From Lachnospiraceae bacterium (GTDB lineage Bacteria > Bacillota > Clostridia > Lachnospirales > Lachnospiraceae), in assembly GCA_017542245.1 (NCBI GenBank), contig JAFXXN010000101.1:1-59069 (forward strand): 59,069 nucleotides of DNA, written 5' to 3'. The notes under the pieces were generated by a model. It was not told the DNA's origin. It ran no database searches and saw nothing but the letters and a program-made list of their open reading frames with translations. A program made the translations under genes and the position numbers. The first letter of the stretch is position 1; the number at the start of each line of letters is the position of its first letter. Positions 1 through 59,069 of this stretch are shown in pieces.

Positions 1-52
1 ATAGTATATCATGTTGCATGTCTTATCTTCTAAGAAAGGCAAGGTGATTAGA

Positions 53-226
53 ATGCCGATAAACATTATACTGATCATTATCATTGCAGTAGTTGTTATT
101 CTGGCAGTGATTAGTATTGTAAAACAAAAGAAAAAAGGCTGTGGTTGCGGTTGCGGATGCAGTGGCTGCAGCGGGTGCGCTGGCCGTGAGAACAAAAATA
201 ATCCTAAGGACAATAGAATAGACTAA
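53..226 (+). CDS. FeoB-associated Cys-rich membrane protein
   Basis: A 57-residue protein with one N-terminal membrane helix (about residues 2-24, Ile/Val-rich), a short basic stretch (KQKKKG) and a cluster of seven cysteines in Gly-Cys pairs (residues 30-42). This is the layout of the FeoB-associated Cys-rich proteins encoded after feoB in Clostridia. They are thought to assist Fe(II) uptake by FeoB, perhaps by handling metal with the Cys cluster. I chose the ATG at 53 over the in-frame ATG at 11 because an AAGGTGA ribosome site lies just before it and it gives the usual family length. A strong terminator follows, so this is probably the last gene of a feo operon that starts outside the window. 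Confidence 0.85.
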   Translation: MPINIILIIIIAVVVILAVISIVKQKKKGCGCGCGCSGCSGCAGRENKNNPKDNRID

Positions 227-233
227 GATTTGG

Positions 234-268
234 AGCTATGTATCCGTGAAAAGATACATAGCTTTTTA
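234..268 (+). terminator. Rho-independent terminator after the feo-associated gene
   Basis: An 11-bp perfect stem (AGCTATGTATC pairing with GATACATAGCT, 234-244 and 253-263), an 8-nt loop and a following T-run. It separates the feo locus from the next transcription unit. Confidence 0.93.
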
Positions 269-286
269 TTATAATAATTTTAAAAG

Positions 287-356
287 TGAGAAAATTCTCA
301 TTTTTCTATTGACAAGATAATAAAACAGTGTTATATAGAATGTGAGAAAATTCTCA
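287..356 (+). promoter_or_regulatory. Promoter flanked by two identical 14-bp palindromes (likely TetR operators)
   Basis: TGAGAAAATTCTCA occurs at 287-300 and again at 343-356. Between them lie a -35 TTGACA (309-314) and a -10 TATATA (332-337) with a 17-bp spacer. The second palindrome covers the expected transcription start. The cotranscribed TetR gene at 1319 is the obvious candidate to bind these sites and repress its own operon. This operator is unlike the GTTAGC box seen elsewhere in the window. Confidence 0.75.
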
Positions 357-380
357 TATATTTCTGAAAGGCGGATTATT

Positions 381-1316
381 ATGGAAAATATTATAGCGAA
401 AGCAGTTATAGGAACAAACTCATGGGGTGGCAAAATGTATGGAAAGGCTGTCCGTGGAAGCTATGTAGAAGACAGTGTTATTAAAGAAGCGATGGCAGAA
501 GCTGAGAAACAGGGACTTAAGATATATGATCTCGCAAGGGATTATGGACTTGGCAAAGCACAGAAGATGATAGGCGAATTTGGTACAGAGAACATCATCT
601 TATCAGCAAAGTACACACCTTTTACTCATTACAAGAAGAATTGTGTTAGAAGATCACTTGAAAAAGATCTGTCCGATTTTAAGCGTGATTATGTAGACAT
701 TTATTGGCTGCATCTTCCGACGGATATAGAACAGCACCTTAATGAAATCATTGAATTATACAACGAAGGGAAGATAAAGCATATCGGCATATCTAATTTT
801 GATCTTGAGGAATGCAAACTTTCTAAACGTATACTTGACAATGCAGGAATTCCACTTTATGGTGTACAGAACCATTACAGTCTTATTTCTAGGGAATGGG
901 AAAAGAACGGTTTGATAGATTGGTGTAAAGAGAATAATATATCCTTCTGGGCCTGGGCTGTACTTGAAGAAGGCATGCTTACGGATCCCAGAGTAAAGAC
1001 GAAGTTTTCTTTGATGAAATTGTATATGAACCGTCAAAAGAAGAAAATGCATGATCTCTACAGAGTGATGATAGCTATATCCAAGCGTCACGGTATCACA
1101 GTACCCCAGGTGGCTGAAGCGTACTGTGTTAATAAAAGTATCGTCCCGATATGTGGATGCCGAAAGCCGAATCAGGTCAGGGAACTTGCAGAAGCTGTTG
1201 AAGTTAAATTCTCGTCAAAGGAAATGCAGCTGCTTGAGAAAACCGCAGATTTATCAGGAGCAAAAGTGCTCGGACATGATCTGTTCAGATTTGCTGTGCT
1301 GAAGAAAAGGAGATAG
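381..1316 (+). CDS. Aldo/keto reductase
   Basis: A 311-residue AKR-fold NAD(P)H-dependent oxidoreductase. The catalytic set can be seen in order: Asp and Tyr in YDLARDYGLG, Lys in LSAKYTP, and His in YWLHLPTD. A GISNF motif follows (strand 6 region), then the C-terminal cofactor region VPICGCRKPNQV. The substrate is not predictable. A GTG-initiated extension back to 342 is possible but would begin inside the operator; the ATG at 381 has a GAAAGGCGG ribosome site. The TetR gene starts 2 bp after the stop, so the two form one operon, probably induced by a small molecule that the reductase handles. Confidence 0.88.
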   Translation: MENIIAKAVIGTNSWGGKMYGKAVRGSYVEDSVIKEAMAEAEKQGLKIYDLARDYGLGKAQKMIGEFGTENIILSAKYTPFTHYKKNCVRRSLEKDLSDFKRDYVDIYWLHLPTDIEQHLNEIIELYNEGKIKHIGISNFDLEECKLSKRILDNAGIPLYGVQNHYSLISREWEKNGLIDWCKENNISFWAWAVLEEGMLTDPRVKTKFSLMKLYMNRQKKKMHDLYRVMIAISKRHGITVPQVAEAYCVNKSIVPICGCRKPNQVRELAEAVEVKFSSKEMQLLEKTADLSGAKVLGHDLFRFAVLKKRR

Positions 1317-1318
1317 GA

Positions 1319-1933
1319 ATGGAGAAAACGGCAAAGCCCATACAGGCAAGATCTCAGAAAACAAGGGAAAATATTCTGAAAGCTGCTCTTTCAATGTATG
1401 CGAAAAAGGGTTACTATAAAACAACAGTTGATGATATAGCCGAAGAAGCCGGAGTATCTACGGGTATCGCCTACAGGTATTTCAGAAACAAGAAAGATCT
1501 GCTGCTTTCTGTCATCTCATACGGAGCTGATAATATAGAGAGCATGGTTAGTATTGATAAAATCAGTGAGCTTAATGAAATAACAGATTTGAGACAATAT
1601 CTTGAAATAGCATTGAAAAACTTTGAGATATTTCATATCAGATATCGTGGTATTCATGAAGAACTGGAAGGTTTAAAGCATACCGATGAAGATGTCAGAA
1701 AACTATATTGTGAAATAAGTAATGTTAAGATTGAAGATCTATCACGAAAACTATCAGCTTTAATTAAAGATGATGCTTATATACGCGAAAAAACTTATTC
1801 AGCTGTAAACATTATGGAACAACATTGCCACATGCTGATGAATAATGATCTTTATAACCTTGATAGCGATGCAGTGCGAAGTTTAACAATAAATGCAGTA
1901 CTGTTATCCCTAAATAAAAAAAATAATTTATGA
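1319..1933 (+). CDS. TetR/AcrR-family transcriptional regulator
   Basis: A 204-residue TetR protein. The N-terminal helix-turn-helix spans about residues 14-60, with the hallmark TVDDIAEEAGVSTGIAYRYF followed by KKDLLLSVI. The C-terminal ligand domain is divergent, as is usual. It lies 2 bp downstream of the reductase, with ribosome site AAAAGGAG. The paired TGAGAAAATTCTCA palindromes at the operon promoter are the likely binding sites (inference from position and symmetry). The ligand is unknown. Confidence 0.9.
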   Translation: MEKTAKPIQARSQKTRENILKAALSMYAKKGYYKTTVDDIAEEAGVSTGIAYRYFRNKKDLLLSVISYGADNIESMVSIDKISELNEITDLRQYLEIALKNFEIFHIRYRGIHEELEGLKHTDEDVRKLYCEISNVKIEDLSRKLSALIKDDAYIREKTYSAVNIMEQHCHMLMNNDLYNLDSDAVRSLTINAVLLSLNKKNNL

Positions 1934-1934
1934 G

Positions 1935-1981
1935 TTGATTTATCCTTTGAAAAATGATATAAATAGTTAGCATAGGCTAAT
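1935..1981 (+). promoter_or_regulatory. Promoter with GTTAGC metal-type box
   Basis: -35 TTGATT (1935-1940), 17-bp spacer, -10 TATAAA (1958-1963), and box GTTAGCATAGGCTAAT at 1966-1981. The box follows the -10 directly, as at many other promoters in this window. Confidence 0.75.
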
Positions 1982-2001
1982 TCAAAGGAGAATCAATATA
2001 T

Positions 2002-2682
2002 ATGATAAAAAAACTGTCATATCGAACAGCGTTATTATGTGGCTGTATCGGGGCATTGCTTACATTGATTGGAGATATACTAATTGGTGCAAACCCTGCC
2101 TGTAATATAACAACCGGGGTTGCTATGTTGGACATGTTTGTCGGAGCTGCAAAAAACTCTGATCTCAGAATGGCAATCGGAGGTTTGATCGGTGCTATTG
2201 GGATACCGATTACCGGAATAGGATATATGCAGATATACCGTCATTTTAAAGATCATAAGGGTATAATGCCTAAAGTATATCAAATATCAACATTTGCATA
2301 TATGACTTTGGCAGGGGCAGGTGTACATCTTCCGTGTGCTGTGATTCCACTGCTTTACGAATGGATTGCAGGGACTGATGAGCAGCTTGCCATACAGGTA
2401 GCTGAAAAATATGCAAATTATTTCATGATGCCGTTGATGGTGATTTTCGGATGCTTACTCCTAACAGCACTCGTTTATCAGACGATCATTATTCTGAAAG
2501 GTAAAACATCATTTTCAAAACGTGCAGCCTTGTATAATATGGCTATCGGTGTAGTGATATCTTATATTCTTGCTGCTGTGATAGGCGATAATATTATTGG
2601 AAACGCTATCGGCACAGGTGCGATCAGCATTGGTCACCTGTATATGTTTATGATGTTTATGATAGACAGGCCCAAAGATTGA
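2002..2682 (+). CDS. Multi-pass membrane protein (DUF6796/DUF4386-like)
   Basis: A 226-residue hydrophobic protein with about six or seven predicted helices. Helix 1 is RTALLCGCIGALLTLIGDIL; it is followed by a conserved-looking GANPACN loop. The pattern is like poorly characterised DUF6796/DUF4386 proteins common in Lachnospiraceae, but this assignment is from memory of the family. The ribosome site is AAAGGAG. It is the first gene after a GTTAGC-box promoter and runs into an ATC-hydrolase-like gene 34 bp later. No function can be inferred. Confidence 0.7.
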   Translation: MIKKLSYRTALLCGCIGALLTLIGDILIGANPACNITTGVAMLDMFVGAAKNSDLRMAIGGLIGAIGIPITGIGYMQIYRHFKDHKGIMPKVYQISTFAYMTLAGAGVHLPCAVIPLLYEWIAGTDEQLAIQVAEKYANYFMMPLMVIFGCLLLTALVYQTIIILKGKTSFSKRAALYNMAIGVVISYILAAVIGDNIIGNAIGTGAISIGHLYMFMMFMIDRPKD

Positions 2683-2716
2683 CAAAAGTGGATTATGTTC
2701 GATAAGGTAGGTAGCA

Positions 2717-3331
2717 ATGAGTTCAAGAAAATTTACGACAATACAGAAAACCTGCGGATGGAAGCAGGTATACCTGCTGATGACAGAACAGATAGGTGTA
2801 GATAGAACAGAAGTATTATTTGACAAAGCTTCCGAACTTTATAGGGAATATCAAGAGAGGTATAAAAATGAGAAGGGAATAAGAAAAGGCCACATTATGG
2901 GGGCGGCGTCAGCTGCAGCATTATATTTCCCTCTTTCAGGAATCGTGGAAAAAAAGGAAGCGATAGATATTATAGCGGAAGCCATGAAGCCGGTCTCAGT
3001 TGCCAAGCATAACAAGATTGAAAAGTTTCCTTCAGCCCTATTTATGAGAATAGCCGGGATGATCACAAAAAAAATATTTAGCGAAAAAGCCGGATTTAAG
3101 AGAAGGTGGCACTGCAACACCAATAAAGAAAAACGCTATGATCTTTTAACCTGCCCATATGTCGAGACTCTGAATAAAATTGGTTGTCCGGAGGTTTGCC
3201 CTGCCATATGCATTCAGGATGACATATCGTTCGGCAATATGAAGAACGGGGTTGTCTTTGAACGTAAGGGAACGCTTGGCAGGGGAGATGATTGCTGTGA
3301 TTTTTGTTTTAGGGTGAAAGGTAAAAATTGA
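2717..3331 (+). CDS. L-2-amino-thiazoline-4-carboxylic acid hydrolase-family protein
   Basis: A 204-residue protein assigned to the ATC hydrolase family (PF14196-type) by its C-terminal Cys motifs: TCPYVETLNKIGCPEVC, then the end motif GRGDDCCDFCF. The same G-x-D-x-C-D-[FY] ending occurs in the products at 3343 and 39529. The characterised family member opens the thiazoline ring of ATC on the way to cysteine; most members are untested. The N-terminus is uncertain. Another frame starting at ATG 2695 reads plausibly up to an imperfect direct repeat near 2780-2811, so a frameshift may have altered the first 30 or so residues. Confidence 0.72.
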   Translation: MSSRKFTTIQKTCGWKQVYLLMTEQIGVDRTEVLFDKASELYREYQERYKNEKGIRKGHIMGAASAAALYFPLSGIVEKKEAIDIIAEAMKPVSVAKHNKIEKFPSALFMRIAGMITKKIFSEKAGFKRRWHCNTNKEKRYDLLTCPYVETLNKIGCPEVCPAICIQDDISFGNMKNGVVFERKGTLGRGDDCCDFCFRVKGKN

Positions 3332-3342
3332 TATTTTTCTCA

Positions 3343-4008
3343 TTAAATAATTTTACCCTTAAACTTTTTTGCCGTTTTGCTCTTGTCTGCTACATACCAA
3401 TAGTCACAGGAATCGCTGCCTAACGCACAGGTATGTGTTCGAATAAGTTTTGCGTGAATGATTTCAGGTAAAATGTGATCGGTAGCACACATGAAGGGGA
3501 GTATATTCATGTATCCGTTTGCCCTTGCATAGTCGGCTAAAGGACAGCCTACAAGATCAAAACAGACTCCTTCGTTGGTATGCCTGGGATTTATTTTTAT
3601 CTTCCATGTATTTCCCCACTCGCCTTTTGCAATTTTTTCGTCAACTAATCTGGAGTATGGTATATAGCGTTTGTACATCATTTTTTTCAGAAGCTTCATC
3701 TGCCATTTGTGGTTGACATTTATAAACTTTCCTAGAAACCTCAGTTTGCTGAATATGTCTTCAGCTATTTCTCCAAATGCACTTCCGTCAATCCTATGAT
3801 CGGATGCTTCAAAAAAAGATATGGCTATCAACATCATATCAAGATTATAAGCCATAGCATTTTCCTTTCCTCCGATATCGGGAGCTTTTGCATACAGTTT
3901 AGGAAAAAGTTTATCGGCTTTTCTTATTATTCTTTCAGCTTCATTAGGATATTTCTTCTTTGTATATCTGATAAATCCCTTCTTTACCATCTTATCCATT
4001 CCGGCCAT
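3343..4008 (-). CDS. L-2-amino-thiazoline-4-carboxylic acid hydrolase-family protein
   Basis: A 221-residue paralogue of the product at 2717, transcribed towards it and ending 12 bp away. The conserved C-terminal half shows FDLVGCPLADYA, a LPFMCATDHIL segment and the terminal motif GSDSCDYWY. No signal peptide is seen, so it is cytoplasmic. The ATG at 4008 has a GGAGGG ribosome site 8 nt upstream. Its promoter carries a GTTAGC-type box and is divergent from ABC exporter pair 1. The substrate is unknown; action on a thiazoline-containing compound is a family-based guess. Confidence 0.75.
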   Translation of the reverse strand: MAGMDKMVKKGFIRYTKKKYPNEAERIIRKADKLFPKLYAKAPDIGGKENAMAYNLDMMLIAISFFEASDHRIDGSAFGEIAEDIFSKLRFLGKFINVNHKWQMKLLKKMMYKRYIPYSRLVDEKIAKGEWGNTWKIKINPRHTNEGVCFDLVGCPLADYARANGYMNILPFMCATDHILPEIIHAKLIRTHTCALGSDSCDYWYVADKSKTAKKFKGKII

Positions 4009-4066
4009 TTATATACCCTCCGTAATCGAAAAACTCAAAGTTGTATAGATTAAAAGATATTATATA

Positions 4067-4118
4067 GGTTAGACAGTGCTTACCAGTATATAATATCATG
4101 GTCTTATGATGTAGTCAA
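4067..4118 (-). promoter_or_regulatory. Divergent promoter (minus) with GTTAGC-type box
   Basis: Reading the minus strand: -35 TTGACT (4118-4113), 17-bp spacer, -10 TATTAT (4095-4090), then the box (plus-strand GTTAGACAGTGCTTAC, 4068-4083). It drives the ATC-hydrolase-like gene 3343-4008. A near-duplicate of this promoter lies at 9796-9846. Confidence 0.75.
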
Positions 4119-4132
4119 CACATAATTATCCC

Positions 4133-4187
4133 TTGACAAATAATGATTTTAGGGGTATTTTTACATATATAATTAGCGTTGGCTAAC
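4133..4187 (+). promoter_or_regulatory. Promoter (plus) of ABC pair 1 with GTTAGC-type box
   Basis: -35 TTGACA (4133-4138), 17-bp spacer, -10 TATTTT (4156-4161), box ATTAGCGTTGGCTAAC (4172-4187). Clearly homologous to the promoter at 9862-9915. Confidence 0.78.
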
Positions 4188-4221
4188 CTTTATAATATAA
4201 AATGCAGGAAGAGATTTTTTA

Positions 4222-5964
4222 ATGTTTGATAAACGATTAATGGCAATGTGCCCTGAGAGTAAAAAATATATAGTAGGAAACATCATATGCCAATGGATAG
4301 AAATGATGATGAATACAATAATGATATTTATCATCTCAAAAGGTATTGAAAAACTATACATAGGAAATCTTTCAACCAACGAAAGTGTTGTAGGTATAAT
4401 GGTCATAGCAGCTACCATGATAATGCGCTTTTTTATGACTAAGACAACAGTCCGAATGAGTTATCTTTCCTCTAAGACAGTTAAACTCACTATGAGGGAA
4501 CAGATTTACGGTAAGCTTTTAAGATTAGGGAATACATATAGGGAACATACAACAACAGCGGAGCTGGTACAGGAATCAGTAGAAGGCGTGGAACAACTGG
4601 AAAGTTATTTTGGCCAGTATGTCCCTCAGTTTTTCTATGCCTTTTTAGCACCGATAACACTTTTTGTATTGTTCAGATTATCAGGCAGCTTTAAAGTGGC
4701 TGCAGTACTTTTAGTTTGTGTACCATTGATCCCAGGAGCTATAGTGATGATCCAGAAAATTGCCAAAAAGCTTCTTTCAAAATACTGGGATCAATATGCT
4801 AAGCTTGGCAGTACTTTCCTTGAAAACCTGCAGGGCATGACAACACTTAAAATATATAAGGCTGATGCATTTAAGAATGAACAGATGAATACGGAGTCAG
4901 AGAATTTCAGACGGATAACAATGAAGGTACTCATCATGCAGCTTAACTCCATTATCATTATGGATTTATTTGCATATGGAGGAGCTGCACTTGGTATCAT
5001 ACTTGCAGGTAAAGCCTTTATAAGTGGCGAATTAAGCCTTCAAAGTACAGTCTTTATGATCTTGTTGTCTGCCGAATTCTTTCTCCCGATGCGTAAACTC
5101 GGTAGTTATTTCCATGTCGCCATGAATGGTATGGCGGCAAGTGATAGGATATTTAAGTTTTTAAATGAGCCTGAAAACAACGATAAGACTGATATTCTGC
5201 CTTCATCCGGTCTGGATATAGTATTATCGGACTTGAGTTTTTCATACAACAACGAAAAAGAAGTCCTTCATAAGGTGAATATTGTTATCCCTGAAGGCAG
5301 TTTCACAGGTATAGTCGGAGAAAGCGGGAGCGGTAAATCTACTATAACATCGCTCATCATGGGCAGAAACAGCCTGCCGCATGGTTTGCTTACTATAGCC
5401 GGTTTGGATATATCCGGGATAAAAGAAAGCAGTCTGTTCAATACAATAAATTATGTAGGTATTAACAGTACATTTTTTAAAGGAACTGTCCGGGATAATC
5501 TGATTATTGCAGATCAGGGAGCTTCAGATCAGAAGCTGTGGAATGTACTAAGGGAATGTGATATAGATGGTTTTTTCAAGGAAAATAAGGGGCTTGATAC
5601 TGCTCTCACGGAAAATGCCGGAAATCTTTCAGGCGGGCAGCGTCAGCGTCTGGCCCTTGCAAGATCTATCCTACATGATGCGAAAATCTATATTTTTGAT
5701 GAAGCAACAAGTAACATTGATGTTGAAAGTGAAGAAACTATACTTTCTGAGATAAAGAAACTTGCTAAAAATAAGACTGTGATCGTAATTTCTCACAGGT
5801 TGAAGAATGTAAAGGATGCTGATTGCATATATTGTATGGAAAACGGTACAGTTGCCGGCAAGGGGACTCACGAGCAACTGCTAAGCTCCTGTAATACATA
5901 TAAAGGACTTTGTGAAACGCAAAAAGAGCTTGAAGAATTCGGAAAGGAAGGTGCGTTGGTATGA
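4222..5964 (+). CDS. ABC exporter, fused permease-ATPase, subunit 1 of pair 1
   Basis: A 580-residue half-transporter. An exporter-type six-helix domain covers about residues 15-310. The ATPase domain follows with Walker A GESGSGKST, signature LSGGQRQRLALARS, Walker B IYIFDEATSNID and an H-loop SHRL. The next gene starts inside its last codons (ATGA overlap), so the two make a heterodimer. The proteins look somewhat like CydDC-type exporters, but sequence alone does not give the cargo. The operon has a GTTAGC-box promoter, so expression is probably metal-controlled. Export or exporter-fold import (as in siderophore importers) are both possible. Confidence 0.9.
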   Translation: MFDKRLMAMCPESKKYIVGNIICQWIEMMMNTIMIFIISKGIEKLYIGNLSTNESVVGIMVIAATMIMRFFMTKTTVRMSYLSSKTVKLTMREQIYGKLLRLGNTYREHTTTAELVQESVEGVEQLESYFGQYVPQFFYAFLAPITLFVLFRLSGSFKVAAVLLVCVPLIPGAIVMIQKIAKKLLSKYWDQYAKLGSTFLENLQGMTTLKIYKADAFKNEQMNTESENFRRITMKVLIMQLNSIIIMDLFAYGGAALGIILAGKAFISGELSLQSTVFMILLSAEFFLPMRKLGSYFHVAMNGMAASDRIFKFLNEPENNDKTDILPSSGLDIVLSDLSFSYNNEKEVLHKVNIVIPEGSFTGIVGESGSGKSTITSLIMGRNSLPHGLLTIAGLDISGIKESSLFNTINYVGINSTFFKGTVRDNLIIADQGASDQKLWNVLRECDIDGFFKENKGLDTALTENAGNLSGGQRQRLALARSILHDAKIYIFDEATSNIDVESEETILSEIKKLAKNKTVIVISHRLKNVKDADCIYCMENGTVAGKGTHEQLLSSCNTYKGLCETQKELEEFGKEGALV

Positions 5965-7619
5965 AAAAACAAAGCAAAGCACGTATCCTTTTCAGAATGG
6001 TAAAACTGATAAGACCACTAACAGGATTTATGCTGATGGCTGTAACATTTGGTACATTAGGTTTTCTAACTGCAGAATTTATCCCTATATTAGGGGGAGA
6101 AGCTATACTTTTGGGATTAGGCTTCGAAACAGATATATCATGGAGTGCGATTGTGATACTTCTTCTATCATTTGCACTTTTAAGAGCTGTATTTCGGTTT
6201 GCAGAACAGCGTACCAATCATTACATAGCTTTTACATTACTTGCAATTATCAGAGATAAGGTTTTTAGAGCACTCCGAAGGCTTTGCCCGGCAAAACTCG
6301 AAGGCAGGGATAAAGGAGACCTGATATCACTTATTACTTCTGATGTAGAGCTACTTGAAGTCTTTTATGCACATACCATCTCGCCGATATGTATTGCAAT
6401 CATAAGTGAAACGATCATGTGTCTTTTTATAGGGAGTTATCATCCTATCCTCGGCATTGTAGCCATGTTGTCTTACGTATTGTTAGGAGTAATATTACCT
6501 ATGATAATATCAAAACGGAGCGGTACAACAGGTGATGACTTACGTGCAGAGTCCGGAGAACTTTCGGCCCATATGCTGGAAAGTATCAGGGGGATAGATG
6601 ATACACTTCAGTATTCTTATGGAGAAAAAAGATTAAAAGACATCGGCGATAAAACTAATAACCTTTCAGAAAAGCAGAGCATTTTAAGCAGACTAACAGG
6701 GACCAATCTGGCTATAGCAAATATGTTAATCCTTGTATCGGATGTTGTTATGCTTGTAATAAGCAGTACACTGTATAAAAATGGTCAAGTAGGATTTGAC
6801 GGATTTCTTATACCTATGATAGCACTTATATCTTCATTCGGACCGGTAACCGCTCTTTCGGCACTAGGTACTACTCTCCAGAATACTGTGGCTTCTGGTG
6901 CACGAGTTCTTTCTATAATTGACGAAGAACCGGAAACAGAAGATATAAAAGGAAAGACACCAATAAACTTTATAGATGCGGAAGTAAAGAATGTTTCTTT
7001 TGCATATGGAGAACATAATGTTTTAAATGATGTTTCGCTTCACATTCCCAGAGAGAAAATAATAGGTATCGTTGGCAAAAGCGGGTGTGGGAAATCCACA
7101 CTGTTAAAGCTGCTGATGAGATTCTGGAATGTGCACAAGGGTAAGATATCTGTATCAGGCAGAAGCATAAATGAGATAAACACGGATAATCTTCGAAATA
7201 TGGAAAGCTATATGACTCAGGAAACTCAGTTGTTCAAAGATACTATAGCAAACAATATACGCATAGGAAATCTGAATGCGACGGACGAAGAAGTTATAGA
7301 TGCATGTAAAAAAGTATCCGTGCATGATTTTATCATGGCACTTCCAAAAGGGTATGAAACAGAAGTCGGAGAACTTGGAAGTACATTGTCCGGCGGAGAA
7401 AGGCAAAGGATTGGTCTTGCCAGAGCATTTCTCCATAATGCACCTTTTATGTTATTGGATGAACCCACAAGCAATCTGGACAGCCTGAATGAAGCTGTAA
7501 TACTGAAATCTCTTAGAGAAGAGGCTAAAGAAAAGACTGTCCTACTTGTTTCACATAGAGAATCCACCATGCGTATCGCAGATGAGATTCTGGCTATGGA
7601 AGGCGGGAAAATTTCATAA
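5961..7619 (+). CDS. ABC exporter, fused permease-ATPase, subunit 2 of pair 1
   Basis: A 552-residue partner of the preceding half-transporter. Six membrane helices cover about residues 10-300. The ATPase has Walker A GKSGCGKST, signature LSGGERQRIGLARAF, Walker B FMLLDEPTSNLD and H-loop SHRE. The D-loop sequence (PTSNLD) differs from that of subunit 1, as expected for an asymmetric heterodimer. It is translationally coupled to subunit 1. A DUF454 gene follows 29 bp later in the same operon. Confidence 0.9.
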   Translation: MKKQSKARILFRMVKLIRPLTGFMLMAVTFGTLGFLTAEFIPILGGEAILLGLGFETDISWSAIVILLLSFALLRAVFRFAEQRTNHYIAFTLLAIIRDKVFRALRRLCPAKLEGRDKGDLISLITSDVELLEVFYAHTISPICIAIISETIMCLFIGSYHPILGIVAMLSYVLLGVILPMIISKRSGTTGDDLRAESGELSAHMLESIRGIDDTLQYSYGEKRLKDIGDKTNNLSEKQSILSRLTGTNLAIANMLILVSDVVMLVISSTLYKNGQVGFDGFLIPMIALISSFGPVTALSALGTTLQNTVASGARVLSIIDEEPETEDIKGKTPINFIDAEVKNVSFAYGEHNVLNDVSLHIPREKIIGIVGKSGCGKSTLLKLLMRFWNVHKGKISVSGRSINEINTDNLRNMESYMTQETQLFKDTIANNIRIGNLNATDEEVIDACKKVSVHDFIMALPKGYETEVGELGSTLSGGERQRIGLARAFLHNAPFMLLDEPTSNLDSLNEAVILKSLREEAKEKTVLLVSHRESTMRIADEILAMEGGKIS

Positions 7620-7648
7620 AGGAATAGAAACGGAGACTAAAAAAGAAA

Positions 7649-8056
7649 ATGGGAATTAAGAAAATCATATTCATAGTGACAGGCTGTATTTGCCTTGCAC
7701 TTGGGACTATCGGAGTGATACTTCCTATACTGCCAACTACGCCGTTCTTTTTAGTGACGGCATACTGCTTTGCAAGAAGTTCCGAAAAACTCAATGACTG
7801 GTTTAAAGGAACAAAATTATACAAAAAGCATTTGGAATCATTCGTTGAAAAGAAAGGCATGCTTCCCTCTACTAAGGCATGTATTTTAATTACAGTGACA
7901 ATTCTTATGTCACTTGGGTTCTATTTTATGGCAAGAAAAGGAATATGGATACCGTGCATAATAATTTCATTGGTTTGGGTAGCGCATCTGGTATATTTTC
8001 TGTTCTTTGTGAAGACTATAAAACATGAAAATGCGGAGCAAATGATTAATGAGTAA
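7649..8056 (+). CDS. DUF454 (YbaN-type) inner membrane protein
   Basis: A 135-residue protein with the DUF454 pattern: an N-terminal helix, the PILPTTPFFLVTAYCFARSS signature (about residues 25-44), a soluble WFKGTKLYKKHLESF segment, and two more helices near residues 70-115. DUF454 proteins are small membrane proteins of unknown function, often near metal, haem or ABC transporter genes. It is the third gene of the ABC pair 1 operon and overlaps the next ORF by 8 bp. Confidence 0.87.
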   Translation: MGIKKIIFIVTGCICLALGTIGVILPILPTTPFFLVTAYCFARSSEKLNDWFKGTKLYKKHLESFVEKKGMLPSTKACILITVTILMSLGFYFMARKGIWIPCIIISLVWVAHLVYFLFFVKTIKHENAEQMINE

Positions 8057-8741
8057 AATCTTTTTTTCGGATGAACTGATCGTAGTAGTTCCATCATATT
8101 CTCAGACGGAAATGCACAAACACAACATGCTTCATATATTTGTTGGTGAAGAAATGCTCAAAATGGAAATAGGCGGAGATATAATAGAAGGGAAAAATAT
8201 CGTTCTCGAACAAGATGTGAGACATAAGGGACCGGTTGGAAAACTCAATTACTTTCTCTTTGTCGATGCAACATCTTCATTTGCAGATTTATTAAGAAAT
8301 AAGTGGTTAAAAACCAAAAAATATGCGGTAATAAATTCTGATTGTTTAAATATTCAAGAGATTTCAGAGGATAGTATTACACAGATTATTTCTGATTTCT
8401 TTGGACGTGACTCGTTAATGCGAAGGGCTACAATTGATGAAAGAATAACAGAGGCTCTTAATGAGATTGATGATAGGATTTTATTTAGCGGAGACTGCTT
8501 GGCTATCAATCAGAATGGTGGATACAGCCTGTTTAATTTCTTTACCCAAAACCCGGAGTTAAACAAAAAATCATTACATCGTCTAAAGGCCTCTATTGAG
8601 AAACTTCCCATTGAATATGTATGCACAGGACATAGCGGAATGCATAAGATGAGTGATAAAATCTTCGCCCATATTGATGAATCGGCAAAAAGTACTCGTA
8701 AAAATCCATTTGATCCTACCGCGCCAAAAAGTATTATATAA
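8049..8741 (+). CDS. Chimeric ORF: AraC-type sensor domain joined to a metallo-beta-lactamase-fold C-terminus
   Basis: Residues 1 to about 140 resemble the cupin ligand domain and linker of an AraC regulator (EMHKHNMLHIFVGEE, then IDERITEALNEIDD, the sequence that normally leads into the DNA-binding helices). The helix-turn-helix is absent. From about residue 144 the sequence resembles the end of a metallo-beta-lactamase-fold hydrolase (ILFSGDCLAIN, then LHRLKASIEKLPIEYVCTGHSG), without the upstream HxHxDH metal site. It looks like the product of an in-frame deletion joining two genes, near nucleotide 8478. It could be non-functional, or a stand-alone sensor. It overlaps DUF454 and is convergent with the next gene. 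Confidence 0.7.
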   Translation: MSKIFFSDELIVVVPSYSQTEMHKHNMLHIFVGEEMLKMEIGGDIIEGKNIVLEQDVRHKGPVGKLNYFLFVDATSSFADLLRNKWLKTKKYAVINSDCLNIQEISEDSITQIISDFFGRDSLMRRATIDERITEALNEIDDRILFSGDCLAINQNGGYSLFNFFTQNPELNKKSLHRLKASIEKLPIEYVCTGHSGMHKMSDKIFAHIDESAKSTRKNPFDPTAPKSII

Positions 8742-9231
8742 TCGAGCATATCCATGCAGCAAGAGCTGATGCTGCCGGGAAAATAACTAAAAGTTTAAGC
8801 AACTGACTCTTAATGTTATAACCATATTTTCTGTTTGTATATACAGGAGTGACTTCGGGAGTGAATGTCTGGAAAAAGTGGAATTTACAAAGCAGGAAAT
8901 AATCAAAAAAGATCATATCGTAAATCTTGTATATGGTAAATATTAGGACAAATCTTAAAAAGAATTGCCAGAATGTAAAGTCGCTTCTGAAACCGTCCCA
9001 TATAGAGATTACTCCAACTCCTAAAATCATGACAATGCTTATTATCATTAAAGTCCAGCCTATCTTACGGGCTCCGTAAAATTCTTCTTGCTTTCTGTCT
9101 ATCACAAGTTCCAATGCTTCCTTTGGCGCGGAAGAAAACAGTTTCTTTTCCTTGATTAACACAACTGCTGAAATAAGCATCATTGTTATTGCCATACAGA
9201 AGACAATTGCCAAAAAAATAGTTAAAAGCAT
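8734..9231 (-). CDS. Small multi-pass membrane protein, paralogue of 45508-46014
   Basis: A 165-residue protein with four predicted helices. It shares with the product at 45508 the order: an N-terminal helix pair, an FWQ-x-x-LRF segment, an aromatic/Asp motif ending in FDYFL (about residue 105), and a final helix after a soluble loop. I do not recognise a named family or a function. It follows the gene at 9262-9762 by 30 bp on the minus strand, with ribosome site GAGGTA, so it is second in that operon. Confidence 0.68.
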   Translation of the reverse strand: MLLTIFLAIVFCMAITMMLISAVVLIKEKKLFSSAPKEALELVIDRKQEEFYGARKIGWTLMIISIVMILGVGVISIWDGFRSDFTFWQFFLRFVLIFTIYKIYDMIFFDYFLLCKFHFFQTFTPEVTPVYTNRKYGYNIKSQLLKLLVIFPAASALAAWICSII

Positions 9232-9261
9232 TTTTATTTACCTCGATATAAATTACATATT

Positions 9262-9762
9262 TTAATTGAGTAGCGAAACTATCCCTGCGACTACCAGTCC
9301 TGTAAAAGGGCAGAAGGTGAGCGGCCAGAAAAGAAGATGCTCGGGTAAAGCAGACTTCATCCATTCACCAAATTCCCATGCTTTACAGTTTTCGGCACCT
9401 TTTATAAGATACTTCTTTTCTTTACAGACACCTCGTAAGAGACAATCTAATATAAGAAGATCACCGAAATTAACAAATAACATCTCGAAATACCCGGTCC
9501 AAAACAAATTCCAAAAACCGGTAAGCCCTGAAAAATAAGTGCTTATTCCAAAATATAAGAAAACAAAGATGTAAATAGCAAAGAGGATTATACGCATTTT
9601 ATTTACATCTTTTTTAATTACATATGGAGCGGCAGCTAGCTTTATTTCTTTAGGAAACATTGTGCTGTATGCCTGTGGAAGAATAAAAGAAAACATTCCG
9701 ACACTAAAGTTAAAGAAAAGGCTCATTGCTAATCCGTCAAGGATTATCCTGCTTATGGACAT
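9262..9762 (-). CDS. Small multi-pass membrane protein, distant paralogue of its neighbour
   Basis: A 166-residue protein with about four helices. It has the same motif pattern as the products at 8734 and 45508: GFWNLFWTGYFEML, then FGDLLILDCLL. All three therefore seem to belong to one uncharacterised family. The start is at 9762 with a GAGGT ribosome site. Its promoter is divergent from the alpha/beta-hydrolase gene and carries a GTTAGC-type box. No function can be assigned. Confidence 0.68.
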   Translation of the reverse strand: MSISRIILDGLAMSLFFNFSVGMFSFILPQAYSTMFPKEIKLAAAPYVIKKDVNKMRIILFAIYIFVFLYFGISTYFSGLTGFWNLFWTGYFEMLFVNFGDLLILDCLLRGVCKEKKYLIKGAENCKAWEFGEWMKSALPEHLLFWPLTFCPFTGLVVAGIVSLLN

Positions 9763-9795
9763 GTTATTACCTCGTAATGTTATATATAAAAGATA

Positions 9796-9846
9796 GTTAG
9801 TCTATGCTTACTACGATATAATATCATATTCAGATTTTATAGTCAA
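9796..9846 (-). promoter_or_regulatory. Divergent promoter (minus) with GTTAGC-type box
   Basis: Minus-strand -35 TTGACT (9846-9841), 17-bp spacer, -10 TATTAT (9823-9818), and box (plus-strand GTTAGTCTATGCTTAC, 9796-9811). Near-duplicate of the promoter at 4067-4118. Confidence 0.75.
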
Positions 9847-9861
9847 TATTATATTAAAACC

Positions 9862-9915
9862 TTGACAAAAATGCTTTTTAGAAGTATTTTACTTAATGAA
9901 TTAGCATAGACTAAC
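9862..9915 (+). promoter_or_regulatory. Promoter (plus) with GTTAGC-type box
   Basis: -35 TTGACA (9862-9867), 17-bp spacer, -10 TATTTT (9885-9890), box ATTAGCATAGACTAAC (9900-9915). It drives the alpha/beta-hydrolase at 9939. Confidence 0.77.
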
Positions 9916-9938
9916 CTAAAAGGCAGGGAAGAATAAGA

Positions 9939-10826
9939 ATGAGTATATCGTATAGAATAGTTGAAAACTTATGTTATTTTATTAACAAACTACCCGGCAG
10001 GGGAGTAAAAGGTCTTATGATGGATGGGGAGGGGAAGCTTAGAGACAAGGATGAACTTCCACGATACATGAAGAAAAATGGCCTGAAAGCGAAGTCGTTT
10101 TTATTTGATGGTTTCTTTATTCATTGTATTGTATCAGAAAAAGTCAAAAGACATCCTGAGAAAGCGGTGATCTTTTTCCCGGGAGGCGGTGGTATGGCAA
10201 GAGCCACATGGCTTCATTATGATACGGCCAGGAGAATTGCCCATAATACAGGTGCAGATATTTATATCATTAACTATCCATTGGCACCTAGGCATAATGT
10301 GCGTTATGCACTCGACTGGTCAGAAAAGGCATATTCAATATTTATAAAAAAATATAAACCTGAAAACATTACATTTATGGGAGACAGTGCAGGAGCCAAT
10401 CTTTTGTTGAGCTTGACACAGAGACTCGATATGAAACCGAGAAAACTGATAGTCATATCACCTGCTTGCGGATTAGAGGACGGCAGGAACAGGAATATCA
10501 GACTTGCCATGGAACCGTATGACCCCATCTTAAGCGTGGAGATGAATGATACCATAGCTGAAAATTGGTGCAGAAATGTACCGCTTAATAGTTCCGATAT
10601 AAGCCCGGAGTATATAGATTATACGGGCTTCCCTGAAATGTATTTCTTTTATGGAAAACACGAATTGTTTTACCCGCATGTATTGAACTTCCTTTTATCT
10701 TTAATGAAAAAAGGAGTTCACCTTACTCAATATGTAAAGCCTATGTGTCATGATTGGGCGCTATGCTCATTCTTTCCTGAGGGTAGAGAAGCTATACGCA
10801 AGATTTGCCATTATATAAACAAGTAA
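9939..10826 (+). CDS. Alpha/beta hydrolase (HSL/acetyl-esterase-like)
   Basis: A 295-residue esterase/lipase of the hormone-sensitive lipase type. The oxyanion loop is FFPGGGGMA (about residue 78), the nucleophile elbow is GDSAG (about residue 148), an acidic residue lies in the FYGKHELFYPH segment and the catalytic His in MCHDWAL near the end. No signal peptide is seen. It is preceded by a GTTAGC-box promoter and followed by another promoter, so it is probably a single-gene unit. A paralogue lies at 57151. The substrate is unknown; hydrolysis of an ester siderophore in the cytoplasm would fit the context but is only an inference. Confidence 0.87.
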   Translation: MSISYRIVENLCYFINKLPGRGVKGLMMDGEGKLRDKDELPRYMKKNGLKAKSFLFDGFFIHCIVSEKVKRHPEKAVIFFPGGGGMARATWLHYDTARRIAHNTGADIYIINYPLAPRHNVRYALDWSEKAYSIFIKKYKPENITFMGDSAGANLLLSLTQRLDMKPRKLIVISPACGLEDGRNRNIRLAMEPYDPILSVEMNDTIAENWCRNVPLNSSDISPEYIDYTGFPEMYFFYGKHELFYPHVLNFLLSLMKKGVHLTQYVKPMCHDWALCSFFPEGREAIRKICHYINK

Positions 10827-10854
10827 TTAAAATGAAAATTTTTTTAAAATATGC

Positions 10855-11012
10855 TTGACAACAGAATTATAAAATGATATAAATATAGAAGTTAGCAATG
10901 GCTAACTAAAAACATATTTGTTTCAGCCGATTTTCGGTCAACTTATGGTAGCAAAAACTTGGGGTTTATAGGTTGGCCGATTATTTAAAAAGGCAAGTTA
11001 GCGAAGACTAAC
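10855..11012 (+). promoter_or_regulatory. Promoter with two GTTAGC boxes for the DUF3793-flavodoxin operon
   Basis: -35 TTGACA (10855-10860), 17-bp spacer, -10 TATAAA (10878-10883), box GTTAGCAATGGCTAAC (10891-10906). A second box, GTTAGCGAAGACTAAC, lies at 10997-11012, just before the gene and about 105 bp downstream. The stretch between them holds an imperfect inverted repeat (TCGGTCAACTT near 10934 and AGGTTGGCCGA near 10971). Confidence 0.72.
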
Positions 11013-11038
11013 CAAAAGTGTTTTGGCAGGTAAAATTG

Positions 11039-11587
11039 ATGATTGAAAATCTTGTGACCAGATTCTGCTCACCTACACTGGCAGGACTTAAAACGGGGAG
11101 CTTGTTTGCGGTTAGAGGCAGAAAAAGAGGGGAATTAACCGAGGATTTAAGAAAACTAAACCGCGTACTTACGCGCAAGGGGCTACGGGCGTTGCTGTTT
11201 ACTGCTAAATGCGGTAATAGCCTTGTATACATATATAGGCCTAAGTTGTTAAAACGTGATCTTTCGTGTTCGGAAGCAGAAAGTATTCTTAAGGACAAGG
11301 GCTACTGCGCTATAGAAAGTACGGAGAGATGTATAGTTCAGCTTGCAAAAAGGATATCCAGCAATAGTGATTTCCCTCATGAGATCGGACTCTTTTTGGG
11401 TTATCCGCCTAAAGATGTCAAGTGTTTTATGGAAAATTCAAGAGAAGGAGTACAGTGTTCAGGTTGTTGGAAGGCATACGGCAATAAAGAAGAGGCAGAA
11501 AAGACGTTTGCTTTATATAGGAAATGTACAAATATATATTGCAGGAAGATTAGAGAAGGTGTCAGACTGGAAAAACTTATAGTTTAA
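11039..11587 (+). CDS. DUF3793 family protein
   Basis: A 182-residue protein with the DUF3793 opening RFCSPTLAGLKTGSLF, a middle block FLGYPPKDVKCFM, and a C-terminal Cys-containing segment (VQCSGCWKAYGNKEEA, then YRKCTNIYC). DUF3793 proteins of Clostridia are often encoded beside flavodoxins; their role is unknown, and the conserved Cys residues suggest a metal- or redox-linked job. A GTG at 11018 would add seven residues, but ATG 11039 matches the family start. It lies 32 bp before the flavodoxin gene. Two GTTAGC boxes upstream suggest induction on metal starvation. Confidence 0.82.
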   Translation: MIENLVTRFCSPTLAGLKTGSLFAVRGRKRGELTEDLRKLNRVLTRKGLRALLFTAKCGNSLVYIYRPKLLKRDLSCSEAESILKDKGYCAIESTERCIVQLAKRISSNSDFPHEIGLFLGYPPKDVKCFMENSREGVQCSGCWKAYGNKEEAEKTFALYRKCTNIYCRKIREGVRLEKLIV

Positions 11588-11619
11588 AAAATTAAAAAAA
11601 ATAGAAAGGATCAAGAAAA

Positions 11620-12042
11620 ATGAGTAAAGTAGCAGTAGTATATTGGAGCCAGACAGGAAACACAAAACTTATGGCTGAGGCAGTTGAGAGCGGAGCATCG
11701 GGAAAGGGTGCAGAAACAGCTATTTTTGAAGCTAATGACTTCTCAGCATCAAAAGCAGCAGAGTTTGATGCTATAGCTTTCGGATGTCCCGCAATGGGCG
11801 CAGAGGAGCTCGAGGATACAGAGTTTGAGCCTATGTTTGCATCAGTTGAAGGCTCACTTGCAGGAAAGAAAGTAGCACTTTTTGGTTCATATGGCTGGGG
11901 TGACGGTCAGTGGATGAGAGACTGGGAAGACAGATGCAAAAACAACGGCATAACTCTTTGTGCGGAAAGTGTAACAGCCAATGAAGCTCCTGATGATGCA
12001 GCAACGGCAGCATGCAAGACTTTAGGAGAGGCATTAGCATAA
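11620..12042 (+). CDS. Flavodoxin
   Basis: A 140-residue short-chain flavodoxin. The FMN phosphate loop is SQTGNTKLMAEAV (residues 10-22), the isoalloxazine-flanking loops are FGCPAMGAEEL and FGSYGWGDGQWM. It carries one or two electrons at low potential and replaces ferredoxin when iron is short, which agrees with the GTTAGC boxes upstream of its operon. The ribosome site is GAAAGG. A terminator follows. Confidence 0.95.
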   Translation: MSKVAVVYWSQTGNTKLMAEAVESGASGKGAETAIFEANDFSASKAAEFDAIAFGCPAMGAEELEDTEFEPMFASVEGSLAGKKVALFGSYGWGDGQWMRDWEDRCKNNGITLCAESVTANEAPDDAATAACKTLGEALA

Positions 12043-12084
12043 ATAAATGCTTGACAATTTCTAACTTTGGGTGAACGATACAAA

Positions 12085-12134
12085 AAAGAGGCTGTGATCT
12101 TTAGGAGCAATTCTGAAGGTGACAGTTTCTTTTT
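12085..12134 (+). terminator. Terminator after flavodoxin, member of a repeated terminator family
   Basis: An 11-bp stem with two G-U pairs (AAAGAGGCTGT at 12085-12095, ACAGTTTCTTT at 12122-12132) followed by T residues. The inner part (ATCTTTAGG, then AATTCTGAAGGTG) is shared with the terminators at 34558 and 38521. Confidence 0.78.
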
Positions 12135-12188
12135 ACATAATAGGTAAAAATGTACAAATAAAGATTAAAAGAAAATAAAAAAATTTAC

Positions 12189-12244
12189 TTGACAAGTTAG
12201 CAGAAGATAACTATAATCATTTTTTGTAGTTATCTGAGGCTAAC
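12189..12244 (+). promoter_or_regulatory. FTR1 operon promoter with two boxes in mirror arrangement
   Basis: -35 TTGACA (12189-12194), 17-bp spacer, perfect -10 TATAAT (12212-12217). One box (GTTAGCAGAAGATAAC, 12196-12211) fills the spacer and another (GTTATCTGAGGCTAAC, 12229-12244) covers the region after the start site. Together they make a 19-bp-armed imperfect inverted repeat around the -10, predicting tight repression. Confidence 0.82.
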
Positions 12245-12295
12245 TATTAAATAATATGTAAGAAAAAAGTGTACTATAGAGGGGAGATAGACAGG

Positions 12296-13684
12296 ATGAA
12301 GAAAATATCCGGACGGATATTTAGTCTGCTTGCAGTTTTAATAATTTTTGTCAGTATGTTTTCTCGGACAGTATATGCTGCAGATAGTGGAGACGCAGAC
12401 TTTTATCTGTCGTTTAAGAAATATAAAACCGCGGTAAATCCTGACGGATCCAAGACTATTACATATAATGATATTACAGATCAGATATCAAATCTTCTCA
12501 ACGAAGGTATCAGAAGATATGAAGCCGGAGTTGAATACGATGGAGACGAAGGCTATTATAAACCGTTTACGAATTCTTATGGTTTCTGGTATGAAACCTC
12601 AGGATTTGAGAAAACAGTTATGGGATATATTTCCGGAGCCAGAGTAAATGAAGTTGAACTTCAGTTTTCAAATATGAAAAAAGCTGTTAATAACGGCGAA
12701 AATGTTGAAAGGGTAACAGAGGAAGTAAACGCACTTATAAAACTGCTGAGAGAAGACGCAGATATTCTTGATAAACTGTTTGGTTATACCAAGGAAAGTG
12801 AATCTGGGGGCGGAAGCGGAATAGCCTGGGCTACTTTTGGAGCTGTATTCGGAATCATCCTGCGAGAAGGTCTGGAAGCTATTCTGATAGTGGGTGCAAT
12901 GGTGGCATACCTGATAAAGACCGGGAACAAAAAAGGGACTCTGTATGTATATGCCGGCGGCATCATAGCACTGGCTGCCAGTGTCGGATTAGCAATACTT
13001 TTATACTCGATTACAAGCAGCACATCAAATTCCATACCGCAGGAAATAGTTGAAGGTGTTACCGCCCTAGTGGCCGTAGCAGTTCTGATATACGTATCGA
13101 ACTGGATGATATCCAAGGCAGAGTCTGAAGCGTGGACAAATTATATATCGGGAAAAGTCACGGAGTCAGCCGATAAGGGCAAGATGTGGGCACTGGGATT
13201 CACTTCATTTCTTGCAGTGTTCCGTGAGGGCGCGGAAGTCATATTGTTCTGTCAACAGTATTTTTCAAGAGCAGATTCTATGGAAAACGGATATCTGGCA
13301 GTGTTTGGCGGTATCGCAACAGGACTTGTAGCCGTGGCTGTTGTGTTTATTATAATCAGAGTATTTGGTATAAAACTTCCATTGAAACCGTTCTTTATGG
13401 CAACAAGTATTCTTATGGCAATAATGTCCATAGCATTCCTTGGATCCGGTATGTTTGAACTGTTCCTTGATGGCAGACTGGCTGAAAATATCGGAGGATT
13501 TGTACAGGATCTGGCAGGTACCATACCTGCACTGGAGTGGATGAACGGAAGCGATGTACTCACATTCCTTGGTATATATCCGACCTGGATCACTTTAGGT
13601 CCTCAGATAATTCTTACCATAATCACAATCATAACATTCATAATGATGATAAAAAAGAGTTCTAAAAGCAAAAAAAGTAAATAA
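12296..13684 (+). CDS. FTR1-family iron permease
   Basis: A 462-residue protein. A signal peptide (residues 1 to about 28, ending TVYAA) is followed by a soluble extracytoplasmic domain to about residue 175, then about seven membrane helices. The two FTR1 iron-binding helices are visible: ILREGLEAILIVG and VFREGAEVILF, each with the R-E-G-x-E motif. FTR1/EfeU proteins move iron, usually after oxidation or handling at the surface by a partner. The next gene is a P19-like lipoprotein, as in the Campylobacter cj1658-p19 locus. An upstream GTG (12269) is possible, but ATG 12296 gives a proper signal peptide and has GAGGGG/ACAGG upstream. Confidence 0.93.
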   Translation: MKKISGRIFSLLAVLIIFVSMFSRTVYAADSGDADFYLSFKKYKTAVNPDGSKTITYNDITDQISNLLNEGIRRYEAGVEYDGDEGYYKPFTNSYGFWYETSGFEKTVMGYISGARVNEVELQFSNMKKAVNNGENVERVTEEVNALIKLLREDADILDKLFGYTKESESGGGSGIAWATFGAVFGIILREGLEAILIVGAMVAYLIKTGNKKGTLYVYAGGIIALAASVGLAILLYSITSSTSNSIPQEIVEGVTALVAVAVLIYVSNWMISKAESEAWTNYISGKVTESADKGKMWALGFTSFLAVFREGAEVILFCQQYFSRADSMENGYLAVFGGIATGLVAVAVVFIIIRVFGIKLPLKPFFMATSILMAIMSIAFLGSGMFELFLDGRLAENIGGFVQDLAGTIPALEWMNGSDVLTFLGIYPTWITLGPQIILTIITIITFIMMIKKSSKSKKSK

Positions 13685-13760
13685 TAATCTAATCTGATCC
13701 CGTAAATCAGACTGGCTGTTATTGATAAATCAACAACTTTATTTAACGGAGGGATTAAAA

Positions 13761-14387
13761 ATGACAAAATTTGCAAGATTTATTTCTACAACACTTGCCT
13801 GTTCGGTACTTGCCATCGGTCTTACAGCCTGCAGCAAGGAAGAAAAGAAAACACCTGCTCCTGCAACAGAGAATACAGGATCTGTTACTCAGGCACAGGC
13901 AGCTGAGGAGGAAGGTGAAGATCTCGGATTTACAGAGGTTGAAATCTTCTCAGGCGTAGAGAAAGAATTTCTTAACCTTAATGCGGTATATTTCCAGCCC
14001 GTTGATATGACAGGTGGATACAAGGCAGAGGATTATGACTGCCACCTTGAGCTTGATGTTTCAGCACTTGAGAATGGTTTAGGATATGGAAAGGGTGACT
14101 GGGTTCCCTACCTTACAGTAGAATATGAGGTATCTAAGAATGGCGGAGATTACAAGACCAGCGGAACATTCATGCCTATGGCAGCTTCTGACGGACCTCA
14201 CTACGGAGCAAATATAAAAGTTGATGGCGATGGCTTATATACCGTTACATTCACAGTTAAATTCCCTGATTCAAGCACCTATCTTATCCACACAGACGAG
14301 ACAGGTCCTGAGACTCATGCTTTCCCTAATGCCATTGTTTACACATATGATAAGTGGCAGTTCACCAAGGGTGCTTGGGCAGAGTAA
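13761..14387 (+). CDS. P19/Tp34-like periplasmic-type iron-binding lipoprotein
   Basis: A 208-residue lipoprotein (lipobox LTAC, Cys24) with a short linker and a P19-like beta-sandwich. Recognisable parts are GVEKEFLNLNAVYFQPVDM, DCHLELDVSALENGLGYGKGDWVPYLTVEYEV and GPHYGANIKV; the Met and His residues here correspond to the family's metal ligands. In Campylobacter and in FetMP systems, P19/FetP works with FTR1 on iron uptake. In a Gram-positive cell the lipid anchor places it on the outer face of the membrane beside FTR1. ATG 13761 has a GGAGGG ribosome site; the upstream ATG 13722 would give an unusual leader. A small hairpin (TCTGAT/ATCAGA) lies in the intergenic gap. Confidence 0.9.
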   Translation: MTKFARFISTTLACSVLAIGLTACSKEEKKTPAPATENTGSVTQAQAAEEEGEDLGFTEVEIFSGVEKEFLNLNAVYFQPVDMTGGYKAEDYDCHLELDVSALENGLGYGKGDWVPYLTVEYEVSKNGGDYKTSGTFMPMAASDGPHYGANIKVDGDGLYTVTFTVKFPDSSTYLIHTDETGPETHAFPNAIVYTYDKWQFTKGAWAE

Positions 14388-14527
14388 ATAATTTAAGGTT
14401 GTTAAGGTTTACGGGGCTTTGACAGCTATAGAGCCTGGATCAAAAGCAGAGGCAGATATGCCGAAGTTTTGGTCTGGGCTTTATGCGTGTTTACAGGTAA
14501 GTCTTAACGATAAAAGGGTGACAAAAA

Positions 14528-15841
14528 ATGCTTACTTATCTTATCAATGTAACTGATGATCTTCTCATGGTTTTTACCATTATCGGAGTAATATTTGCTT
14601 TTTCTGATAGCTACATGTCGGAAAAAGGACAGAGAATCGTAAAGATCAGCTTTATTCTGGGACTTGTGATAGCAGCAGTAAGAGCTTATATAACCAATAC
14701 AAGACGTCTGGTCGGGGGCTGGAGAGTTGGTGCATACGGTTATGGAGCAGCTCTTGGAATATTTGTTGTTTTTATAATAGTGTATTTTATTGTTTCGAAA
14801 AGAACTTTCAGAGATAATACAGAAAAGCAAACCTGCAGCAAAGCGGAATGCTTCATAAGCATTATTATTGGACTTTTGTTAATTACATATCTTTTCGGTA
14901 CCGTTTCAAATGTTTATGTATATCCGTTTAAATTTGATACGAAGGGTAACGGACTGCTTTCTACCGATTATCTTTTCAGACTGGGCGGATATCTGCTGGG
15001 AATTATAATCAGCTTCGCGTCAATGATCGCTGCATATAAGATCTCGGTGGTTATCAGAAAGAAAGGATATGGAAAGTTACTTAAAGCTGCTTTTATTATC
15101 CTGAATGTAATTTATGCAGTGTTTAATTTTGCAAAGCTGATGCTCGTTCTTACCCCAAGAAAAATAATAGACAGTACTGTGTTATTTAATTTCGCAGCTG
15201 CAAGTAATAATAATTCCGTTATTTATGTCTATTTATGCTTTGCAATGTTAGTGCTTATGTCAGTATATATCTGGATAAAAAGCAAAACAGCTAAAGAACC
15301 ATACTCGACCAAAGCAGAACATCGTAAACAAAAATCTATCTGGAGAACGGGTAAAAGATTTTCTATACTTATGCTTATATGTCTTGTAAATGCTGTGTTG
15401 TGCGCCACGCTTTTTGTAAAATTAAATACTGTAGTGATAAATGAAGCACCTGTAGAGGATCCTATAATCATAAAGGATGGAGCAGGACAGGACAAAGACT
15501 TAGAGATTCCGCTTACGATGGTAAATGACGGGCATCTGCATCGTTTCGGATATACTACGGCTGAAGGGTATCCTACAAGACTTATAGTGATATTAAAGCA
15601 GGAAAATACAACAAATTATGGTGTAGGACTTGACGCCTGTGAGATATGCGGTGAAGCCGGTTATTATGAAAATAATGACGGAAAGGTAGTATGCAAGAAA
15701 TGCGGAGTTGTCATGAATACTTCGACCATAGGCATGAAGGGTGGATGCAACCCGATAATAATCGATTATGATATTGATGAAAGTGCTATTACGATACCGG
15801 TTTCTGAAATGGTAAGGACACAGTCAAACTTTAAGAAATAA
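14528..15841 (+). CDS. DUF2318 Fe-S-containing membrane protein
   Basis: A 437-residue protein with about eight membrane helices (residues 1-315), then an extracytoplasmic DUF2318 domain. The domain shows HLHRFGY, the cysteine set DACEICGEAGYY and CKKCGVVMN, then GMKGGCNPI. Homologues (for example Cj1660) sit with P19 and FTR1 and are thought to bind iron or a redox cofactor through these Cys and His residues. The 140-bp gap before it contains an imperfect long inverted repeat (GTTAAGGTTTAC and GTAAGTCTTAAC) that could adjust downstream expression. Confidence 0.88.
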   Translation: MLTYLINVTDDLLMVFTIIGVIFAFSDSYMSEKGQRIVKISFILGLVIAAVRAYITNTRRLVGGWRVGAYGYGAALGIFVVFIIVYFIVSKRTFRDNTEKQTCSKAECFISIIIGLLLITYLFGTVSNVYVYPFKFDTKGNGLLSTDYLFRLGGYLLGIIISFASMIAAYKISVVIRKKGYGKLLKAAFIILNVIYAVFNFAKLMLVLTPRKIIDSTVLFNFAAASNNNSVIYVYLCFAMLVLMSVYIWIKSKTAKEPYSTKAEHRKQKSIWRTGKRFSILMLICLVNAVLCATLFVKLNTVVINEAPVEDPIIIKDGAGQDKDLEIPLTMVNDGHLHRFGYTTAEGYPTRLIVILKQENTTNYGVGLDACEICGEAGYYENNDGKVVCKKCGVVMNTSTIGMKGGCNPIIIDYDIDESAITIPVSEMVRTQSNFKK

Positions 15842-15876
15842 AACCGGATGAAGCAAGTGCTTTTAAGGAGGACACA

Positions 15877-17181
15877 ATGTTCTTTAGAATGGTAAAAGGA
15901 ACCTTTATACGACAGAAGAAAAAGCTTCTGATGATCGCGCTGACAGTAGCACTGGGAGCTTCTATAGCTACTGCGATGCTGAATGTCATGCTGGATGTCG
16001 GTGACAAGATAAACGAAGAATTAAAGACTTACGGTTCAAACATTACTGTAGTTCCTCAGTCTTCGGCGGTTATAAGTAAGCTGTATGATACAGAAGAAGA
16101 GGATGATGACGCTCAGACGGAATACATAAAGGAAGAAAAAGTGGGAGAACTGCTTACGATATTCTGGGCGAATAATATAACTGATTTTGCACCGGAGACG
16201 GATACAGTGGTAACCCTGGGCAATTCGGAAGTAGGACTTGTCGGTACATGGTTTAACCATAAGCTTGAATTTAAGAAAAAGGGATCGGTATATACCAGAG
16301 ATACGGGAGTTATTAATTTAAGAAGCTGGTGGGATGTCGAAAGCGGCACTATGTTAAATGAGCAGGCGGTATTCGGGGATAAATATGCCATGATTGGCCG
16401 TGAACTTGCAGAAGAGAAGAATATAAAAGCCGGGGATACCATAATTGTTTCAAGGGACGGCAGAAATGAAGAACTTGAGATAATCGGTATTTTCGAGTCA
16501 GGTGATGACGATGATAATATGATATATACTACCCTGTCGGTTGCACAGAGGCTGACAGATACCGTGGGGTATATAAAAAAGATAGAAGTAAGTGCCATAA
16601 CTTCACCGGAAGATGAACTTGCTGTAAAAGCAGCGAAAAATCCTTCACTTCTCTCTGGTGATGAATATGATCTGTGGTATTGTACTGCTTACGTTAGTTC
16701 GATATGTTTCCAGATACAGGAGGCTATCCCGGAGGCCTCGGCTTCAGCTATAAGGCAGATAGCAGATTCAGAAGGAAAAATCCTCGAAAAAACAGAACTT
16801 CTAATGTCACTTATTACTTTTTTGAGTCTTATAGGAGCAACATTGGGAATATCGAACCTTGTGACTTCGGGTGTTATGGAGAGGTCACAGGAGCTGGCTT
16901 TATTGAAAGCAGTAGGAGCAAAGAATGGACAGATAACATTCCTTGTTCTTGCTGAGATCATATTTACCTCTATATTAGGCACCATAGCAGGGTACTTCTT
17001 AGGGTATGGTTTTGCACAGATTATCGGTCACAGCGTTTTCTCCTCCGGGGTTGAGATGAGCGGAATGGTTGCGTTCATTGTTTCAGTCCTCATAATTTTT
17101 GTGACCCTTATCGGAAGTATCCCTGCTATAAGGATGCTGTTAAGACTGCGTCCATCAGAGGTTCTTCACGGCGGACACTGA
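15877..17181 (+). CDS. FtsX/MacB-type ABC permease 1 of the FTR1 operon
   Basis: A 434-residue permease with the MacB layout: one N-terminal helix (about residues 20-40), a large extracytoplasmic domain (about 45-300), and three C-terminal helices with the FtsX signature (ERSQELALLKAVGAK). It corresponds to Cj1661-type permeases of P19 loci. It probably pairs with the next permease (17232) and the ATPase at 18496. Such MacB-like systems use ATP to drive extracytoplasmic events rather than to move substrate through the permease; here that may mean acting on the P19/FTR1 complex. Confidence 0.9.
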   Translation: MFFRMVKGTFIRQKKKLLMIALTVALGASIATAMLNVMLDVGDKINEELKTYGSNITVVPQSSAVISKLYDTEEEDDDAQTEYIKEEKVGELLTIFWANNITDFAPETDTVVTLGNSEVGLVGTWFNHKLEFKKKGSVYTRDTGVINLRSWWDVESGTMLNEQAVFGDKYAMIGRELAEEKNIKAGDTIIVSRDGRNEELEIIGIFESGDDDDNMIYTTLSVAQRLTDTVGYIKKIEVSAITSPEDELAVKAAKNPSLLSGDEYDLWYCTAYVSSICFQIQEAIPEASASAIRQIADSEGKILEKTELLMSLITFLSLIGATLGISNLVTSGVMERSQELALLKAVGAKNGQITFLVLAEIIFTSILGTIAGYFLGYGFAQIIGHSVFSSGVEMSGMVAFIVSVLIIFVTLIGSIPAIRMLLRLRPSEVLHGGH

Positions 17182-17231
17182 TTTAACAAAATAGAAAAGC
17201 AACATAAAGTGGACTGAAAAGGTGAAATAAA

Positions 17232-18437
17232 ATGAACAAAAAGCGGAAAATGTTTATCAGGATGATAGTAGCTTCGCTTGTGAGAAGACGATCGCGAATG
17301 ATCGTAGCTTTACTGGCTATCATGGTCGGAGCAACTATCCTGTCAGGATTAGGGTTGATATATTTTGATGTTCCGAGACAGATGAGTTCTCAGTTTAGAA
17401 GCTACGGAGCAAATATCATTATAGCTCCGGAAAGCGATGGAGATGTATCTTACGAAAAACTTCAGAAAAGCATAACATATTTCCCATCGAACGAACTTGA
17501 AGGGTATACGCCATACAGATATGAGAATTCAAAGATACACAATATGCCGGTAACTTTGGCAGGAACGGACCTGGAGTCAGTACTTAAAACAAGTCCGTAT
17601 TGGCATATAGACGGAGAACTTCCGGCAAAAAACGGTGAAGCCCTGATAGGAGCGAAACTTGCAGAAAGCCTCGGAATCAGTAAGGGAGAATCTGTTTCTA
17701 CGGTTAATACTTTTGAGATAACCGAGGAAATGGAGAATGTTGATATTCCTGATTATGAAAAGTATACCGATCCCGAAACCGGAGAAATGTACTGTGACCA
17801 TACACTGGACCTTACGATAAGCGGGATACTTGAAACCGGAGGATCTGAAGAAGAATATATATATCTTAGCCTGGAAGATGTGGAGTATATGACGCTGTCG
17901 AAAAGAGGATATGATATAGTTGAGGTCAGTGTTGCGTCCACCAAAGATAAACTTTCGGAATATACAGAAAAGATAAGCAGGGATATAGACGGCATAAAGG
18001 CAAAGCTTGTAAAGAGAGTAACGGCATCTGAAAGTTCTGTCCTTTCAAAACTTCAGGCGTTAGTATTTATTGTCACGGCTGTAGTATTGGTTCTTACTAT
18101 GATCTGTGTTGCGACCACGATGGCTGCGGTTATAGCGGAAAGACGCCGTGAGATAGGATTGAGAAAAGCACTGGGTGCTTTTAATTCCAGCATTGTCGGG
18201 CAGTTTATGGGTGAAGGCCTGCTTCTGGGAGCTGTTGGCGGAATATTAGGTTCCATCCTGGGTTTCTTATTTGCTCAGTATGTGAGTCAGCATGTATTTT
18301 CGAGCTCGATAACATTCAGACCTTTACTGATACCAATAACTATAGTAGCTTCGGTCATAGTTACAGGTACGGCATGTCTGATGCCCATAAAGAGTGCGGT
18401 AGAGGTTGATCCGGCACTGGTATTAAAGGGAGAGTAG
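17232..18437 (+). CDS. FtsX/MacB-type ABC permease 2 of the FTR1 operon
   Basis: A 401-residue permease with an N-terminal helix (VALLAIMVGATILSGLGL), an extracytoplasmic domain, and three C-terminal helices with the FtsX signature (ERRREIGLRKALGAF). Same topology as the preceding gene product, giving a likely heterodimer. The ribosome site is AAAAGGTG. Its place between permease 1 and the ATPase matches the Campylobacter P19 locus order (Cj1661-Cj1662-Cj1663). Confidence 0.9.
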   Translation: MNKKRKMFIRMIVASLVRRRSRMIVALLAIMVGATILSGLGLIYFDVPRQMSSQFRSYGANIIIAPESDGDVSYEKLQKSITYFPSNELEGYTPYRYENSKIHNMPVTLAGTDLESVLKTSPYWHIDGELPAKNGEALIGAKLAESLGISKGESVSTVNTFEITEEMENVDIPDYEKYTDPETGEMYCDHTLDLTISGILETGGSEEEYIYLSLEDVEYMTLSKRGYDIVEVSVASTKDKLSEYTEKISRDIDGIKAKLVKRVTASESSVLSKLQALVFIVTAVVLVLTMICVATTMAAVIAERRREIGLRKALGAFNSSIVGQFMGEGLLLGAVGGILGSILGFLFAQYVSQHVFSSSITFRPLLIPITIVASVIVTGTACLMPIKSAVEVDPALVLKGE

Positions 18438-18495
18438 TGAGACCTTGTGAGAGTTTGGAGTTGAATATAAATATTCGATTATGGAGATGATGAAA

Positions 18496-19173
18496 ATGGA
18501 AAACTTGCTTGAATTAAAAAATATATCGAAAATATATGGTGGACTTAAGGCACTTGATAATGTCAGCCTGAATGTCAGAAAAGGTGAATGGCTTGCTATA
18601 ATGGGTCCGTCAGGATCAGGTAAAAGTACGATGATGAATATAGTGGGCTGCCTGGATAAACCCAGCACCGGGGAGGTATTCTTTGATGGTAAGGATATTT
18701 CAAAAGAAAGCGGAAAAAAGTTAACAGAGCTGCATAGGGATAAAATAGGACTGGTATTTCAGCAGTTTCATCTGATCAATTATCTGAATGCCGTTGAAAA
18801 TGTTATGGTTGCACAGTATTACCACAGTATGCCTGATGAGCAGGAAGCTCTGGAAGCACTTGAAAGGGTGGGACTAAAGGATAGAGCAAAGCATCTTCCG
18901 AGCCAACTTTCGGGCGGCGAGCAGCAAAGAGTCTGTATAGCGAGAGCTATCATCAACTCACCCCAGCTTATACTGGCAGACGAGCCCACGGGAAATCTTG
19001 ATGAGGCAAATGAAAACATAGTGCTTGATATTTTCAGGCGTCTCCACAAAGAAGGGACTACGCTTATTGTGGTAACACATGATCCTGAGGTTGGAGAGGT
19101 AGCTCAGAGGATTGTTCGCCTGGAGCATGGTAAAATTGTGTCGGATTGTGAGAATGAGCATTTTACCGATTGA
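18496..19173 (+). CDS. MacB/LolD-type ABC ATPase of the FTR1 operon
   Basis: A 225-residue stand-alone ATPase. Walker A is [10 protein letters not shown]-loop VFQQFHLI, signature [15 protein letters not shown], Walker [13 protein letters not shown] and H-loop VTHDPEV. It should power the two FtsX-type permeases just upstream. The frame is open from ATG 18481, but the GGAG at 18483-18486 fits initiation at ATG 18496. Confidence 0.93.
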
Positions 19174-19223
19174 TCGGAATATTTCAATCAGAACGAAAAA
19201 TATTTACATGTGAGGAAATCATT

Positions 19224-19673
19224 ATGAGATCACGTTTTATTGGAAAATGTAAGTTTTTTACCATGGCGTTATGTGTATGTGCACTTATGACAGCCTGCTC
19301 GGGAGGGAGTGGTAGTTCAGATTATAAGGACGGTTCATATATAGGACGCAGTTCGGATTTTAGCGCGGACGAGAGCGGAAACGGTTCCGGATATGGTGAG
19401 GTAGCTGTCGAGATAAAAGACAATAAGATTATATCATGTACATTTAAGATGTATGAACTTGACGGGACACTGAAAGATGAAAATTACGGTTCGGATCTTT
19501 CAAAGGAAAACCGTTTGAAGGCACAGAAGGCTGTACAGTCTGCTGCTAAATACGCATCGGAGCTTGTAAAAACAGGATATCTGAAGGATGTTGATGCTAT
19601 AAGCGGTGCAACTATATCGTATAATGAATTTAAGGAAGCGGTAAATGATGCACTGCAAAAAGCTGCCAAGTAA
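19224..19673 (+). CDS. FMN-binding domain lipoprotein (covalently flavinylated candidate)
   Basis: A 149-residue lipoprotein (lipobox LMTAC, Cys25) with one FMN-binding domain: YKDGSYIG at its start, a beta-rich middle, and the flavin attachment motif SGATIS with Thr130. In this family ApbE transferase joins FMN to that Thr. Surface FMN domains carry electrons outside the membrane. It lies in the FTR1 operon beside fumarate-reductase-like genes, so a role in reducing or handling iron at the cell surface is a reasonable inference. ATG 19224 has GTGAGG upstream; an ORF from 19170 would bury the signal peptide. Confidence 0.9.
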   Translation: MRSRFIGKCKFFTMALCVCALMTACSGGSGSSDYKDGSYIGRSSDFSADESGNGSGYGEVAVEIKDNKIISCTFKMYELDGTLKDENYGSDLSKENRLKAQKAVQSAAKYASELVKTGYLKDVDAISGATISYNEFKEAVNDALQKAAK

Positions 19674-19709
19674 ACCATATCAGCAGTTGAAAAGGAGAGG
19701 ATATACGGC

Positions 19710-20204
19710 ATGAAGATATCAGGCATTTTAATAAATATAGGATGCACGATTGCCATTCTCTTTATATTGGCCGGATTTCCTATCCTGAAATATCTTATAA
19801 TCCCCAATATCAGCAATGATGTTGATGCGGTTTCCAGTTCAAGTCTGGTTTTACCGGAACAGCCTTCGGGAGATTTTCTGGTGTATATCAACGAATCGCT
19901 TCACGAAGACAGTGTTGATTCGTGGGAAGCTTTTTTTATGGATGAAGAGTTTTCTGTAATATTTGAAGATATCGGATGTCTTGTCGCGGAAGGAGATGCC
20001 GGCGGGATTCAGTTGGCGGAACGTTTTCAGGCAGAACTTCCGGAAAATCAGATGAAACTAAAAAAAGAAAACCCTGTGCTGGTTGCATCGAGGATTGAAG
20101 AAGGGTATATAGACGTAGCTGTTATTTCAAAGGAAATGGCAGAATCATTGAAGTTATTGGAAGAAATCCCGGGAATCCGTTTACTGCATTTGTCCGGTTC
20201 GTAA
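19710..20204 (+). CDS. Membrane-anchored hypothetical protein of the FTR1 operon
   Basis: A 164-residue protein with one N-terminal helix (about residues 5-30) and an acidic soluble domain, probably outside the cell. Near the C-terminus, EGYIDVAVISKEMAESLKLLEEIPGIRLLHL suggests an alternating alpha/beta fold, but I do not recognise a family. The ribosome site is GGAGAGG. Its place between the FMN lipoprotein and the cytochrome-b-like gene suggests an accessory part of the same surface electron-transfer complex. Confidence 0.7.
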   Translation: MKISGILINIGCTIAILFILAGFPILKYLIIPNISNDVDAVSSSSLVLPEQPSGDFLVYINESLHEDSVDSWEAFFMDEEFSVIFEDIGCLVAEGDAGGIQLAERFQAELPENQMKLKKENPVLVASRIEEGYIDVAVISKEMAESLKLLEEIPGIRLLHLSGS

Positions 20205-20233
20205 TTTTAAAGTAAGCTTTTGGGGAGGCAGAT

Positions 20234-20770
20234 ATGCGGAGGCTCAATATAATACTGATAGCCGGTATGTTCCTGACATTTTTACTGCATGGAATTACCG
20301 GGGCGCTGACGATATCAGGCGGAAATAGTGATGTCAATAAAATAGTTGCTTGGATATGCGTGTTCTTTGTTGCACTTCATGTAATAGTTACCACGATACT
20401 GACTGTAAAAACACTACATGCCATACATAAGACAAAAGCAGGATATTTTAAAAACAACATAATGTTCTGGATCCGCAGAATAAGTGGTTTTACAATACTT
20501 ATACCGCTTTTGATGCATCTATTTATATTTAATGTACCGCCAACAGATATATACAGGCTTAAAGCTTTTGATACGGGAAGATTTATATCACAGCTTCTTA
20601 TGGTACTTACCATTTCTCTTCATGTGCTGACTAATATAAAACCGTTCATGTTGGCGATAGGGGCGAAGAACTATAAGAAAATTATTATTAATACCCTTTT
20701 TGTTTTAGCGATTCTGTTTCTACTATTTGCTGTGGCATTTTGTATTTATTATTTACGTTGGAATACATGA
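20234..20770 (+). CDS. Cytochrome-b-like membrane subunit (fumarate reductase/SdhC-like)
   Basis: A 178-residue protein with about five predicted helices. Four intramembrane histidines stand out: LLHG (residue 19), ALHVIV (about 48), LMHLFI (about 95) and SLHVLTN (about 129). This spacing suits binding of two b haems. The segment RRISGFTILIPLLMH closely resembles the R-x-S/T-G helix of succinate dehydrogenase/fumarate reductase cytochrome b. It directly precedes FrdA-like and FrdB-like genes, so it is probably their membrane anchor. It would take electrons across the membrane towards the FMN lipoprotein and P19 (inference). Confidence 0.75.
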   Translation: MRRLNIILIAGMFLTFLLHGITGALTISGGNSDVNKIVAWICVFFVALHVIVTTILTVKTLHAIHKTKAGYFKNNIMFWIRRISGFTILIPLLMHLFIFNVPPTDIYRLKAFDTGRFISQLLMVLTISLHVLTNIKPFMLAIGAKNYKKIIINTLFVLAILFLLFAVAFCIYYLRWNT

Positions 20771-20803
20771 TGCCTGGATACAGAATTGTGGAAGGAGTAT
20801 GAC

Positions 20804-22366
20804 ATGGTTAATATAGTCGGTGCGGGATTGGCAGGGCTGTCTGCAGCTATCACCCTGGCGAGACAGGGAGTCAGCACCAATCTGATATCGGTTCAACCGT
20901 CCGAAAGAGCTCAGTCTGTGCTGGCAGAAGGTGGTATAAACGCGGCACTTGATACGATGGGAGAAGGAGACTCTGTATCAGATCATTATCAGGATACCAT
21001 AAAGGGTGGATGTTTCCTGGAATCTGAAGAATCTGTAAAAGCGTTGACCGAAAACGCTCCGCAGATAGTCAGGAAGTTGATAAATCTTGGAGTCCCTTTT
21101 AATGCCGAAAAAGGGAAGCTTGTTCTTAGAAATTTTGGCGGACAGAAAAAGAAGCGTACTGCATTTGCAAAAAGCAGTACCGGTAAAATGATAATGACTG
21201 CACTGATAGATGAAGCCAGGAAATATGAGGCTTCAGGTGTAATAAAAAGATACCCGAACCATGAGATGGTGGATATAAGCATAAGTGAGGGAAAGATAGA
21301 AAATCTTTTGGTTCGGGATATATTCAGCTTAAAGCTTTTATCATTTTCAGGGCCTGCGATCATATGCTGCGGTGGGTTAAACGGCTTTTTTGAAGGCATG
21401 ACTACAGGAACCACCGCAAACACGGGAAATGTACAGGCACTTCTTTTTGAAAAAGGCGTAGAATTTGCTAATCTTGAGTTTATCCAGTACCATCCGACAA
21501 CTGTGGAGATAACGGGAAAAAGACTGCTTGTTTCCGAAGCTGCTCGTGGTGAAGGTGGGCGTCTTTTTACAAATAAAAATGGAACCAGATGGTATTTTAT
21601 GGAAGAAAAGTATCCTGAATTCGGTAATCTGATGCCAAGGGATGTTGTATCGAGAGAGGTGTTCATGCTGGATAGAGAACAGGGGTGTGACGGACAGGTA
21701 TATCTTGACATGACAGAAATCGGAAGCGATATCTGGGATAGAAAACTGAATGATCTAAGAAAAGAGCTTATAGATTACTTAGGGAAAGATCCGAAAAAAG
21801 ATCCGATTCCGGTTAGTCCGGGAATGCATTATTTTATGGGCGGTATCAGGGTAAACAGGTATCATGAGACAAATATAAAAGGTCTTTATGCTGCAGGAGA
21901 GGCAGCAGCACGCTATCATGGTGCAAACCGTCTCGGAGGCAACTCCATGCTTGGAGCGATATTTGGAGGGAAGACAGCCGCAGAAAATATTAAAAAATAT
22001 GATATGCCGGGATCGGTAAAGGAAGAAAATCGTATCCTGCAGGATAAATCTGAAGAAAAAAACCGTAAAGGCCTAAAGAATATCCTCTTAAAAGGGCTGG
22101 GTATAGTTCGAACGTACAAAGACCTGAGATATACAGTAGATGAGATAGAGAAACTGTTGTTAAGCAGTGATATGCCGGAGATAGATCGTAAAAGAGCATA
22201 TCTGGGACTGGCAATGGGCAGGTCAGCTCTTGAAAGAAAGGAAAGCAGGGGAGCACATTTTCGTGAAGATTATCCTGAACCGTCAGATGAATACAGAAAA
22301 CAGACCGTAGCTGTATTTGAAAAAGGTGATGTGAGGATATGTTTTAAAGAACTCGAAAATTTGTAG
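20804..22366 (+). CDS. FAD-dependent fumarate reductase/succinate dehydrogenase-like flavoprotein
   Basis: A 520-residue cytoplasmic flavoprotein of the FrdA/SdhA/NadB superfamily. The dinucleotide fold is GAGLAGLSAAI at the N-terminus, the FAD/capping region contains LAEGGINAA, and active-site motifs are FIQYHPTTVEI, SEAARGEGGRLF, PRDVVSREV and PGMHYFMGGI; RLGGNSMLGAIFGG lies near the FAD ribityl site. It lacks a Tat signal. With the Fe-S and cytochrome-b-like subunits it forms a complete Frd-like complex, oddly placed in an iron-uptake operon. It might be a true fumarate reductase, but the context favours a dedicated electron module. ATG 20804 follows GGAAGGAG. Confidence 0.9.
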   Translation: MVNIVGAGLAGLSAAITLARQGVSTNLISVQPSERAQSVLAEGGINAALDTMGEGDSVSDHYQDTIKGGCFLESEESVKALTENAPQIVRKLINLGVPFNAEKGKLVLRNFGGQKKKRTAFAKSSTGKMIMTALIDEARKYEASGVIKRYPNHEMVDISISEGKIENLLVRDIFSLKLLSFSGPAIICCGGLNGFFEGMTTGTTANTGNVQALLFEKGVEFANLEFIQYHPTTVEITGKRLLVSEAARGEGGRLFTNKNGTRWYFMEEKYPEFGNLMPRDVVSREVFMLDREQGCDGQVYLDMTEIGSDIWDRKLNDLRKELIDYLGKDPKKDPIPVSPGMHYFMGGIRVNRYHETNIKGLYAAGEAAARYHGANRLGGNSMLGAIFGGKTAAENIKKYDMPGSVKEENRILQDKSEEKNRKGLKNILLKGLGIVRTYKDLRYTVDEIEKLLLSSDMPEIDRKRAYLGLAMGRSALERKESRGAHFREDYPEPSDEYRKQTVAVFEKGDVRICFKELENL

Positions 22367-22412
22367 TCGTTCATCTGACAGGAGAAAAATCAGTCAGTAT
22401 ATAAGGTGTAAC

Positions 22413-23168
22413 ATGGAATATATTATATCCGTTAAAAGACGGAAACGGGATGAAAAAAACGATTATTATCAGGATTTTTTATATATTGCGGATTCTGAAA
22501 ATGATACTGTGGCAACCGCTCTGACGAACCTGAATTTGCAGGAACCTCTGATGGATATTAATGGGCTTCCGACAACTATGATAGAGTGGGAATGCAGCTG
22601 TCTTCAGAAAAAATGCGGTGCCTGTGCCATGGTAATAAACGGAAGACCGGGACTTGCATGCGCAGCAAAATTAAAGGATTATAAAAAGAAGAAAATAAGC
22701 CTTGAACCATTAAGGAAATTTCCGGTTATTGCAGATCTGATGGTTGACAGGAGTATATTATATGAAAACCTGAAAACTTTAACTCTCTGGCTACGGAAAG
22801 ATATTGACGGGAAGAAGGATGATCCGGAGTTTGGAACAATGCTTTGTGAGAAAGACAGCAATCTGGCATATACTGCTTCGGAGTGTATACAATGTGGGTG
22901 CTGTCTTGAAGTATGTCCCAATTTTTATCCGGGAGGAAGTTTCTTTGGTATGTCTACAGTGCCGGTCACTACAAGATTGCTTACGGAAATGTCTTCGGCG
23001 GATATAAAGAAGATAGCTAAAGGGTATATGGAGTATGTATATGAAGGCTGTGGAAAGTCGTTAGCTTGTATGGATATCTGTCCCAGAAAAATTCCTACGG
23101 ATAAATTGATGGTAAATTCAAATGCCTTAATATTTTGGAAGAGGAGAAAAAAAGATGTTCGGAAATAG
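22413..23168 (+). CDS. Fumarate reductase-like iron-sulfur protein
   Basis: A 251-residue FrdB/SdhB-like subunit. The N-terminal plant-ferredoxin fold has a [2Fe-2S] motif (ECSCLQKKCGACAMV plus a Cys in GLACAAK). The C-terminal domain has CIQCGCCLEVCP and CGKSLACMDICP for two further clusters. It would pass electrons from the FAD subunit at 20804 to the cytochrome-b-like subunit at 20234. It overlaps the next gene by 14 bp. That an Fe-rich complex is encoded in an iron-starvation-type operon is unusual. Confidence 0.92.
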   Translation: MEYIISVKRRKRDEKNDYYQDFLYIADSENDTVATALTNLNLQEPLMDINGLPTTMIEWECSCLQKKCGACAMVINGRPGLACAAKLKDYKKKKISLEPLRKFPVIADLMVDRSILYENLKTLTLWLRKDIDGKKDDPEFGTMLCEKDSNLAYTASECIQCGCCLEVCPNFYPGGSFFGMSTVPVTTRLLTEMSSADIKKIAKGYMEYVYEGCGKSLACMDICPRKIPTDKLMVNSNALIFWKRRKKDVRK

Positions 23169-23589
23169 TAAATTAAAAATCAGTTTTGCAGAATTACTTC
23201 TTGTTGTTATTACAGCAGTATACGTTATAGGAATAAGAACCTGGTTTGAGGTATGCCCTGCTATGGGAGAATCGATGATGAGCTGTCACTGGGCAGGAGA
23301 GGTATTAAAAGCTGCATCTATAATTCTTGCAGGAATGACTCTGCTTACGGTGTTTATTCCTGACATTAAGGTAAAAATAGGTTTAAATATCGGTATTGTT
23401 GGATTAAATATATTTAATATATCTATTCCGGGCGGAATTATAAATATCTGTAAAAATGCTGATATGGCCTGCAGAACCAACACATATCTCTGGAATATCA
23501 TACTGACTGTTAGCTGTATAATTATTGCCGTGGCGGATATTATACTGTTGTTTTCATATTCGAACAGAGAAAAGCACAGCAGAAAGTAA
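23155..23589 (+). CDS. DUF4418 family membrane protein
   Basis: A 144-residue protein with four predicted helices and the DUF4418 signature near the first loop: FEVCPAMGESMMSCHWAGEV (Cys, Cys-His). A second Cys pair lies in NICKNADMACRTNTYLWN. DUF4418 genes commonly neighbour FtsX-type permease and ATPase genes; the Cys/His loop suggests metal or haem contact on the outer face. Function unknown. It starts inside the Fe-S gene with ribosome site GAGGAG. Confidence 0.85.
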   Translation: MFGNSKLKISFAELLLVVITAVYVIGIRTWFEVCPAMGESMMSCHWAGEVLKAASIILAGMTLLTVFIPDIKVKIGLNIGIVGLNIFNISIPGGIINICKNADMACRTNTYLWNIILTVSCIIIAVADIILLFSYSNREKHSRK

Positions 23590-23598
23590 GGACTTTAT

Positions 23599-24807
23599 AT
23601 GAAATTTGCATTTGGAACATCGCTGAAAAATATTAAAAGAAAACCGTTCCGATCTTTTATGATGATGTTACTGGTAGTGATTTTATCTTTTGTTCTGTTT
23701 ATGGGTGCATATATCGTTATGGGACTCAGAAACGGGCTGTCTAGTTATCAGCTAAGGCTTGGAGCCGATATAATAGTGACTCCTTCATCGGCAAACGGTC
23801 ATGGAAATGTTGATGATATTCTGTTACAGGGAATATCGGGAAACTACTATATTTCAGCAAAAGATATAGAAAAAATAAAGAACACACCCGGTATTGCTGA
23901 AATGACCACGCAGTTCTTCCTCACATCTGCAAAAGCAAGCTGTTGTGCGACACGTGTTCAGATAATAGGATTTGATCCCAAAACGGATTTCTCGATTATT
24001 CCGTGGATGCGGGAAGAATATTCCGGAGAATTAGGTATCGGCGAAGTGATAGTCGGTTCAAGTATCAATGTACCGGAAGACGGGATCATAACTTTTTACG
24101 GACAAAAATATAATATTGTCGGTCAACTGGCTGAAACAGGCACAGGACTTGACAGTGCGGTGTATACAAATATGGACACCATAAGAAGAATGGCCGATGA
24201 TGCTTCACATCTGCTGGAAACAGATCCGTTTAAGGGCGTTAATATAAACACCGCTGCTTCAGCAGTACTGCTTCGCGTAGAAGAGGGATATGAAATAAAC
24301 GATGTAGCAGATGATATAAATATACATATAACTAAAGTAAAAGCTACATCATCGAAAAATATGGTGTCAAGGATATCAGAGAATCTTGGAAATGTTTCCT
24401 ATGTTATTCTTCTTCTCGTAATAGGTATCTGGATACTCTCACTTGTGATACTTATCACTGTTTTTGCGATGATTTCAAACGAGCGCAGAAAGGAATTTGC
24501 AATATACAGGATTATGGGTGCATCCAAAAAGATACTTGTTGAGATAATGGGATGTGAAGCGTTTATATTATGTTCAATAGGAAGTATTTCAGGGCTTGTG
24601 ATAGCTTTCTTCGTGAGTATGGTTTCTACAGAGTCATTAAAGGAAGCACTGGCACTTCCGGCACTTGCACCGGGATTTTTTGCTATACTTATGCTGATGG
24701 CGGGAACATTCATAGTTGCAGTCGGAGCAGGATTGATAACATCATTGCTGTCAGCCGGACGGATCACGAAAGGGGAAACAGGGCTTTTGCTAAAGGGAGA
24801 TAGTTGA
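23599..24807 (+). CDS. FtsX/MacB-type ABC permease 3 of the FTR1 operon
   Basis: A 402-residue permease: N-terminal helix (MMMLLVVILSFVLFMGAYIV), an extracytoplasmic domain containing a Cys pair (SAKASCCATRVQ), and three C-terminal helices with FtsX signature (ERRKEFAIYRIMGASKK). It stands with its own ATPase one base downstream, forming a second MacB-like system in this operon. The DUF4418 gene just upstream is its usual neighbour. Confidence 0.88.
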   Translation: MKFAFGTSLKNIKRKPFRSFMMMLLVVILSFVLFMGAYIVMGLRNGLSSYQLRLGADIIVTPSSANGHGNVDDILLQGISGNYYISAKDIEKIKNTPGIAEMTTQFFLTSAKASCCATRVQIIGFDPKTDFSIIPWMREEYSGELGIGEVIVGSSINVPEDGIITFYGQKYNIVGQLAETGTGLDSAVYTNMDTIRRMADDASHLLETDPFKGVNINTAASAVLLRVEEGYEINDVADDINIHITKVKATSSKNMVSRISENLGNVSYVILLLVIGIWILSLVILITVFAMISNERRKEFAIYRIMGASKKILVEIMGCEAFILCSIGSISGLVIAFFVSMVSTESLKEALALPALAPGFFAILMLMAGTFIVAVGAGLITSLLSAGRITKGETGLLLKGDS

Positions 24808-24808
24808 C

Positions 24809-25495
24809 ATGGAGCTCAAAGCTGATGGGATATCCAGGATTTTTTTTAGAAATGGAAAGAATACTAATTTTTTTCATGCTGTAAATAAGACTGATTTTAG
24901 TCTGGAATCAGGAAAAATAACGGTAATTATTGGGAAATCCGGAAGTGGAAAAACAACTTTTATAAATATGCTTGCAGGCCTGCTTTGCCCTACGGAAGGA
25001 AAGGTACTGCTTGATGGACAGGACCTGTATGAGATGGATGATGCAAAGAGATCCAGACTTAGAAACGTAAGCTTTGGAATAATTCCTCAAGGACATACCG
25101 GACTTTCCAGTCTTACAGTACTTGAAAATGTTCTGGCTCCGGTATACATGTATGAGTCAGGAAAATCAAAGAAGGAAAAAGCACTGGATCTGTTAAAATT
25201 CCTTGGAATAGATGAACTTCAGGAAGTGTATTCTGACGAACTCTCGGGGGGAGAGCAAAGAAGGATGTCTATAGCAAGAGCACTGATAGGTAATCCCAAA
25301 ATAATAATAGCAGATGAACCAACAGGAGATCTTGATGATGAGACTACTGTGAAGGTTCTTGACTTACTTAAAAAATATGCAATCAATGGTGCTGCAGTTC
25401 TTATCGTAACACATGATGATATAGCAGTAAAATATGCCGATTATCTGTATAAAATGGATAACGGTAATCTTATTAACGCTCGTCCCGATACATGA
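24809..25495 (+). CDS. MacB/LolD-type ABC ATPase 2 of the FTR1 operon
   Basis: A 228-residue ATPase: Walker A GKSGSGKTT, signature LSGGEQRRMSIARAL, Walker B IIIADEPTGDLD, H-loop VTHDDIAV. It should drive the permease at 23599. The ribosome site AAAGGGAG lies inside the preceding gene. It ends by overlapping 23 bp with the convergent HxlR gene; no terminator can be seen between them. Confidence 0.92.
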   Translation: MELKADGISRIFFRNGKNTNFFHAVNKTDFSLESGKITVIIGKSGSGKTTFINMLAGLLCPTEGKVLLDGQDLYEMDDAKRSRLRNVSFGIIPQGHTGLSSLTVLENVLAPVYMYESGKSKKEKALDLLKFLGIDELQEVYSDELSGGEQRRMSIARALIGNPKIIIADEPTGDLDDETTVKVLDLLKKYAINGAAVLIVTHDDIAVKYADYLYKMDNGNLINARPDT

Positions 25496-25796
25496 GTCCC
25501 CATTTTTCTATATCATTTATGATAGGACGAAGCGATTCTCCGAGTTTGCTTAAAGAATATTCAACATAATGGGAAATTTTGGGATATACTGTTCTTACGA
25601 TTATTCCGTCCTTTTCCATAGCTTTGAGGTTGGCAGTTAGGACTTTACGGCTTATCCCTTCGAGGCTGTTTTGCAGCTCGCTGAAACGTTTGGGTTTATT
25701 AAGAAGGTTACGGATAATGAGGGGCTTCCATTTGCCGTGAATTAAACTTACGGTGGCTGTTACCGGGCAGTTGGGTAATTCTTTTGCTTCGTTCAT
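25473..25796 (-). CDS. HxlR-family winged-helix regulator
   Basis: A 107-residue HxlR/MarR-like winged-helix protein. The family signature is CPVTATVSLIHGKWKPLIIRNLL, followed by RFSELQNSLEGISRKVLTANLK and a wing. Cys10 at the N-terminus is the usual redox- or thiol-sensing position. ATG 25796 follows AGGAGAATT; the 18-residue extension to 25850 would overlap the operator. It is divergent from enolase, and its own promoter has a GTTAGC-type box, so it belongs to the same regulon. Targets unknown. Confidence 0.9.
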   Translation of the reverse strand: MNEAKELPNCPVTATVSLIHGKWKPLIIRNLLNKPKRFSELQNSLEGISRKVLTANLKAMEKDGIIVRTVYPKISHYVEYSLSKLGESLRPIINDIEKWGLMYRDER

Positions 25797-25817
25797 AATA
25801 ATTCTCCTACAAAAAAA

Positions 25818-25869
25818 GTTAGGATATGCTAACTTTGGAAATTTTATCACTATTATTCCGTGTTGTCAA
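25818..25869 (-). promoter_or_regulatory. hxlR promoter with GTTAGC-type box
   Basis: Minus-strand -35 TTGACA (25869-25864), 17-bp spacer, -10 TAAAAT (25846-25841), box at 25818-25833 (plus-strand GTTAGGATATGCTAAC). Confidence 0.75.
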
Positions 25870-25901
25870 TAAAATTATGACGATAAAATAAAAATTACCT
25901 C

Positions 25902-25954
25902 TTGACAATCCTCAGTTAGCATGGTATAACTTAATACGGTTAGCGAAGGCTAAC
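25902..25954 (+). promoter_or_regulatory. Enolase promoter with two GTTAGC boxes
   Basis: -35 TTGACA (25902-25907), 17-bp spacer, -10 TATAAC (25925-25930). Box 1 (GTTAGCATGGTATAAC, 25915-25930) covers the spacer and -10; box 2 (GTTAGCGAAGGCTAAC, 25939-25954) lies on the start region. Same two-box layout as the FTR1 promoter. Confidence 0.78.
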
Positions 25955-25957
25955 CTT

Positions 25958-27347
<1,390 letters not shown>

Positions 27348-27396
27348 CTTTTGTTGGTTACTCTAATCTTCTCCTTTGATAATAGACTTCGAACCG

Positions 27397-27440
27397 AAAC
27401 CCCTTGATGCAAAGAAGTGTCAAGGGGTTTTGGTGTTTTG
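27397..27440 (+). terminator. Terminator after enolase
   Basis: An 11-bp perfect stem AAACCCCTTGA/TCAAGGGGTTT (27397-27407 and 27420-27430) with a T-rich tail. Confidence 0.93.
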
Positions 27441-27471
27441 TATACATTTTTATATAAGTGAAAAAAAATAC

Positions 27472-27510
27472 TTGACAAAATATATTTTATCAAATATAAT
27501 ATGATAAAAT
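27472..27510 (+). promoter_or_regulatory. Promoter with MarR/OhrR-type operator
   Basis: -35 TTGACA (27472-27477), 17-bp spacer, -10 TATAAT (27495-27500). A perfect inverted repeat, ATTTTATCA (27484-27492) and TGATAAAAT (27502-27510), wraps the -10. It has no GTTAGC box. The MarR-family protein encoded second in this operon is the likely ligand. Confidence 0.8.
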
Positions 27511-27532
27511 ATAAATTTGGAGGTACATGATT

Positions 27533-28075
27533 ATGAGTTTTTATGATTTAAGCGTAACGGCAGCAAACGGTATTGAAGTTTCTATGAAAGATTATGCGGG
27601 CAAGGTGGTTTTAGTAGTCAATACTGCCACCGGCTGTGGGTTTACACCTCATTACAAGGATATTGAGGCTATGTATGAAAAGTTTCATGACAGAGGATTT
27701 GAAGTAATCGATGTTCCCTGCAACCAGTTTGCAGGTCAGACTCCCGGTACAGATGATGAGATACATGAGTTTTGTACCTTAAAGTATCATACTCAGTTTC
27801 CTCAGATGAAAAAGTCCGATGTCAATGGTGAAACAGCTATTCCATTGTTTAAGTATCTAAAATCACAGAAAGGTTTTGAAGGTTTTGGCAAGGGTCCTAA
27901 AGCTTTAGCCATGAGCGCTCTGCTCTCTAAAATGGATAAAGATTACAAAAACAATTCTGAGATCAAATGGAATTTCACGAAGTTTGTTATAGACAGGGAA
28001 GGTAATGTGGTAGCACGTTTCGAACCGACTGCTAAGATGGATAAAGTTGCTGAATTTGTTGAAAGCCTTTTATAA
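27533..28075 (+). CDS. Glutathione peroxidase-family thiol peroxidase (Cys type)
   Basis: A 180-residue Gpx-fold peroxidase. The redox Cys35 sits in NTATGCGFTPH, the Gln/Asn in DVPCNQFAGQTPG and the Trp in EIKWNFTKFV, completing the usual catalytic set with Cys in place of selenocysteine. Bacterial enzymes of this type often use thioredoxin rather than glutathione to reduce peroxides. Starting at ATG 27533 places GGAGG 9 nt upstream; ATG 27527 is too close. It forms an operon with the MarR-type regulator. Confidence 0.93.
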   Translation: MSFYDLSVTAANGIEVSMKDYAGKVVLVVNTATGCGFTPHYKDIEAMYEKFHDRGFEVIDVPCNQFAGQTPGTDDEIHEFCTLKYHTQFPQMKKSDVNGETAIPLFKYLKSQKGFEGFGKGPKALAMSALLSKMDKDYKNNSEIKWNFTKFVIDREGNVVARFEPTAKMDKVAEFVESLL

Positions 28076-28105
28076 TATTATATTTTCTATAGTAGGGTGG
28101 ATCAA

Positions 28106-28537
28106 ATGAGTGATACTTACGAGCAGTTAAAACTGAAAAACCAATTATGTTTTCCTTTATATGCATGCTCCAGAAAGATTGTTAATGCTTATACTCCATA
28201 CCTCAAACCGCTGGGGCTGACATATACGCAGTATCTTGTTTTTATGGTACTTTGGGAAAAGAAGGAAGCTACTGTCGGAGAACTTGGCAGCACGCTTTAT
28301 CTGGATGCCGGTACACTAAGTCCTTTGTTAAAGAAACTTGAAATAGAAGGACTGATAGCCAGAACTCATCCTGAAAATGATGAGCGGGTAACCAGCGTTA
28401 AGCTTACAGATAAAGGAGAAGAACTAAAAGAAGCATGTAAGGACATACCGTTCAATGTAGCCTCTGTGGTTGGATCTTTTGATAAGAAAGAAATCGAGCA
28501 GCTCTATGGACTGCTTTATAAAATTCTTGATCAATAA
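28106..28537 (+). CDS. MarR-family regulator (OhrR-like)
   Basis: A 143-residue MarR protein. Its N-terminal LCFPLYACSRK carries the Cys at the OhrR peroxide-sensing position and is followed by the winged helix (LTYTQYLVFMVLWE, TVGELGSTLYLDAGTLSPLLKKLE, then the wing RTHPENDERVTSVKLTDKG). OhrR proteins repress peroxidase genes until the Cys is oxidised by organic peroxide. It lies 30 bp after the peroxidase gene. The TGATAAAAT palindrome at the operon promoter is its probable operator. Confidence 0.92.
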   Translation: MSDTYEQLKLKNQLCFPLYACSRKIVNAYTPYLKPLGLTYTQYLVFMVLWEKKEATVGELGSTLYLDAGTLSPLLKKLEIEGLIARTHPENDERVTSVKLTDKGEELKEACKDIPFNVASVVGSFDKKEIEQLYGLLYKILDQ

Positions 28538-28542
28538 GCTTA

Positions 28543-28593
28543 TTGACTATTCGTTATTTCAATGATATTATTATATAGTAAGCATTGACTAAC
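28543..28593 (+). promoter_or_regulatory. AraC-gene promoter with GTTAGC-type box
   Basis: -35 TTGACT (28543-28548), 17-bp spacer, -10 TATTAT (28566-28571), box GTAAGCATTGACTAAC (28578-28593). Confidence 0.72.
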
Positions 28594-28620
28594 TATCACG
28601 ATAATATTTATTGGAGATAT

Positions 28621-29601
28621 ATGAGAAAGTATTTAGATAATAAAAGTCTTTATGACTTTATGAACGGAAAGACACCGGCATTGAAAGAGATCGGAACTGC
28701 GGATATTTCAAGTCAGAAATCCGACAGTGATATCGTTTATTATAGCTGGGATCTTGAATTTGATGCTGATACAGATGCAAAAAAAGAAAACAATTCAGGT
28801 GTTGATGAAGTACAGATAATCTTTAACCTCAATCAAGATATTGAGTGGATGGTAGGAGAAAATGAGACCGATAAAAAATACCAGATCGTATCCATGAAAA
28901 AAGGTGATGTATGTATTTACCGAAACGACAATATCGGTACTTCGATGAAATACAAGAAAGGTGTAAACTTTAAGTTCAAAAGTTTACAGATGCATACAAA
29001 AAGGTTTAAAGAACTGCTAAAAACCCACTTTCCTGAAAATGATATCATAAACATCGAAAAAATTGTTTATGATAGTGTGCAGATGACACGGATTACTCCC
29101 GAAATGTACAGAATATTATCCGAACTGGACAGCGCTGACAGATATAAGGAATTTAAAGGTGTTTTCCTGGATGCTAAAATGACTGAGCTGACCGCACTGG
29201 TTCTTTTTGAAATAGTTCATAACAGAGAAGAAGCAAACAACTATGTTTCCTTAAGAAATAACAGTGACTCATATGCGGTAGAAAAGCTGAGGGAAGATAT
29301 TCAGCTCTCTCCTGTTGAGGATTACGATGCAGAAAGCATTGCAAATAAATTATCCATGAGCGTCAGTAAGCTGAACAGAATATTTCGTGAGCTATATGGG
29401 ACTTCACTTCACGCTTATGTTCAAGAAATGCGTTTGGAACACGCTGCAGAACTGTTGTTAAAAGAGAATATAAATGTTACTGAGGTTGCATTAAACTCCG
29501 GTTACAACAACATGAGTTATTTTTCAAAGGCTTTCAAAGAAAGATTTGGAGTAACTCCAAAAAAGTTTTCTGAGCGAAAAGTGTTAAAAAATGATTTATA
29601 A
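28621..29601 (+). CDS. AraC-family transcriptional regulator
   Basis: A 326-residue AraC regulator. An N-terminal sensor-like domain of about 225 residues is followed by two helix-turn-helix units (YDAESIANKLSMSVSKLNRIFRELYG and INVTEVALNSGYNNMSYFSKAFKERFGVTPKKF). ATG 28621 with GGAG is preferred over an upstream TTG that lies in the box. It sits directly before an IrtAB/YbtPQ-like ABC pair, resembling the YbtA-YbtPQ arrangement of siderophore loci, so it may activate that transporter when its siderophore is present (inference). Confidence 0.92.
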   Translation: MRKYLDNKSLYDFMNGKTPALKEIGTADISSQKSDSDIVYYSWDLEFDADTDAKKENNSGVDEVQIIFNLNQDIEWMVGENETDKKYQIVSMKKGDVCIYRNDNIGTSMKYKKGVNFKFKSLQMHTKRFKELLKTHFPENDIINIEKIVYDSVQMTRITPEMYRILSELDSADRYKEFKGVFLDAKMTELTALVLFEIVHNREEANNYVSLRNNSDSYAVEKLREDIQLSPVEDYDAESIANKLSMSVSKLNRIFRELYGTSLHAYVQEMRLEHAAELLLKENINVTEVALNSGYNNMSYFSKAFKERFGVTPKKFSERKVLKNDL

Positions 29602-29630
29602 ATGGTAGAATTTAATAAAACTTTAATGTA

Positions 29631-29676
29631 TAATCCGTGTGGTTAGCAATAGGTAACCACACGGATTAAATTTTTT
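29631..29676 (+). terminator. Terminator hairpin with a GTTAGC box embedded in it
   Basis: A perfect 15-bp stem (TAATCCGTGTGGTTA at 29631-29645, TAACCACACGGATTA at 29654-29668) is followed by TTTTTT (29671-29676), a strong intrinsic terminator between the AraC gene and the ABC pair. The hairpin tip is the box GTTAGCAATAGGTAAC (29642-29657). A TATAAT at 29629-29634 could be the -10 of an internal promoter with the box just downstream, although no clear -35 is visible. Confidence 0.85.
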
Positions 29677-29691
29677 AGAAAGGGAAAAGCA

Positions 29692-31437
29692 ATGTTTAAA
29701 AAAGTGGCCCCATACATAGGGGAAAACAAAAAGTACACAATTGCTGCCGTAATACTGATGTCGATCGGTATTATTGCAAATGTTGTGCCGTACTTCTTTC
29801 TTTATCAGATTATTGCCCCTCTTATAAGGGGAGAAAGCATTGACACCGGGTTTATTCTGGTACGTGTTATAGCGGTTGCGGTATGCGAGATCATTTTTGC
29901 TGTATTGTATACACAAGGCCTCGTATACTCTCATGTAAGTGCATATAATACGCTCAAGAATCTGCGTGTTTCGCTCCAGAGGAAACTTGAAAAGCAGCCC
30001 CTTGGAAATATCAAGGAACTAGGGACCGGACGTATCAAAAAGGTTTTTACTGATGATATAGATCAGGTTGAACTTCTTCTGGCACATGCTATACCGGAAG
30101 GCATTGCGAATATTGCCATACCGATAATCATAGTTGTTCTGATGTTTGTTGCAAGCTGGAAAGTAGCTTTACTCTCTCTCGTTCCTATGGTGTTAGGTAT
30201 GTTTGCAATGAGCCGTATGATGAAATCCGGTATGTCAAAGATGAATGCATACTATGAGTCAGCAGCTAGGATGAACAACACCATTATTGAGTATGTAAAT
30301 GGTATGGAAGTTGTGAAAGTTTTTAATAAGGACGGTGACTCGTATAAACGCTTTGGCGATGTAGTTAAAAGTTATCGGGACTTCACCTTAGACTGGTATA
30401 GAGTTTGCTGGCCCTGGATGGCCATATACGCCAGCGTTCTTCCGTGCCTTGTGTTATTAATGGTTCCTATAGGTTCACTTTTTGTTATCGGTGAAAGCGT
30501 AGCACTGGAAAAACTGGTACTTGTTTTCTGTATGTCTTTTGCTGTTGGTCCTTCAATATTAAAAGCACTTAATTTTGCCGGTAAATTCCCTCAACTCAAC
30601 TACAAGATAGATGAACTTGAAAAAATGATGGATCACGCTCCTCTTAAGGAAGGAAAGTCCGGATTTACTGGTACAAATAATGATGTGAGCTTTACGGATG
30701 TACATTTCGGATATGCAGAAAAGGAGGTTCTTCACGGAATCAGCTTAAATCTAAAGCAGGGAACCACAACCGCGCTTGTAGGTGAATCGGGAAGCGGTAA
30801 ATCAACTTTGGCTAGGCTTCTTGTACATTACTATGACATAGAGCAGGGATCTATAAAAATAGGTGGTCAGGATATCACAGACATGTCCCTTGAAGCTCTG
30901 AACGACCAAGTGGCGTATGTATCACAGGAGCAGTTCCTGTTTAATACCTCTCTCTATGAAAATATCCTGATAGGAAATCCTAATGCCGACAGAGAACAGG
31001 TGCTTGACGCAGCACATCGTGCACAATGTGATGAGTTCCTGGAAAGGCTGCCTAAAGGCATTGACACAAAAGCAGGTGATGGCGGCAAACAACTCTCCGG
31101 CGGTGAAAGACAGAGAATATCACTTGCCAGGGCAATACTTAAAAACGCACCAATCATAGTCCTCGATGAAGCTACGGCTTTTATGGATCCGGAAAATGAA
31201 GAGAAAATGAATGCAGCTATCGACGAGATCATAAAGGATAAAACAGTACTTGTTATAGCTCACAGACTCTCTACCATAAAAAACGCGGACAAAATATGTG
31301 TTATTAAAGATGGTAATTGTATAGCAGCCGATACTCATGACAATCTGCTTGAAAGCTGTGCTGAATATAGAAAACTCTGGGAGGCGTCGGTAAGTGCAAG
31401 TACCTGGAGGATCAAGGAAGGAGGACCTGCAGCATGA
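29692..31437 (+). CDS. ABC exporter-fold transporter (IrtA/YbtP-like), subunit 1 of pair 2
   Basis: A 581-residue fused permease-ATPase. Six helices cover about residues 15-300. The ATPase has Walker A GESGSGKST, signature LSGGERQRISLARAI, Walker B IIVLDEATAFMD and H-loop AHRL. The DEATAF-x-D-PENE stretch is typical of the IrtA/YbtP group, exporter-fold proteins that import metal-siderophores. It overlaps the next gene by ATGA. The AraC gene and terminator/box upstream suggest siderophore- and metal-dependent control. Cargo cannot be proved from sequence. Confidence 0.9.
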   Translation: MFKKVAPYIGENKKYTIAAVILMSIGIIANVVPYFFLYQIIAPLIRGESIDTGFILVRVIAVAVCEIIFAVLYTQGLVYSHVSAYNTLKNLRVSLQRKLEKQPLGNIKELGTGRIKKVFTDDIDQVELLLAHAIPEGIANIAIPIIIVVLMFVASWKVALLSLVPMVLGMFAMSRMMKSGMSKMNAYYESAARMNNTIIEYVNGMEVVKVFNKDGDSYKRFGDVVKSYRDFTLDWYRVCWPWMAIYASVLPCLVLLMVPIGSLFVIGESVALEKLVLVFCMSFAVGPSILKALNFAGKFPQLNYKIDELEKMMDHAPLKEGKSGFTGTNNDVSFTDVHFGYAEKEVLHGISLNLKQGTTTALVGESGSGKSTLARLLVHYYDIEQGSIKIGGQDITDMSLEALNDQVAYVSQEQFLFNTSLYENILIGNPNADREQVLDAAHRAQCDEFLERLPKGIDTKAGDGGKQLSGGERQRISLARAILKNAPIIVLDEATAFMDPENEEKMNAAIDEIIKDKTVLVIAHRLSTIKNADKICVIKDGNCIAADTHDNLLESCAEYRKLWEASVSASTWRIKEGGPAA

Positions 31438-33161
31438 TCAGAATATTGCATAGACTTATAAGCATAACAGGAAAATATAAAGGCAGGATCCGTGCTTCCT
31501 ATGTAACGGCATTTATAAAAGGGATAATGATGAAGGTCCCGATGATGCTCTGCTTCCTTACCATAAGCTTTTTCATGAATGGCACTATGGATAAAAGTAA
31601 ATGTCTGTATCTGGGCATAGCCATGGTTGCAAGTGTTATGTTAGAGGCTGTTTTCGAACACATCACAAATGTATTGCAGTCCGCAGCCGGATATATGGTA
31701 TTTGCTGATATGAGACTCCGATTGGGAGACCATCTTCGCAGATTACCCATGGGATATTTTACAGAAGGCAATATTGGAAAGATAAATTCTGTACTTGCCA
31801 CCGATATGGTATTTATTGAAGAGAATTGTATGGGTGTCCTTTCAGAACTTGTAACCTTTATGATCTCCCAAGGTCTTATGGTAGTAATGATGTTCGTCAT
31901 GGACTTTAGGATAGGATTGCTATCACTTCTTGTAGTTGCAGTATTTATTATAATAGGCAATCTGATGCTTAAAAATACTCTGATGCATTCAGTAAACAAA
32001 CAGGAATACAGTGAAGCTTTAACAGAAGAAGTTCTTGATTTTGCAGAAGGTATTGGAATTATTAAATCTTATAATATGCTGGGCGAGAAATCAAAGAAGC
32101 TTACAGATGAATTTGAAAAAAGCTGTAAGGAAAGCATAGCTTTTGAAAAGGATTATACTCCATGGTCAAGGGCACTTAATCTAACATTCGGTATAGGTAC
32201 TTCACTGGTACTTGCCGTATCGGCTTACCTTTATAATTCCGGTTCTATTACAGCAGAATACATGGTAGGTATGGCTTTGTTCCTGTTTGATGTTTTTGTT
32301 TCGATAAAAGCATATTACAGCCAGATGGCCAGGCTTACTGTTACTTCTGCAAGCTTGGACAGGATAGAGGAAGTATTTAAAGCAAGAGAACTTGAAGACA
32401 GAGGTAATGATTCTATTGCTTCTGTAGCAAACAACGATATACCTGAAATAGAGTATGACAATGTAACATTCGGTTATACCGAAAAAAATGTTTTAAAAAA
32501 TGTTTCGTTTAAAGTTAACAAAGATGAAATGCTGGCACTGGTCGGACCTTCCGGCGGTGGAAAATCAACCATTGCTTCACTTCTTGCAAGATTTTGGGAT
32601 ATAAAGGACGGAGCCATAAAAATCCGCGGCAAAAATATTAAGGATATTTCAATGGGAAGCCTAATGGACCAGATTAGCATGGTATTTCAGAGAGTATATC
32701 TGTTCCAAGATACCATATATAACAATATCGCTATGGCGAGACCGAATGCTACTAAGGAAGAAGTTGAAGAAGCTGCAAAGAAAGCCAGATGTTATGACTT
32801 TATAATGCAATTACCGGACGGATTTGATACAGTGATAGGTGAGGGCGGTGCATCACTTTCCGGTGGTGAGCAGCAGAGAATCTCTATAGCAAGATGTATA
32901 TTAAAGGATGCTCCGATAGTAATACTTGATGAGGCTACTGCAAGCGTGGATGCCGATAATGAAAGAGCCATCCAGGAAGCTATCTCTGAGTTATGTAAAA
33001 ACAAGACTTTAATGGTTATAGCCCACAGACTGAAAACCATAAAGGATGCCGATAAGATACTCGTGATCTCCGATGGTCAGATTAAAGAAGCAGGAAATCA
33101 TGAGGCTCTAATGGAAAAGAATGGAACTTATGCCCATATGGTAAAACTTCAAAGTGCATAA
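31434..33161 (+). CDS. ABC exporter-fold transporter (IrtB/YbtQ-like), subunit 2 of pair 2
   Basis: A 575-residue partner of the preceding gene product. Six helices, then Walker A GPSGGGKST, Q-loop VFQRVYLFQ, signature [15 protein letters not shown], Walker B VILDEATASVDADNE and H-loop AHRL. The DEATAS-x-DADNE signature matches IrtB/YbtQ-type half transporters. Translation is coupled to subunit 1 through a 4-bp overlap. The GLUG lipoprotein gene follows 25 bp later. Confidence 0.9.
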   Translation: MIRILHRLISITGKYKGRIRASYVTAFIKGIMMKVPMMLCFLTISFFMNGTMDKSKCLYLGIAMVASVMLEAVFEHITNVLQSAAGYMVFADMRLRLGDHLRRLPMGYFTEGNIGKINSVLATDMVFIEENCMGVLSELVTFMISQGLMVVMMFVMDFRIGLLSLLVVAVFIIIGNLMLKNTLMHSVNKQEYSEALTEEVLDFAEGIGIIKSYNMLGEKSKKLTDEFEKSCKESIAFEKDYTPWSRALNLTFGIGTSLVLAVSAYLYNSGSITAEYMVGMALFLFDVFVSIKAYYSQMARLTVTSASLDRIEEVFKARELEDRGNDSIASVANNDIPEIEYDNVTFGYTEKNVLKNVSFKVNKDEMLALVGPSGGGKSTIASLLARFWDIKDGAIKIRGKNIKDISMGSLMDQISMVFQRVYLFQDTIYNNIAMARPNATKEEVEEAAKKARCYDFIMQLPDGFDTVIGEGGASLSGGEQQRISIARCILKDAPIVILDEATASVDADNERAIQEAISELCKNKTLMVIAHRLKTIKDADKILVISDGQIKEAGNHEALMEKNGTYAHMVKLQSA

Positions 33162-33186
33162 TTTTTTTTAGGAGGATATATAATAA

Positions 33187-34533
33187 ATGAAAAAGAAAAC
33201 ATTAGTATTAACACTTGTCCTGGCTTTAATGCTGGGCATTGTTACGGGGTGCAAAAGTAAGGAAGAAGAAAAAACTTCCAAATCGGATGCTAACGTAACC
33301 GCAACAGAAACGCCGGTCACAACAACGACACCTGATCCTGTCACAGAAGCTCCTACCGAAGAGCCTACAGAAATACCTACAGAAGCTGTCACTGAAGCAC
33401 CTACCGAGGAACCTACCGAGGAACCTACAGAGGTGCCTAACGAAACACCTGTCGAGACAGAAGTTTTTGCAGGTGGCAGCGGAACTGTCGAAGATCCCTG
33501 GCAGATAGCAACGGCAGAACAGCTTGACTGTGTTCGTGAAGATCTAAAGGCACATTATGTTTTAGTTAATGATATCGATCTTTCGGGGATTGCGAATTGG
33601 ACACCTATCGGTGCATTCCAGTCCCTTTCAGATGCTCCAGAAGATGCTGAAGTACCTCATCCCGATTACGCATTTACAGGTACTTTTGATGGAGCAGGGC
33701 ATACAATTTCCAACCTTACAATAGTCGGTGAAACTCCTATGGGTGTTGGTCTCTTTGGATGTGCGACAGGCACTGAGAATGGTGCTGCATATATCGGTAA
33801 TTTCACTCTGGAAAATGTTAATGCATCAGGTTTCTATCTTGTAGGGTCAGCTGTTGGCCTGCAGTTTATGAACTGCCCTGTTTCTAATATAAAGCTTATT
33901 GGAGATAATAAACTGAGCGGTATGCAGGGAATAGGCGGTTTGGTCGGTACCGGATTTGATCTGATTTCAGATTGTAGTGCTACTGCAGATATTACCGTTA
34001 TGGGTGATGATGGTGCATGTGCCGGCATTATTGCCGGAGGAACTACTATGAGTTCCATAAAGAACTGTGAAGTGATCGGCGGTAGCATAACTGCAGAAGG
34101 CAATGCTACCTGGGGATTTGGTTCTCTCTGCGGTGCTCCTTGGGGCGCAGCTGAAATTACAGATTGTAAAGTCAGCGGAACAGTTATCACAGTGACCGGA
34201 GAAAACAATCGCTTGGTTGGCGGTCTTGTCGGTTTCGGAGGTACCTACGATCCTACATCTCCCGCACAGATTACCGGATGTAGTGTTGAAGATGTAACTA
34301 TCACTGTTTCAGCAACAACCGACTCAGTAGGTGGACTTATCGGTGCTGGTAAGGAAATGATGGAAGGCAGCGACGTGATGTCATCCTTTATAATCAGTAA
34401 CTGTTCAGTTTCAGGTAATATTATTGGTGGTGTCGGCAATGTAGACGCAGTTGTAGGAGATCCCACCTGTGCAGTATCTGTTGAATGTGAGGGAGGAATG
34501 ATAATTATAGATGAACTTGATGAAGCAGCATAA
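33187..34533 (+). CDS. GLUG-motif surface lipoprotein
   Basis: A 448-residue lipoprotein (lipobox VTGC, Cys22). Residues 25-92 are a Thr/Pro/Glu-rich linker with repeated APTEEPTE units, typical of a cell-wall-spanning stalk. The rest starts GTVEDPWQIATAEQLD and contains repeated GLUG-type turns (GIGGLVGTG, RLVGGLVGFGG, SVGGLIGAG), probably a right-handed beta-solenoid. GLUG proteins are surface adhesins or binders. Its place behind an IrtAB-like pair suggests an accessory ligand-binding protein (inference). The ribosome site is AGGAGG and a terminator follows. Confidence 0.88.
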   Translation: MKKKTLVLTLVLALMLGIVTGCKSKEEEKTSKSDANVTATETPVTTTTPDPVTEAPTEEPTEIPTEAVTEAPTEEPTEEPTEVPNETPVETEVFAGGSGTVEDPWQIATAEQLDCVREDLKAHYVLVNDIDLSGIANWTPIGAFQSLSDAPEDAEVPHPDYAFTGTFDGAGHTISNLTIVGETPMGVGLFGCATGTENGAAYIGNFTLENVNASGFYLVGSAVGLQFMNCPVSNIKLIGDNKLSGMQGIGGLVGTGFDLISDCSATADITVMGDDGACAGIIAGGTTMSSIKNCEVIGGSITAEGNATWGFGSLCGAPWGAAEITDCKVSGTVITVTGENNRLVGGLVGFGGTYDPTSPAQITGCSVEDVTITVSATTDSVGGLIGAGKEMMEGSDVMSSFIISNCSVSGNIIGGVGNVDAVVGDPTCAVSVECEGGMIIIDELDEAA

Positions 34534-34557
34534 AAAATAAAGTATTTTACAAATGAC

Positions 34558-34593
34558 AAAAGACATCTTTGGTTTAATCTGAAGGTGTCTTTT
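34558..34593 (+). terminator. Terminator, repeated family, nested in an 11-bp inverted repeat
   Basis: Stem AAAAGACATCTT (34558-34569) with AAGGTGTCTTTT (34582-34593). An outer perfect inverted repeat, AAGTATTTTAC (34540-34550) and GTAAAATACTT (34616-34626), encloses it. The core resembles the terminators at 12085 and 38521. Confidence 0.85.
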
Positions 34594-34658
34594 CCCTTTA
34601 ATAAAAGGTAATTTCGTAAAATACTTAATATTTTATGATGATAATCCCCAAAAAGAAC

Positions 34659-34725
34659 TTGACAAATATAAAATCATGTGTTAGTATACATATGTTAGCG
34701 AACAATGTTAGCATATAGTGTTAAC
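34659..34725 (+). promoter_or_regulatory. tetR promoter with direct GTTAGC repeats at 13-bp spacing
   Basis: -35 TTGACA (34659-34664), 17-bp spacer, -10 TAGTAT (34682-34687). Downstream, half-sites GTTAGC (34694), GTTAGC (34707) and GTTAAC (34720) recur every 13 bp as direct repeats instead of the inverted 16-bp box. This may be a variant box or the operator of the TetR protein that follows. Confidence 0.65.
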
Positions 34726-34742
34726 TAAAACAGAGGTGATAT

Positions 34743-35351
34743 ATGCCAAGAGATAAGACTGTAAATCATTCAAAGATTATGGCTGCAGCCAAAGAAGAAT
34801 TTATGGAAAAGGGATTTGAAAAAGCTTCCATGAGGAGTATTGCCGATAGATGCGGCATGACAGCTGCCGGTATATACAGACACTGTAAGGATAAAGAGGA
34901 TCTTTTCTATCAATTAGTTTCTCCTGCCGAAAAGAAGCTTAGAGCGTGGGCAAACGATCATATGCAAAGGTACGAGGAACGTATACAGAATGGGAGTAAG
35001 ATCATATGGCAGGATTCGTTCATTGAGCTTGTAAAAGAGATAGTTTATCCTAATATGGAAGATTATCATCTGCTCATTGAGAAATCCAAAGGCAGCAAAT
35101 ATGAAACCTTTCTTCATGATATGACAGAGGAGGCACAGAGCAAAATCAGTTTTCACTTTGAAGAACTGAAAGCTGCCGGATATAATATAACGGATATTTC
35201 TGAAAGACAATTGCATCTGTTGATGACCGCTTATATCACTGCTTTATTTGAACCTGTTGTTCACAAATACTCTTATGAAGAGGCAATCGACACACTTTCA
35301 ACACTTGAAAAATTCTTTTTACCCGGCTGGAAACAGCTAATGGGGATATAG
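34743..35351 (+). CDS. TetR-family transcriptional regulator
   Basis: A 202-residue TetR protein. The DNA-binding domain covers residues 8-55 with KASMRSIADRCGMTAAGIYRHCKDKEDLF. The ligand domain is divergent. The ribosome site is AGAGGTG. It is 96 bp upstream of an ABC ATPase-FtsX permease pair and probably regulates it, sensing the exported compound. Confidence 0.9.
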   Translation: MPRDKTVNHSKIMAAAKEEFMEKGFEKASMRSIADRCGMTAAGIYRHCKDKEDLFYQLVSPAEKKLRAWANDHMQRYEERIQNGSKIIWQDSFIELVKEIVYPNMEDYHLLIEKSKGSKYETFLHDMTEEAQSKISFHFEELKAAGYNITDISERQLHLLMTAYITALFEPVVHKYSYEEAIDTLSTLEKFFLPGWKQLMGI

Positions 35352-35377
35352 AACAGCAATTAAATATCATAGATCAA

Positions 35378-35413
35378 CTCACCGTCTGGTGCCTTTGGGT
35401 ATCAGGCGGTGAG
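35378..35413 (+). other. Long hairpin between tetR and the ABC genes
   Basis: CTCACCG (35378-35384) pairs with CGGTGAG (35407-35413); CTGGT (35386-35390) pairs with ATCAG (35401-35405). No T-run follows, so it may be an attenuator, processing site or weak terminator. It resembles part of the enolase leader (CTGGT, CCTTTGGG). Confidence 0.5.
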
Positions 35414-35447
35414 GGCGTTTAAGGGGTAGGCTAACGTTAAGAACTTC

Positions 35448-36203
35448 ATGTTAACAAAAAATAAAGGAAAGGAAAAGCATCGGCATATCGATGCAGACAA
35501 AACAATGTTTGTAGAAGTTAAAGATTTGAAAAAGGACTATGGATTTGGTGAAAATCTGGTCCATGTACTAAAGGGACTGAACTTCCAGCTTGAAAAGGGA
35601 GAGATATGTACTGTACTAGGACCTTCAGGTGCGGGTAAATCCACGTTGTTAAACCTTATAGGTGGTATTGACACACTTACATCGGGAGAAATACTGATCA
35701 ACGGGAAAAAGATAGAACTTGATGATAAGGATGGTCTTTTAGATTATCGAAGAAATCATTTGGGGTTTGTTTTCCAGTTTTATAATCTTATTCCGGATCT
35801 TACGGTTAAAGAAAATATTGAGGTATGTGAATACCTGGGAAGCAAATCGCTTAATATTGATAAGTTATTATCGGATCTGGGATTAAAGGAGCATCAGAAT
35901 AAATATCCCAGACAGCTTTCGGGAGGACAACAGCAAAGGACTTCAATAGGCAGAGCACTGATCAAAACTCCGACACTGTTGTTATGCGATGAACCTACCG
36001 GTGCATTGGATTATGATACGTCTAAGGAAATCCTTGAGCTTTTGGAAAGAGTAAATCATGAATATAACACAACTATAGTTATAGTAACTCATAATGAAGC
36101 AATCAGCCGTATGTCAGACAGGGTTATTCATCTTAAAGACGGAAGAATAACTAAGGATGAGATGAATAATAACAAAATTCCTGCTAAGGAACTTGCATGG
36201 TAG
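35448..36203 (+). CDS. MacB/LolD-type ABC ATPase
   Basis: A 251-residue ATPase: Walker A GPSGAGKST, Q-loop VFQFYNLIPDLT, signature LSGGQQQRTSIGRAL, Walker B LLLCDEPTGALD, H-loop VTHNEAIS. It works with the FtsX-type permease encoded 11 bp downstream. The start is uncertain: ATG 35448 lacks a good ribosome site, and ATG 35505 would give the usual family N-terminus. An unpaired pair of box-like half-sites (GCTAACGTTAAG) lies just upstream. The TetR gene before it is the probable regulator. Confidence 0.9.
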   Translation: MLTKNKGKEKHRHIDADKTMFVEVKDLKKDYGFGENLVHVLKGLNFQLEKGEICTVLGPSGAGKSTLLNLIGGIDTLTSGEILINGKKIELDDKDGLLDYRRNHLGFVFQFYNLIPDLTVKENIEVCEYLGSKSLNIDKLLSDLGLKEHQNKYPRQLSGGQQQRTSIGRALIKTPTLLLCDEPTGALDYDTSKEILELLERVNHEYNTTIVIVTHNEAISRMSDRVIHLKDGRITKDEMNNNKIPAKELAW

Positions 36204-36214
36204 GAGGTAGCATC

Positions 36215-38479
36215 ATGAAAAATGTGTTGAGAAAAAGGCTTCCCAGATTCCTTTTAAGAAATATCGGAATCTATCTGGCACTTAGCTGTTTTATCATTTT
36301 GGCAGTGTGTTTTTCGGCTTCATATATTGTAGGTAATGACAGCACAAAAATAACTTATAATGAGATGGTTGAAGATTACAACCAGGAAGATGGCAACTTT
36401 ACATTGGGAATAAATTTTCCTGTAGAAAATTTAATTGATTTAATCGGAGACGATCTGAAAATATCAGATCAGTTCTATGCAGATCTGTCTGTAAGCAATG
36501 GTTCTGAAATAAGGGTTTTCAAAAACAGGGATGAAATAAACAAACCTGTAGTGCTAGACGGAACGATTCCTTCGGCAAAAGATCAGATCGCACTGGATAA
36601 ATTATATGCAGAGGCTCAGGATTTAAGCATTGGCAATCAGATTATTGTAAATAATGAAAAATTGACCGTATGCGGTATAATCTGTCTGCCGGATTATGTT
36701 GTCAGCCTTAAAAATACGGGTGATATGCTGGCAGATCGTGAAATATTCGGTGCAGCTGTAGTCAGCGATGAGTTTTTTGATTCAATTGAGCCAACAACAC
36801 TTACATATAGTTATGCATATCGTTATAATAGTCGTCTTGATCATGATAAGATAAATGAAAAGTCAAAAGAGATTGTGGAGACACTTGGAAAGAACTGTTA
36901 TCTGATGAGCCACTGTGTGATAGCAGACAATACACGTACTAACGGTGTTACTTCTAAGATGGATATGAACATCAATACAGCAAAAGCTTTTGTGATCGTA
37001 AGTATGCTGATCACGGCATTTCTGTTTGCATTGATATCTGTCCATACATTTGAAGAGGAATGTGCCTTTGTAGGTGTGTTGATAGCTACAGGTTACAGAA
37101 AAGGAGCAATTTTAAGACATTATCTTACCATCCCTGTCCTTGTAACTCTGGTAAGTTCGGGTATCGGACTTTTGTTAGCTCTGACAGTTGCATACAAAAT
37201 GCCGGTGTCAAGTATCTATAATTATGATACTTTACCGGATATGAAGCTGTCACCGGATCCCTCAATATTTATTCTCATGCTGGGAGTTCCTCTGATTTTA
37301 GTACTTTTGATCAATATGATAGTCTTTGTAAGAAAATTAAATCTGATACCTCTTAAGCTGATCCGCAGGGATATAAAGAAAGAATCAAAGGCAAAATCAG
37401 CACATGAAATGAAAAAACTGGGCTTTATGAACCGTTTCCGCATACGTACAGTCATGCGCAGCAAGGGTCAGTATATATCATTGATCATCGGAGTGCTTTT
37501 GTCAGGTTTGCTTATAATGTTCGGATTGGGTATGAGGTCATCTTTTGATGAGTATATTGAAGCTCTTCCTGACAGCGCTATTGCAAACTATCAGTATGTA
37601 TTAAAAATGCCTTTGTCGGATGATACAGGGCTTCCGGCCGAAGTGGAAAAGAGTACGGTAAGCAGCTATGAAATTGAATACAGTAACAGAATGTTAGCGG
37701 TAAATGTACTGGGTATATGTGAGACTACAAAGTATCTGAAAGATATCGATGTATCAAAACTCGGAGAAAACGAAGTAATAATCTCTGATGTTATGGCAGA
37801 AAAACTGGGTATAAAGGTTGGAGATGAGATATCAATCAATAATAAGCTGACTCTCAATGCATGGAAACCAACAGTCGTAGAAATAATAGACTTTAAGCTT
37901 GGCATATATGCATTTACCTCTCAACAAATACTCAATCAGCAGCTTGAAAAAGATAATGGATATTATAACGCAATTTTCTCGGATAATGAGATAACTACTA
38001 TTGATGATAATTATGTCTCAATCCTAATGACAAGAGACAAGGTCGCTGACAGTGCAAGACAGATGAAAAGTCTTATGGCTTCACTCATCGTTATGCTCAC
38101 TCTGGTAGGCATAGTATGTTATGTCATCGTAATGTTCATGCTGACTAAGATGGTCATTGAAAAAAATGCTTTGAATATCTCACTTCTTAAAGTTTTTGGT
38201 TACAGAAATAAAGAAGTGAACAAGCTTTATCTCTCTATGACTGAGATAATGATTATTGTAGCTATCGTATTATTCCTGCCACTTCAGTATTTTATCATGA
38301 CCAAGATGTGGCCCAATATGCTTTCATCCATGAGTGGATTCTTCTACTTTAAGGCAACACCGATTGTATTAATTGCAATAGTTCTTATCGGAACTGCAAC
38401 ATGTCTTATCACCAATATGGTCCATGTAAAGCATGTGAGAAATATTGCGATGACGGAAGCTCTGAAAAATAGAGAGTAA
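36215..38479 (+). CDS. FtsX-type ABC permease (two-domain)
   Basis: A 754-residue permease with the double FtsX layout found in antimicrobial-peptide and similar exporters. There is an N-terminal helix (about residues 18-40), an extracytoplasmic domain, a block of three or four helices (about 250-375), a second single helix (about 425), a second extracytoplasmic domain and three final helices. ATG 36215 has AGGAGG upstream; the 36197 start is inside the ATPase gene. It pairs with the ATPase at 35448. The substrate is unknown; resistance or lipid/peptide release is the general role of this type. Confidence 0.88.
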   Translation: MKNVLRKRLPRFLLRNIGIYLALSCFIILAVCFSASYIVGNDSTKITYNEMVEDYNQEDGNFTLGINFPVENLIDLIGDDLKISDQFYADLSVSNGSEIRVFKNRDEINKPVVLDGTIPSAKDQIALDKLYAEAQDLSIGNQIIVNNEKLTVCGIICLPDYVVSLKNTGDMLADREIFGAAVVSDEFFDSIEPTTLTYSYAYRYNSRLDHDKINEKSKEIVETLGKNCYLMSHCVIADNTRTNGVTSKMDMNINTAKAFVIVSMLITAFLFALISVHTFEEECAFVGVLIATGYRKGAILRHYLTIPVLVTLVSSGIGLLLALTVAYKMPVSSIYNYDTLPDMKLSPDPSIFILMLGVPLILVLLINMIVFVRKLNLIPLKLIRRDIKKESKAKSAHEMKKLGFMNRFRIRTVMRSKGQYISLIIGVLLSGLLIMFGLGMRSSFDEYIEALPDSAIANYQYVLKMPLSDDTGLPAEVEKSTVSSYEIEYSNRMLAVNVLGICETTKYLKDIDVSKLGENEVIISDVMAEKLGIKVGDEISINNKLTLNAWKPTVVEIIDFKLGIYAFTSQQILNQQLEKDNGYYNAIFSDNEITTIDDNYVSILMTRDKVADSARQMKSLMASLIVMLTLVGIVCYVIVMFMLTKMVIEKNALNISLLKVFGYRNKEVNKLYLSMTEIMIIVAIVLFLPLQYFIMTKMWPNMLSSMSGFFYFKATPIVLIAIVLIGTATCLITNMVHVKHVRNIAMTEALKNRE

Positions 38480-38520
38480 ACTTTTTAAGCAAAGTTGCAC
38501 AAACACAAAAGAAATTATGA

Positions 38521-38570
38521 TAATAAAAAAAGACATCTTTGGATGAATTCTGAAGATGCCTTTATTATTT
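38521..38570 (+). terminator. Terminator, repeated family
   Basis: AATAAA pairs with TTTATT around a core stem AAAGACATCTT / AAGATGCCTTT, ending in T-rich sequence. The core (GACATCTTTGG, then AATTCTGAAGATG) is shared with terminators at 34558 and 12085. Confidence 0.82.
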
Positions 38571-38594
38571 TGGAAAAAGAGAAAGGGAAACAAC

Positions 38595-38646
38595 TTGACA
38601 AGGATATAACTGAGTGTTATAACATAATAGGTTAGCGTATGCTAAC
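38595..38646 (+). promoter_or_regulatory. Promoter with perfect GTTAGC box
   Basis: -35 TTGACA (38595-38600), 17-bp spacer, -10 TATAAC (38618-38623), box GTTAGCGTATGCTAAC (38631-38646), a perfect palindrome. Confidence 0.82.
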
Positions 38647-38669
38647 AATGATATATTAAAGGGGTGATA

Positions 38670-39527
38670 ATGATGGCTGAAACAAATAAAAAATATCATA
38701 TAGAAAAGAATACTGTACAGGAAACGCTTGTTATACCTTTATATGGCAGAAAAGTCTGTTCGGAACATTTTCCTAAACTTTTTAAGGATAAAGAAGCAGA
38801 GCGTATCTGTAATATGCTGGATTATGATTTCTCAGAAAAAGGAAAAAAGATGGAGAGTACCGCAGGTTTATTTGGCGCCTTGGAAGTTGCACAACGTCAG
38901 TACGACCTGGCATGGGAAGTTAAAGATTATCTGAAAAGTCATCCGAAGGCTGCTGTGGTCAATCTTGGTTGTGGTCTGGATGATACTTTCAGAAAATGTG
39001 ATAATGGTACCTGCAAGGGGTATAACATCGATATGCCGGATGTTATAGCTGTCAGAAATGAAATAATGCCGGCAGGCGAAAGAGAAGAAAACCTTGGGTG
39101 TGATCTGAATGATACCAAATGGATGGACAAGATTGATGATTCTCAAGGTGCAATATTTTTTGCAGCCGGAGTTTTTTACTATTTTAAACGTGATGACCTT
39201 AGAATTTTGTTCAGAAAGATGGCTAAAAGTTTCCCAGGAGCGGTGCTTGTCTTTGATACCTGTAATAAACGAGGCGCAAAGATGATGACTAAGACATGGC
39301 TAAAGGAAGCCGGTATATCTGATGTAAATGCACTTTTTTCCATGGAAGATAAATCTGAATTGGAACGCTGGAGCAAGAATTTTGCTTCGGTTACAGAAAG
39401 AAGTTATATGCGTGGGTATCGTGATATATATAAGGATGTAAGTACAACCCATAAGCTTATGATCAAATTTTGTGATAGTATGGTGAAGATGAAGATTATT
39501 AAGATTGTTTTTAGGAGCGAAAATTAG
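38670..39527 (+). CDS. Class I SAM-dependent methyltransferase (LCM/Tcmp-like)
   Basis: A 285-residue methyltransferase of the leucine carboxyl methyltransferase/polyketide O-methyltransferase group. The SAM motif is VVNLGCGLDDTFRK, followed by the acidic residue in YNIDMPDVIAVR, then LGCDLNDTKWMDKI and FFAAGVFYYF. Such enzymes methylate hydroxyl or carboxyl groups of small molecules. ATG 38670 or 38673 both fit the AAAGGGG ribosome site. It is followed directly by an ATC-hydrolase-family gene in a GTTAGC-box operon, hinting at a shared small-molecule substrate. Confidence 0.85.
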   Translation: MMAETNKKYHIEKNTVQETLVIPLYGRKVCSEHFPKLFKDKEAERICNMLDYDFSEKGKKMESTAGLFGALEVAQRQYDLAWEVKDYLKSHPKAAVVNLGCGLDDTFRKCDNGTCKGYNIDMPDVIAVRNEIMPAGEREENLGCDLNDTKWMDKIDDSQGAIFFAAGVFYYFKRDDLRILFRKMAKSFPGAVLVFDTCNKRGAKMMTKTWLKEAGISDVNALFSMEDKSELERWSKNFASVTERSYMRGYRDIYKDVSTTHKLMIKFCDSMVKMKIIKIVFRSEN

Positions 39528-39528
39528 A

Positions 39529-40128
39529 ATGAAAAAGTCATTTAAGGCATGGTTTTACGGAAAATTCTTTCACAGTTTATGTAAACCTCAATATAAGAAA
39601 AGAGGAGTATCCAATATTAGTGGGATAATAAAAGAACATAAGAATATTTATGCCCGGGCTAAAGAGATGAATGACGAAAAATTACTGTCGTCATATATTA
39701 TGGGTATGTACTTTATAGCTATGAATAGGGTATCCGGATTGTCTCCTGAAGAAAACTATCAGATTTTAGAGGATGGCTTGAAAGAATCTGCAATGTTTCG
39801 AAAGGGACTTGGTACTGCAGAGGCTTATCTTGATGAGAAGAGGATGGCTGCAAGATACGAGTGGGCCGCCGAGAGCAAGAAAAGGAAGGGTGAAAACAAC
39901 TGGGTACTTGACGTCCTGCCTAAATGTGCTGAGTATGATCTGGGATATGATTACTATGAATGCGGTATATGTAAAATCTGCAAAGATGAAGGCTGTCCTG
40001 AGCTTGCAAAGTATCTGTGTAAACTTGATTTTATGATGGCAGATCTGATGAATGCTAAACTTGTCCGGACAAAGACCTTGGCAGAAGGAGCGGACTATTG
40101 TGACTTCAGATACAGTCTAAAACGATAA
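39529..40128 (+). CDS. L-2-amino-thiazoline-4-carboxylic acid hydrolase-family protein
   Basis: A 199-residue third paralogue of the products at 2717 and 3343. The C-terminal half carries CGICKICKDEGCPELAKYLC, then LVRTKTLAEGADYCDFRY, with the shared G-x-D-x-C-D-F ending. The N-terminus is basic. ATG 39529 is preferred over a TTG at 39505 because AGGAG lies 11 nt before it. It is in an operon with the methyltransferase and followed by a terminator. Family members act on ATC; the true substrate here is unknown. Confidence 0.78.
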   Translation: MKKSFKAWFYGKFFHSLCKPQYKKRGVSNISGIIKEHKNIYARAKEMNDEKLLSSYIMGMYFIAMNRVSGLSPEENYQILEDGLKESAMFRKGLGTAEAYLDEKRMAARYEWAAESKKRKGENNWVLDVLPKCAEYDLGYDYYECGICKICKDEGCPELAKYLCKLDFMMADLMNAKLVRTKTLAEGADYCDFRYSLKR

Positions 40129-40145
40129 AAAATAATGGGATTTTT

Positions 40146-40185
40146 ATCCACATCGCACTTTTTAAGTTCGATGTGGATATTTTTT
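40146..40185 (+). terminator. Terminator after the methyltransferase operon
   Basis: A perfect 10-bp stem ATCCACATCG/CGATGTGGAT (40146-40155 and 40169-40178) followed by a T-run. Confidence 0.92.
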
Positions 40186-40238
40186 GTTATATTTCTGTTC
40201 ATTATATGGTATACTGAAAGTACTGGAGGAAATATAAG

Positions 40239-41369
40239 ATGAAACTTGTTTTTGCATCTGACTCTTTTAAAGGGTCGTTAACAAGCATGGATACTATAGA
40301 ATTGCTTACGCAGTCGGCAAAGGAAGTCTTTGGGAAGGTTGAGTGTGTAGGTATACCTGTGGCGGATGGTGGTGAAGGAACTGTAGAGGCTTTGATCAGA
40401 GCAACCGGTGGAAGTAAGATATTTTCTGAAGTGCGCGGACCGCTGGGAGATGTTATAAAAGCTTCCTATGGGAAAATAGATGAGGAGAGAGCAATTATTG
40501 AGATGGCTTCAGCGTCAGGACTTACTCTGATACCAAAAGAGAAAAGAAATCCGTTGTATACATCTACATTGGGTACGGGTGAACTCATAAAAGACGCACT
40601 TGATAAGGGGTTCAGAGAAATCTATATAGCTATCGGGGGAAGCGCAACAAATGACGGCGGTATGGGATGTGGTCGTGCATTAGGCATCAGATTCCTGAAT
40701 ATTGATGGAAAAGAACTTGAAGGATGTGGTGCAGATCTTGAAAGGGTTGCAAAAATAGATGTTTCCGGTCTGGATACCCGTATAAGGGATACAAAGATAA
40801 CGGTCTTGTGCGATGTAAAGAATCCTTTATGCGGTGTGAATGGAGCCACATATACTTTTTCGGCGCAAAAGGGCGCTGATAAAGAAATACAGGACAGGCT
40901 TGAAAAGGGTATGTGCAATTATAGGGATGTTATACGCAGGCAGTTTAGCATTGACCCTGATTGTATCGCTGGTTCCGGTGCAGCCGGAGGACTTGGAACG
41001 ATGCTGAAGGTATTTCTGAATTCGGATCTTAAATCAGGAATTAATGCTGTGCTTGATATTGTTGATTTTGACAGCTTAATATCCGGTGCTGACCTGATAG
41101 TTACAGGAGAAGGCTGTACTGATTGGCAGAGCAGTTTTGGAAAAGTGGTCTGCGGAGTAGGAGAAAGAGGTAAGAAAGCCGGTATCCCGGTTGTAGATTT
41201 ATGCGGGTCTTTAGGAAACGGATACGAAGAGGTATATATGCATGGCATTACATCTGTGATGACCACCGTTAATGCTCCAATGTCCTTAGAAGATGCCATG
41301 ATAAACGCAAAAGAACTGTATTACAAGGCAGCAGTAAGGTTATTTAGGTTGTATAAAGCAACTCCATAA
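40239..41369 (+). CDS. Glycerate kinase
   Basis: A 376-residue GlxK/GarK-type glycerate kinase. It starts KLVFASDSFKGSLTS and shows IPVADGGEGTVEAL, EMASASGLTLI, AIGGSATNDGGMGCGRALG and LIVTGEGCTDWQSSFGK, all diagnostic blocks. It phosphorylates D-glycerate, feeding glycolysis close to enolase. The ribosome site is GGAGG. No GTTAGC box is seen upstream; a TATACT near 40208 may be its -10. It overlaps the convergent TetR gene by 26 bp. Confidence 0.95.
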   Translation: MKLVFASDSFKGSLTSMDTIELLTQSAKEVFGKVECVGIPVADGGEGTVEALIRATGGSKIFSEVRGPLGDVIKASYGKIDEERAIIEMASASGLTLIPKEKRNPLYTSTLGTGELIKDALDKGFREIYIAIGGSATNDGGMGCGRALGIRFLNIDGKELEGCGADLERVAKIDVSGLDTRIRDTKITVLCDVKNPLCGVNGATYTFSAQKGADKEIQDRLEKGMCNYRDVIRRQFSIDPDCIAGSGAAGGLGTMLKVFLNSDLKSGINAVLDIVDFDSLISGADLIVTGEGCTDWQSSFGKVVCGVGERGKKAGIPVVDLCGSLGNGYEEVYMHGITSVMTTVNAPMSLEDAMINAKELYYKAAVRLFRLYKATP

Positions 41370-41973
41370 TAATGCCTATGGTTTTATCCAGCATATAATC
41401 CTGATCGAGGTTCTCGTTCACAGGACGCATATATGTATGGCAATAACACTCAATGAAATTAAGGATCATACGGATGTTATCACGAATGTGTATTTCGGAA
41501 AATCCTTTGGAAATCAATATTTCGGCAAGCATATCAAAAGCCTTTATCCAGAACTTATCCATACACAAAGCTATATCGGGGTCACTGTGATACAGTGACT
41601 CCATTTCTTCGTGTACTTCCCAGTTTTTTTTATGATATTCCAGAAAATAATTAAATACCAGTCTTAAAAAATCTTCAAAATTCCGGCCAAGCTCCAGGAT
41701 GTTTGTTTGATAAACATTGAGAACATCACTGAATATATTATCAGCATGAATCTCGAGAGCTGAGATGAGGATATCTTTTTTGTCTTTAAAATAATGATAT
41801 ATTATACCTGTCGAGAGACCGGCGGCTTTAGCTATATCATCAGTTGTGATTTTATGAAATCCTTTCTTTAATAGGAGATCCATACCTACAGCCAGAATTT
41901 TATTGCGTGTATCGATTGAACGCTGCTGTTGTCGCCTTGTATTTGTTTTCTCTGTTGTTTTCTTATCCGGCAT
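41344..41973 (-). CDS. TetR-family transcriptional regulator
   Basis: A 209-residue TetR protein with DNA-binding domain FHKITTDDIAKAAGLSTGIIYHYFKDKKDIL (about residues 38-70). The N-terminus is rich in Lys, Arg and Gln. ATG 41973 has AAAGGAG upstream. It is divergent from the ABC operon at 42226 and may control it or itself through the CAACTTG palindrome at 42037. Confidence 0.9.
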   Translation of the reverse strand: MPDKKTTEKTNTRRQQQRSIDTRNKILAVGMDLLLKKGFHKITTDDIAKAAGLSTGIIYHYFKDKKDILISALEIHADNIFSDVLNVYQTNILELGRNFEDFLRLVFNYFLEYHKKNWEVHEEMESLYHSDPDIALCMDKFWIKAFDMLAEILISKGFSEIHIRDNIRMILNFIECYCHTYMRPVNENLDQDYMLDKTIGIIMELLYTT

Positions 41974-42036
41974 ATCAGGAACTCCTTTCTTATTAGTTTG
42001 TCAAATATTCTTAATTATATTTTACATAAAGTAAGT

Positions 42037-42051
42037 CAACTTGGCAAGTTG
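42037..42051 (-). promoter_or_regulatory. Palindrome over the tetR promoter (likely TetR operator)
   Basis: CAACTTGGCAAGTTG is a 7-1-7 palindrome. It overlaps a minus-strand TTGACT (42039-42034) that could be the -35 of the TetR gene. Confidence 0.55.
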
Positions 42052-42133
42052 AAAAATTGAACAAAATCTCACTTTTTTGGGATACGGATTTTTGTACAGA
42101 TTTTACAAAATTGAGATTTCCCTCAATTTAATA

Positions 42134-42188
42134 TTGACTTTTATCAAAACAATGATTACAATACGAATCGAAGTTAACCAATGCTAAC
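42134..42188 (+). promoter_or_regulatory. Promoter with GTTAGC-type box
   Basis: -35 TTGACT (42134-42139), 17-bp spacer, -10 TACAAT (42157-42162), box GTTAACCAATGCTAAC (42173-42188). Confidence 0.75.
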
Positions 42189-42192
42189 CGTA

Positions 42193-42226
42193 AAGGAGGG
42201 GCAGCAGGGCTGCCGTAATATAAATA
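42193..42226 (+). promoter_or_regulatory. Distant ribosome site with intervening hairpin
   Basis: The Shine-Dalgarno AAGGAGGG (42193-42200) is 26 nt from ATG 42226. A hairpin with stem GCAGC/GCTGC (42201-42205, 42209-42213) sits between them and would shorten the effective distance to about 13 nt. No nearer ribosome site is seen. Confidence 0.5.
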
Positions 42227-42948
42227 TGGGAAAAGAAAAAAACAACAAAGTAATAGTAGAGTTTAAAGATGTAGTAAAGAAATACGGTGAAGGTGATGCA
42301 GTGCAGTATGCCAATAACCATGTTGATTTTACTATAAACGAGGGAGAATTTGTAGTCATACTTGGCCAGTCGGGAGCAGGTAAGTCCACAGTATTGAATA
42401 TGCTGGGCGGGATGGATGTACCTACATCGGGTACTGTGGTAGTAGATGGGCAGACGGTTTCATCCATGAATGATAATCAGCTGTCAGAGTACAGAGCTAA
42501 GACGATAGGATTTATATTTCAGTTTTACAACCTTCTTCCTTCACTTACGGCATATGAAAATGTTGCACTTACAAAGACTATAGTAAAGAATGCCCAGGAC
42601 CCCGGAAAGATGCTGGAGGCAGTCGGTCTGGCAAAGGATAAACACAAATTCCCTTCACAGATGTCTGGCGGAGAGCAGCAGAGAGTATCTATAGCAAGAG
42701 CTTTGGCAAAGAATCCCAGTGTTATACTTGGAGATGAACCGACCGGAGCGCTTGATTCTGAGACAGGTGTGATAGTACTTGAACTGTTACAGAAGATGTG
42801 CAGGGAAGAACATAAAACGGTTATCCTGGTAACACATAATGCTGATATAGCCAGATGTGCGGACAAGATAATAAGGATGAAAAACGGTAAGGTCAGAGAA
42901 ATAAAGATTAATGATAACCCTGTTCCTGTAAGGGAGGTTGAGTGGTAA
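42226..42948 (+). CDS. MacB/LolD-type ABC ATPase
   Basis: A 240-residue ATPase: Walker A GQSGAGKST, Q-loop IFQFYNLLPSLT, signature [15 protein letters not shown] (Met in place of Leu), Walker B VILGDEPTGALD and H-loop VTHNADIA. It pairs with the FtsX permease, whose ATG shares a base with its stop codon. The open frame extends to ATG 42181, but that codon lies inside the operator box; ATG 42226 agrees with the family start. Confidence 0.92.
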   Translation: MGKEKNNKVIVEFKDVVKKYGEGDAVQYANNHVDFTINEGEFVVILGQSGAGKSTVLNMLGGMDVPTSGTVVVDGQTVSSMNDNQLSEYRAKTIGFIFQFYNLLPSLTAYENVALTKTIVKNAQDPGKMLEAVGLAKDKHKFPSQMSGGEQQRVSIARALAKNPSVILGDEPTGALDSETGVIVLELLQKMCREEHKTVILVTHNADIARCADKIIRMKNGKVREIKINDNPVPVREVEW

Positions 42949-45428
42949 TGCTATTAAAGAAAATGCTCAGGGAGATGGGCAAAAACTTCGGGCAGTTCAT
43001 CTCAATCCTAATCTTAGCCTTCCTTGCCGTATCACTGTTTGCATGTATGAAGGCGAGCAATATCAGTGCATACAATAAGCGTGATGCCCTGTATAAGGCA
43101 ACCAATAATGCAAACGGATTTATATATGGTGAGAACTTTACAGAAGATGCTTTGACCGCTATAAGAAAGCTTGATGATGTGAAGGATGCGGAACGCCGTC
43201 TTCATGTCACTGCAAATGCGGTGGAAAATGATCAGGCACAGCTGGAAGTATATCTCTTAAATGAAAACATTGTTTCAAAGCCTTTCCTAAAACAGGGTGA
43301 TGATTTTGATCTGAACAGGACTGATTCAGTTTGGATTTCTGAAGGCTTTGCTAATGAATGGGGACTTAACATAGGGGATAATTTCTCATTTAATTATAAT
43401 GGAGTAATAGTTACAAAGAAAATAGCCGGCCTCGTAGTATCTGCCGAATACCAGTACTTAAAGGCTGACAAGGATCTGGATATCGTAATCAAAAATATAA
43501 GTATTGTATATATGCCTTATGCTGGATTTCCTGTAAAGGATTTTGTAAAAGTACTTATAAATAATGGTGATCTGACTATAGATGATGCCATAAAGTATTC
43601 GGATGAAGTTAGAGAAAAAGTTGAGAAACTGGAAGCCTTTGGATTTTCAAGAGACCAGATTACCAAAGAAGATCTGTGCAAGGCAGTTGATAATATAGAA
43701 GAAGAGACAATCTTAGAGTTTCTGCCTTATACGGAAATAGTCTTTACGACGGATAACACAGATGTAAAAGGCATGGAGAAAGAAATATCCGATGCTTTAA
43801 ACGGTGATTTTGCCGTATTCTGTGACAGGGATGACCTGCCTGGCATGAAGGTAATGGCAGATGAACTTGCCCAGCATGATCAGTTTGCAGTTTCGTTCCC
43901 TGTAGTGTTTATAGCCATAGCGCTGCTGATTATCATGACAACCATGAACCGTATGATAGCAAAGCAGCGTACACAGATAGGTACCATGCGTGCGCTGGGC
44001 GTGAAGAAGAGAAAAATAGTGCTTCATTATCTGAGCTACAGTTTTATAGTATCTCTTATAGGCTCGGTTTTAGGTTTATTTGTCGGAACATATGTGTTTG
44101 GTGAAGCTATAGCAAAGATTTTTAGGGAATGGTATATCATACCGGGCTGGACTGTGGAAATGGACTATACAATGTACCTGGTTTGCGTGATAGTGGTGTT
44201 AGCCTGTGTACTTGCTACTTACCTTTCATGCCGCAAGGTAATGAATATCCATCCGGCGGAGTCTCTTCGACCGGCACCGCCTAAGTCAGGAAAGAGAACT
44301 TTGTTTGAGAAACTTCCTTTCTGGGATAAGCTGGGATTCAATACCCAGTATAACTTAAGAGACATTTCCCGTGGAAAGCTTAGAGCATTCATGGGTGTCA
44401 TAGGTACTGCAGCAGGCATGATCATGATGGTGTCTGCATTGGCTTCAATCACTACTATACAGAATGTATCTGATTGGACACTTAACAGGATCCAGAATTA
44501 TAAATCAGAAGTCGATTTTGAAAACGGTATAAGTATCGAAAAAGCAGAAAACTTTAGATCTGAATATGGCGGAGAATTGGTACAGGCAGCAGCCGTTGAG
44601 ATAGCTTCCAAAAAGAATGCTGCCTCGTCCGAAAAGATGTCAACGACCTTGATGGTTACCGAAGGAAAGGATTTCTTCAGGCTTACGGATATAAATGAGG
44701 AGCCGACATCGCTGGTACCCGGAACTGTAGCGATTACCATGAAGCAGGCGGATAAACTGGGTCTTAAGGTAGGAGATAAGGTATACTGGCATCTTTACGA
44801 GAAAAATACATGGTACGAGGCTGAAATAGGTCTTATAAACAGACATCCTAACTTAACCGGCATCACGATGCTCAGGGCTGATTATGAAAAAACCGGTGAA
44901 AACTATGCTCCGTCAGTATTGTACACCGACAATGATATGTCGGGCTACACCAAGAGAGAAGGAGACGGAGTCCTGGCAGTACATGATGACGCGGATATCA
45001 GGGAAAGTTTTGATGTTATGATGTCCATGATAGATGCAATGCTTGCAGTATTCATGATCTTCGCTGCAGTCCTGCCGATAGTTGTCTTATATAACTGCGG
45101 AAATCTGTCATTTAATGAAAGAGTACAGGAGTTCGCAACACTAAAGGTTATGGGACTTTCAACTAAGAGGATCAGAAGGCTTTTAGCACTTCAGAACCTG
45201 TGGCTATCCCTGATAGGTATTATCCTGGGAGCACCTTTGGGAACTGCGGTACTCCAATATATGTTTGACAGCAACGGAGACAGTATGGACTACCCTGTAG
45301 GAGCAGGCATCCTTGTATATCTTGCTTCAGCAGCATTTGTCCTTCTTATATCGGTACTTGTAAGCTTTATGTTCAACAGAAGGATAAAGCATCTGGATAT
45401 GGTAGAGATACTTAAAGGAATAGAATAA
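42948..45428 (+). CDS. FtsX-type ABC permease (two-domain)
   Basis: An 826-residue permease. There is an N-terminal helix (about residues 13-35), an extracytoplasmic domain to about 310, three helices with ALGVKKRKI (about 320-425), a short cytoplasmic link, a helix (about 485), a second extracytoplasmic domain, and three C-terminal helices with FATLKVMGLSTKRI. Start ATG 42948 overlaps the ATPase stop (TAATG). Same architecture as the product at 36215, so the two ABC systems are paralogues. Substrate unknown. Confidence 0.88.
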   Translation: MLLKKMLREMGKNFGQFISILILAFLAVSLFACMKASNISAYNKRDALYKATNNANGFIYGENFTEDALTAIRKLDDVKDAERRLHVTANAVENDQAQLEVYLLNENIVSKPFLKQGDDFDLNRTDSVWISEGFANEWGLNIGDNFSFNYNGVIVTKKIAGLVVSAEYQYLKADKDLDIVIKNISIVYMPYAGFPVKDFVKVLINNGDLTIDDAIKYSDEVREKVEKLEAFGFSRDQITKEDLCKAVDNIEEETILEFLPYTEIVFTTDNTDVKGMEKEISDALNGDFAVFCDRDDLPGMKVMADELAQHDQFAVSFPVVFIAIALLIIMTTMNRMIAKQRTQIGTMRALGVKKRKIVLHYLSYSFIVSLIGSVLGLFVGTYVFGEAIAKIFREWYIIPGWTVEMDYTMYLVCVIVVLACVLATYLSCRKVMNIHPAESLRPAPPKSGKRTLFEKLPFWDKLGFNTQYNLRDISRGKLRAFMGVIGTAAGMIMMVSALASITTIQNVSDWTLNRIQNYKSEVDFENGISIEKAENFRSEYGGELVQAAAVEIASKKNAASSEKMSTTLMVTEGKDFFRLTDINEEPTSLVPGTVAITMKQADKLGLKVGDKVYWHLYEKNTWYEAEIGLINRHPNLTGITMLRADYEKTGENYAPSVLYTDNDMSGYTKREGDGVLAVHDDADIRESFDVMMSMIDAMLAVFMIFAAVLPIVVLYNCGNLSFNERVQEFATLKVMGLSTKRIRRLLALQNLWLSLIGIILGAPLGTAVLQYMFDSNGDSMDYPVGAGILVYLASAAFVLLISVLVSFMFNRRIKHLDMVEILKGIE

Positions 45429-45435
45429 AAAATGA

Positions 45436-45480
45436 TTGACAAGTTAGCACACGACAACTATAATGTTAGCGTGTGCTAAT
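45436..45480 (+). promoter_or_regulatory. Promoter with two GTTAGC boxes
   Basis: -35 TTGACA (45436-45441), 17-bp spacer, -10 TATAAT (45459-45464). Box 1 GTTAGCACACGACAAC (45443-45458) fills the spacer; box 2 GTTAGCGTGTGCTAAT (45465-45480) follows the -10. Confidence 0.83.
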
Positions 45481-45507
45481 TATATATAAAGAAAAGAGAT
45501 TGTAGCG

Positions 45508-46014
45508 ATGTTATGGAGTTTCATATTTGGTTTGATTGGGATCGTGCTTCTGACAGTATTCTGTCTGGTAGGAGCCTTTTCAGTACCGCAGATTGCATAC
45601 TGGATGATGACTCCGTATGCTAAAAGACTGTTAGAGAAAGCAGGTATACCCAGAAAACTTGACACAAAAAGCTGGATTAAAATTATAGTTCTCACTATTA
45701 TTGCCGGAACAGGATTTGTTTTGACTATCATAACTGCAGGGATACAGGGCGTGAGAGCAGGTATGAGCTTCTGGCAGCTTGGTCTGCGATTTATGATATT
45801 TTTCTGGATGGTATCCTTATTTGATGCCATAGTACTTGACTGGTGGATGTTTACTAAGACGGATATATTCGGTGTCCTGATCAAGAAAAAGACAGGTAAG
45901 ACACCGGAGATATGGAGAGTAGATCCCCAATGGGACGGAATGGAAATGCTTAAACTGATAATAGAAGTTGTTGTATCAGCTATATTAGCATTTATCTTTA
46001 TAAAAGTGGTATAA
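45508..46014 (+). CDS. Small multi-pass membrane protein, paralogue of 8734-9231
   Basis: A 168-residue protein with four helices. The SFWQLGLRFMIFFW segment, FDAIVLDWWMF motif and a last helix after a soluble loop (IWRVDPQWDGMEML) match the pattern of the products at 8734 and 9262. I do not know a function. It is first in an operon with two methyltransferases, under a two-box promoter. Confidence 0.72.
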   Translation: MLWSFIFGLIGIVLLTVFCLVGAFSVPQIAYWMMTPYAKRLLEKAGIPRKLDTKSWIKIIVLTIIAGTGFVLTIITAGIQGVRAGMSFWQLGLRFMIFFWMVSLFDAIVLDWWMFTKTDIFGVLIKKKTGKTPEIWRVDPQWDGMEMLKLIIEVVVSAILAFIFIKVV

Positions 46015-46041
46015 AAATAGATTACATAGGAGGAAATTTAA

Positions 46042-46839
46042 ATGGGAGCAAATTACAAAAATTGGATACCGAAGGGTATGATAGCCGGACTGGCAGCCGG
46101 TACTGCAGTACTTGCAGCCGGTACTGCAGCAACACTTATACTTGGAAAAAAATTTAATATGAACCCTAAGGCAAAGAAAATAATAGCAGGCATAGCCGGA
46201 GCAGGGGCCTTGGGATGTTTAAAGGCTACACAGTGGAGTATTTCGGCTTATAAAGCATTTTCGTACAACGGTAAACGAAAACTGTCAAAAAAGATAATAG
46301 ACGGTACTGCAGAATATGTGACTCTGCCCGAAGGTGGATTGGGCCTTGATGTAGGATGTGGCAGTGGAGCACTGACCATAGCCTGTGCCAAGAAAAATCC
46401 TCAGGGCAGGATGATCGGTATAGACCGTTGGGGCAAGGAATATAAATCATTCAGCAAACAGCTTTGCGAGGATAATGCTATAGAAGAAGGCGTTGATAAT
46501 GTTGAGTTCCGTCAGGGTGACGCATGTAAGCTTGATTTCCCTGATGAGTACTTTGATGCTGTGACCAGTAACTATGTATATCACAATATTATGGGAAAGA
46601 ATAAGCAGGAGCTGCTTAAAGAAACACTTAGGACATTAAAGAAAGGCGGAACTTTTGCAATACATGACATCATGTCAAAGGGACGTTACGGTGACATGCA
46701 GAAATTTGTGAATGAGCTTTACGATGAAGGCTATGAAAAGGTAAGGCTGATAGATACGACTGACGGAAAGTTTATGTCTAAATGGGAATCGAGAAAAATG
46801 ATGCTGGCCGGATCTTCGCTTATTGTGGGTGTGAAATAA
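46042..46839 (+). CDS. Membrane-anchored SAM-dependent methyltransferase
   Basis: A 265-residue class I methyltransferase. Residues 1-70 contain two hydrophobic segments (AGLAAGTAVLAAGTAATLIL and IIAGIAGAGALGCL), likely membrane helices. The catalytic domain starts about residue 90: GLDVGCGSGALTIACA, GRMIGIDRW, FDAVTSNYVYHNI and LKKGGTFAIHDI. The N-terminal coding DNA has a 21-bp tandem repeat (from about 46096) encoding AAGTAVL-AAGTAAT. The ribosome site is AGGAGG. Substrate unknown; membrane anchoring suggests a lipophilic target. Confidence 0.87.
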   Translation: MGANYKNWIPKGMIAGLAAGTAVLAAGTAATLILGKKFNMNPKAKKIIAGIAGAGALGCLKATQWSISAYKAFSYNGKRKLSKKIIDGTAEYVTLPEGGLGLDVGCGSGALTIACAKKNPQGRMIGIDRWGKEYKSFSKQLCEDNAIEEGVDNVEFRQGDACKLDFPDEYFDAVTSNYVYHNIMGKNKQELLKETLRTLKKGGTFAIHDIMSKGRYGDMQKFVNELYDEGYEKVRLIDTTDGKFMSKWESRKMMLAGSSLIVGVK

Positions 46840-46883
46840 GCAAAGATAGAGTATTTGTTCAAACATATTGATAGGAGAAAACC

Positions 46884-47507
46884 ATGGGATTATATAACGA
46901 TTTTATAAACCAGACCAGAAAACCTGAAGGGTTCTTGGGTAAAATGATGGTAAACGGGATGAACAGCGGTCATGCAAAGATGGCTGACTGGGGGATATCG
47001 CATTTGACTTCGATATCGCCTAAAGAAATTGTAGAATTAGGATGCGGTGGTGGAAGAAATGCGGATGCCTTGTTGAAGAGGTTTATTGATGCGAATGTTA
47101 CAGCGATAGACTATTCTGAGGTATCTGTAGCAAAGGCTACCGCATATAATCAGGATAGTATCAAGGCTGGCAGATGTATAGTACAACAGGGAGATGTTTC
47201 TAATCTTAATCTGCCGGAAGAAAAGTTTGATCTGGCTACCGCCTTTGAGACTATATATTTCTGGCCGGGACTCGAGAAATGCTTTTCTCAGGTAGCAAAG
47301 GTACTTAAGCCCGGAGCAATGTTTATGATAGTTAATGAATCAGATGGTACCGATGAAACAAGCCTCAAATTTGAAAAAAAAATAGAAGGTATGAAGTGTT
47401 ATACGATAGCAGAGATAACTGCTACACTTCGAAATGCAGGTTTCTCAAAAGTGAAATCCGATCATTATGAAGGAAAGCCTTGGATAACAGTCCTTGCAAA
47501 AAAATAA
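46884..47507 (+). CDS. SAM-dependent methyltransferase
   Basis: A 207-residue class I methyltransferase: EIVELGCGGGRNADALL (motif I), VTAIDYSEVSVAKA (motif II), CIVQQGDVSNLNLPEEKFDLATAFETIYFW and LKPGAMFMIVNESDG. The ribosome site is ATAGGAG. It is the third gene of the two-box operon at 45508. It is convergent with another methyltransferase gene 13 bp away. Substrate unknown. Confidence 0.9.
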   Translation: MGLYNDFINQTRKPEGFLGKMMVNGMNSGHAKMADWGISHLTSISPKEIVELGCGGGRNADALLKRFIDANVTAIDYSEVSVAKATAYNQDSIKAGRCIVQQGDVSNLNLPEEKFDLATAFETIYFWPGLEKCFSQVAKVLKPGAMFMIVNESDGTDETSLKFEKKIEGMKCYTIAEITATLRNAGFSKVKSDHYEGKPWITVLAKK

Positions 47508-47520
47508 TCTGAAAATGAAT

Positions 47521-48111
47521 TTATACATCTATTATGGCAACACAGCAGCTTATGGTACCCTTAGCGGTATGAAAAGTTGCTGTAATGCCCATATCTGATA
47601 AAAACATCTTATATGAATCTTCATCAAATTCTTCTTTAAAGTTTGCACCCATAGCATTAAATACTTTGATCAGGAAATCAGACATTTTTGAGGCTTTTGC
47701 TACATATGTCGGAAGGATGATTTTTCCACCTGGTTTTACAACTCTTTTTAGCTCTGACATAGCTTTTCCCGGATCGTCAAGAAGATGGATAACATTAGCT
47801 GCCACTACTTTGTCAAAACAATTATCCTTAAATTTTAAATCGGTTATATCCGCAAATCTAAACAAAACATTATTCTGGTTCTTTAGTTTTTTCTTTGCTT
47901 GTTTCAGCATTTTTCTTGAAAAGTCTGTAGCTACAAGCTTTTTACAACAGGGAGCAATAAATTTTGTCATTATACCTGTACCACAGGCACATTCCAATAC
48001 TATATCCTTACTTTCAATCTGCTGCGCACAAAGATAGGCAGCTTTATCGTTAACCTTTTTATTTACTATCTGATACAGATCATAGATTCCTGATATTTTA
48101 TCCCAAAACAT
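47521..48111 (-). CDS. SAM-dependent methyltransferase
   Basis: A 196-residue class I methyltransferase of the UbiE/Methyltransf_11 type: VLECACGTGIMTKFIA, LVATDFSRKMLKQAKKK, FADITDLKFKDNCFDKVVAANVIHLL and LKRVVKPGGKIILPTY. ATG 48111 follows AAGGAGAT. Its promoter has one box in the spacer and one after the -10, so it is in the same regulon as the methyltransferases it faces. Substrate unknown. Confidence 0.9.
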   Translation of the reverse strand: MFWDKISGIYDLYQIVNKKVNDKAAYLCAQQIESKDIVLECACGTGIMTKFIAPCCKKLVATDFSRKMLKQAKKKLKNQNNVLFRFADITDLKFKDNCFDKVVAANVIHLLDDPGKAMSELKRVVKPGGKIILPTYVAKASKMSDFLIKVFNAMGANFKEEFDEDSYKMFLSDMGITATFHTAKGTISCCVAIIDV

Positions 48112-48137
48112 AGAAAAATCTCCTTGTAAGTATTGTA

Positions 48138-48182
48138 TTTAGCATTCGCAAACATTATAGTTACTTGGAGCTAACTTGTCAA
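48138..48182 (-). promoter_or_regulatory. Methyltransferase promoter (minus) with two boxes
   Basis: Minus-strand -35 TTGACA (48182-48177), 17-bp spacer, -10 TATAAT (48159-48154). Boxes at 48160-48175 (plus-strand GTTACTTGGAGCTAAC, in the spacer) and 48138-48153 (TTTAGCATTCGCAAAC, after the -10). Confidence 0.8.
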
Positions 48183-48201
48183 TATTTTTTATAATCGGTT
48201 A

Positions 48202-48228
48202 TTGACAATCAAGTTAGCATATGCTATA
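48202..48228 (+). promoter_or_regulatory. tetR-ABC pair 3 promoter with GTTAGC box
   Basis: -35 TTGACA (48202-48207), 17-bp spacer, -10 TATATT (48225-48230). Box GTTAGCATATGCTATA (48213-48228) overlaps the spacer and -10. The promoter is back-to-back with the methyltransferase promoter. Confidence 0.75.
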
Positions 48229-48298
48229 TTACTTTATACGACCAAAATACAAATAATAGTCGCTAAAAATTTAATAATGTTCGCAAAAGGAGAAAAGG

Positions 48299-48889
48299 AT
48301 GTCACCCAGACTGTTTTCACTAACTGAAAAAGAGAAACTGAAAGAGAAAATGTTCCTGGCAGGTCCGGGACTTTTGAAAGAATATGGCATGACGCATATG
48401 TCTGTTGAGAAGATAACTGCGGCTGCAGGTATCGGGAAAAGCACATTCTATAATTTCTTTCTGTCAAAAGAGGATTATGTGATACAGCTTATTGAGTTTA
48501 ACCGTATTCGATTTTGGAAGGCTGTAAAAGAAATGCTTGGAGAACGTGAAAAACTTACAGTAGGAGAAGGCAAGCAGGTACTTATCGCCATTATAAATAA
48601 TCAGGATAGTGTATATCAGTATCTGACACCGGAAGATGAAAAGAAACTTTCGGAAGTGATGCCTGATAAGGGCCAACTGGATTTAAAGGAAGAAAGTGAA
48701 ACGCTTAGGCGTTTATTTTCAATGTTCGAAAACGTCCGAGAGGATGTTGATCTGGCCGTCGTTTCGAATATGCTTAAAATACTTGCGCTTGTTGCGGAGA
48801 GTCGTCAGATACTTCACGAAAGCGGGTATGAACGGACACAGGAGAAATTATTTGGAGTTTTATTTGATAGTATATTTGGGAAAAATTAG
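48299..48889 (+). CDS. TetR-family transcriptional regulator
   Basis: A 196-residue TetR protein; DNA-binding domain MTHMSVEKITAAAGIGKSTFYNFFLSKEDYV (about residues 30-62). The ribosome site AAAGGAG lies 5-10 nt before ATG 48299. It is 17 bp upstream of ABC pair 3 and shares its promoter, so it probably regulates the exporter with the GTTAGC-box regulator as a second input. Confidence 0.92.
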   Translation: MSPRLFSLTEKEKLKEKMFLAGPGLLKEYGMTHMSVEKITAAAGIGKSTFYNFFLSKEDYVIQLIEFNRIRFWKAVKEMLGEREKLTVGEGKQVLIAIINNQDSVYQYLTPEDEKKLSEVMPDKGQLDLKEESETLRRLFSMFENVREDVDLAVVSNMLKILALVAESRQILHESGYERTQEKLFGVLFDSIFGKN

Positions 48890-48906
48890 AAAAAGAGGTA
48901 TTCACA

Positions 48907-50703
48907 TTGGGAAAACAGGATAAGAAAGAGAAGAAAAAAGAAGGGATTGCCCGACTTATGGAACTGGCGGGAACTAAGAAAGGCGGACTTACGGCAGCAT
49001 GTATGCTCTCGGTAATGTCGAGTGTATTTAAGATAGTTCCCTTTTTTACGATATATCTGATACTAAAAAAGCTTATCAATTGTTATGCTTCAGATGAGAC
49101 ATTTACATTTGAAAGCATATGCACTTTGGTAATAATAACTGCGGCAAGTGCTGTACTGTATGGTATATGTGCATATGCTTCAGCGATGCTGTCACATGGG
49201 GCCGCATTTGATATACTCTATGAACTCAGAATGAAGCTCATGGAGAAGATGGGAAAAATATCCTCGGGATATTACACGGCGAATACTCAAGGCAGTATAA
49301 AGAAACTACTGCTTGAGGATGTGGAACAGATAGAGATATTCATAGCACATAGCATGTGTGAAGTGGCGGCGGCCGTAGCCACACCATTGTTTACTATAAT
49401 ATTGCTGTTTATAACTGATTGGAGACTTACATTGGTATCACTTGTACCGATCATTATTTCATTCGTGATATTGGCGATGGCGCTCAAAAAGCCTGATGGT
49501 GCGAAATATCAGAAAAATATGGCCGACTGTAAGGCTAAAATGGAAGGCACCATCATAGAGTATATTCACGGCATGAGTGTCATAAAGATATTTGGTGGTA
49601 CTAAGAATGCATTTAAGCGCTTTAAAACGGATATGAATGCATTTACCAAGTCAGTTCATGATACGGCTTATTATAATGCGAATGGGATGGGGTTATATTA
49701 TGCATTCTTTGGTGCACAGATATTGTTTCTGCTCCCTGCAGCGATAATCATGCTGAACGGTGTGTCAAATTATACAGAGGTATTGCCGAAAATATTATTT
49801 TTCCTGGTCGTATGTGCCGGACTAAAAGAACCGCTTGAAAACATGATGAATGTTTCAATAGACAGTACGAAGATAAATGTAGGTCTTAAACGCATAGACG
49901 ATCTGCTGGCCGAACCTGAGATAAAACTTATAGGAGAAGGAAAGAAGTTAGACAAATATGATATAGGATTTTATGGAGTGTCGTTTGCTTATCCGGGCAG
50001 CGGCATTAAAGTTTGTGACAAGGTTAGCTTCTGCTTACCACAAGGGAGCTGCAATGCACTCGTCGGTCCTTCGGGCGGAGGAAAGACTACCGTTACTCAA
50101 TTACTGATGCATTTTTATGAGATAGACGAAGGTTCAATAAAGATAGGTGGGACAGATATCAGAGAGGTCACACATTCCGAACTTGTAAATAGTATATCCT
50201 ATGTTTTCCAGGATTCGTTCATCTTTGATGATACGATAGAAAATAATATTCGCATGGGAAACGAGACGGCTACATTTGAAGAAGTTAAAGCAGCAGCCGA
50301 GGCCGCGAATATTGCAGAAACGATAGAGGCACTGCCTTCAGGGTATAAAACGATTGTAACTGACAGCACAGGGCTTTCGGGCGGAGAAAAACAGCGTATT
50401 GCTATAGCCAGAGCGATACTTAAAAATGCTCCAATCGTAGTACTCGATGAGGCTACAGCCTATGCAGACGCAGAAAACGAAGCAAAAATTCAGGATGCAT
50501 TTTCCAAACTTTCAAAAGGTAAGACTGTCATAATGATAGCTCATAGGCTTAAAACCATACAGAACGCTGACGACATTCTTGTAATGAATGGCGGAAAACT
50601 TGAAGCGGTCGGCAGACATGAGGAACTCATGGAAACCTGTGAATTATACCGTAATATGGTAAATGCCAATGACAGACGTGACAGCTGGACTATGAGAAAC
50701 TAA
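48907..50703 (+). CDS. ABC exporter-fold transporter (IrtA/YbtP-like), subunit 1 of pair 3
   Basis: A 598-residue fused permease-ATPase. Six helices cover about residues 30-320. The ATPase shows Walker A GPSGGGKTT, Q-loop VFQDSFIFD, signature LSGGEKQRIAIARAI, Walker B IVVLDEATAYADAENE and H-loop AHRL. DEATAYAD-x-ENE resembles IrtA/YbtP-type proteins. The start is TTG 48907 with AGAGG 8 nt upstream; the next in-frame ATG (48958) has no ribosome site. It is followed by its partner gene. Confidence 0.88.
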   Translation: MGKQDKKEKKKEGIARLMELAGTKKGGLTAACMLSVMSSVFKIVPFFTIYLILKKLINCYASDETFTFESICTLVIITAASAVLYGICAYASAMLSHGAAFDILYELRMKLMEKMGKISSGYYTANTQGSIKKLLLEDVEQIEIFIAHSMCEVAAAVATPLFTIILLFITDWRLTLVSLVPIIISFVILAMALKKPDGAKYQKNMADCKAKMEGTIIEYIHGMSVIKIFGGTKNAFKRFKTDMNAFTKSVHDTAYYNANGMGLYYAFFGAQILFLLPAAIIMLNGVSNYTEVLPKILFFLVVCAGLKEPLENMMNVSIDSTKINVGLKRIDDLLAEPEIKLIGEGKKLDKYDIGFYGVSFAYPGSGIKVCDKVSFCLPQGSCNALVGPSGGGKTTVTQLLMHFYEIDEGSIKIGGTDIREVTHSELVNSISYVFQDSFIFDDTIENNIRMGNETATFEEVKAAAEAANIAETIEALPSGYKTIVTDSTGLSGGEKQRIAIARAILKNAPIVVLDEATAYADAENEAKIQDAFSKLSKGKTVIMIAHRLKTIQNADDILVMNGGKLEAVGRHEELMETCELYRNMVNANDRRDSWTMRN

Positions 50704-50720
50704 GGGTGGAAAGGAAAAAT

Positions 50721-52490
50721 ATGACTAAAAAAGATAAATTTAAAAGGTGGAGAGATATAGTCACCTACAGTGACAGCAGAAAATATGGCAAATTTATAGC
50801 ATGGCTGTTTTTTGACAGTTTTATAGCGTCTATCCCATCAAGTATATTGATGATTGCGGTTTATTATTTTCTGGCACCTGTGCTTGATAAGTCTTATGCT
50901 TATGAACAGAAACCATTCTGGATATTGGTTGGCATACTGGCAGTTCAGACGATTTTGTATGCCATAGTCAGAAGGAAAAGTTACCTTGATATCTGTGTGG
51001 GACATGTATCTGCTCAACAGGAAGAAAAACTTCGTTTGGGAGACAAACTTAAAACCTTACCGATGGGTTTCTTTGCAACTCATGATGCAGGTGAGCTTTC
51101 GACATTGCTTATGCGAAATTATGAGGAGATAGAGAACCTGTCTTCAAGCATAGTGGCAAACGGGGCTGTAATAGTTATAAGGCTTATTATAGCACTTGTG
51201 ATTTTGAGTGTTTTCAACGTTAAGATGATGTTAGCTATGTTTATAGTGATACCACTTGCCATACCTTTTGCAATTATGAGTTATAAGCGGGTGGCACATA
51301 CAAGTGCAAAACTGATAGCCATACAACAGCAGACTGCTGCAGAAACAATAGAGTATGCAGGGGGCATTACCACTTTACAGGCATATAATCGTGCAGGCAG
51401 TGCATTTGAAGGTTTGAAACAAAGTTTCGCAACGCTCCGTGATGATTCTAAACGCCAGGAAAAAGCCGGTGGTGCGGTATCAATGTATGGCAGGGCGATA
51501 CTTTTCATAGGGATAAGTATTGTTATGGGTTTAGGAGCATATTTGCTTTCTATAGATGAGATAAGCCCGTTCTTTTATATTATGTGTTTGCTCTCAGCAT
51601 TACAGGTCTATGAGCCGATAATGCAGCTTTTCGTATTTGTCATAAGTATGGCCAGGATGAATCAGTGTGTTGAGAAGCTGGCAAAGCTAAAGGAAGAAAA
51701 AGAGCTGGAAGTTACGGAACCATCTAAAACTACAGATAGAAGTGATATTTCCTTTAAAGATGTACATTTTTCATATAATACAGAAGAAGTCATTAAGGGC
51801 ATTAGTTTTGATATACCGGAGCGAAAGTTTGTAGCTTTAGTTGGCTCGTCAGGTTCAGGAAAGACCACTATAGCCAGACTACTAGCCAGATTCTGGGATA
51901 TACAGCAGGGTGAAATAAGTATAGGCGGCGTGCCGATAACATCCATGACGCAGGAGCATCTGCTCTCGAAGATAAGCATGGTATTTCAGGATGTATATCT
52001 GTTTAAGGATACCATAGCTGAGAATATCCGTATTGGAAAGCCTGATGCAACAGAAGACGAAGTACATACAGCAGCAAAAGCAGCCGCCTGCCACGATTTT
52101 ATTATGTCATTGCCTGATGGCTATAATACCATGGTGGGAGAAGGTGGTTCAACGCTGTCAGGAGGAGAGAAACAAAGAATATCGATAGCAAGAGCTATAC
52201 TTTCTGATGCTCCGATCGTATTCCTGGATGAAGCTACCGCCAGTCTGGATCCTGAAAATGAGTTGCTGATACAACAGGCTATAGATGAACTGGTAAAGAA
52301 TAAAACAGTCCTTGTAATAGCGCATCGACTGCAGTCGGTAATGAACGCAGATGATATAATAGTCCTTGATAATGGCAGGATAGTTGAAGAAGGTACGCAC
52401 AAGGAGCTTCTTGAAAGAAACGACAGGTATGCAGAACTATGGAAAGAACAGCAGACTGCCGGAAGATGGAAACTCTTTGAAGAGAATTGA
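50721..52490 (+). CDS. ABC exporter-fold transporter (IrtB/YbtQ-like), subunit 2 of pair 3
   Basis: A 589-residue partner half-transporter: six helices, then Walker A GSSGSGKTT, Q-loop VFQDVYLFK, signature LSGGEKQRISIARAI, Walker B IVFLDEATASLDPENE and H-loop AHRL. ATG 50721 is preceded by GGAAAGGA; a GTG at 50706 is also in frame but has no clear ribosome site. With subunit 1 and the TetR gene it makes a complete regulated transporter cassette, the third heterodimeric pair of this window. Confidence 0.9.
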   Translation: MTKKDKFKRWRDIVTYSDSRKYGKFIAWLFFDSFIASIPSSILMIAVYYFLAPVLDKSYAYEQKPFWILVGILAVQTILYAIVRRKSYLDICVGHVSAQQEEKLRLGDKLKTLPMGFFATHDAGELSTLLMRNYEEIENLSSSIVANGAVIVIRLIIALVILSVFNVKMMLAMFIVIPLAIPFAIMSYKRVAHTSAKLIAIQQQTAAETIEYAGGITTLQAYNRAGSAFEGLKQSFATLRDDSKRQEKAGGAVSMYGRAILFIGISIVMGLGAYLLSIDEISPFFYIMCLLSALQVYEPIMQLFVFVISMARMNQCVEKLAKLKEEKELEVTEPSKTTDRSDISFKDVHFSYNTEEVIKGISFDIPERKFVALVGSSGSGKTTIARLLARFWDIQQGEISIGGVPITSMTQEHLLSKISMVFQDVYLFKDTIAENIRIGKPDATEDEVHTAAKAAACHDFIMSLPDGYNTMVGEGGSTLSGGEKQRISIARAILSDAPIVFLDEATASLDPENELLIQQAIDELVKNKTVLVIAHRLQSVMNADDIIVLDNGRIVEEGTHKELLERNDRYAELWKEQQTAGRWKLFEEN

Positions 52491-52541
52491 TTCATACTAA
52501 AGAACTGTTAAACGGCGAATAAAAAAATTTCAAATTGGTAC

Positions 52542-52597
52542 TTGACAAGCTATGAACATCGTGATAGTATGTTCATAGCTTGTTAGCGCTTGCTAAC
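52542..52597 (+). promoter_or_regulatory. tetR-MATE operon promoter with TetR operator and perfect GTTAGC box
   Basis: -35 TTGACA (52542-52547), 17-bp spacer, -10 TAGTAT (52565-52570). A perfect 12-bp-armed inverted repeat (AAGCTATGAACA 52547-52558, TGTTCATAGCTT 52570-52581) brackets the spacer and -10: a probable TetR operator. The box GTTAGCGCTTGCTAAC (52582-52597) follows at once. Two repressors may therefore control one promoter. Confidence 0.85.
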
Positions 52598-52643
52598 GAA
52601 ATAGAACTTGAAGCAATTGTTTGAAGGATAGGGTAAAAAGGCG

Positions 52644-53255
52644 ATGGGTAAAGCATTTACAGAAAATGAAAAAATAGAAGTGCAGGAAAAATTAAGAAGA
52701 ACAGGATTAAGGCTGCTTGCAGAAGAAGGAATACGAAGAGTATCCATTAGGGAACTGACTAAGGAAGCCGGTATAGCGCAGGGGGGGTTTTATACCTTTT
52801 ATAAGGATAAGGACGATTTTATCATGGATCTGATGTGCCTGAGAGTTAGGGAAAAAACGGATATCATGTATCAGGAAAGGGAGAAGACTCTTGAGAATCC
52901 CAAAGACTTTATAGTTCAGATTTTTTATAAGGAAGGTATGCATCTTAAAAAGAACATGGCATTTAAGAACTCTGAAAGTGATACTATTTCGTTTTGGCAA
53001 AATGCGTCCCGTAACGGGAATAATATGATAGGTGAAACATATCTTGCTTTTTTGAAAAATATGATTTCATACTGGGAAGAGAATGGGTACAGGATAGAAT
53101 GCGATGCGGAAGGGCTATTGAACGCGGGAGCTGCTGCGGGATTGCTGTTTTCTAATGCTGATATGCTGGATGAGAAGTATTTTTCTGAAATATATAAGGT
53201 ATTTTGTGAAGCAGAAGTAAACAGATTTTTCAAGGCATTTAAGTTGGTTTCATAA
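52644..53255 (+). CDS. TetR-family transcriptional regulator
   Basis: A 203-residue TetR protein; DNA-binding domain GIRRVSIRELTKEAGIAQGGFYTFYKDKDDFI (about residues 30-60). It is first in an operon with a MATE exporter, a PEP-utilising enzyme and a hydrolase. The AAGCTATGAACA inverted repeat over its promoter is the likely operator. The ligand is probably a compound exported or modified by these genes. Confidence 0.92.
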   Translation: MGKAFTENEKIEVQEKLRRTGLRLLAEEGIRRVSIRELTKEAGIAQGGFYTFYKDKDDFIMDLMCLRVREKTDIMYQEREKTLENPKDFIVQIFYKEGMHLKKNMAFKNSESDTISFWQNASRNGNNMIGETYLAFLKNMISYWEENGYRIECDAEGLLNAGAAAGLLFSNADMLDEKYFSEIYKVFCEAEVNRFFKAFKLVS

Positions 53256-53273
53256 CAATAAAAGGTTTATATT

Positions 53274-54665
53274 ATGGGAAAAACAGATGAGAACAAACGT
53301 GAGCAAAGATACAAGCTGTTGACCACCGGAAATTTGTATCCTTTGCTGATCAGGATGGCTATTCCATCCATGATTGGGATGATAGTCAGTACAGTCTACA
53401 ATATGACAGATACCTATTGGGTGGCAAAACTTGATGATGCTGCACTTACCGCCTCTGTAGGGGTGGTATTTACCTTTGTATCAGTGATACAGGCCATAGG
53501 TTTTTGGTTTGGGTATGGATCCGGTAACTATATATCCAGGATGCTTGGGAAAAAAGACAACGAAAAGGCTGAAAAAATGGCTGCTGTAGGAGTATGTTTA
53601 GCTATTATTACAGGCATAATATTTCTGCTGATCGGCCTGATTTTGATTAATCCGCTTTCGGTTTTGTTGGGTGCGGGAAACGATGAAGTACTTTTAGATG
53701 CAACAATCAAGTATCTGAGAATAACAGTTTTCAGTGTTCCGTTTATGCTGGTGTCTAATGTTTTGTACAATCAGCTGAGATTGTCAGGTGGGGCAGGCAG
53801 CAGTATGATCGGCTTACTTCTGGGTATGGGAGTAAATATGATCCTGGATCCCTTGTTTATCCTTAGCTTTAATATGGGGATAGAAGGTGCCGCTTATGCC
53901 AGCCTTATAGGACAGGTGATCGGAGTAGCAGTTCTCTTTTATGGGACATATAAACCAGGTAATGTTAAGGTCGATTTAAGAAAAGCAAAGCCGGATATGT
54001 TTCATATAAAGGAGATATTGGCCGGAGGAGCTCCTAATTTCTGCAGGCAGGGTATAAGCAGTATATCTTCTGTTGTGCTGAATAATGTAGCGGGAGGGTT
54101 TAGTGTAAATGCATTGGCAGCCATAACTATTGCAACCAGAGTATTGTATATAGCTTATGCATTGGTTATCGGTTTTGGGCAGGGATTTCAGCCGGTATGC
54201 GCCATGAACTACGGAGCAAAAAATTATGACAGGATAAAAAAAGCGTTCAAGTTGACACTTATCACCGTAACAGTTTTTTTGGTCATTTCTACTTTGGTTT
54301 TAATTCTTATGAAAACTAGCTTGATCGGGTCATTTACCAATGAGGACGAAGTTGCGCTGCTGGCAGGAAACATGCTTGAAAAATGGTGCATGATCCTGCC
54401 GTTTATGGGATATTATATCCTGATAGGAATGTTACTTCAGAATATAGGAAGATTTGCTCTGGCTACTTCGGTAACTACTTTGGAAAACGGATTCTGTCTT
54501 ATACCGGTACTGTTAATATGCGGTCTTGTTATGGGAGAAGATGGTCTGTTATGGTTTAAACCTATAGCCAGCGGAATATCTCTAATTATATCAATATTTA
54601 TCGGGACATATGCATGGAGAAAATATCTAGGAGGCGAGAAAAATGCAGTATGTAATACCATTTGA
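53274..54665 (+). CDS. MATE-family multidrug/small-molecule exporter
   Basis: A 463-residue protein with twelve predicted helices and two MatE repeats. Motifs include NLYPLLIRMAIPSMIGMIVSTVYNMTD at the N-terminus and NALAAITIATRVLYIAYALVIGFGQGFQPVCAMNYGA in the second half. MATE proteins export organic cations or drugs using Na+ or H+ gradients. The ribosome site is AAAGG. The gene overlaps the PEP-utilising enzyme gene by 23 bp, showing tight coupling. Confidence 0.93.
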   Translation: MGKTDENKREQRYKLLTTGNLYPLLIRMAIPSMIGMIVSTVYNMTDTYWVAKLDDAALTASVGVVFTFVSVIQAIGFWFGYGSGNYISRMLGKKDNEKAEKMAAVGVCLAIITGIIFLLIGLILINPLSVLLGAGNDEVLLDATIKYLRITVFSVPFMLVSNVLYNQLRLSGGAGSSMIGLLLGMGVNMILDPLFILSFNMGIEGAAYASLIGQVIGVAVLFYGTYKPGNVKVDLRKAKPDMFHIKEILAGGAPNFCRQGISSISSVVLNNVAGGFSVNALAAITIATRVLYIAYALVIGFGQGFQPVCAMNYGAKNYDRIKKAFKLTLITVTVFLVISTLVLILMKTSLIGSFTNEDEVALLAGNMLEKWCMILPFMGYYILIGMLLQNIGRFALATSVTTLENGFCLIPVLLICGLVMGEDGLLWFKPIASGISLIISIFIGTYAWRKYLGGEKNAVCNTI

Positions 54666-57120
54666 AGAAATCAAAAAGGAAGATGTTTTAACAGCCGGAG
54701 GTAAGGGAGCCAATCTTGGAGAGATGACTGCAGCCGGTATACCGGTGCCAAGGGGAGCGGTGGTATCTGCCAAAGGATATGATCTGTTTATGACGGAGAA
54801 CAGCATAGAACCGGAAACATTTGAAAGTGCATCCGAACTGCGTAAAGCAATAAAAAAAGGAAAACTCCCTATAGAACTGGAAGGCGAGGTAAGAAACTAT
54901 TATGCGCTTCTGGGGGCGGGGACCAGAGTGGCGGTAAGGTCATCAGCTACAGCGGAAGATCTGGAGGATGCAAGCTTTGCAGGGCAGCAGGAAACATATC
55001 TTAATGTTATAGGTATAGATGTATTACTCCAAAAGATTATAGAATGCTATGCATCACTTTGGGGAGACAGGGCTGTGAGTTATCGAAAAACAGCCGGTTA
55101 TGATAAACAGAAGGTTTCTCTGGCAGTAGTGATCCAGGAAATGGTGGAAAGTGAAAGCTCAGGAGTTATGTTTACAAGCGATCCTGCCGGAGATCCTGAC
55201 AATTTACATATTAATGCTTCATACGGATTAGGAGAAGCTGTCGTTTCCGGAATTGTAAGTTCGGATGAATATATATGTGACAGAAACGGAAATATCAAAA
55301 ATATAATAATAGGCAGTAAAGAGTGTCAGATTATTTATGACATTAACAAAACTGCAGAAAATGGTCAGAAAAATGATATATCCGGACAGGGTGGAACTAT
55401 TAAAGTAGATGTAGAGGAAGCCCTGCGTTCCAAGCAAGTACTTAATAATGAGATTATAAGAGAGCTTGTCAATGAAGGTATAAGGATAGAAGAGCATTAC
55501 GGACATCCTATGGATATTGAATGGGCCGTAAAGGACGGAAAGATATATATCCTACAGGCAAGAGCTATTACTACTCTTGGTGAAAAAAGAGAAAAAGGAT
55601 ATTCAGATGCGGAAATGGCTGCATTACCGAAGGTTAAACCCGCTACCGGAAGGCTGCGTGAGAATGTTCTTTTTAACATGGAAAAGACTCCTACTCCGTA
55701 CTATCCTTTAGATCATGACTTTGGCGGCATTGTAGGTGAACAGAAGGGAGTGCTTTTTGAAGAAATCGGTTTGAAATTCGGAGAAAGCATGTATCCGATA
55801 GATAAGGACGGAATTAATTATCTGAGTGAAGCTAAACCTAAGATTACACGTAGGATTTTTAAACTTCCGCATTATCTTAAATTGGTAAAAGACATAGACG
55901 GGAATGTTGAGAATTCAGAGAAAACATATAAAAAATGGCAGTCGAAATTTGAAGAGCTCCAAAAGAAAAATCTTGGTACTTTAAAGGATTACAGTAATGC
56001 GTTTCAGTATATGAGAAAACTGATTGCTAAAACGGCATATGACAGATTTCTTTATGCGTTATTCCCGAATGCTGTGGAGAGCATGAAAGTAAATAAGGTG
56101 CTTAAGAAGCTTCCGGGCGATCTGAATTGTTATGATCTGCTTGATGGCCTAAGTTATGTAACGGCTGATATCAATCGTGAAATGGCAGAATTAGCGGAAT
56201 GGATAAAAAAGAATGAAGAAATAAGGAAAAGTATTGAAAAAGATGATTACAATACACTGACAGAGAAATATCCTGATTTAAAATCTAAGCTTGAAGCTTT
56301 CCTTGCTAAATATGGGAGTAAATCCGACTTTAACTGTTACTGCTTTATATCCAGGTCTTGGCGTGAGGAACCGGACAGGTTTCTGAATGTGCTTAAACCC
56401 ATGATAAAGGCTGAAGAAAACAAGACGCCTTCGAAAGAAGAGGGGCTGCAGAGATATAACAATATCTTAAAACAGGTTGAAGGCATATTGTTACCCAAAA
56501 AGTATGCTGATTTTAAGAGAAGAGCTGAAGCATTACGTCACTATCACTATATCAGGGAGGCTACACAGTATCTGTGGGAGTCGGAATTTGAATACTGTCG
56601 TAAGTTGCTCAGAGAAACGGCAAAAATATCCGGGAAAAGCTATGACGATTATCTTTATCTGTTTGCGGATGAATTTATTGATGCTATGGATAACGGATGG
56701 AGTTCAAAGATTTCGGAAACAGTTGATCATAGAAAATCGAAAAGAGCTTTGGCTGAAAACTACTGGATAAAAGCGAATGAAGATGCACTTGCAAACGAAT
56801 CCGGAGAAGTAACCGGTATATGCGGATCATCAGGAAAAGCGAGAGGAGAGGTCTGTATAGTACAGTCCCCTAAAGAGTTCGATAAACTTAAAAAAGGTGA
56901 TATATTGGTATGCACCTATACCGATCCGGAGTGGACTCCGTTGTTCTGTCTTGCAGCAGGTGTAGTGGTAGATACAGGCGGAACATTGTCACATGCGGCC
57001 ATAGTGGCCCGTGAATATAATATCCCTGCTATACTTGCCTGTGGTGATGCCACCAAGAAACTAAAGGATGGAGATAAGGTATTGGTAGATGCCGATCAGG
57101 GAAAAGTAATAAAAATCTGA
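54643..57120 (+). CDS. PEP/pyruvate-binding phosphotransferase (rifampin phosphotransferase-like)
   Basis: An 825-residue protein. Residues 1 to about 315 are the PPDK/PEP-synthase ATP-grasp domain (GGKGANLGEM, RSSATAEDLEDASFAGQQ, then DIEWAVKDGKIYILQARAITT). A middle domain of about 400 residues has no obvious PEP-synthase match. Residues about 735-825 are the swivelling His domain (GGTLSHAAIVARE, His at about 784). ATP-binding, central and His domains in this order, and this length, match rifampin phosphotransferases, which use ATP to phosphorylate an antibiotic. True PEP synthases have a C-terminal PEP-binding barrel, which is missing here. It overlaps the MATE gene. Confidence 0.85.
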   Translation: MQYVIPFEEIKKEDVLTAGGKGANLGEMTAAGIPVPRGAVVSAKGYDLFMTENSIEPETFESASELRKAIKKGKLPIELEGEVRNYYALLGAGTRVAVRSSATAEDLEDASFAGQQETYLNVIGIDVLLQKIIECYASLWGDRAVSYRKTAGYDKQKVSLAVVIQEMVESESSGVMFTSDPAGDPDNLHINASYGLGEAVVSGIVSSDEYICDRNGNIKNIIIGSKECQIIYDINKTAENGQKNDISGQGGTIKVDVEEALRSKQVLNNEIIRELVNEGIRIEEHYGHPMDIEWAVKDGKIYILQARAITTLGEKREKGYSDAEMAALPKVKPATGRLRENVLFNMEKTPTPYYPLDHDFGGIVGEQKGVLFEEIGLKFGESMYPIDKDGINYLSEAKPKITRRIFKLPHYLKLVKDIDGNVENSEKTYKKWQSKFEELQKKNLGTLKDYSNAFQYMRKLIAKTAYDRFLYALFPNAVESMKVNKVLKKLPGDLNCYDLLDGLSYVTADINREMAELAEWIKKNEEIRKSIEKDDYNTLTEKYPDLKSKLEAFLAKYGSKSDFNCYCFISRSWREEPDRFLNVLKPMIKAEENKTPSKEEGLQRYNNILKQVEGILLPKKYADFKRRAEALRHYHYIREATQYLWESEFEYCRKLLRETAKISGKSYDDYLYLFADEFIDAMDNGWSSKISETVDHRKSKRALAENYWIKANEDALANESGEVTGICGSSGKARGEVCIVQSPKEFDKLKKGDILVCTYTDPEWTPLFCLAAGVVVDTGGTLSHAAIVAREYNIPAILACGDATKKLKDGDKVLVDADQGKVIKI

Positions 57121-57150
57121 AATAGTAACAGGTATCTGTGGGAGGAAAAA

Positions 57151-58062
57151 ATGCCAAGCGTACGTGCAAAAATGGTGAGCGGTCTTTTTAAAATGCTCGG
57201 AGTAAACAAAATGCTGGATAAGCAGAGTGAGGAATTTGATAAACTTCTGGAAAAGTATAAGGCCAAGCAGAAGAAACCACTTAAGGTTCCATATAAGAAA
57301 ATGAAGGATTTTAATATAGATACAGAGAGCATTAACGGGACAACGTGCTATGTGATAAGCAAAAAAGAGGCAACGCCGAAAAATGCAGTTTTGTATTTGT
57401 TTGGCGGAGGCTATATTCTGCCGCCCGATCCGGGAGATATTATACTTTGCGGGCAGATGGCTGAGAATTGTGATGCCAAAGTATGGTTCCCGTTATATCC
57501 TATGGCTCCGGAGCATAGACTGGTTGAAACCCTGAAGAGCACATTACAGGTATATCGAAATATGTTAGAGGAATATGATGCATCGCATATTAGGTTTTTC
57601 GGTACTTCTTCAGGTGGTGGACAGGTTATGTCACTATGTGTATATATTAAGCATGAAAACATAAATGTTCCGCTGCCCGGCAAACTGGTGCTTCAATCGC
57701 CCGGATTACAGGTACCTCCAAGTGAGTCACAAAGGGCGGAAATGGAAAAGAGAAGTAAAATGGATGTCATGATACCGCCGCGGTTTTTTGACAATATCGC
57801 GCCGGTACTTGCAAAAGGAGAAGAAGCTTATCTTTTAAGTCCGTTATTATATGATCTTACAGGTTTTCCGGAGACAGATATTTTCTATGGGACAAGGGAA
57901 GTGATGATCGCTTACTTAAAGGATTTCCAGAGTGCTTGTAAGAAATACGGAGTAAAACTAAATGTTCATATAGGAAAAGATATGATGCATTGCTGGGGTG
58001 CAATGGAGTTTGTACCTGAAGCACGTGCAGTAAGACAGGAATACTTTAAGGCCCTATCCTGA
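57151..58062 (+). CDS. Alpha/beta hydrolase (HSL-like)
   Basis: A 303-residue esterase/lipase-like protein, paralogue of the product at 9939. The oxyanion loop is YLFGGGYILPPD, nucleophile elbow GTSSGGG (Ser at about residue 152), and the C-terminal His in DMMHCWGAM. The ribosome site is GGGAGG. Last gene of the TetR-MATE-phosphotransferase operon. The elbow differs from the canonical G-D-S-A-G but keeps the Ser. Substrate unknown; the context suggests processing of a small molecule in the same detoxification or siderophore pathway. Confidence 0.85.
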   Translation: MPSVRAKMVSGLFKMLGVNKMLDKQSEEFDKLLEKYKAKQKKPLKVPYKKMKDFNIDTESINGTTCYVISKKEATPKNAVLYLFGGGYILPPDPGDIILCGQMAENCDAKVWFPLYPMAPEHRLVETLKSTLQVYRNMLEEYDASHIRFFGTSSGGGQVMSLCVYIKHENINVPLPGKLVLQSPGLQVPPSESQRAEMEKRSKMDVMIPPRFFDNIAPVLAKGEEAYLLSPLLYDLTGFPETDIFYGTREVMIAYLKDFQSACKKYGVKLNVHIGKDMMHCWGAMEFVPEARAVRQEYFKALS

Positions 58063-58144
58063 TTAGTATAAGAAAAAACGGAACAGAATAAGTTATAACA
58101 ATGATCAGATAGATATAGGGAAGATGGAAACTTTTGGAAGTGAG

Positions 58145-58780
58145 TTAATCTGTTTTTAACAGAGAATTCCTGTATGCAACCGGGGATTGACCCATATATT
58201 TTTTAAAATACTGTGGCAAAATAATTGGGTGTATTAAAACCGCAGCGTTCCGCTGTTTCATCTATGCTCAGACTTGTCTGTGACAACAGTTTACGGCTGA
58301 AAGCAATCTTTTCTTCGTTTATGTAGTCACAGAAGGTTTGAGCTGCCAAAGTAGAGAAAATCCTGCTTAAATATCCGCTGCGGATATGGATGGTGTCGCC
58401 CACCATTTTTAATGACAGAGGCTCACCGATATGCTCACGGATATAAATACGGGCTTTTTCCAAATGTCCGCAGGCTTCACGGCTTAAGGTAAAAAGAATT
58501 TGTGATAATCACTTAAAACCTTTATCCCGGCCTTTTTACGTCTTCATCCGTCAAATAAAGACCGGCGGTGGCATGGTTTTTGTAACAGCAATCCGTCAGG
58601 CTCATATGCATATAAAATTGAAAAAAATCATAGAGACATCTGTTCAGAGAAGTGATCATTATCATAGCTTCCACTTCGGGTATTTTACCTTTTGATCGCA
58701 GTATATAAATGCTTTTCAGCAGATCGCGGACACTATGAGGAGAAAAGCGATTACTCGGATACCATAAATAAGATCATCGC
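58145..58780 (-). pseudogene. Decayed AraC-family regulator
   Basis: The C-terminal AraC helix-turn-helix is clear on the minus strand (58463-58203: LSLKMVGDTIHIRSGYLSRIFS, then SIDETAERCGFNTPNYFATVF). A stop codon (TAA) replaces the expected Lys codon, after which the family ending KIYGSIPG continues in the same frame. Upstream, AraC-like sensor sequence (VRDLLKSIYILRSK, then LYDFFQFYMHMSL) lies in other frames, with at least two frame changes near 58480-58530. It is therefore a pseudogene. Limits are approximate. Confidence 0.72.
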
Positions 58781-58836
58781 AAGACAAGAGAAACTTTTTG
58801 GATATATACTTAGCGAAAATGTTATTTTTGCACATC

Positions 58837-59069
58837 TCATACAGTACCCTTCATAGGGTGACCAAAATGGGATTTCGACATTTTTTTGTTCCACGCTCCG
58901 GAATGATAGAACATTACAGACATTCCCATAGCGACTGTCCAGCCAAGCGGCCAGGCAAGCCATATACCTGTTGTCCCGAAGAATACGGACAATATCTTAG
59001 CAAATACAACACGAAGTATCAGGTCGGTGAATGTCGCAGCCATAAACTGCTTCATCATTCCTGCACCCC
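58837..59069 (-). CDS. MATE-family transporter, C-terminal fragment cut by the window edge
   Basis: The last 77 residues of a MATE transporter, open to the right edge of the window. GAGMMKQFMAATFTDLILRV, then FFGTTGIWLAWPLGW and a final short basic tail, match the last two helices of the family. The frame runs beyond the window end without a start codon needed. Whether the whole gene is intact cannot be seen. It lies next to a decayed AraC gene. Confidence 0.8.
   Translation of the reverse strand, partial: GAGMMKQFMAATFTDLILRVVFAKILSVFFGTTGIWLAWPLGWTVAMGMSVMFYHSGAWNKKMSKSHFGHPMKGTV

Follow-up and report, generated by a model that had tools for sequence, protein, structure and literature searches.

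We report an operon (positions 12189 to 25495, + strand) in a 59,069-nucleotide stretch of DNA from a Lachnospiraceae bacterium (the window) that encodes a P19/FTR1-type iron importer and, within the same transcriptional direction, a set of proteins resembling complex II. That the importer has a dedicated electron module is very probable. Given such a module, inward electron flow is the direction that we favor by a modest degree of belief, and the combined reading, which pairs a P19/FTR1 importer with a dedicated complex-II-type module for moving electrons across the membrane and has inward flow as the most likely direction, seems to us about evenly balanced.

The first gene encodes an FTR1-family iron permease (12296..13684; PF03239, E = 5.9e-26) that contains the motifs REGLE and REGAE and adjoins a P19-type iron-binding lipoprotein (13761..14387; PF10634, 2.5e-41), the only match in the genome. 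In P19, residues Cys37, His108, Glu110, Met151, His160, and His190 (numbered from the open reading frame starting at 13722) are retained in 50 of 50 aligned sequences of 180–300 aa. These genes are followed by those for a DUF2318 (FtrD-like) membrane protein (14528..15841; PF10080, 1.4e-25) with a CxxC...CxxC...C pattern, two FtsX/MacB-like permeases (15877..17181 and 17232..18437; PF02687, 4.1e-17 and 1.8e-20), and an ABC ATPase (18481..19173). The FMN-binding lipoprotein comes next, so that the operon shows the hallmarks of P19/FTR1 systems, namely an REXXE-motif FTR1 adjoining P19 and then DUF2318, FtsX, FtsX, ATPase, and FMN protein in order. Beyond the electron-transfer genes are situated a DUF4418 membrane protein (23155..23589; PF14387, 4.4e-19), a third FtsX/MacB-like permease (23599..24807; PF02687, 9.4e-12), and a second ABC ATPase (24809..25495). 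Both ATPases were assigned by sequence and have same-position relatives in many loci. All genes are on the + strand, and neighboring genes of the operon, whose starts were checked, are −14 to 140 bp apart. This arrangement, including the electron-transfer genes described below, bears out the gene order and the single direction given in the initial annotation, from whose list one open reading frame (ORPH) was missing.

A sequence pattern search located a promoter and operator-like region at 12189..12246 (+ strand). The sigma-70-like promoter TTGACA-17-TATAAT (TTGACA from 12189, TATAAT to 12217) agrees at 12 of 12 positions and is the sole such match in the stretch, where promoter-like matches number 42 as against 41.1 in shuffled sequences. 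An operator-like palindrome, GTTAGC-N4-GATAAC, lies within the promoter spacer (12196-12211), and a second, GTTATC-N4-GCTAAC, at 12229-12244. Of 51 loci, the window counted, 47 have a site of the form GTTAG-N6-CTAAC (at most one mismatch) 5′ of FTR1, a figure that is partly fitted because this form was picked after inspecting the same upstream regions; the first form of the pattern, GTTAKC-N4-GMTAAC, occurs in 24 of the 51 with the same tolerance. Genome-wide, perfect sites number 12 for the refined pattern (5 for a reversed control pattern) and 7 for the first form (0 for the control). Four of the six perfect sites beyond the window are within ∼3 kb around genes for a DtxR-type regulator, a ZIP transporter, and a P1B ATPase, and the putative GTTAG-N6-CTAAC operator may be a sign of metal control. 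Since TetR/ABC-exporter genes follow some of the sites, its role may extend beyond metals. For the region ahead of the window's FTR1, a Fur box (4 mismatches of 19) and a classical DtxR box (7 of 19) were both rejected; the palindrome fits it instead.

The FMN-binding lipoprotein (19224..19673, + strand; PF04205, FMN_bind, 1.6e-10) carries the sequence DAISGATIS, in which SGAT conforms to the [S/T]GA[S/T] motif of ApbE-flavinylated extracytosolic proteins. Among 60 aligned members of 90–260 aa, the lipobox Cys is invariant and the SGAT Thr is kept in 59, as would suit a surface protein that is probably flavinylated. ApbE was found in 4 of 4 genomes tested and, in the genome of the window, is located away from the operon. 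Two identities considered for genes of other loci were set aside: many Ruminococcus loci have a gene of ∼300 aa following FrdB, considered as ApbE, which is transglutaminase-like in the one copy scanned (locus L039), and a 391-aa protein of locus L006, considered as a long FMN protein, is thioredoxin/TlpA-like.

The FMN lipoprotein gene is followed by ORPH (19710-20204, + strand; 164 aa), which in turn precedes the cytochrome b. Its predicted structure (pLDDT 87.2) comprises one transmembrane helix, a low-confidence (flexible) linker containing DAVSSSS, and an alpha/beta domain. Position 7 of this motif is Ser or Thr in 80 of 80 ORPH proteins and position 1 is Asp in 77 of the 80 (alignment of members of 120–260 aa). 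The window's motif has no Gly and thereby departs from strict [S/T]GA[S/T], Gly being present in 28 of the 80. The window's ORPH has no Pfam match at E 0.01; PF21914 (DUF6921) is matched by 8 of 29 aligned members, the window's own not among them, and our literature search for DUF6921 or PF21914 found no paper naming either. With a flavinylation-like motif in a linker placed just outside the membrane, ORPH is perhaps a second flavin carrier.

The membrane subunit (20234..20770, + strand) is a diheme-type cytochrome b of five helices, for which neither a Pfam match at E 0.01 nor a plasmid match was found. Its four His residues (His19, His49, His95, and His130) are kept in 86 of 86 aligned sequences of 150–230 aa, and the predicted fold is that of the diheme subunit of quinol:fumarate reductases (QFRs), as in the QFR/SDH membrane subunits of complex II with their heme-ligand His residues; the protein thus described probably binds heme. 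A DUF4405/FezC-type cytochrome was considered in its place and rejected, DUF4405 being matched by 1 of 28 members (E 0.02) as against 20 of 28 for Sdh_cyt.

The two remaining proteins, both matching complex II models, are an FrdA-like flavoprotein (20804..22366, + strand; FAD_binding_2, 1.3e-77, and Succ_DH_flav_C) and an FrdB-like iron–sulfur protein (22413..23168, + strand; Fer2_3, PF13085, 2.6e-25, plus Fer4_8, PF13183). The Fe-S subunit retains 11 Cys (63, 68, 71, 83, 158, 161, 164, 168, 213, 219, and 223) in 75 of 75 aligned sequences of 200–300 aa. In FrdA, the active-site His, Arg, and Glu residues of complex II (equivalents of H232, E245, R248, R287, H355, and R390) are all present in 81 of 81 sequences longer than 400 aa, but the His that forms covalent histidyl-FAD is replaced by Gln in all 81 (window codon 20912-20914). 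L-aspartate oxidase (NadB) was rejected as an identity for FrdA: the position of Glu121, the residue of aspartate recognition in E. coli NadB, is Phe in the rows listed, as in FrdA/SdhA. In five loci a dehydrogenase gene precedes FrdA, and its product has Arg at the Gln102 position by which lactate dehydrogenases are told. As support for a supply of fumarate this dehydrogenase is given little weight because L-lactate dehydrogenase is the top-scoring model, though under the cut-off, for the two copies scanned.

The initial annotation had called for a search for conservation of this gene set in Clostridia, and the same set does recur, beside cytochromes b that mostly share 34–56% identity with that of the window, which argues that it is more than a chance assembly. 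Among the best 80 of 107 relatives, 49 loci contain both FTR1 and P19, and of these, FrdA is present in 46, FrdB in 44, the FMN lipoprotein in 48, and ORPH in 47. Two of the three FTR1/P19 loci without FrdA run out <1.5 kb past the cytochrome b, and in locus L085 the operon is present with FrdA truly absent. In genome G562 (locus L141) the same set occurs with its two blocks in swapped order. These linkage counts omit locus L101, which has no cytochrome b call. Viewed from P19, the module is found in 6 of the 13 P19 loci of the window's own order, that of the window among them; the seven others comprise five that encode an FMN protein but lack the module and two that are truncated. It occurs in 0 of 15 further P19 operons of the phylum, only 5 of which have a recognized FMN protein, and P19 operons elsewhere thus do without it. 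In this P19 survey L136 is listed as lacking P19 since the reference sequences missed its P19.

The mechanism that we tentatively put forward, with somewhat less than even confidence, is an oxygen-free ferroxidase. FrdA (FAD), FrdB (Fe-S clusters), and the cytochrome b may assemble into a complex that couples cytoplasmic fumarate/succinate to an extracytoplasmic flavin, the FMN lipoprotein and perhaps also ORPH. Two hemes b would be stacked across the membrane, with His49/His130 as the inner pair and His19/His95 as the outer pair, and the module would take the place of the quinone pool. Fe2+ held by P19 would be oxidized on contact with the flavoprotein, and the resulting Fe3+ would be imported through FTR1 while the electron passed inward from the flavins to the hemes, the Fe-S clusters, FAD, and finally fumarate.

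According to the accessible part of a study of homologs with non-covalent FAD, such enzymes reduce fumarate and do not oxidize succinate (PMC9557727). The Gln of FrdA in 81 of 81 sequences, with the six active-site residues intact, thus suggests that fumarate is reduced rather than succinate oxidized, making inward flow at least as likely. The potential of the free Fe3+/Fe2+ couple is well above that of fumarate/succinate, and inward flow therefore requires that Fe3+ be bound far more tightly than Fe2+; electrons sent outward to a ferric chelate would run downhill. Outward flow, the direction given in the initial annotation, would run from a cytoplasmic dicarboxylate or other donor through FrdA, FrdB, and the hemes to surface FMN and on to Fe(III) before uptake. 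We regard it as possible but unlikely, even though the carriers for it are present in the operon and ferric chelates are good electron acceptors. The available text of earlier work likewise leans toward reduction, in that a reductive role was proposed for P19-linked FMN or thioredoxin proteins (PMC8238504, PMC6083913), other flavinylated systems adjoin ferrous transporters (PMC8238504), and SifE, an FMN protein of Bifidobacterium breve, was called a possible ferric iron reductase by its authors (PMC5449479). Because Gln-type enzymes do not oxidize succinate, however, a cytoplasmic donor is not evident; from a ferric reductase we would expect an NADH- or ferredoxin-linked donor, and PMC5449479 presumes that in the anaerobic gut iron matters more in its ferrous form. 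Of the electron module first proposed, then, a complete complex-II-type set in an FTR1-P19-FMN operon stands, and its outward direction is put in doubt in part by the Gln.

Sister modules occur beside a P1B metal ATPase (9 loci among the best 80 of 107 relatives), as cytochrome b-FrdA-FrdB sets standing alone (L019-L021, and also L022, which is cut after FrdA and was left out of the neighborhood comparison), or with neither FTR1/P19 nor ATPase genes in the stretch examined (L092, L100, and L103). The complex as such is therefore not tied to iron. The initial annotation had regarded the occurrence of the frd-like genes without FTR1/P19 partners as counting against its proposal, and this holds for the sister modules, but the FrdAs linked to FTR1/P19-block genes form a clade of their own (support 100/98), which also has nine rows from cut contigs or other neighborhoods. 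The tree comprised 74 sequences after removal of those >92% alike in the same class, and its P19 label denotes any of FTR1, P19, FMN lipoprotein, or DUF2318 in the locus. Judged from these sequences, this family of complexes extends beyond iron import, to which one of its branches is largely bound. The sister modules would suit a module chiefly for succinate production or redox balance, in which an extracellular donor feeds surface flavins and then fumarate, with iron uptake as one donor or a co-regulated neighbor; the separate FTR1/P19-linked clade and the presence of the operator both before FTR1 and around the DtxR-type regulator render this improbable.

A dedicated iron module that bypasses quinones is also consistent with the distribution of UbiA-family genes. 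The search gave a match in 14 of 14 reference genomes used as a control and found none in G000, G010, and G048. The genome of the window has none, which makes a surface flavin the likely partner of the module. Among 20 further operon-bearing genomes, chosen by us from the 49 operon loci, 18 have no UbiA-family match at all; members over the cut-off occur in module-bearing G110, G548, and G562. A UbiA member (best match 3e-38 or better) is present in 14 of 15 genomes of the phylum in which the module was not seen next to P19. This contrast is confounded by phylogeny and not clean within the window's own order, where a member over the cut-off occurs in 3 of the 7 P19-bearing genomes in which the module was not seen. 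The module is apparently independent of quinones, and most hosts seem to lack a quinone pool. In Wolinella FrdC, a Glu is required for quinol oxidation; no acidic residue is conserved in at least 90% of the membrane subunits aligned here. The initial annotation had also held that its proposal would suffer if the frd-like genes were the only fumarate reductase of the genome, which is not so in the genome of the window, where a second, standalone FrdA exists besides the operon copy, but is so in G110 (99% complete, one contig), where the operon-type FrdA is the sole FrdA homolog and there is one UbiA-family gene. An ordinary QFR that happens to sit in an iron operon, perhaps through co-regulation of iron-rich enzymes with uptake, would agree with the predicted fold, the complex II matches, and G110, but is very improbable given the UbiA result in the window's genome and the 18 others, the missing conserved acid, the second Frd, and the persistence of FTR1/P19 co-location in different block orders.

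P19/FTR1 clusters are widespread, and for the electron partner of their FMN protein the operon, carried by Clostridia of the gut and rumen, offers a concrete candidate; it also makes the question of whether FTR1 importers oxidize or reduce iron directly testable without oxygen. If the proposal is correct, this would be a complex II working without quinones, to our knowledge the first to use surface flavoproteins and a metal instead, and ORPH, with its DUF6921 relatives, would be a new kind of flavin carrier. A search of the open-access literature (subscription papers and most supplements being outside its scope) turned up no account of Frd genes in an FTR1/P19 operon.

The electron module most resembles the QFRs of Wolinella succinogenes (1qlb) and Desulfovibrio gigas (5xmj), with which it shares the six FrdA active-site residues, the 11 Cys of FrdB, and a single five-helix membrane subunit with four His. 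It differs from them in having Gln at the FAD-linking position and a membrane subunit with no conserved acidic residue, in occurring in hosts that mostly lack UbiA-family genes, and in its place beside iron transport genes. ApbE-flavinylated systems of the PplA, RnfG, and NqrC type likewise have an FMN_bind lipoprotein with SGAT and, as here, ApbE elsewhere in the genome, whereas the membrane partner in the window is a complex-II-type cytochrome b, outside the five transmembrane classes set out in the accessible text of PMC8238504. The bfeUO-sifABCDE genes of B. breve (FTR1 permease, BfeO, 8-TM protein, FtsX, FtsX, ATPase, and FMN protein) look like the first seven genes of the operon, a likeness by description rather than gene-by-gene homology; they form two transcription units, with no Frd-like genes seen in the part of the report available, and are required under ferrous chelation, sif mutants being affected by ferrous chelators only and bfeUO mutants by ferric chelation too (PMC5449479), results that we count toward inward flow. 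The Campylobacter fetMP-fetABCDEF and Gram-positive P19+FMN clusters have the same FTR1, P19, DUF2318, FtsX, FtsX, ATPase order, and the seventh gene of the window's operon encodes an FMN protein as in Firmicutes and other P19 clusters (PMC6083913, PMC8238504). As far as the accessible text goes, the 260 catalogued P19+FMN clusters are discussed among those without a core transmembrane electron system (PMC8238504). Unlike them, the operon in the window adds ORPH, cytochrome b, FrdA, FrdB, DUF4418, and a second FtsX-ATPase system.

The operon occupies 12296-25495 on the forward strand, all genes in a single direction with internal gaps of -14 to 140 bp, and encodes FTR1, P19, a DUF2318 (FtrD-like) protein, two FtsX proteins with an ATPase, an FMN lipoprotein, the 164-residue protein ORPH (19710-20204, forward strand), a complex-II-type module of cytochrome b, FrdA and FrdB, and finally DUF4418, FtsX and a further ATPase. 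Every gene that the initial annotation had listed was correctly named; ORPH had been left out. P19 is present in only one copy in the genome. In an alignment of the FMN lipoprotein, the lipobox Cys is found in 60 of 60 sequences and the Thr of the SGAT site in 59 of 60. The predicted model of ORPH consists of a transmembrane helix (residues 3-29), a linker predicted at low confidence (32-45) and an alpha/beta domain predicted confidently. The linker bears the motif D-A-V-[ST]-[SG]-A-[ST], with Ser/Thr at the last place in 80/80 sequences and Gly at the fifth in only 28/80. The flavinylation motif reported in PMC8238504 is [S/T]GA[S/T]; flavinylation of ORPH is possible. ApbE was found in all four genomes tested.

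The cytochrome b is scarce, occurring (own genome included) in 4 of 145 genomes in a search of relatives and in 9 of 392 genomes of the class, six of these nine being weak matches. Scanning its alignment against the genome_contigs collection yielded 107 relatives, the best 80 of which underlie the following locus counts. FTR1 and P19 are both present in 49 loci, accompanied by FrdA in 46, FrdB in 44, the FMN lipoprotein in 48 and ORPH in 47. Two of the three loci without FrdA break off 3' of cytochrome b (L027 after 1.4 kb, L069 after 0.8 kb), whereas in L085 FrdA is truly absent. Nine loci carry a P1B-type metal ATPase and an ORPH-like gene instead of FTR1 and P19. Many of the other 22 are interrupted by contig ends (L097 has only 0.7 kb of upstream sequence before the break), L101 has no cytochrome b call, and in L092, L100 and L103 no FTR1, P19 or metal ATPase was found over 10 kb on the upstream and 5-10 kb on the downstream side. 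The names borne by the records of operon loci are Lachnospiraceae, Oscillospiraceae/Ruminococcus, Saccharofermentans, Eubacterium, Clostridium and one Acholeplasmatales MAG.

Gene order varies. In genome G562 the blocks are swapped, DUF4418-FtsX-ABC-ORPH-cytochrome b-FrdA-FrdB preceding a MocR-like regulator and then FTR1 through the FMN lipoprotein; a group of rumen loci has DUF4418-FtsX-ABC, a dehydrogenase gene and then FrdA-FrdB. The recurrence of the same genes in differing orders argues for one function of the set. The gene directly 5' of FrdA in L026 and L029-L032 is of the lactate/malate dehydrogenase family, with Arg at the place of LDH Gln102; the two copies scanned scored best, below cut-off, as L-lactate dehydrogenase. 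Many operons (L035, L039-L041, L043 and other Ruminococcus-type loci) also have a gene of about 300 codons 3' of FrdB; the one copy scanned, from L039, is a transglutaminase-like lipoprotein, and the others inspected are similar in look.

In the FrdA tree, the proteins linked to genes of the FTR1/P19 block fall within a 65-row clade (support 100/98), which includes nine rows whose contigs are cut or whose neighbourhoods differ. Its sister group is formed by the FrdA proteins linked to a metal ATPase (the two groups joined at 100/97). Outside both clades lie the standalone FrdA proteins, among them the second copy of this genome. That copy belongs to a standalone cytochrome b-FrdA-FrdB set (L108:6901-9958, contig G000:C18) and likewise has Gln in place of the FAD-linking His. 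The sister module (ORPH-like protein, cytochrome b, FrdA, FrdB) lies 3' of a Zn/Cd/Pb-type P1B ATPase, with an ArsR regulator in most cases (L007, L017, L018, L074, L080-L084, L086, L088, L090), and its ORPH-like protein mostly carries DAVTGAT or DAVTGVT. Near-identical sister modules under differing genus names suggest transfer between lineages.

P19 itself occurs, own genome included, in 13 of 342 genomes of the order and in 16 of 398 of a phylum sample. Within the order, the module lies downstream in three of the 13 (G000, the own genome; G110; G663), and FrdA and/or FrdB lie upstream of FTR1 in three more: complete in G562, FrdB only in G713 (at a contig start) and FrdA only in G698 (at the edge of the fetched stretch). 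No module was seen in the other seven, two of which are cut (G137, G609); the remaining five (G097, G106, G627, G611, G624) have the FMN protein, and G624 has DUF4418-FtsX-ABC although the module was not seen. Nor was the module seen in the fetched 15-18 kb of 15 further phylum genomes with P19, only five of which have a recognised FMN lipoprotein there. The module is therefore an add-on to a wider P19 system.

FTR1 is preceded by a perfect sigma-70-like promoter, with a palindrome filling its spacer. GTTAG-N6-CTAAC, with at most one mismatch, occurs in 47 of 51 FTR1 upstream regions, a pattern refined on these same data (an earlier form matched 24 of 51); in 50 dinucleotide shuffles, the number of matching regions averaged 0.42 and never exceeded 2. 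The 20.9 kb of upstream regions hold 100 matches, versus 29 in the other 900 kb of these loci, a figure that excludes the window. The 4.7-Mb own genome has 12 perfect sites, versus five for the reversed control. Six lie inside the 59-kb window, a count that excludes two sites before FTR1 (12189-12246) with one mismatch each. Four cluster in a stretch of roughly 3 kb that also holds a ZIP transporter, a DtxR-type regulator and, next to it, a ferrosome-like pair of a DUF6110 protein and a P1B ATPase (regulator and pair with flanking sites at L157:5593-9478, contig G000:C19). The last two sit beside TetR regulators and ABC-exporter genes. As judged from sequence, this distribution suggests metal control of the operon. 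A related pattern (up to two mismatches) has 25 sites in the window against 7.3 expected, and because other operator sites flank the DtxR-type regulator, much of the window could form a single regulon; sites before exporter genes, those of the window included, leave room for a wider one. The remaining window (1319-8056, 28585-33161, 34743-45428, 48299-52490) holds, mostly by eye, many TetR-like regulators, paired ABC exporter genes, FtsX-ATPase sets and methyltransferases, several of these stretches being preceded by operator-like sites.

Which way would electrons flow? FTR1 permeases elsewhere are paired with ferroxidases, and the enzyme added in hosts without quinones is a fumarate-level one, not an NADH dehydrogenase. 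Homologues with non-covalent FAD are described as catalyzing fumarate reduction only (PMC9557727), and a Bifidobacterium cluster of similar make-up was reported to be required when ferrous iron is chelated, and its FTR1 part when ferric iron is chelated as well (PMC5449479). Together, these points favour an electron sink over a source; given a dedicated module, flow from extracytoplasmic Fe2+ via flavin to cytoplasmic fumarate is somewhat more probable than the reverse. Counting against such inward flow, free iron has a high potential. The published models are also reductive (PMC5449479, PMC6083913, PMC8238504), and the FMN protein of the Bifidobacterium cluster is termed a possible ferric reductase by its authors (PMC5449479). 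Outward flow to Fe(III), as the initial annotation had proposed, is thus a serious contender for a dedicated module, if the less probable one.

A quinol enzyme is unlikely in the own genome, since a search there for the UbiA family gave no match. This family of prenyltransferases includes MenA and UbiA, and the search found it in 14/14 control genomes. It gave no match in G010 or G048 either, one gene in G110, one in G562 and none in G663, G713 or G698; 20 further operon-bearing genomes gave one member over the cut-off and one weak match. Overall, a member over the cut-off is present in 3 of 27 genomes that combine P19 with the module, or its visible part (G048 is left out, its module lacking an adjacent P19), versus 14 of the 15 phylum genomes in which P19 was found but the module was not (3e-38 or better), a contrast that is confounded with phylogeny, may reflect genes missing from MAGs and is weak inside the order, where 3/7 P19 genomes without the module carry a member.

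A thioredoxin/TlpA-like protein lies within the module at L006:7134-8309 and adjoins it, with a CcdA-like gene (by eye), at L103:12955-14209, resembling the use of thioredoxin by Gram-negative P19 clusters. Clusters with P19 and FMN proteins are already known, and PMC8238504 groups them in its discussion with clusters lacking a core transmembrane system; our search of open-access literature met no report of Frd genes in such clusters. The parts of the operon are of known kinds; new, as far as we know, are the way they are combined, the likely chemistry and a setting apparently free of quinones.
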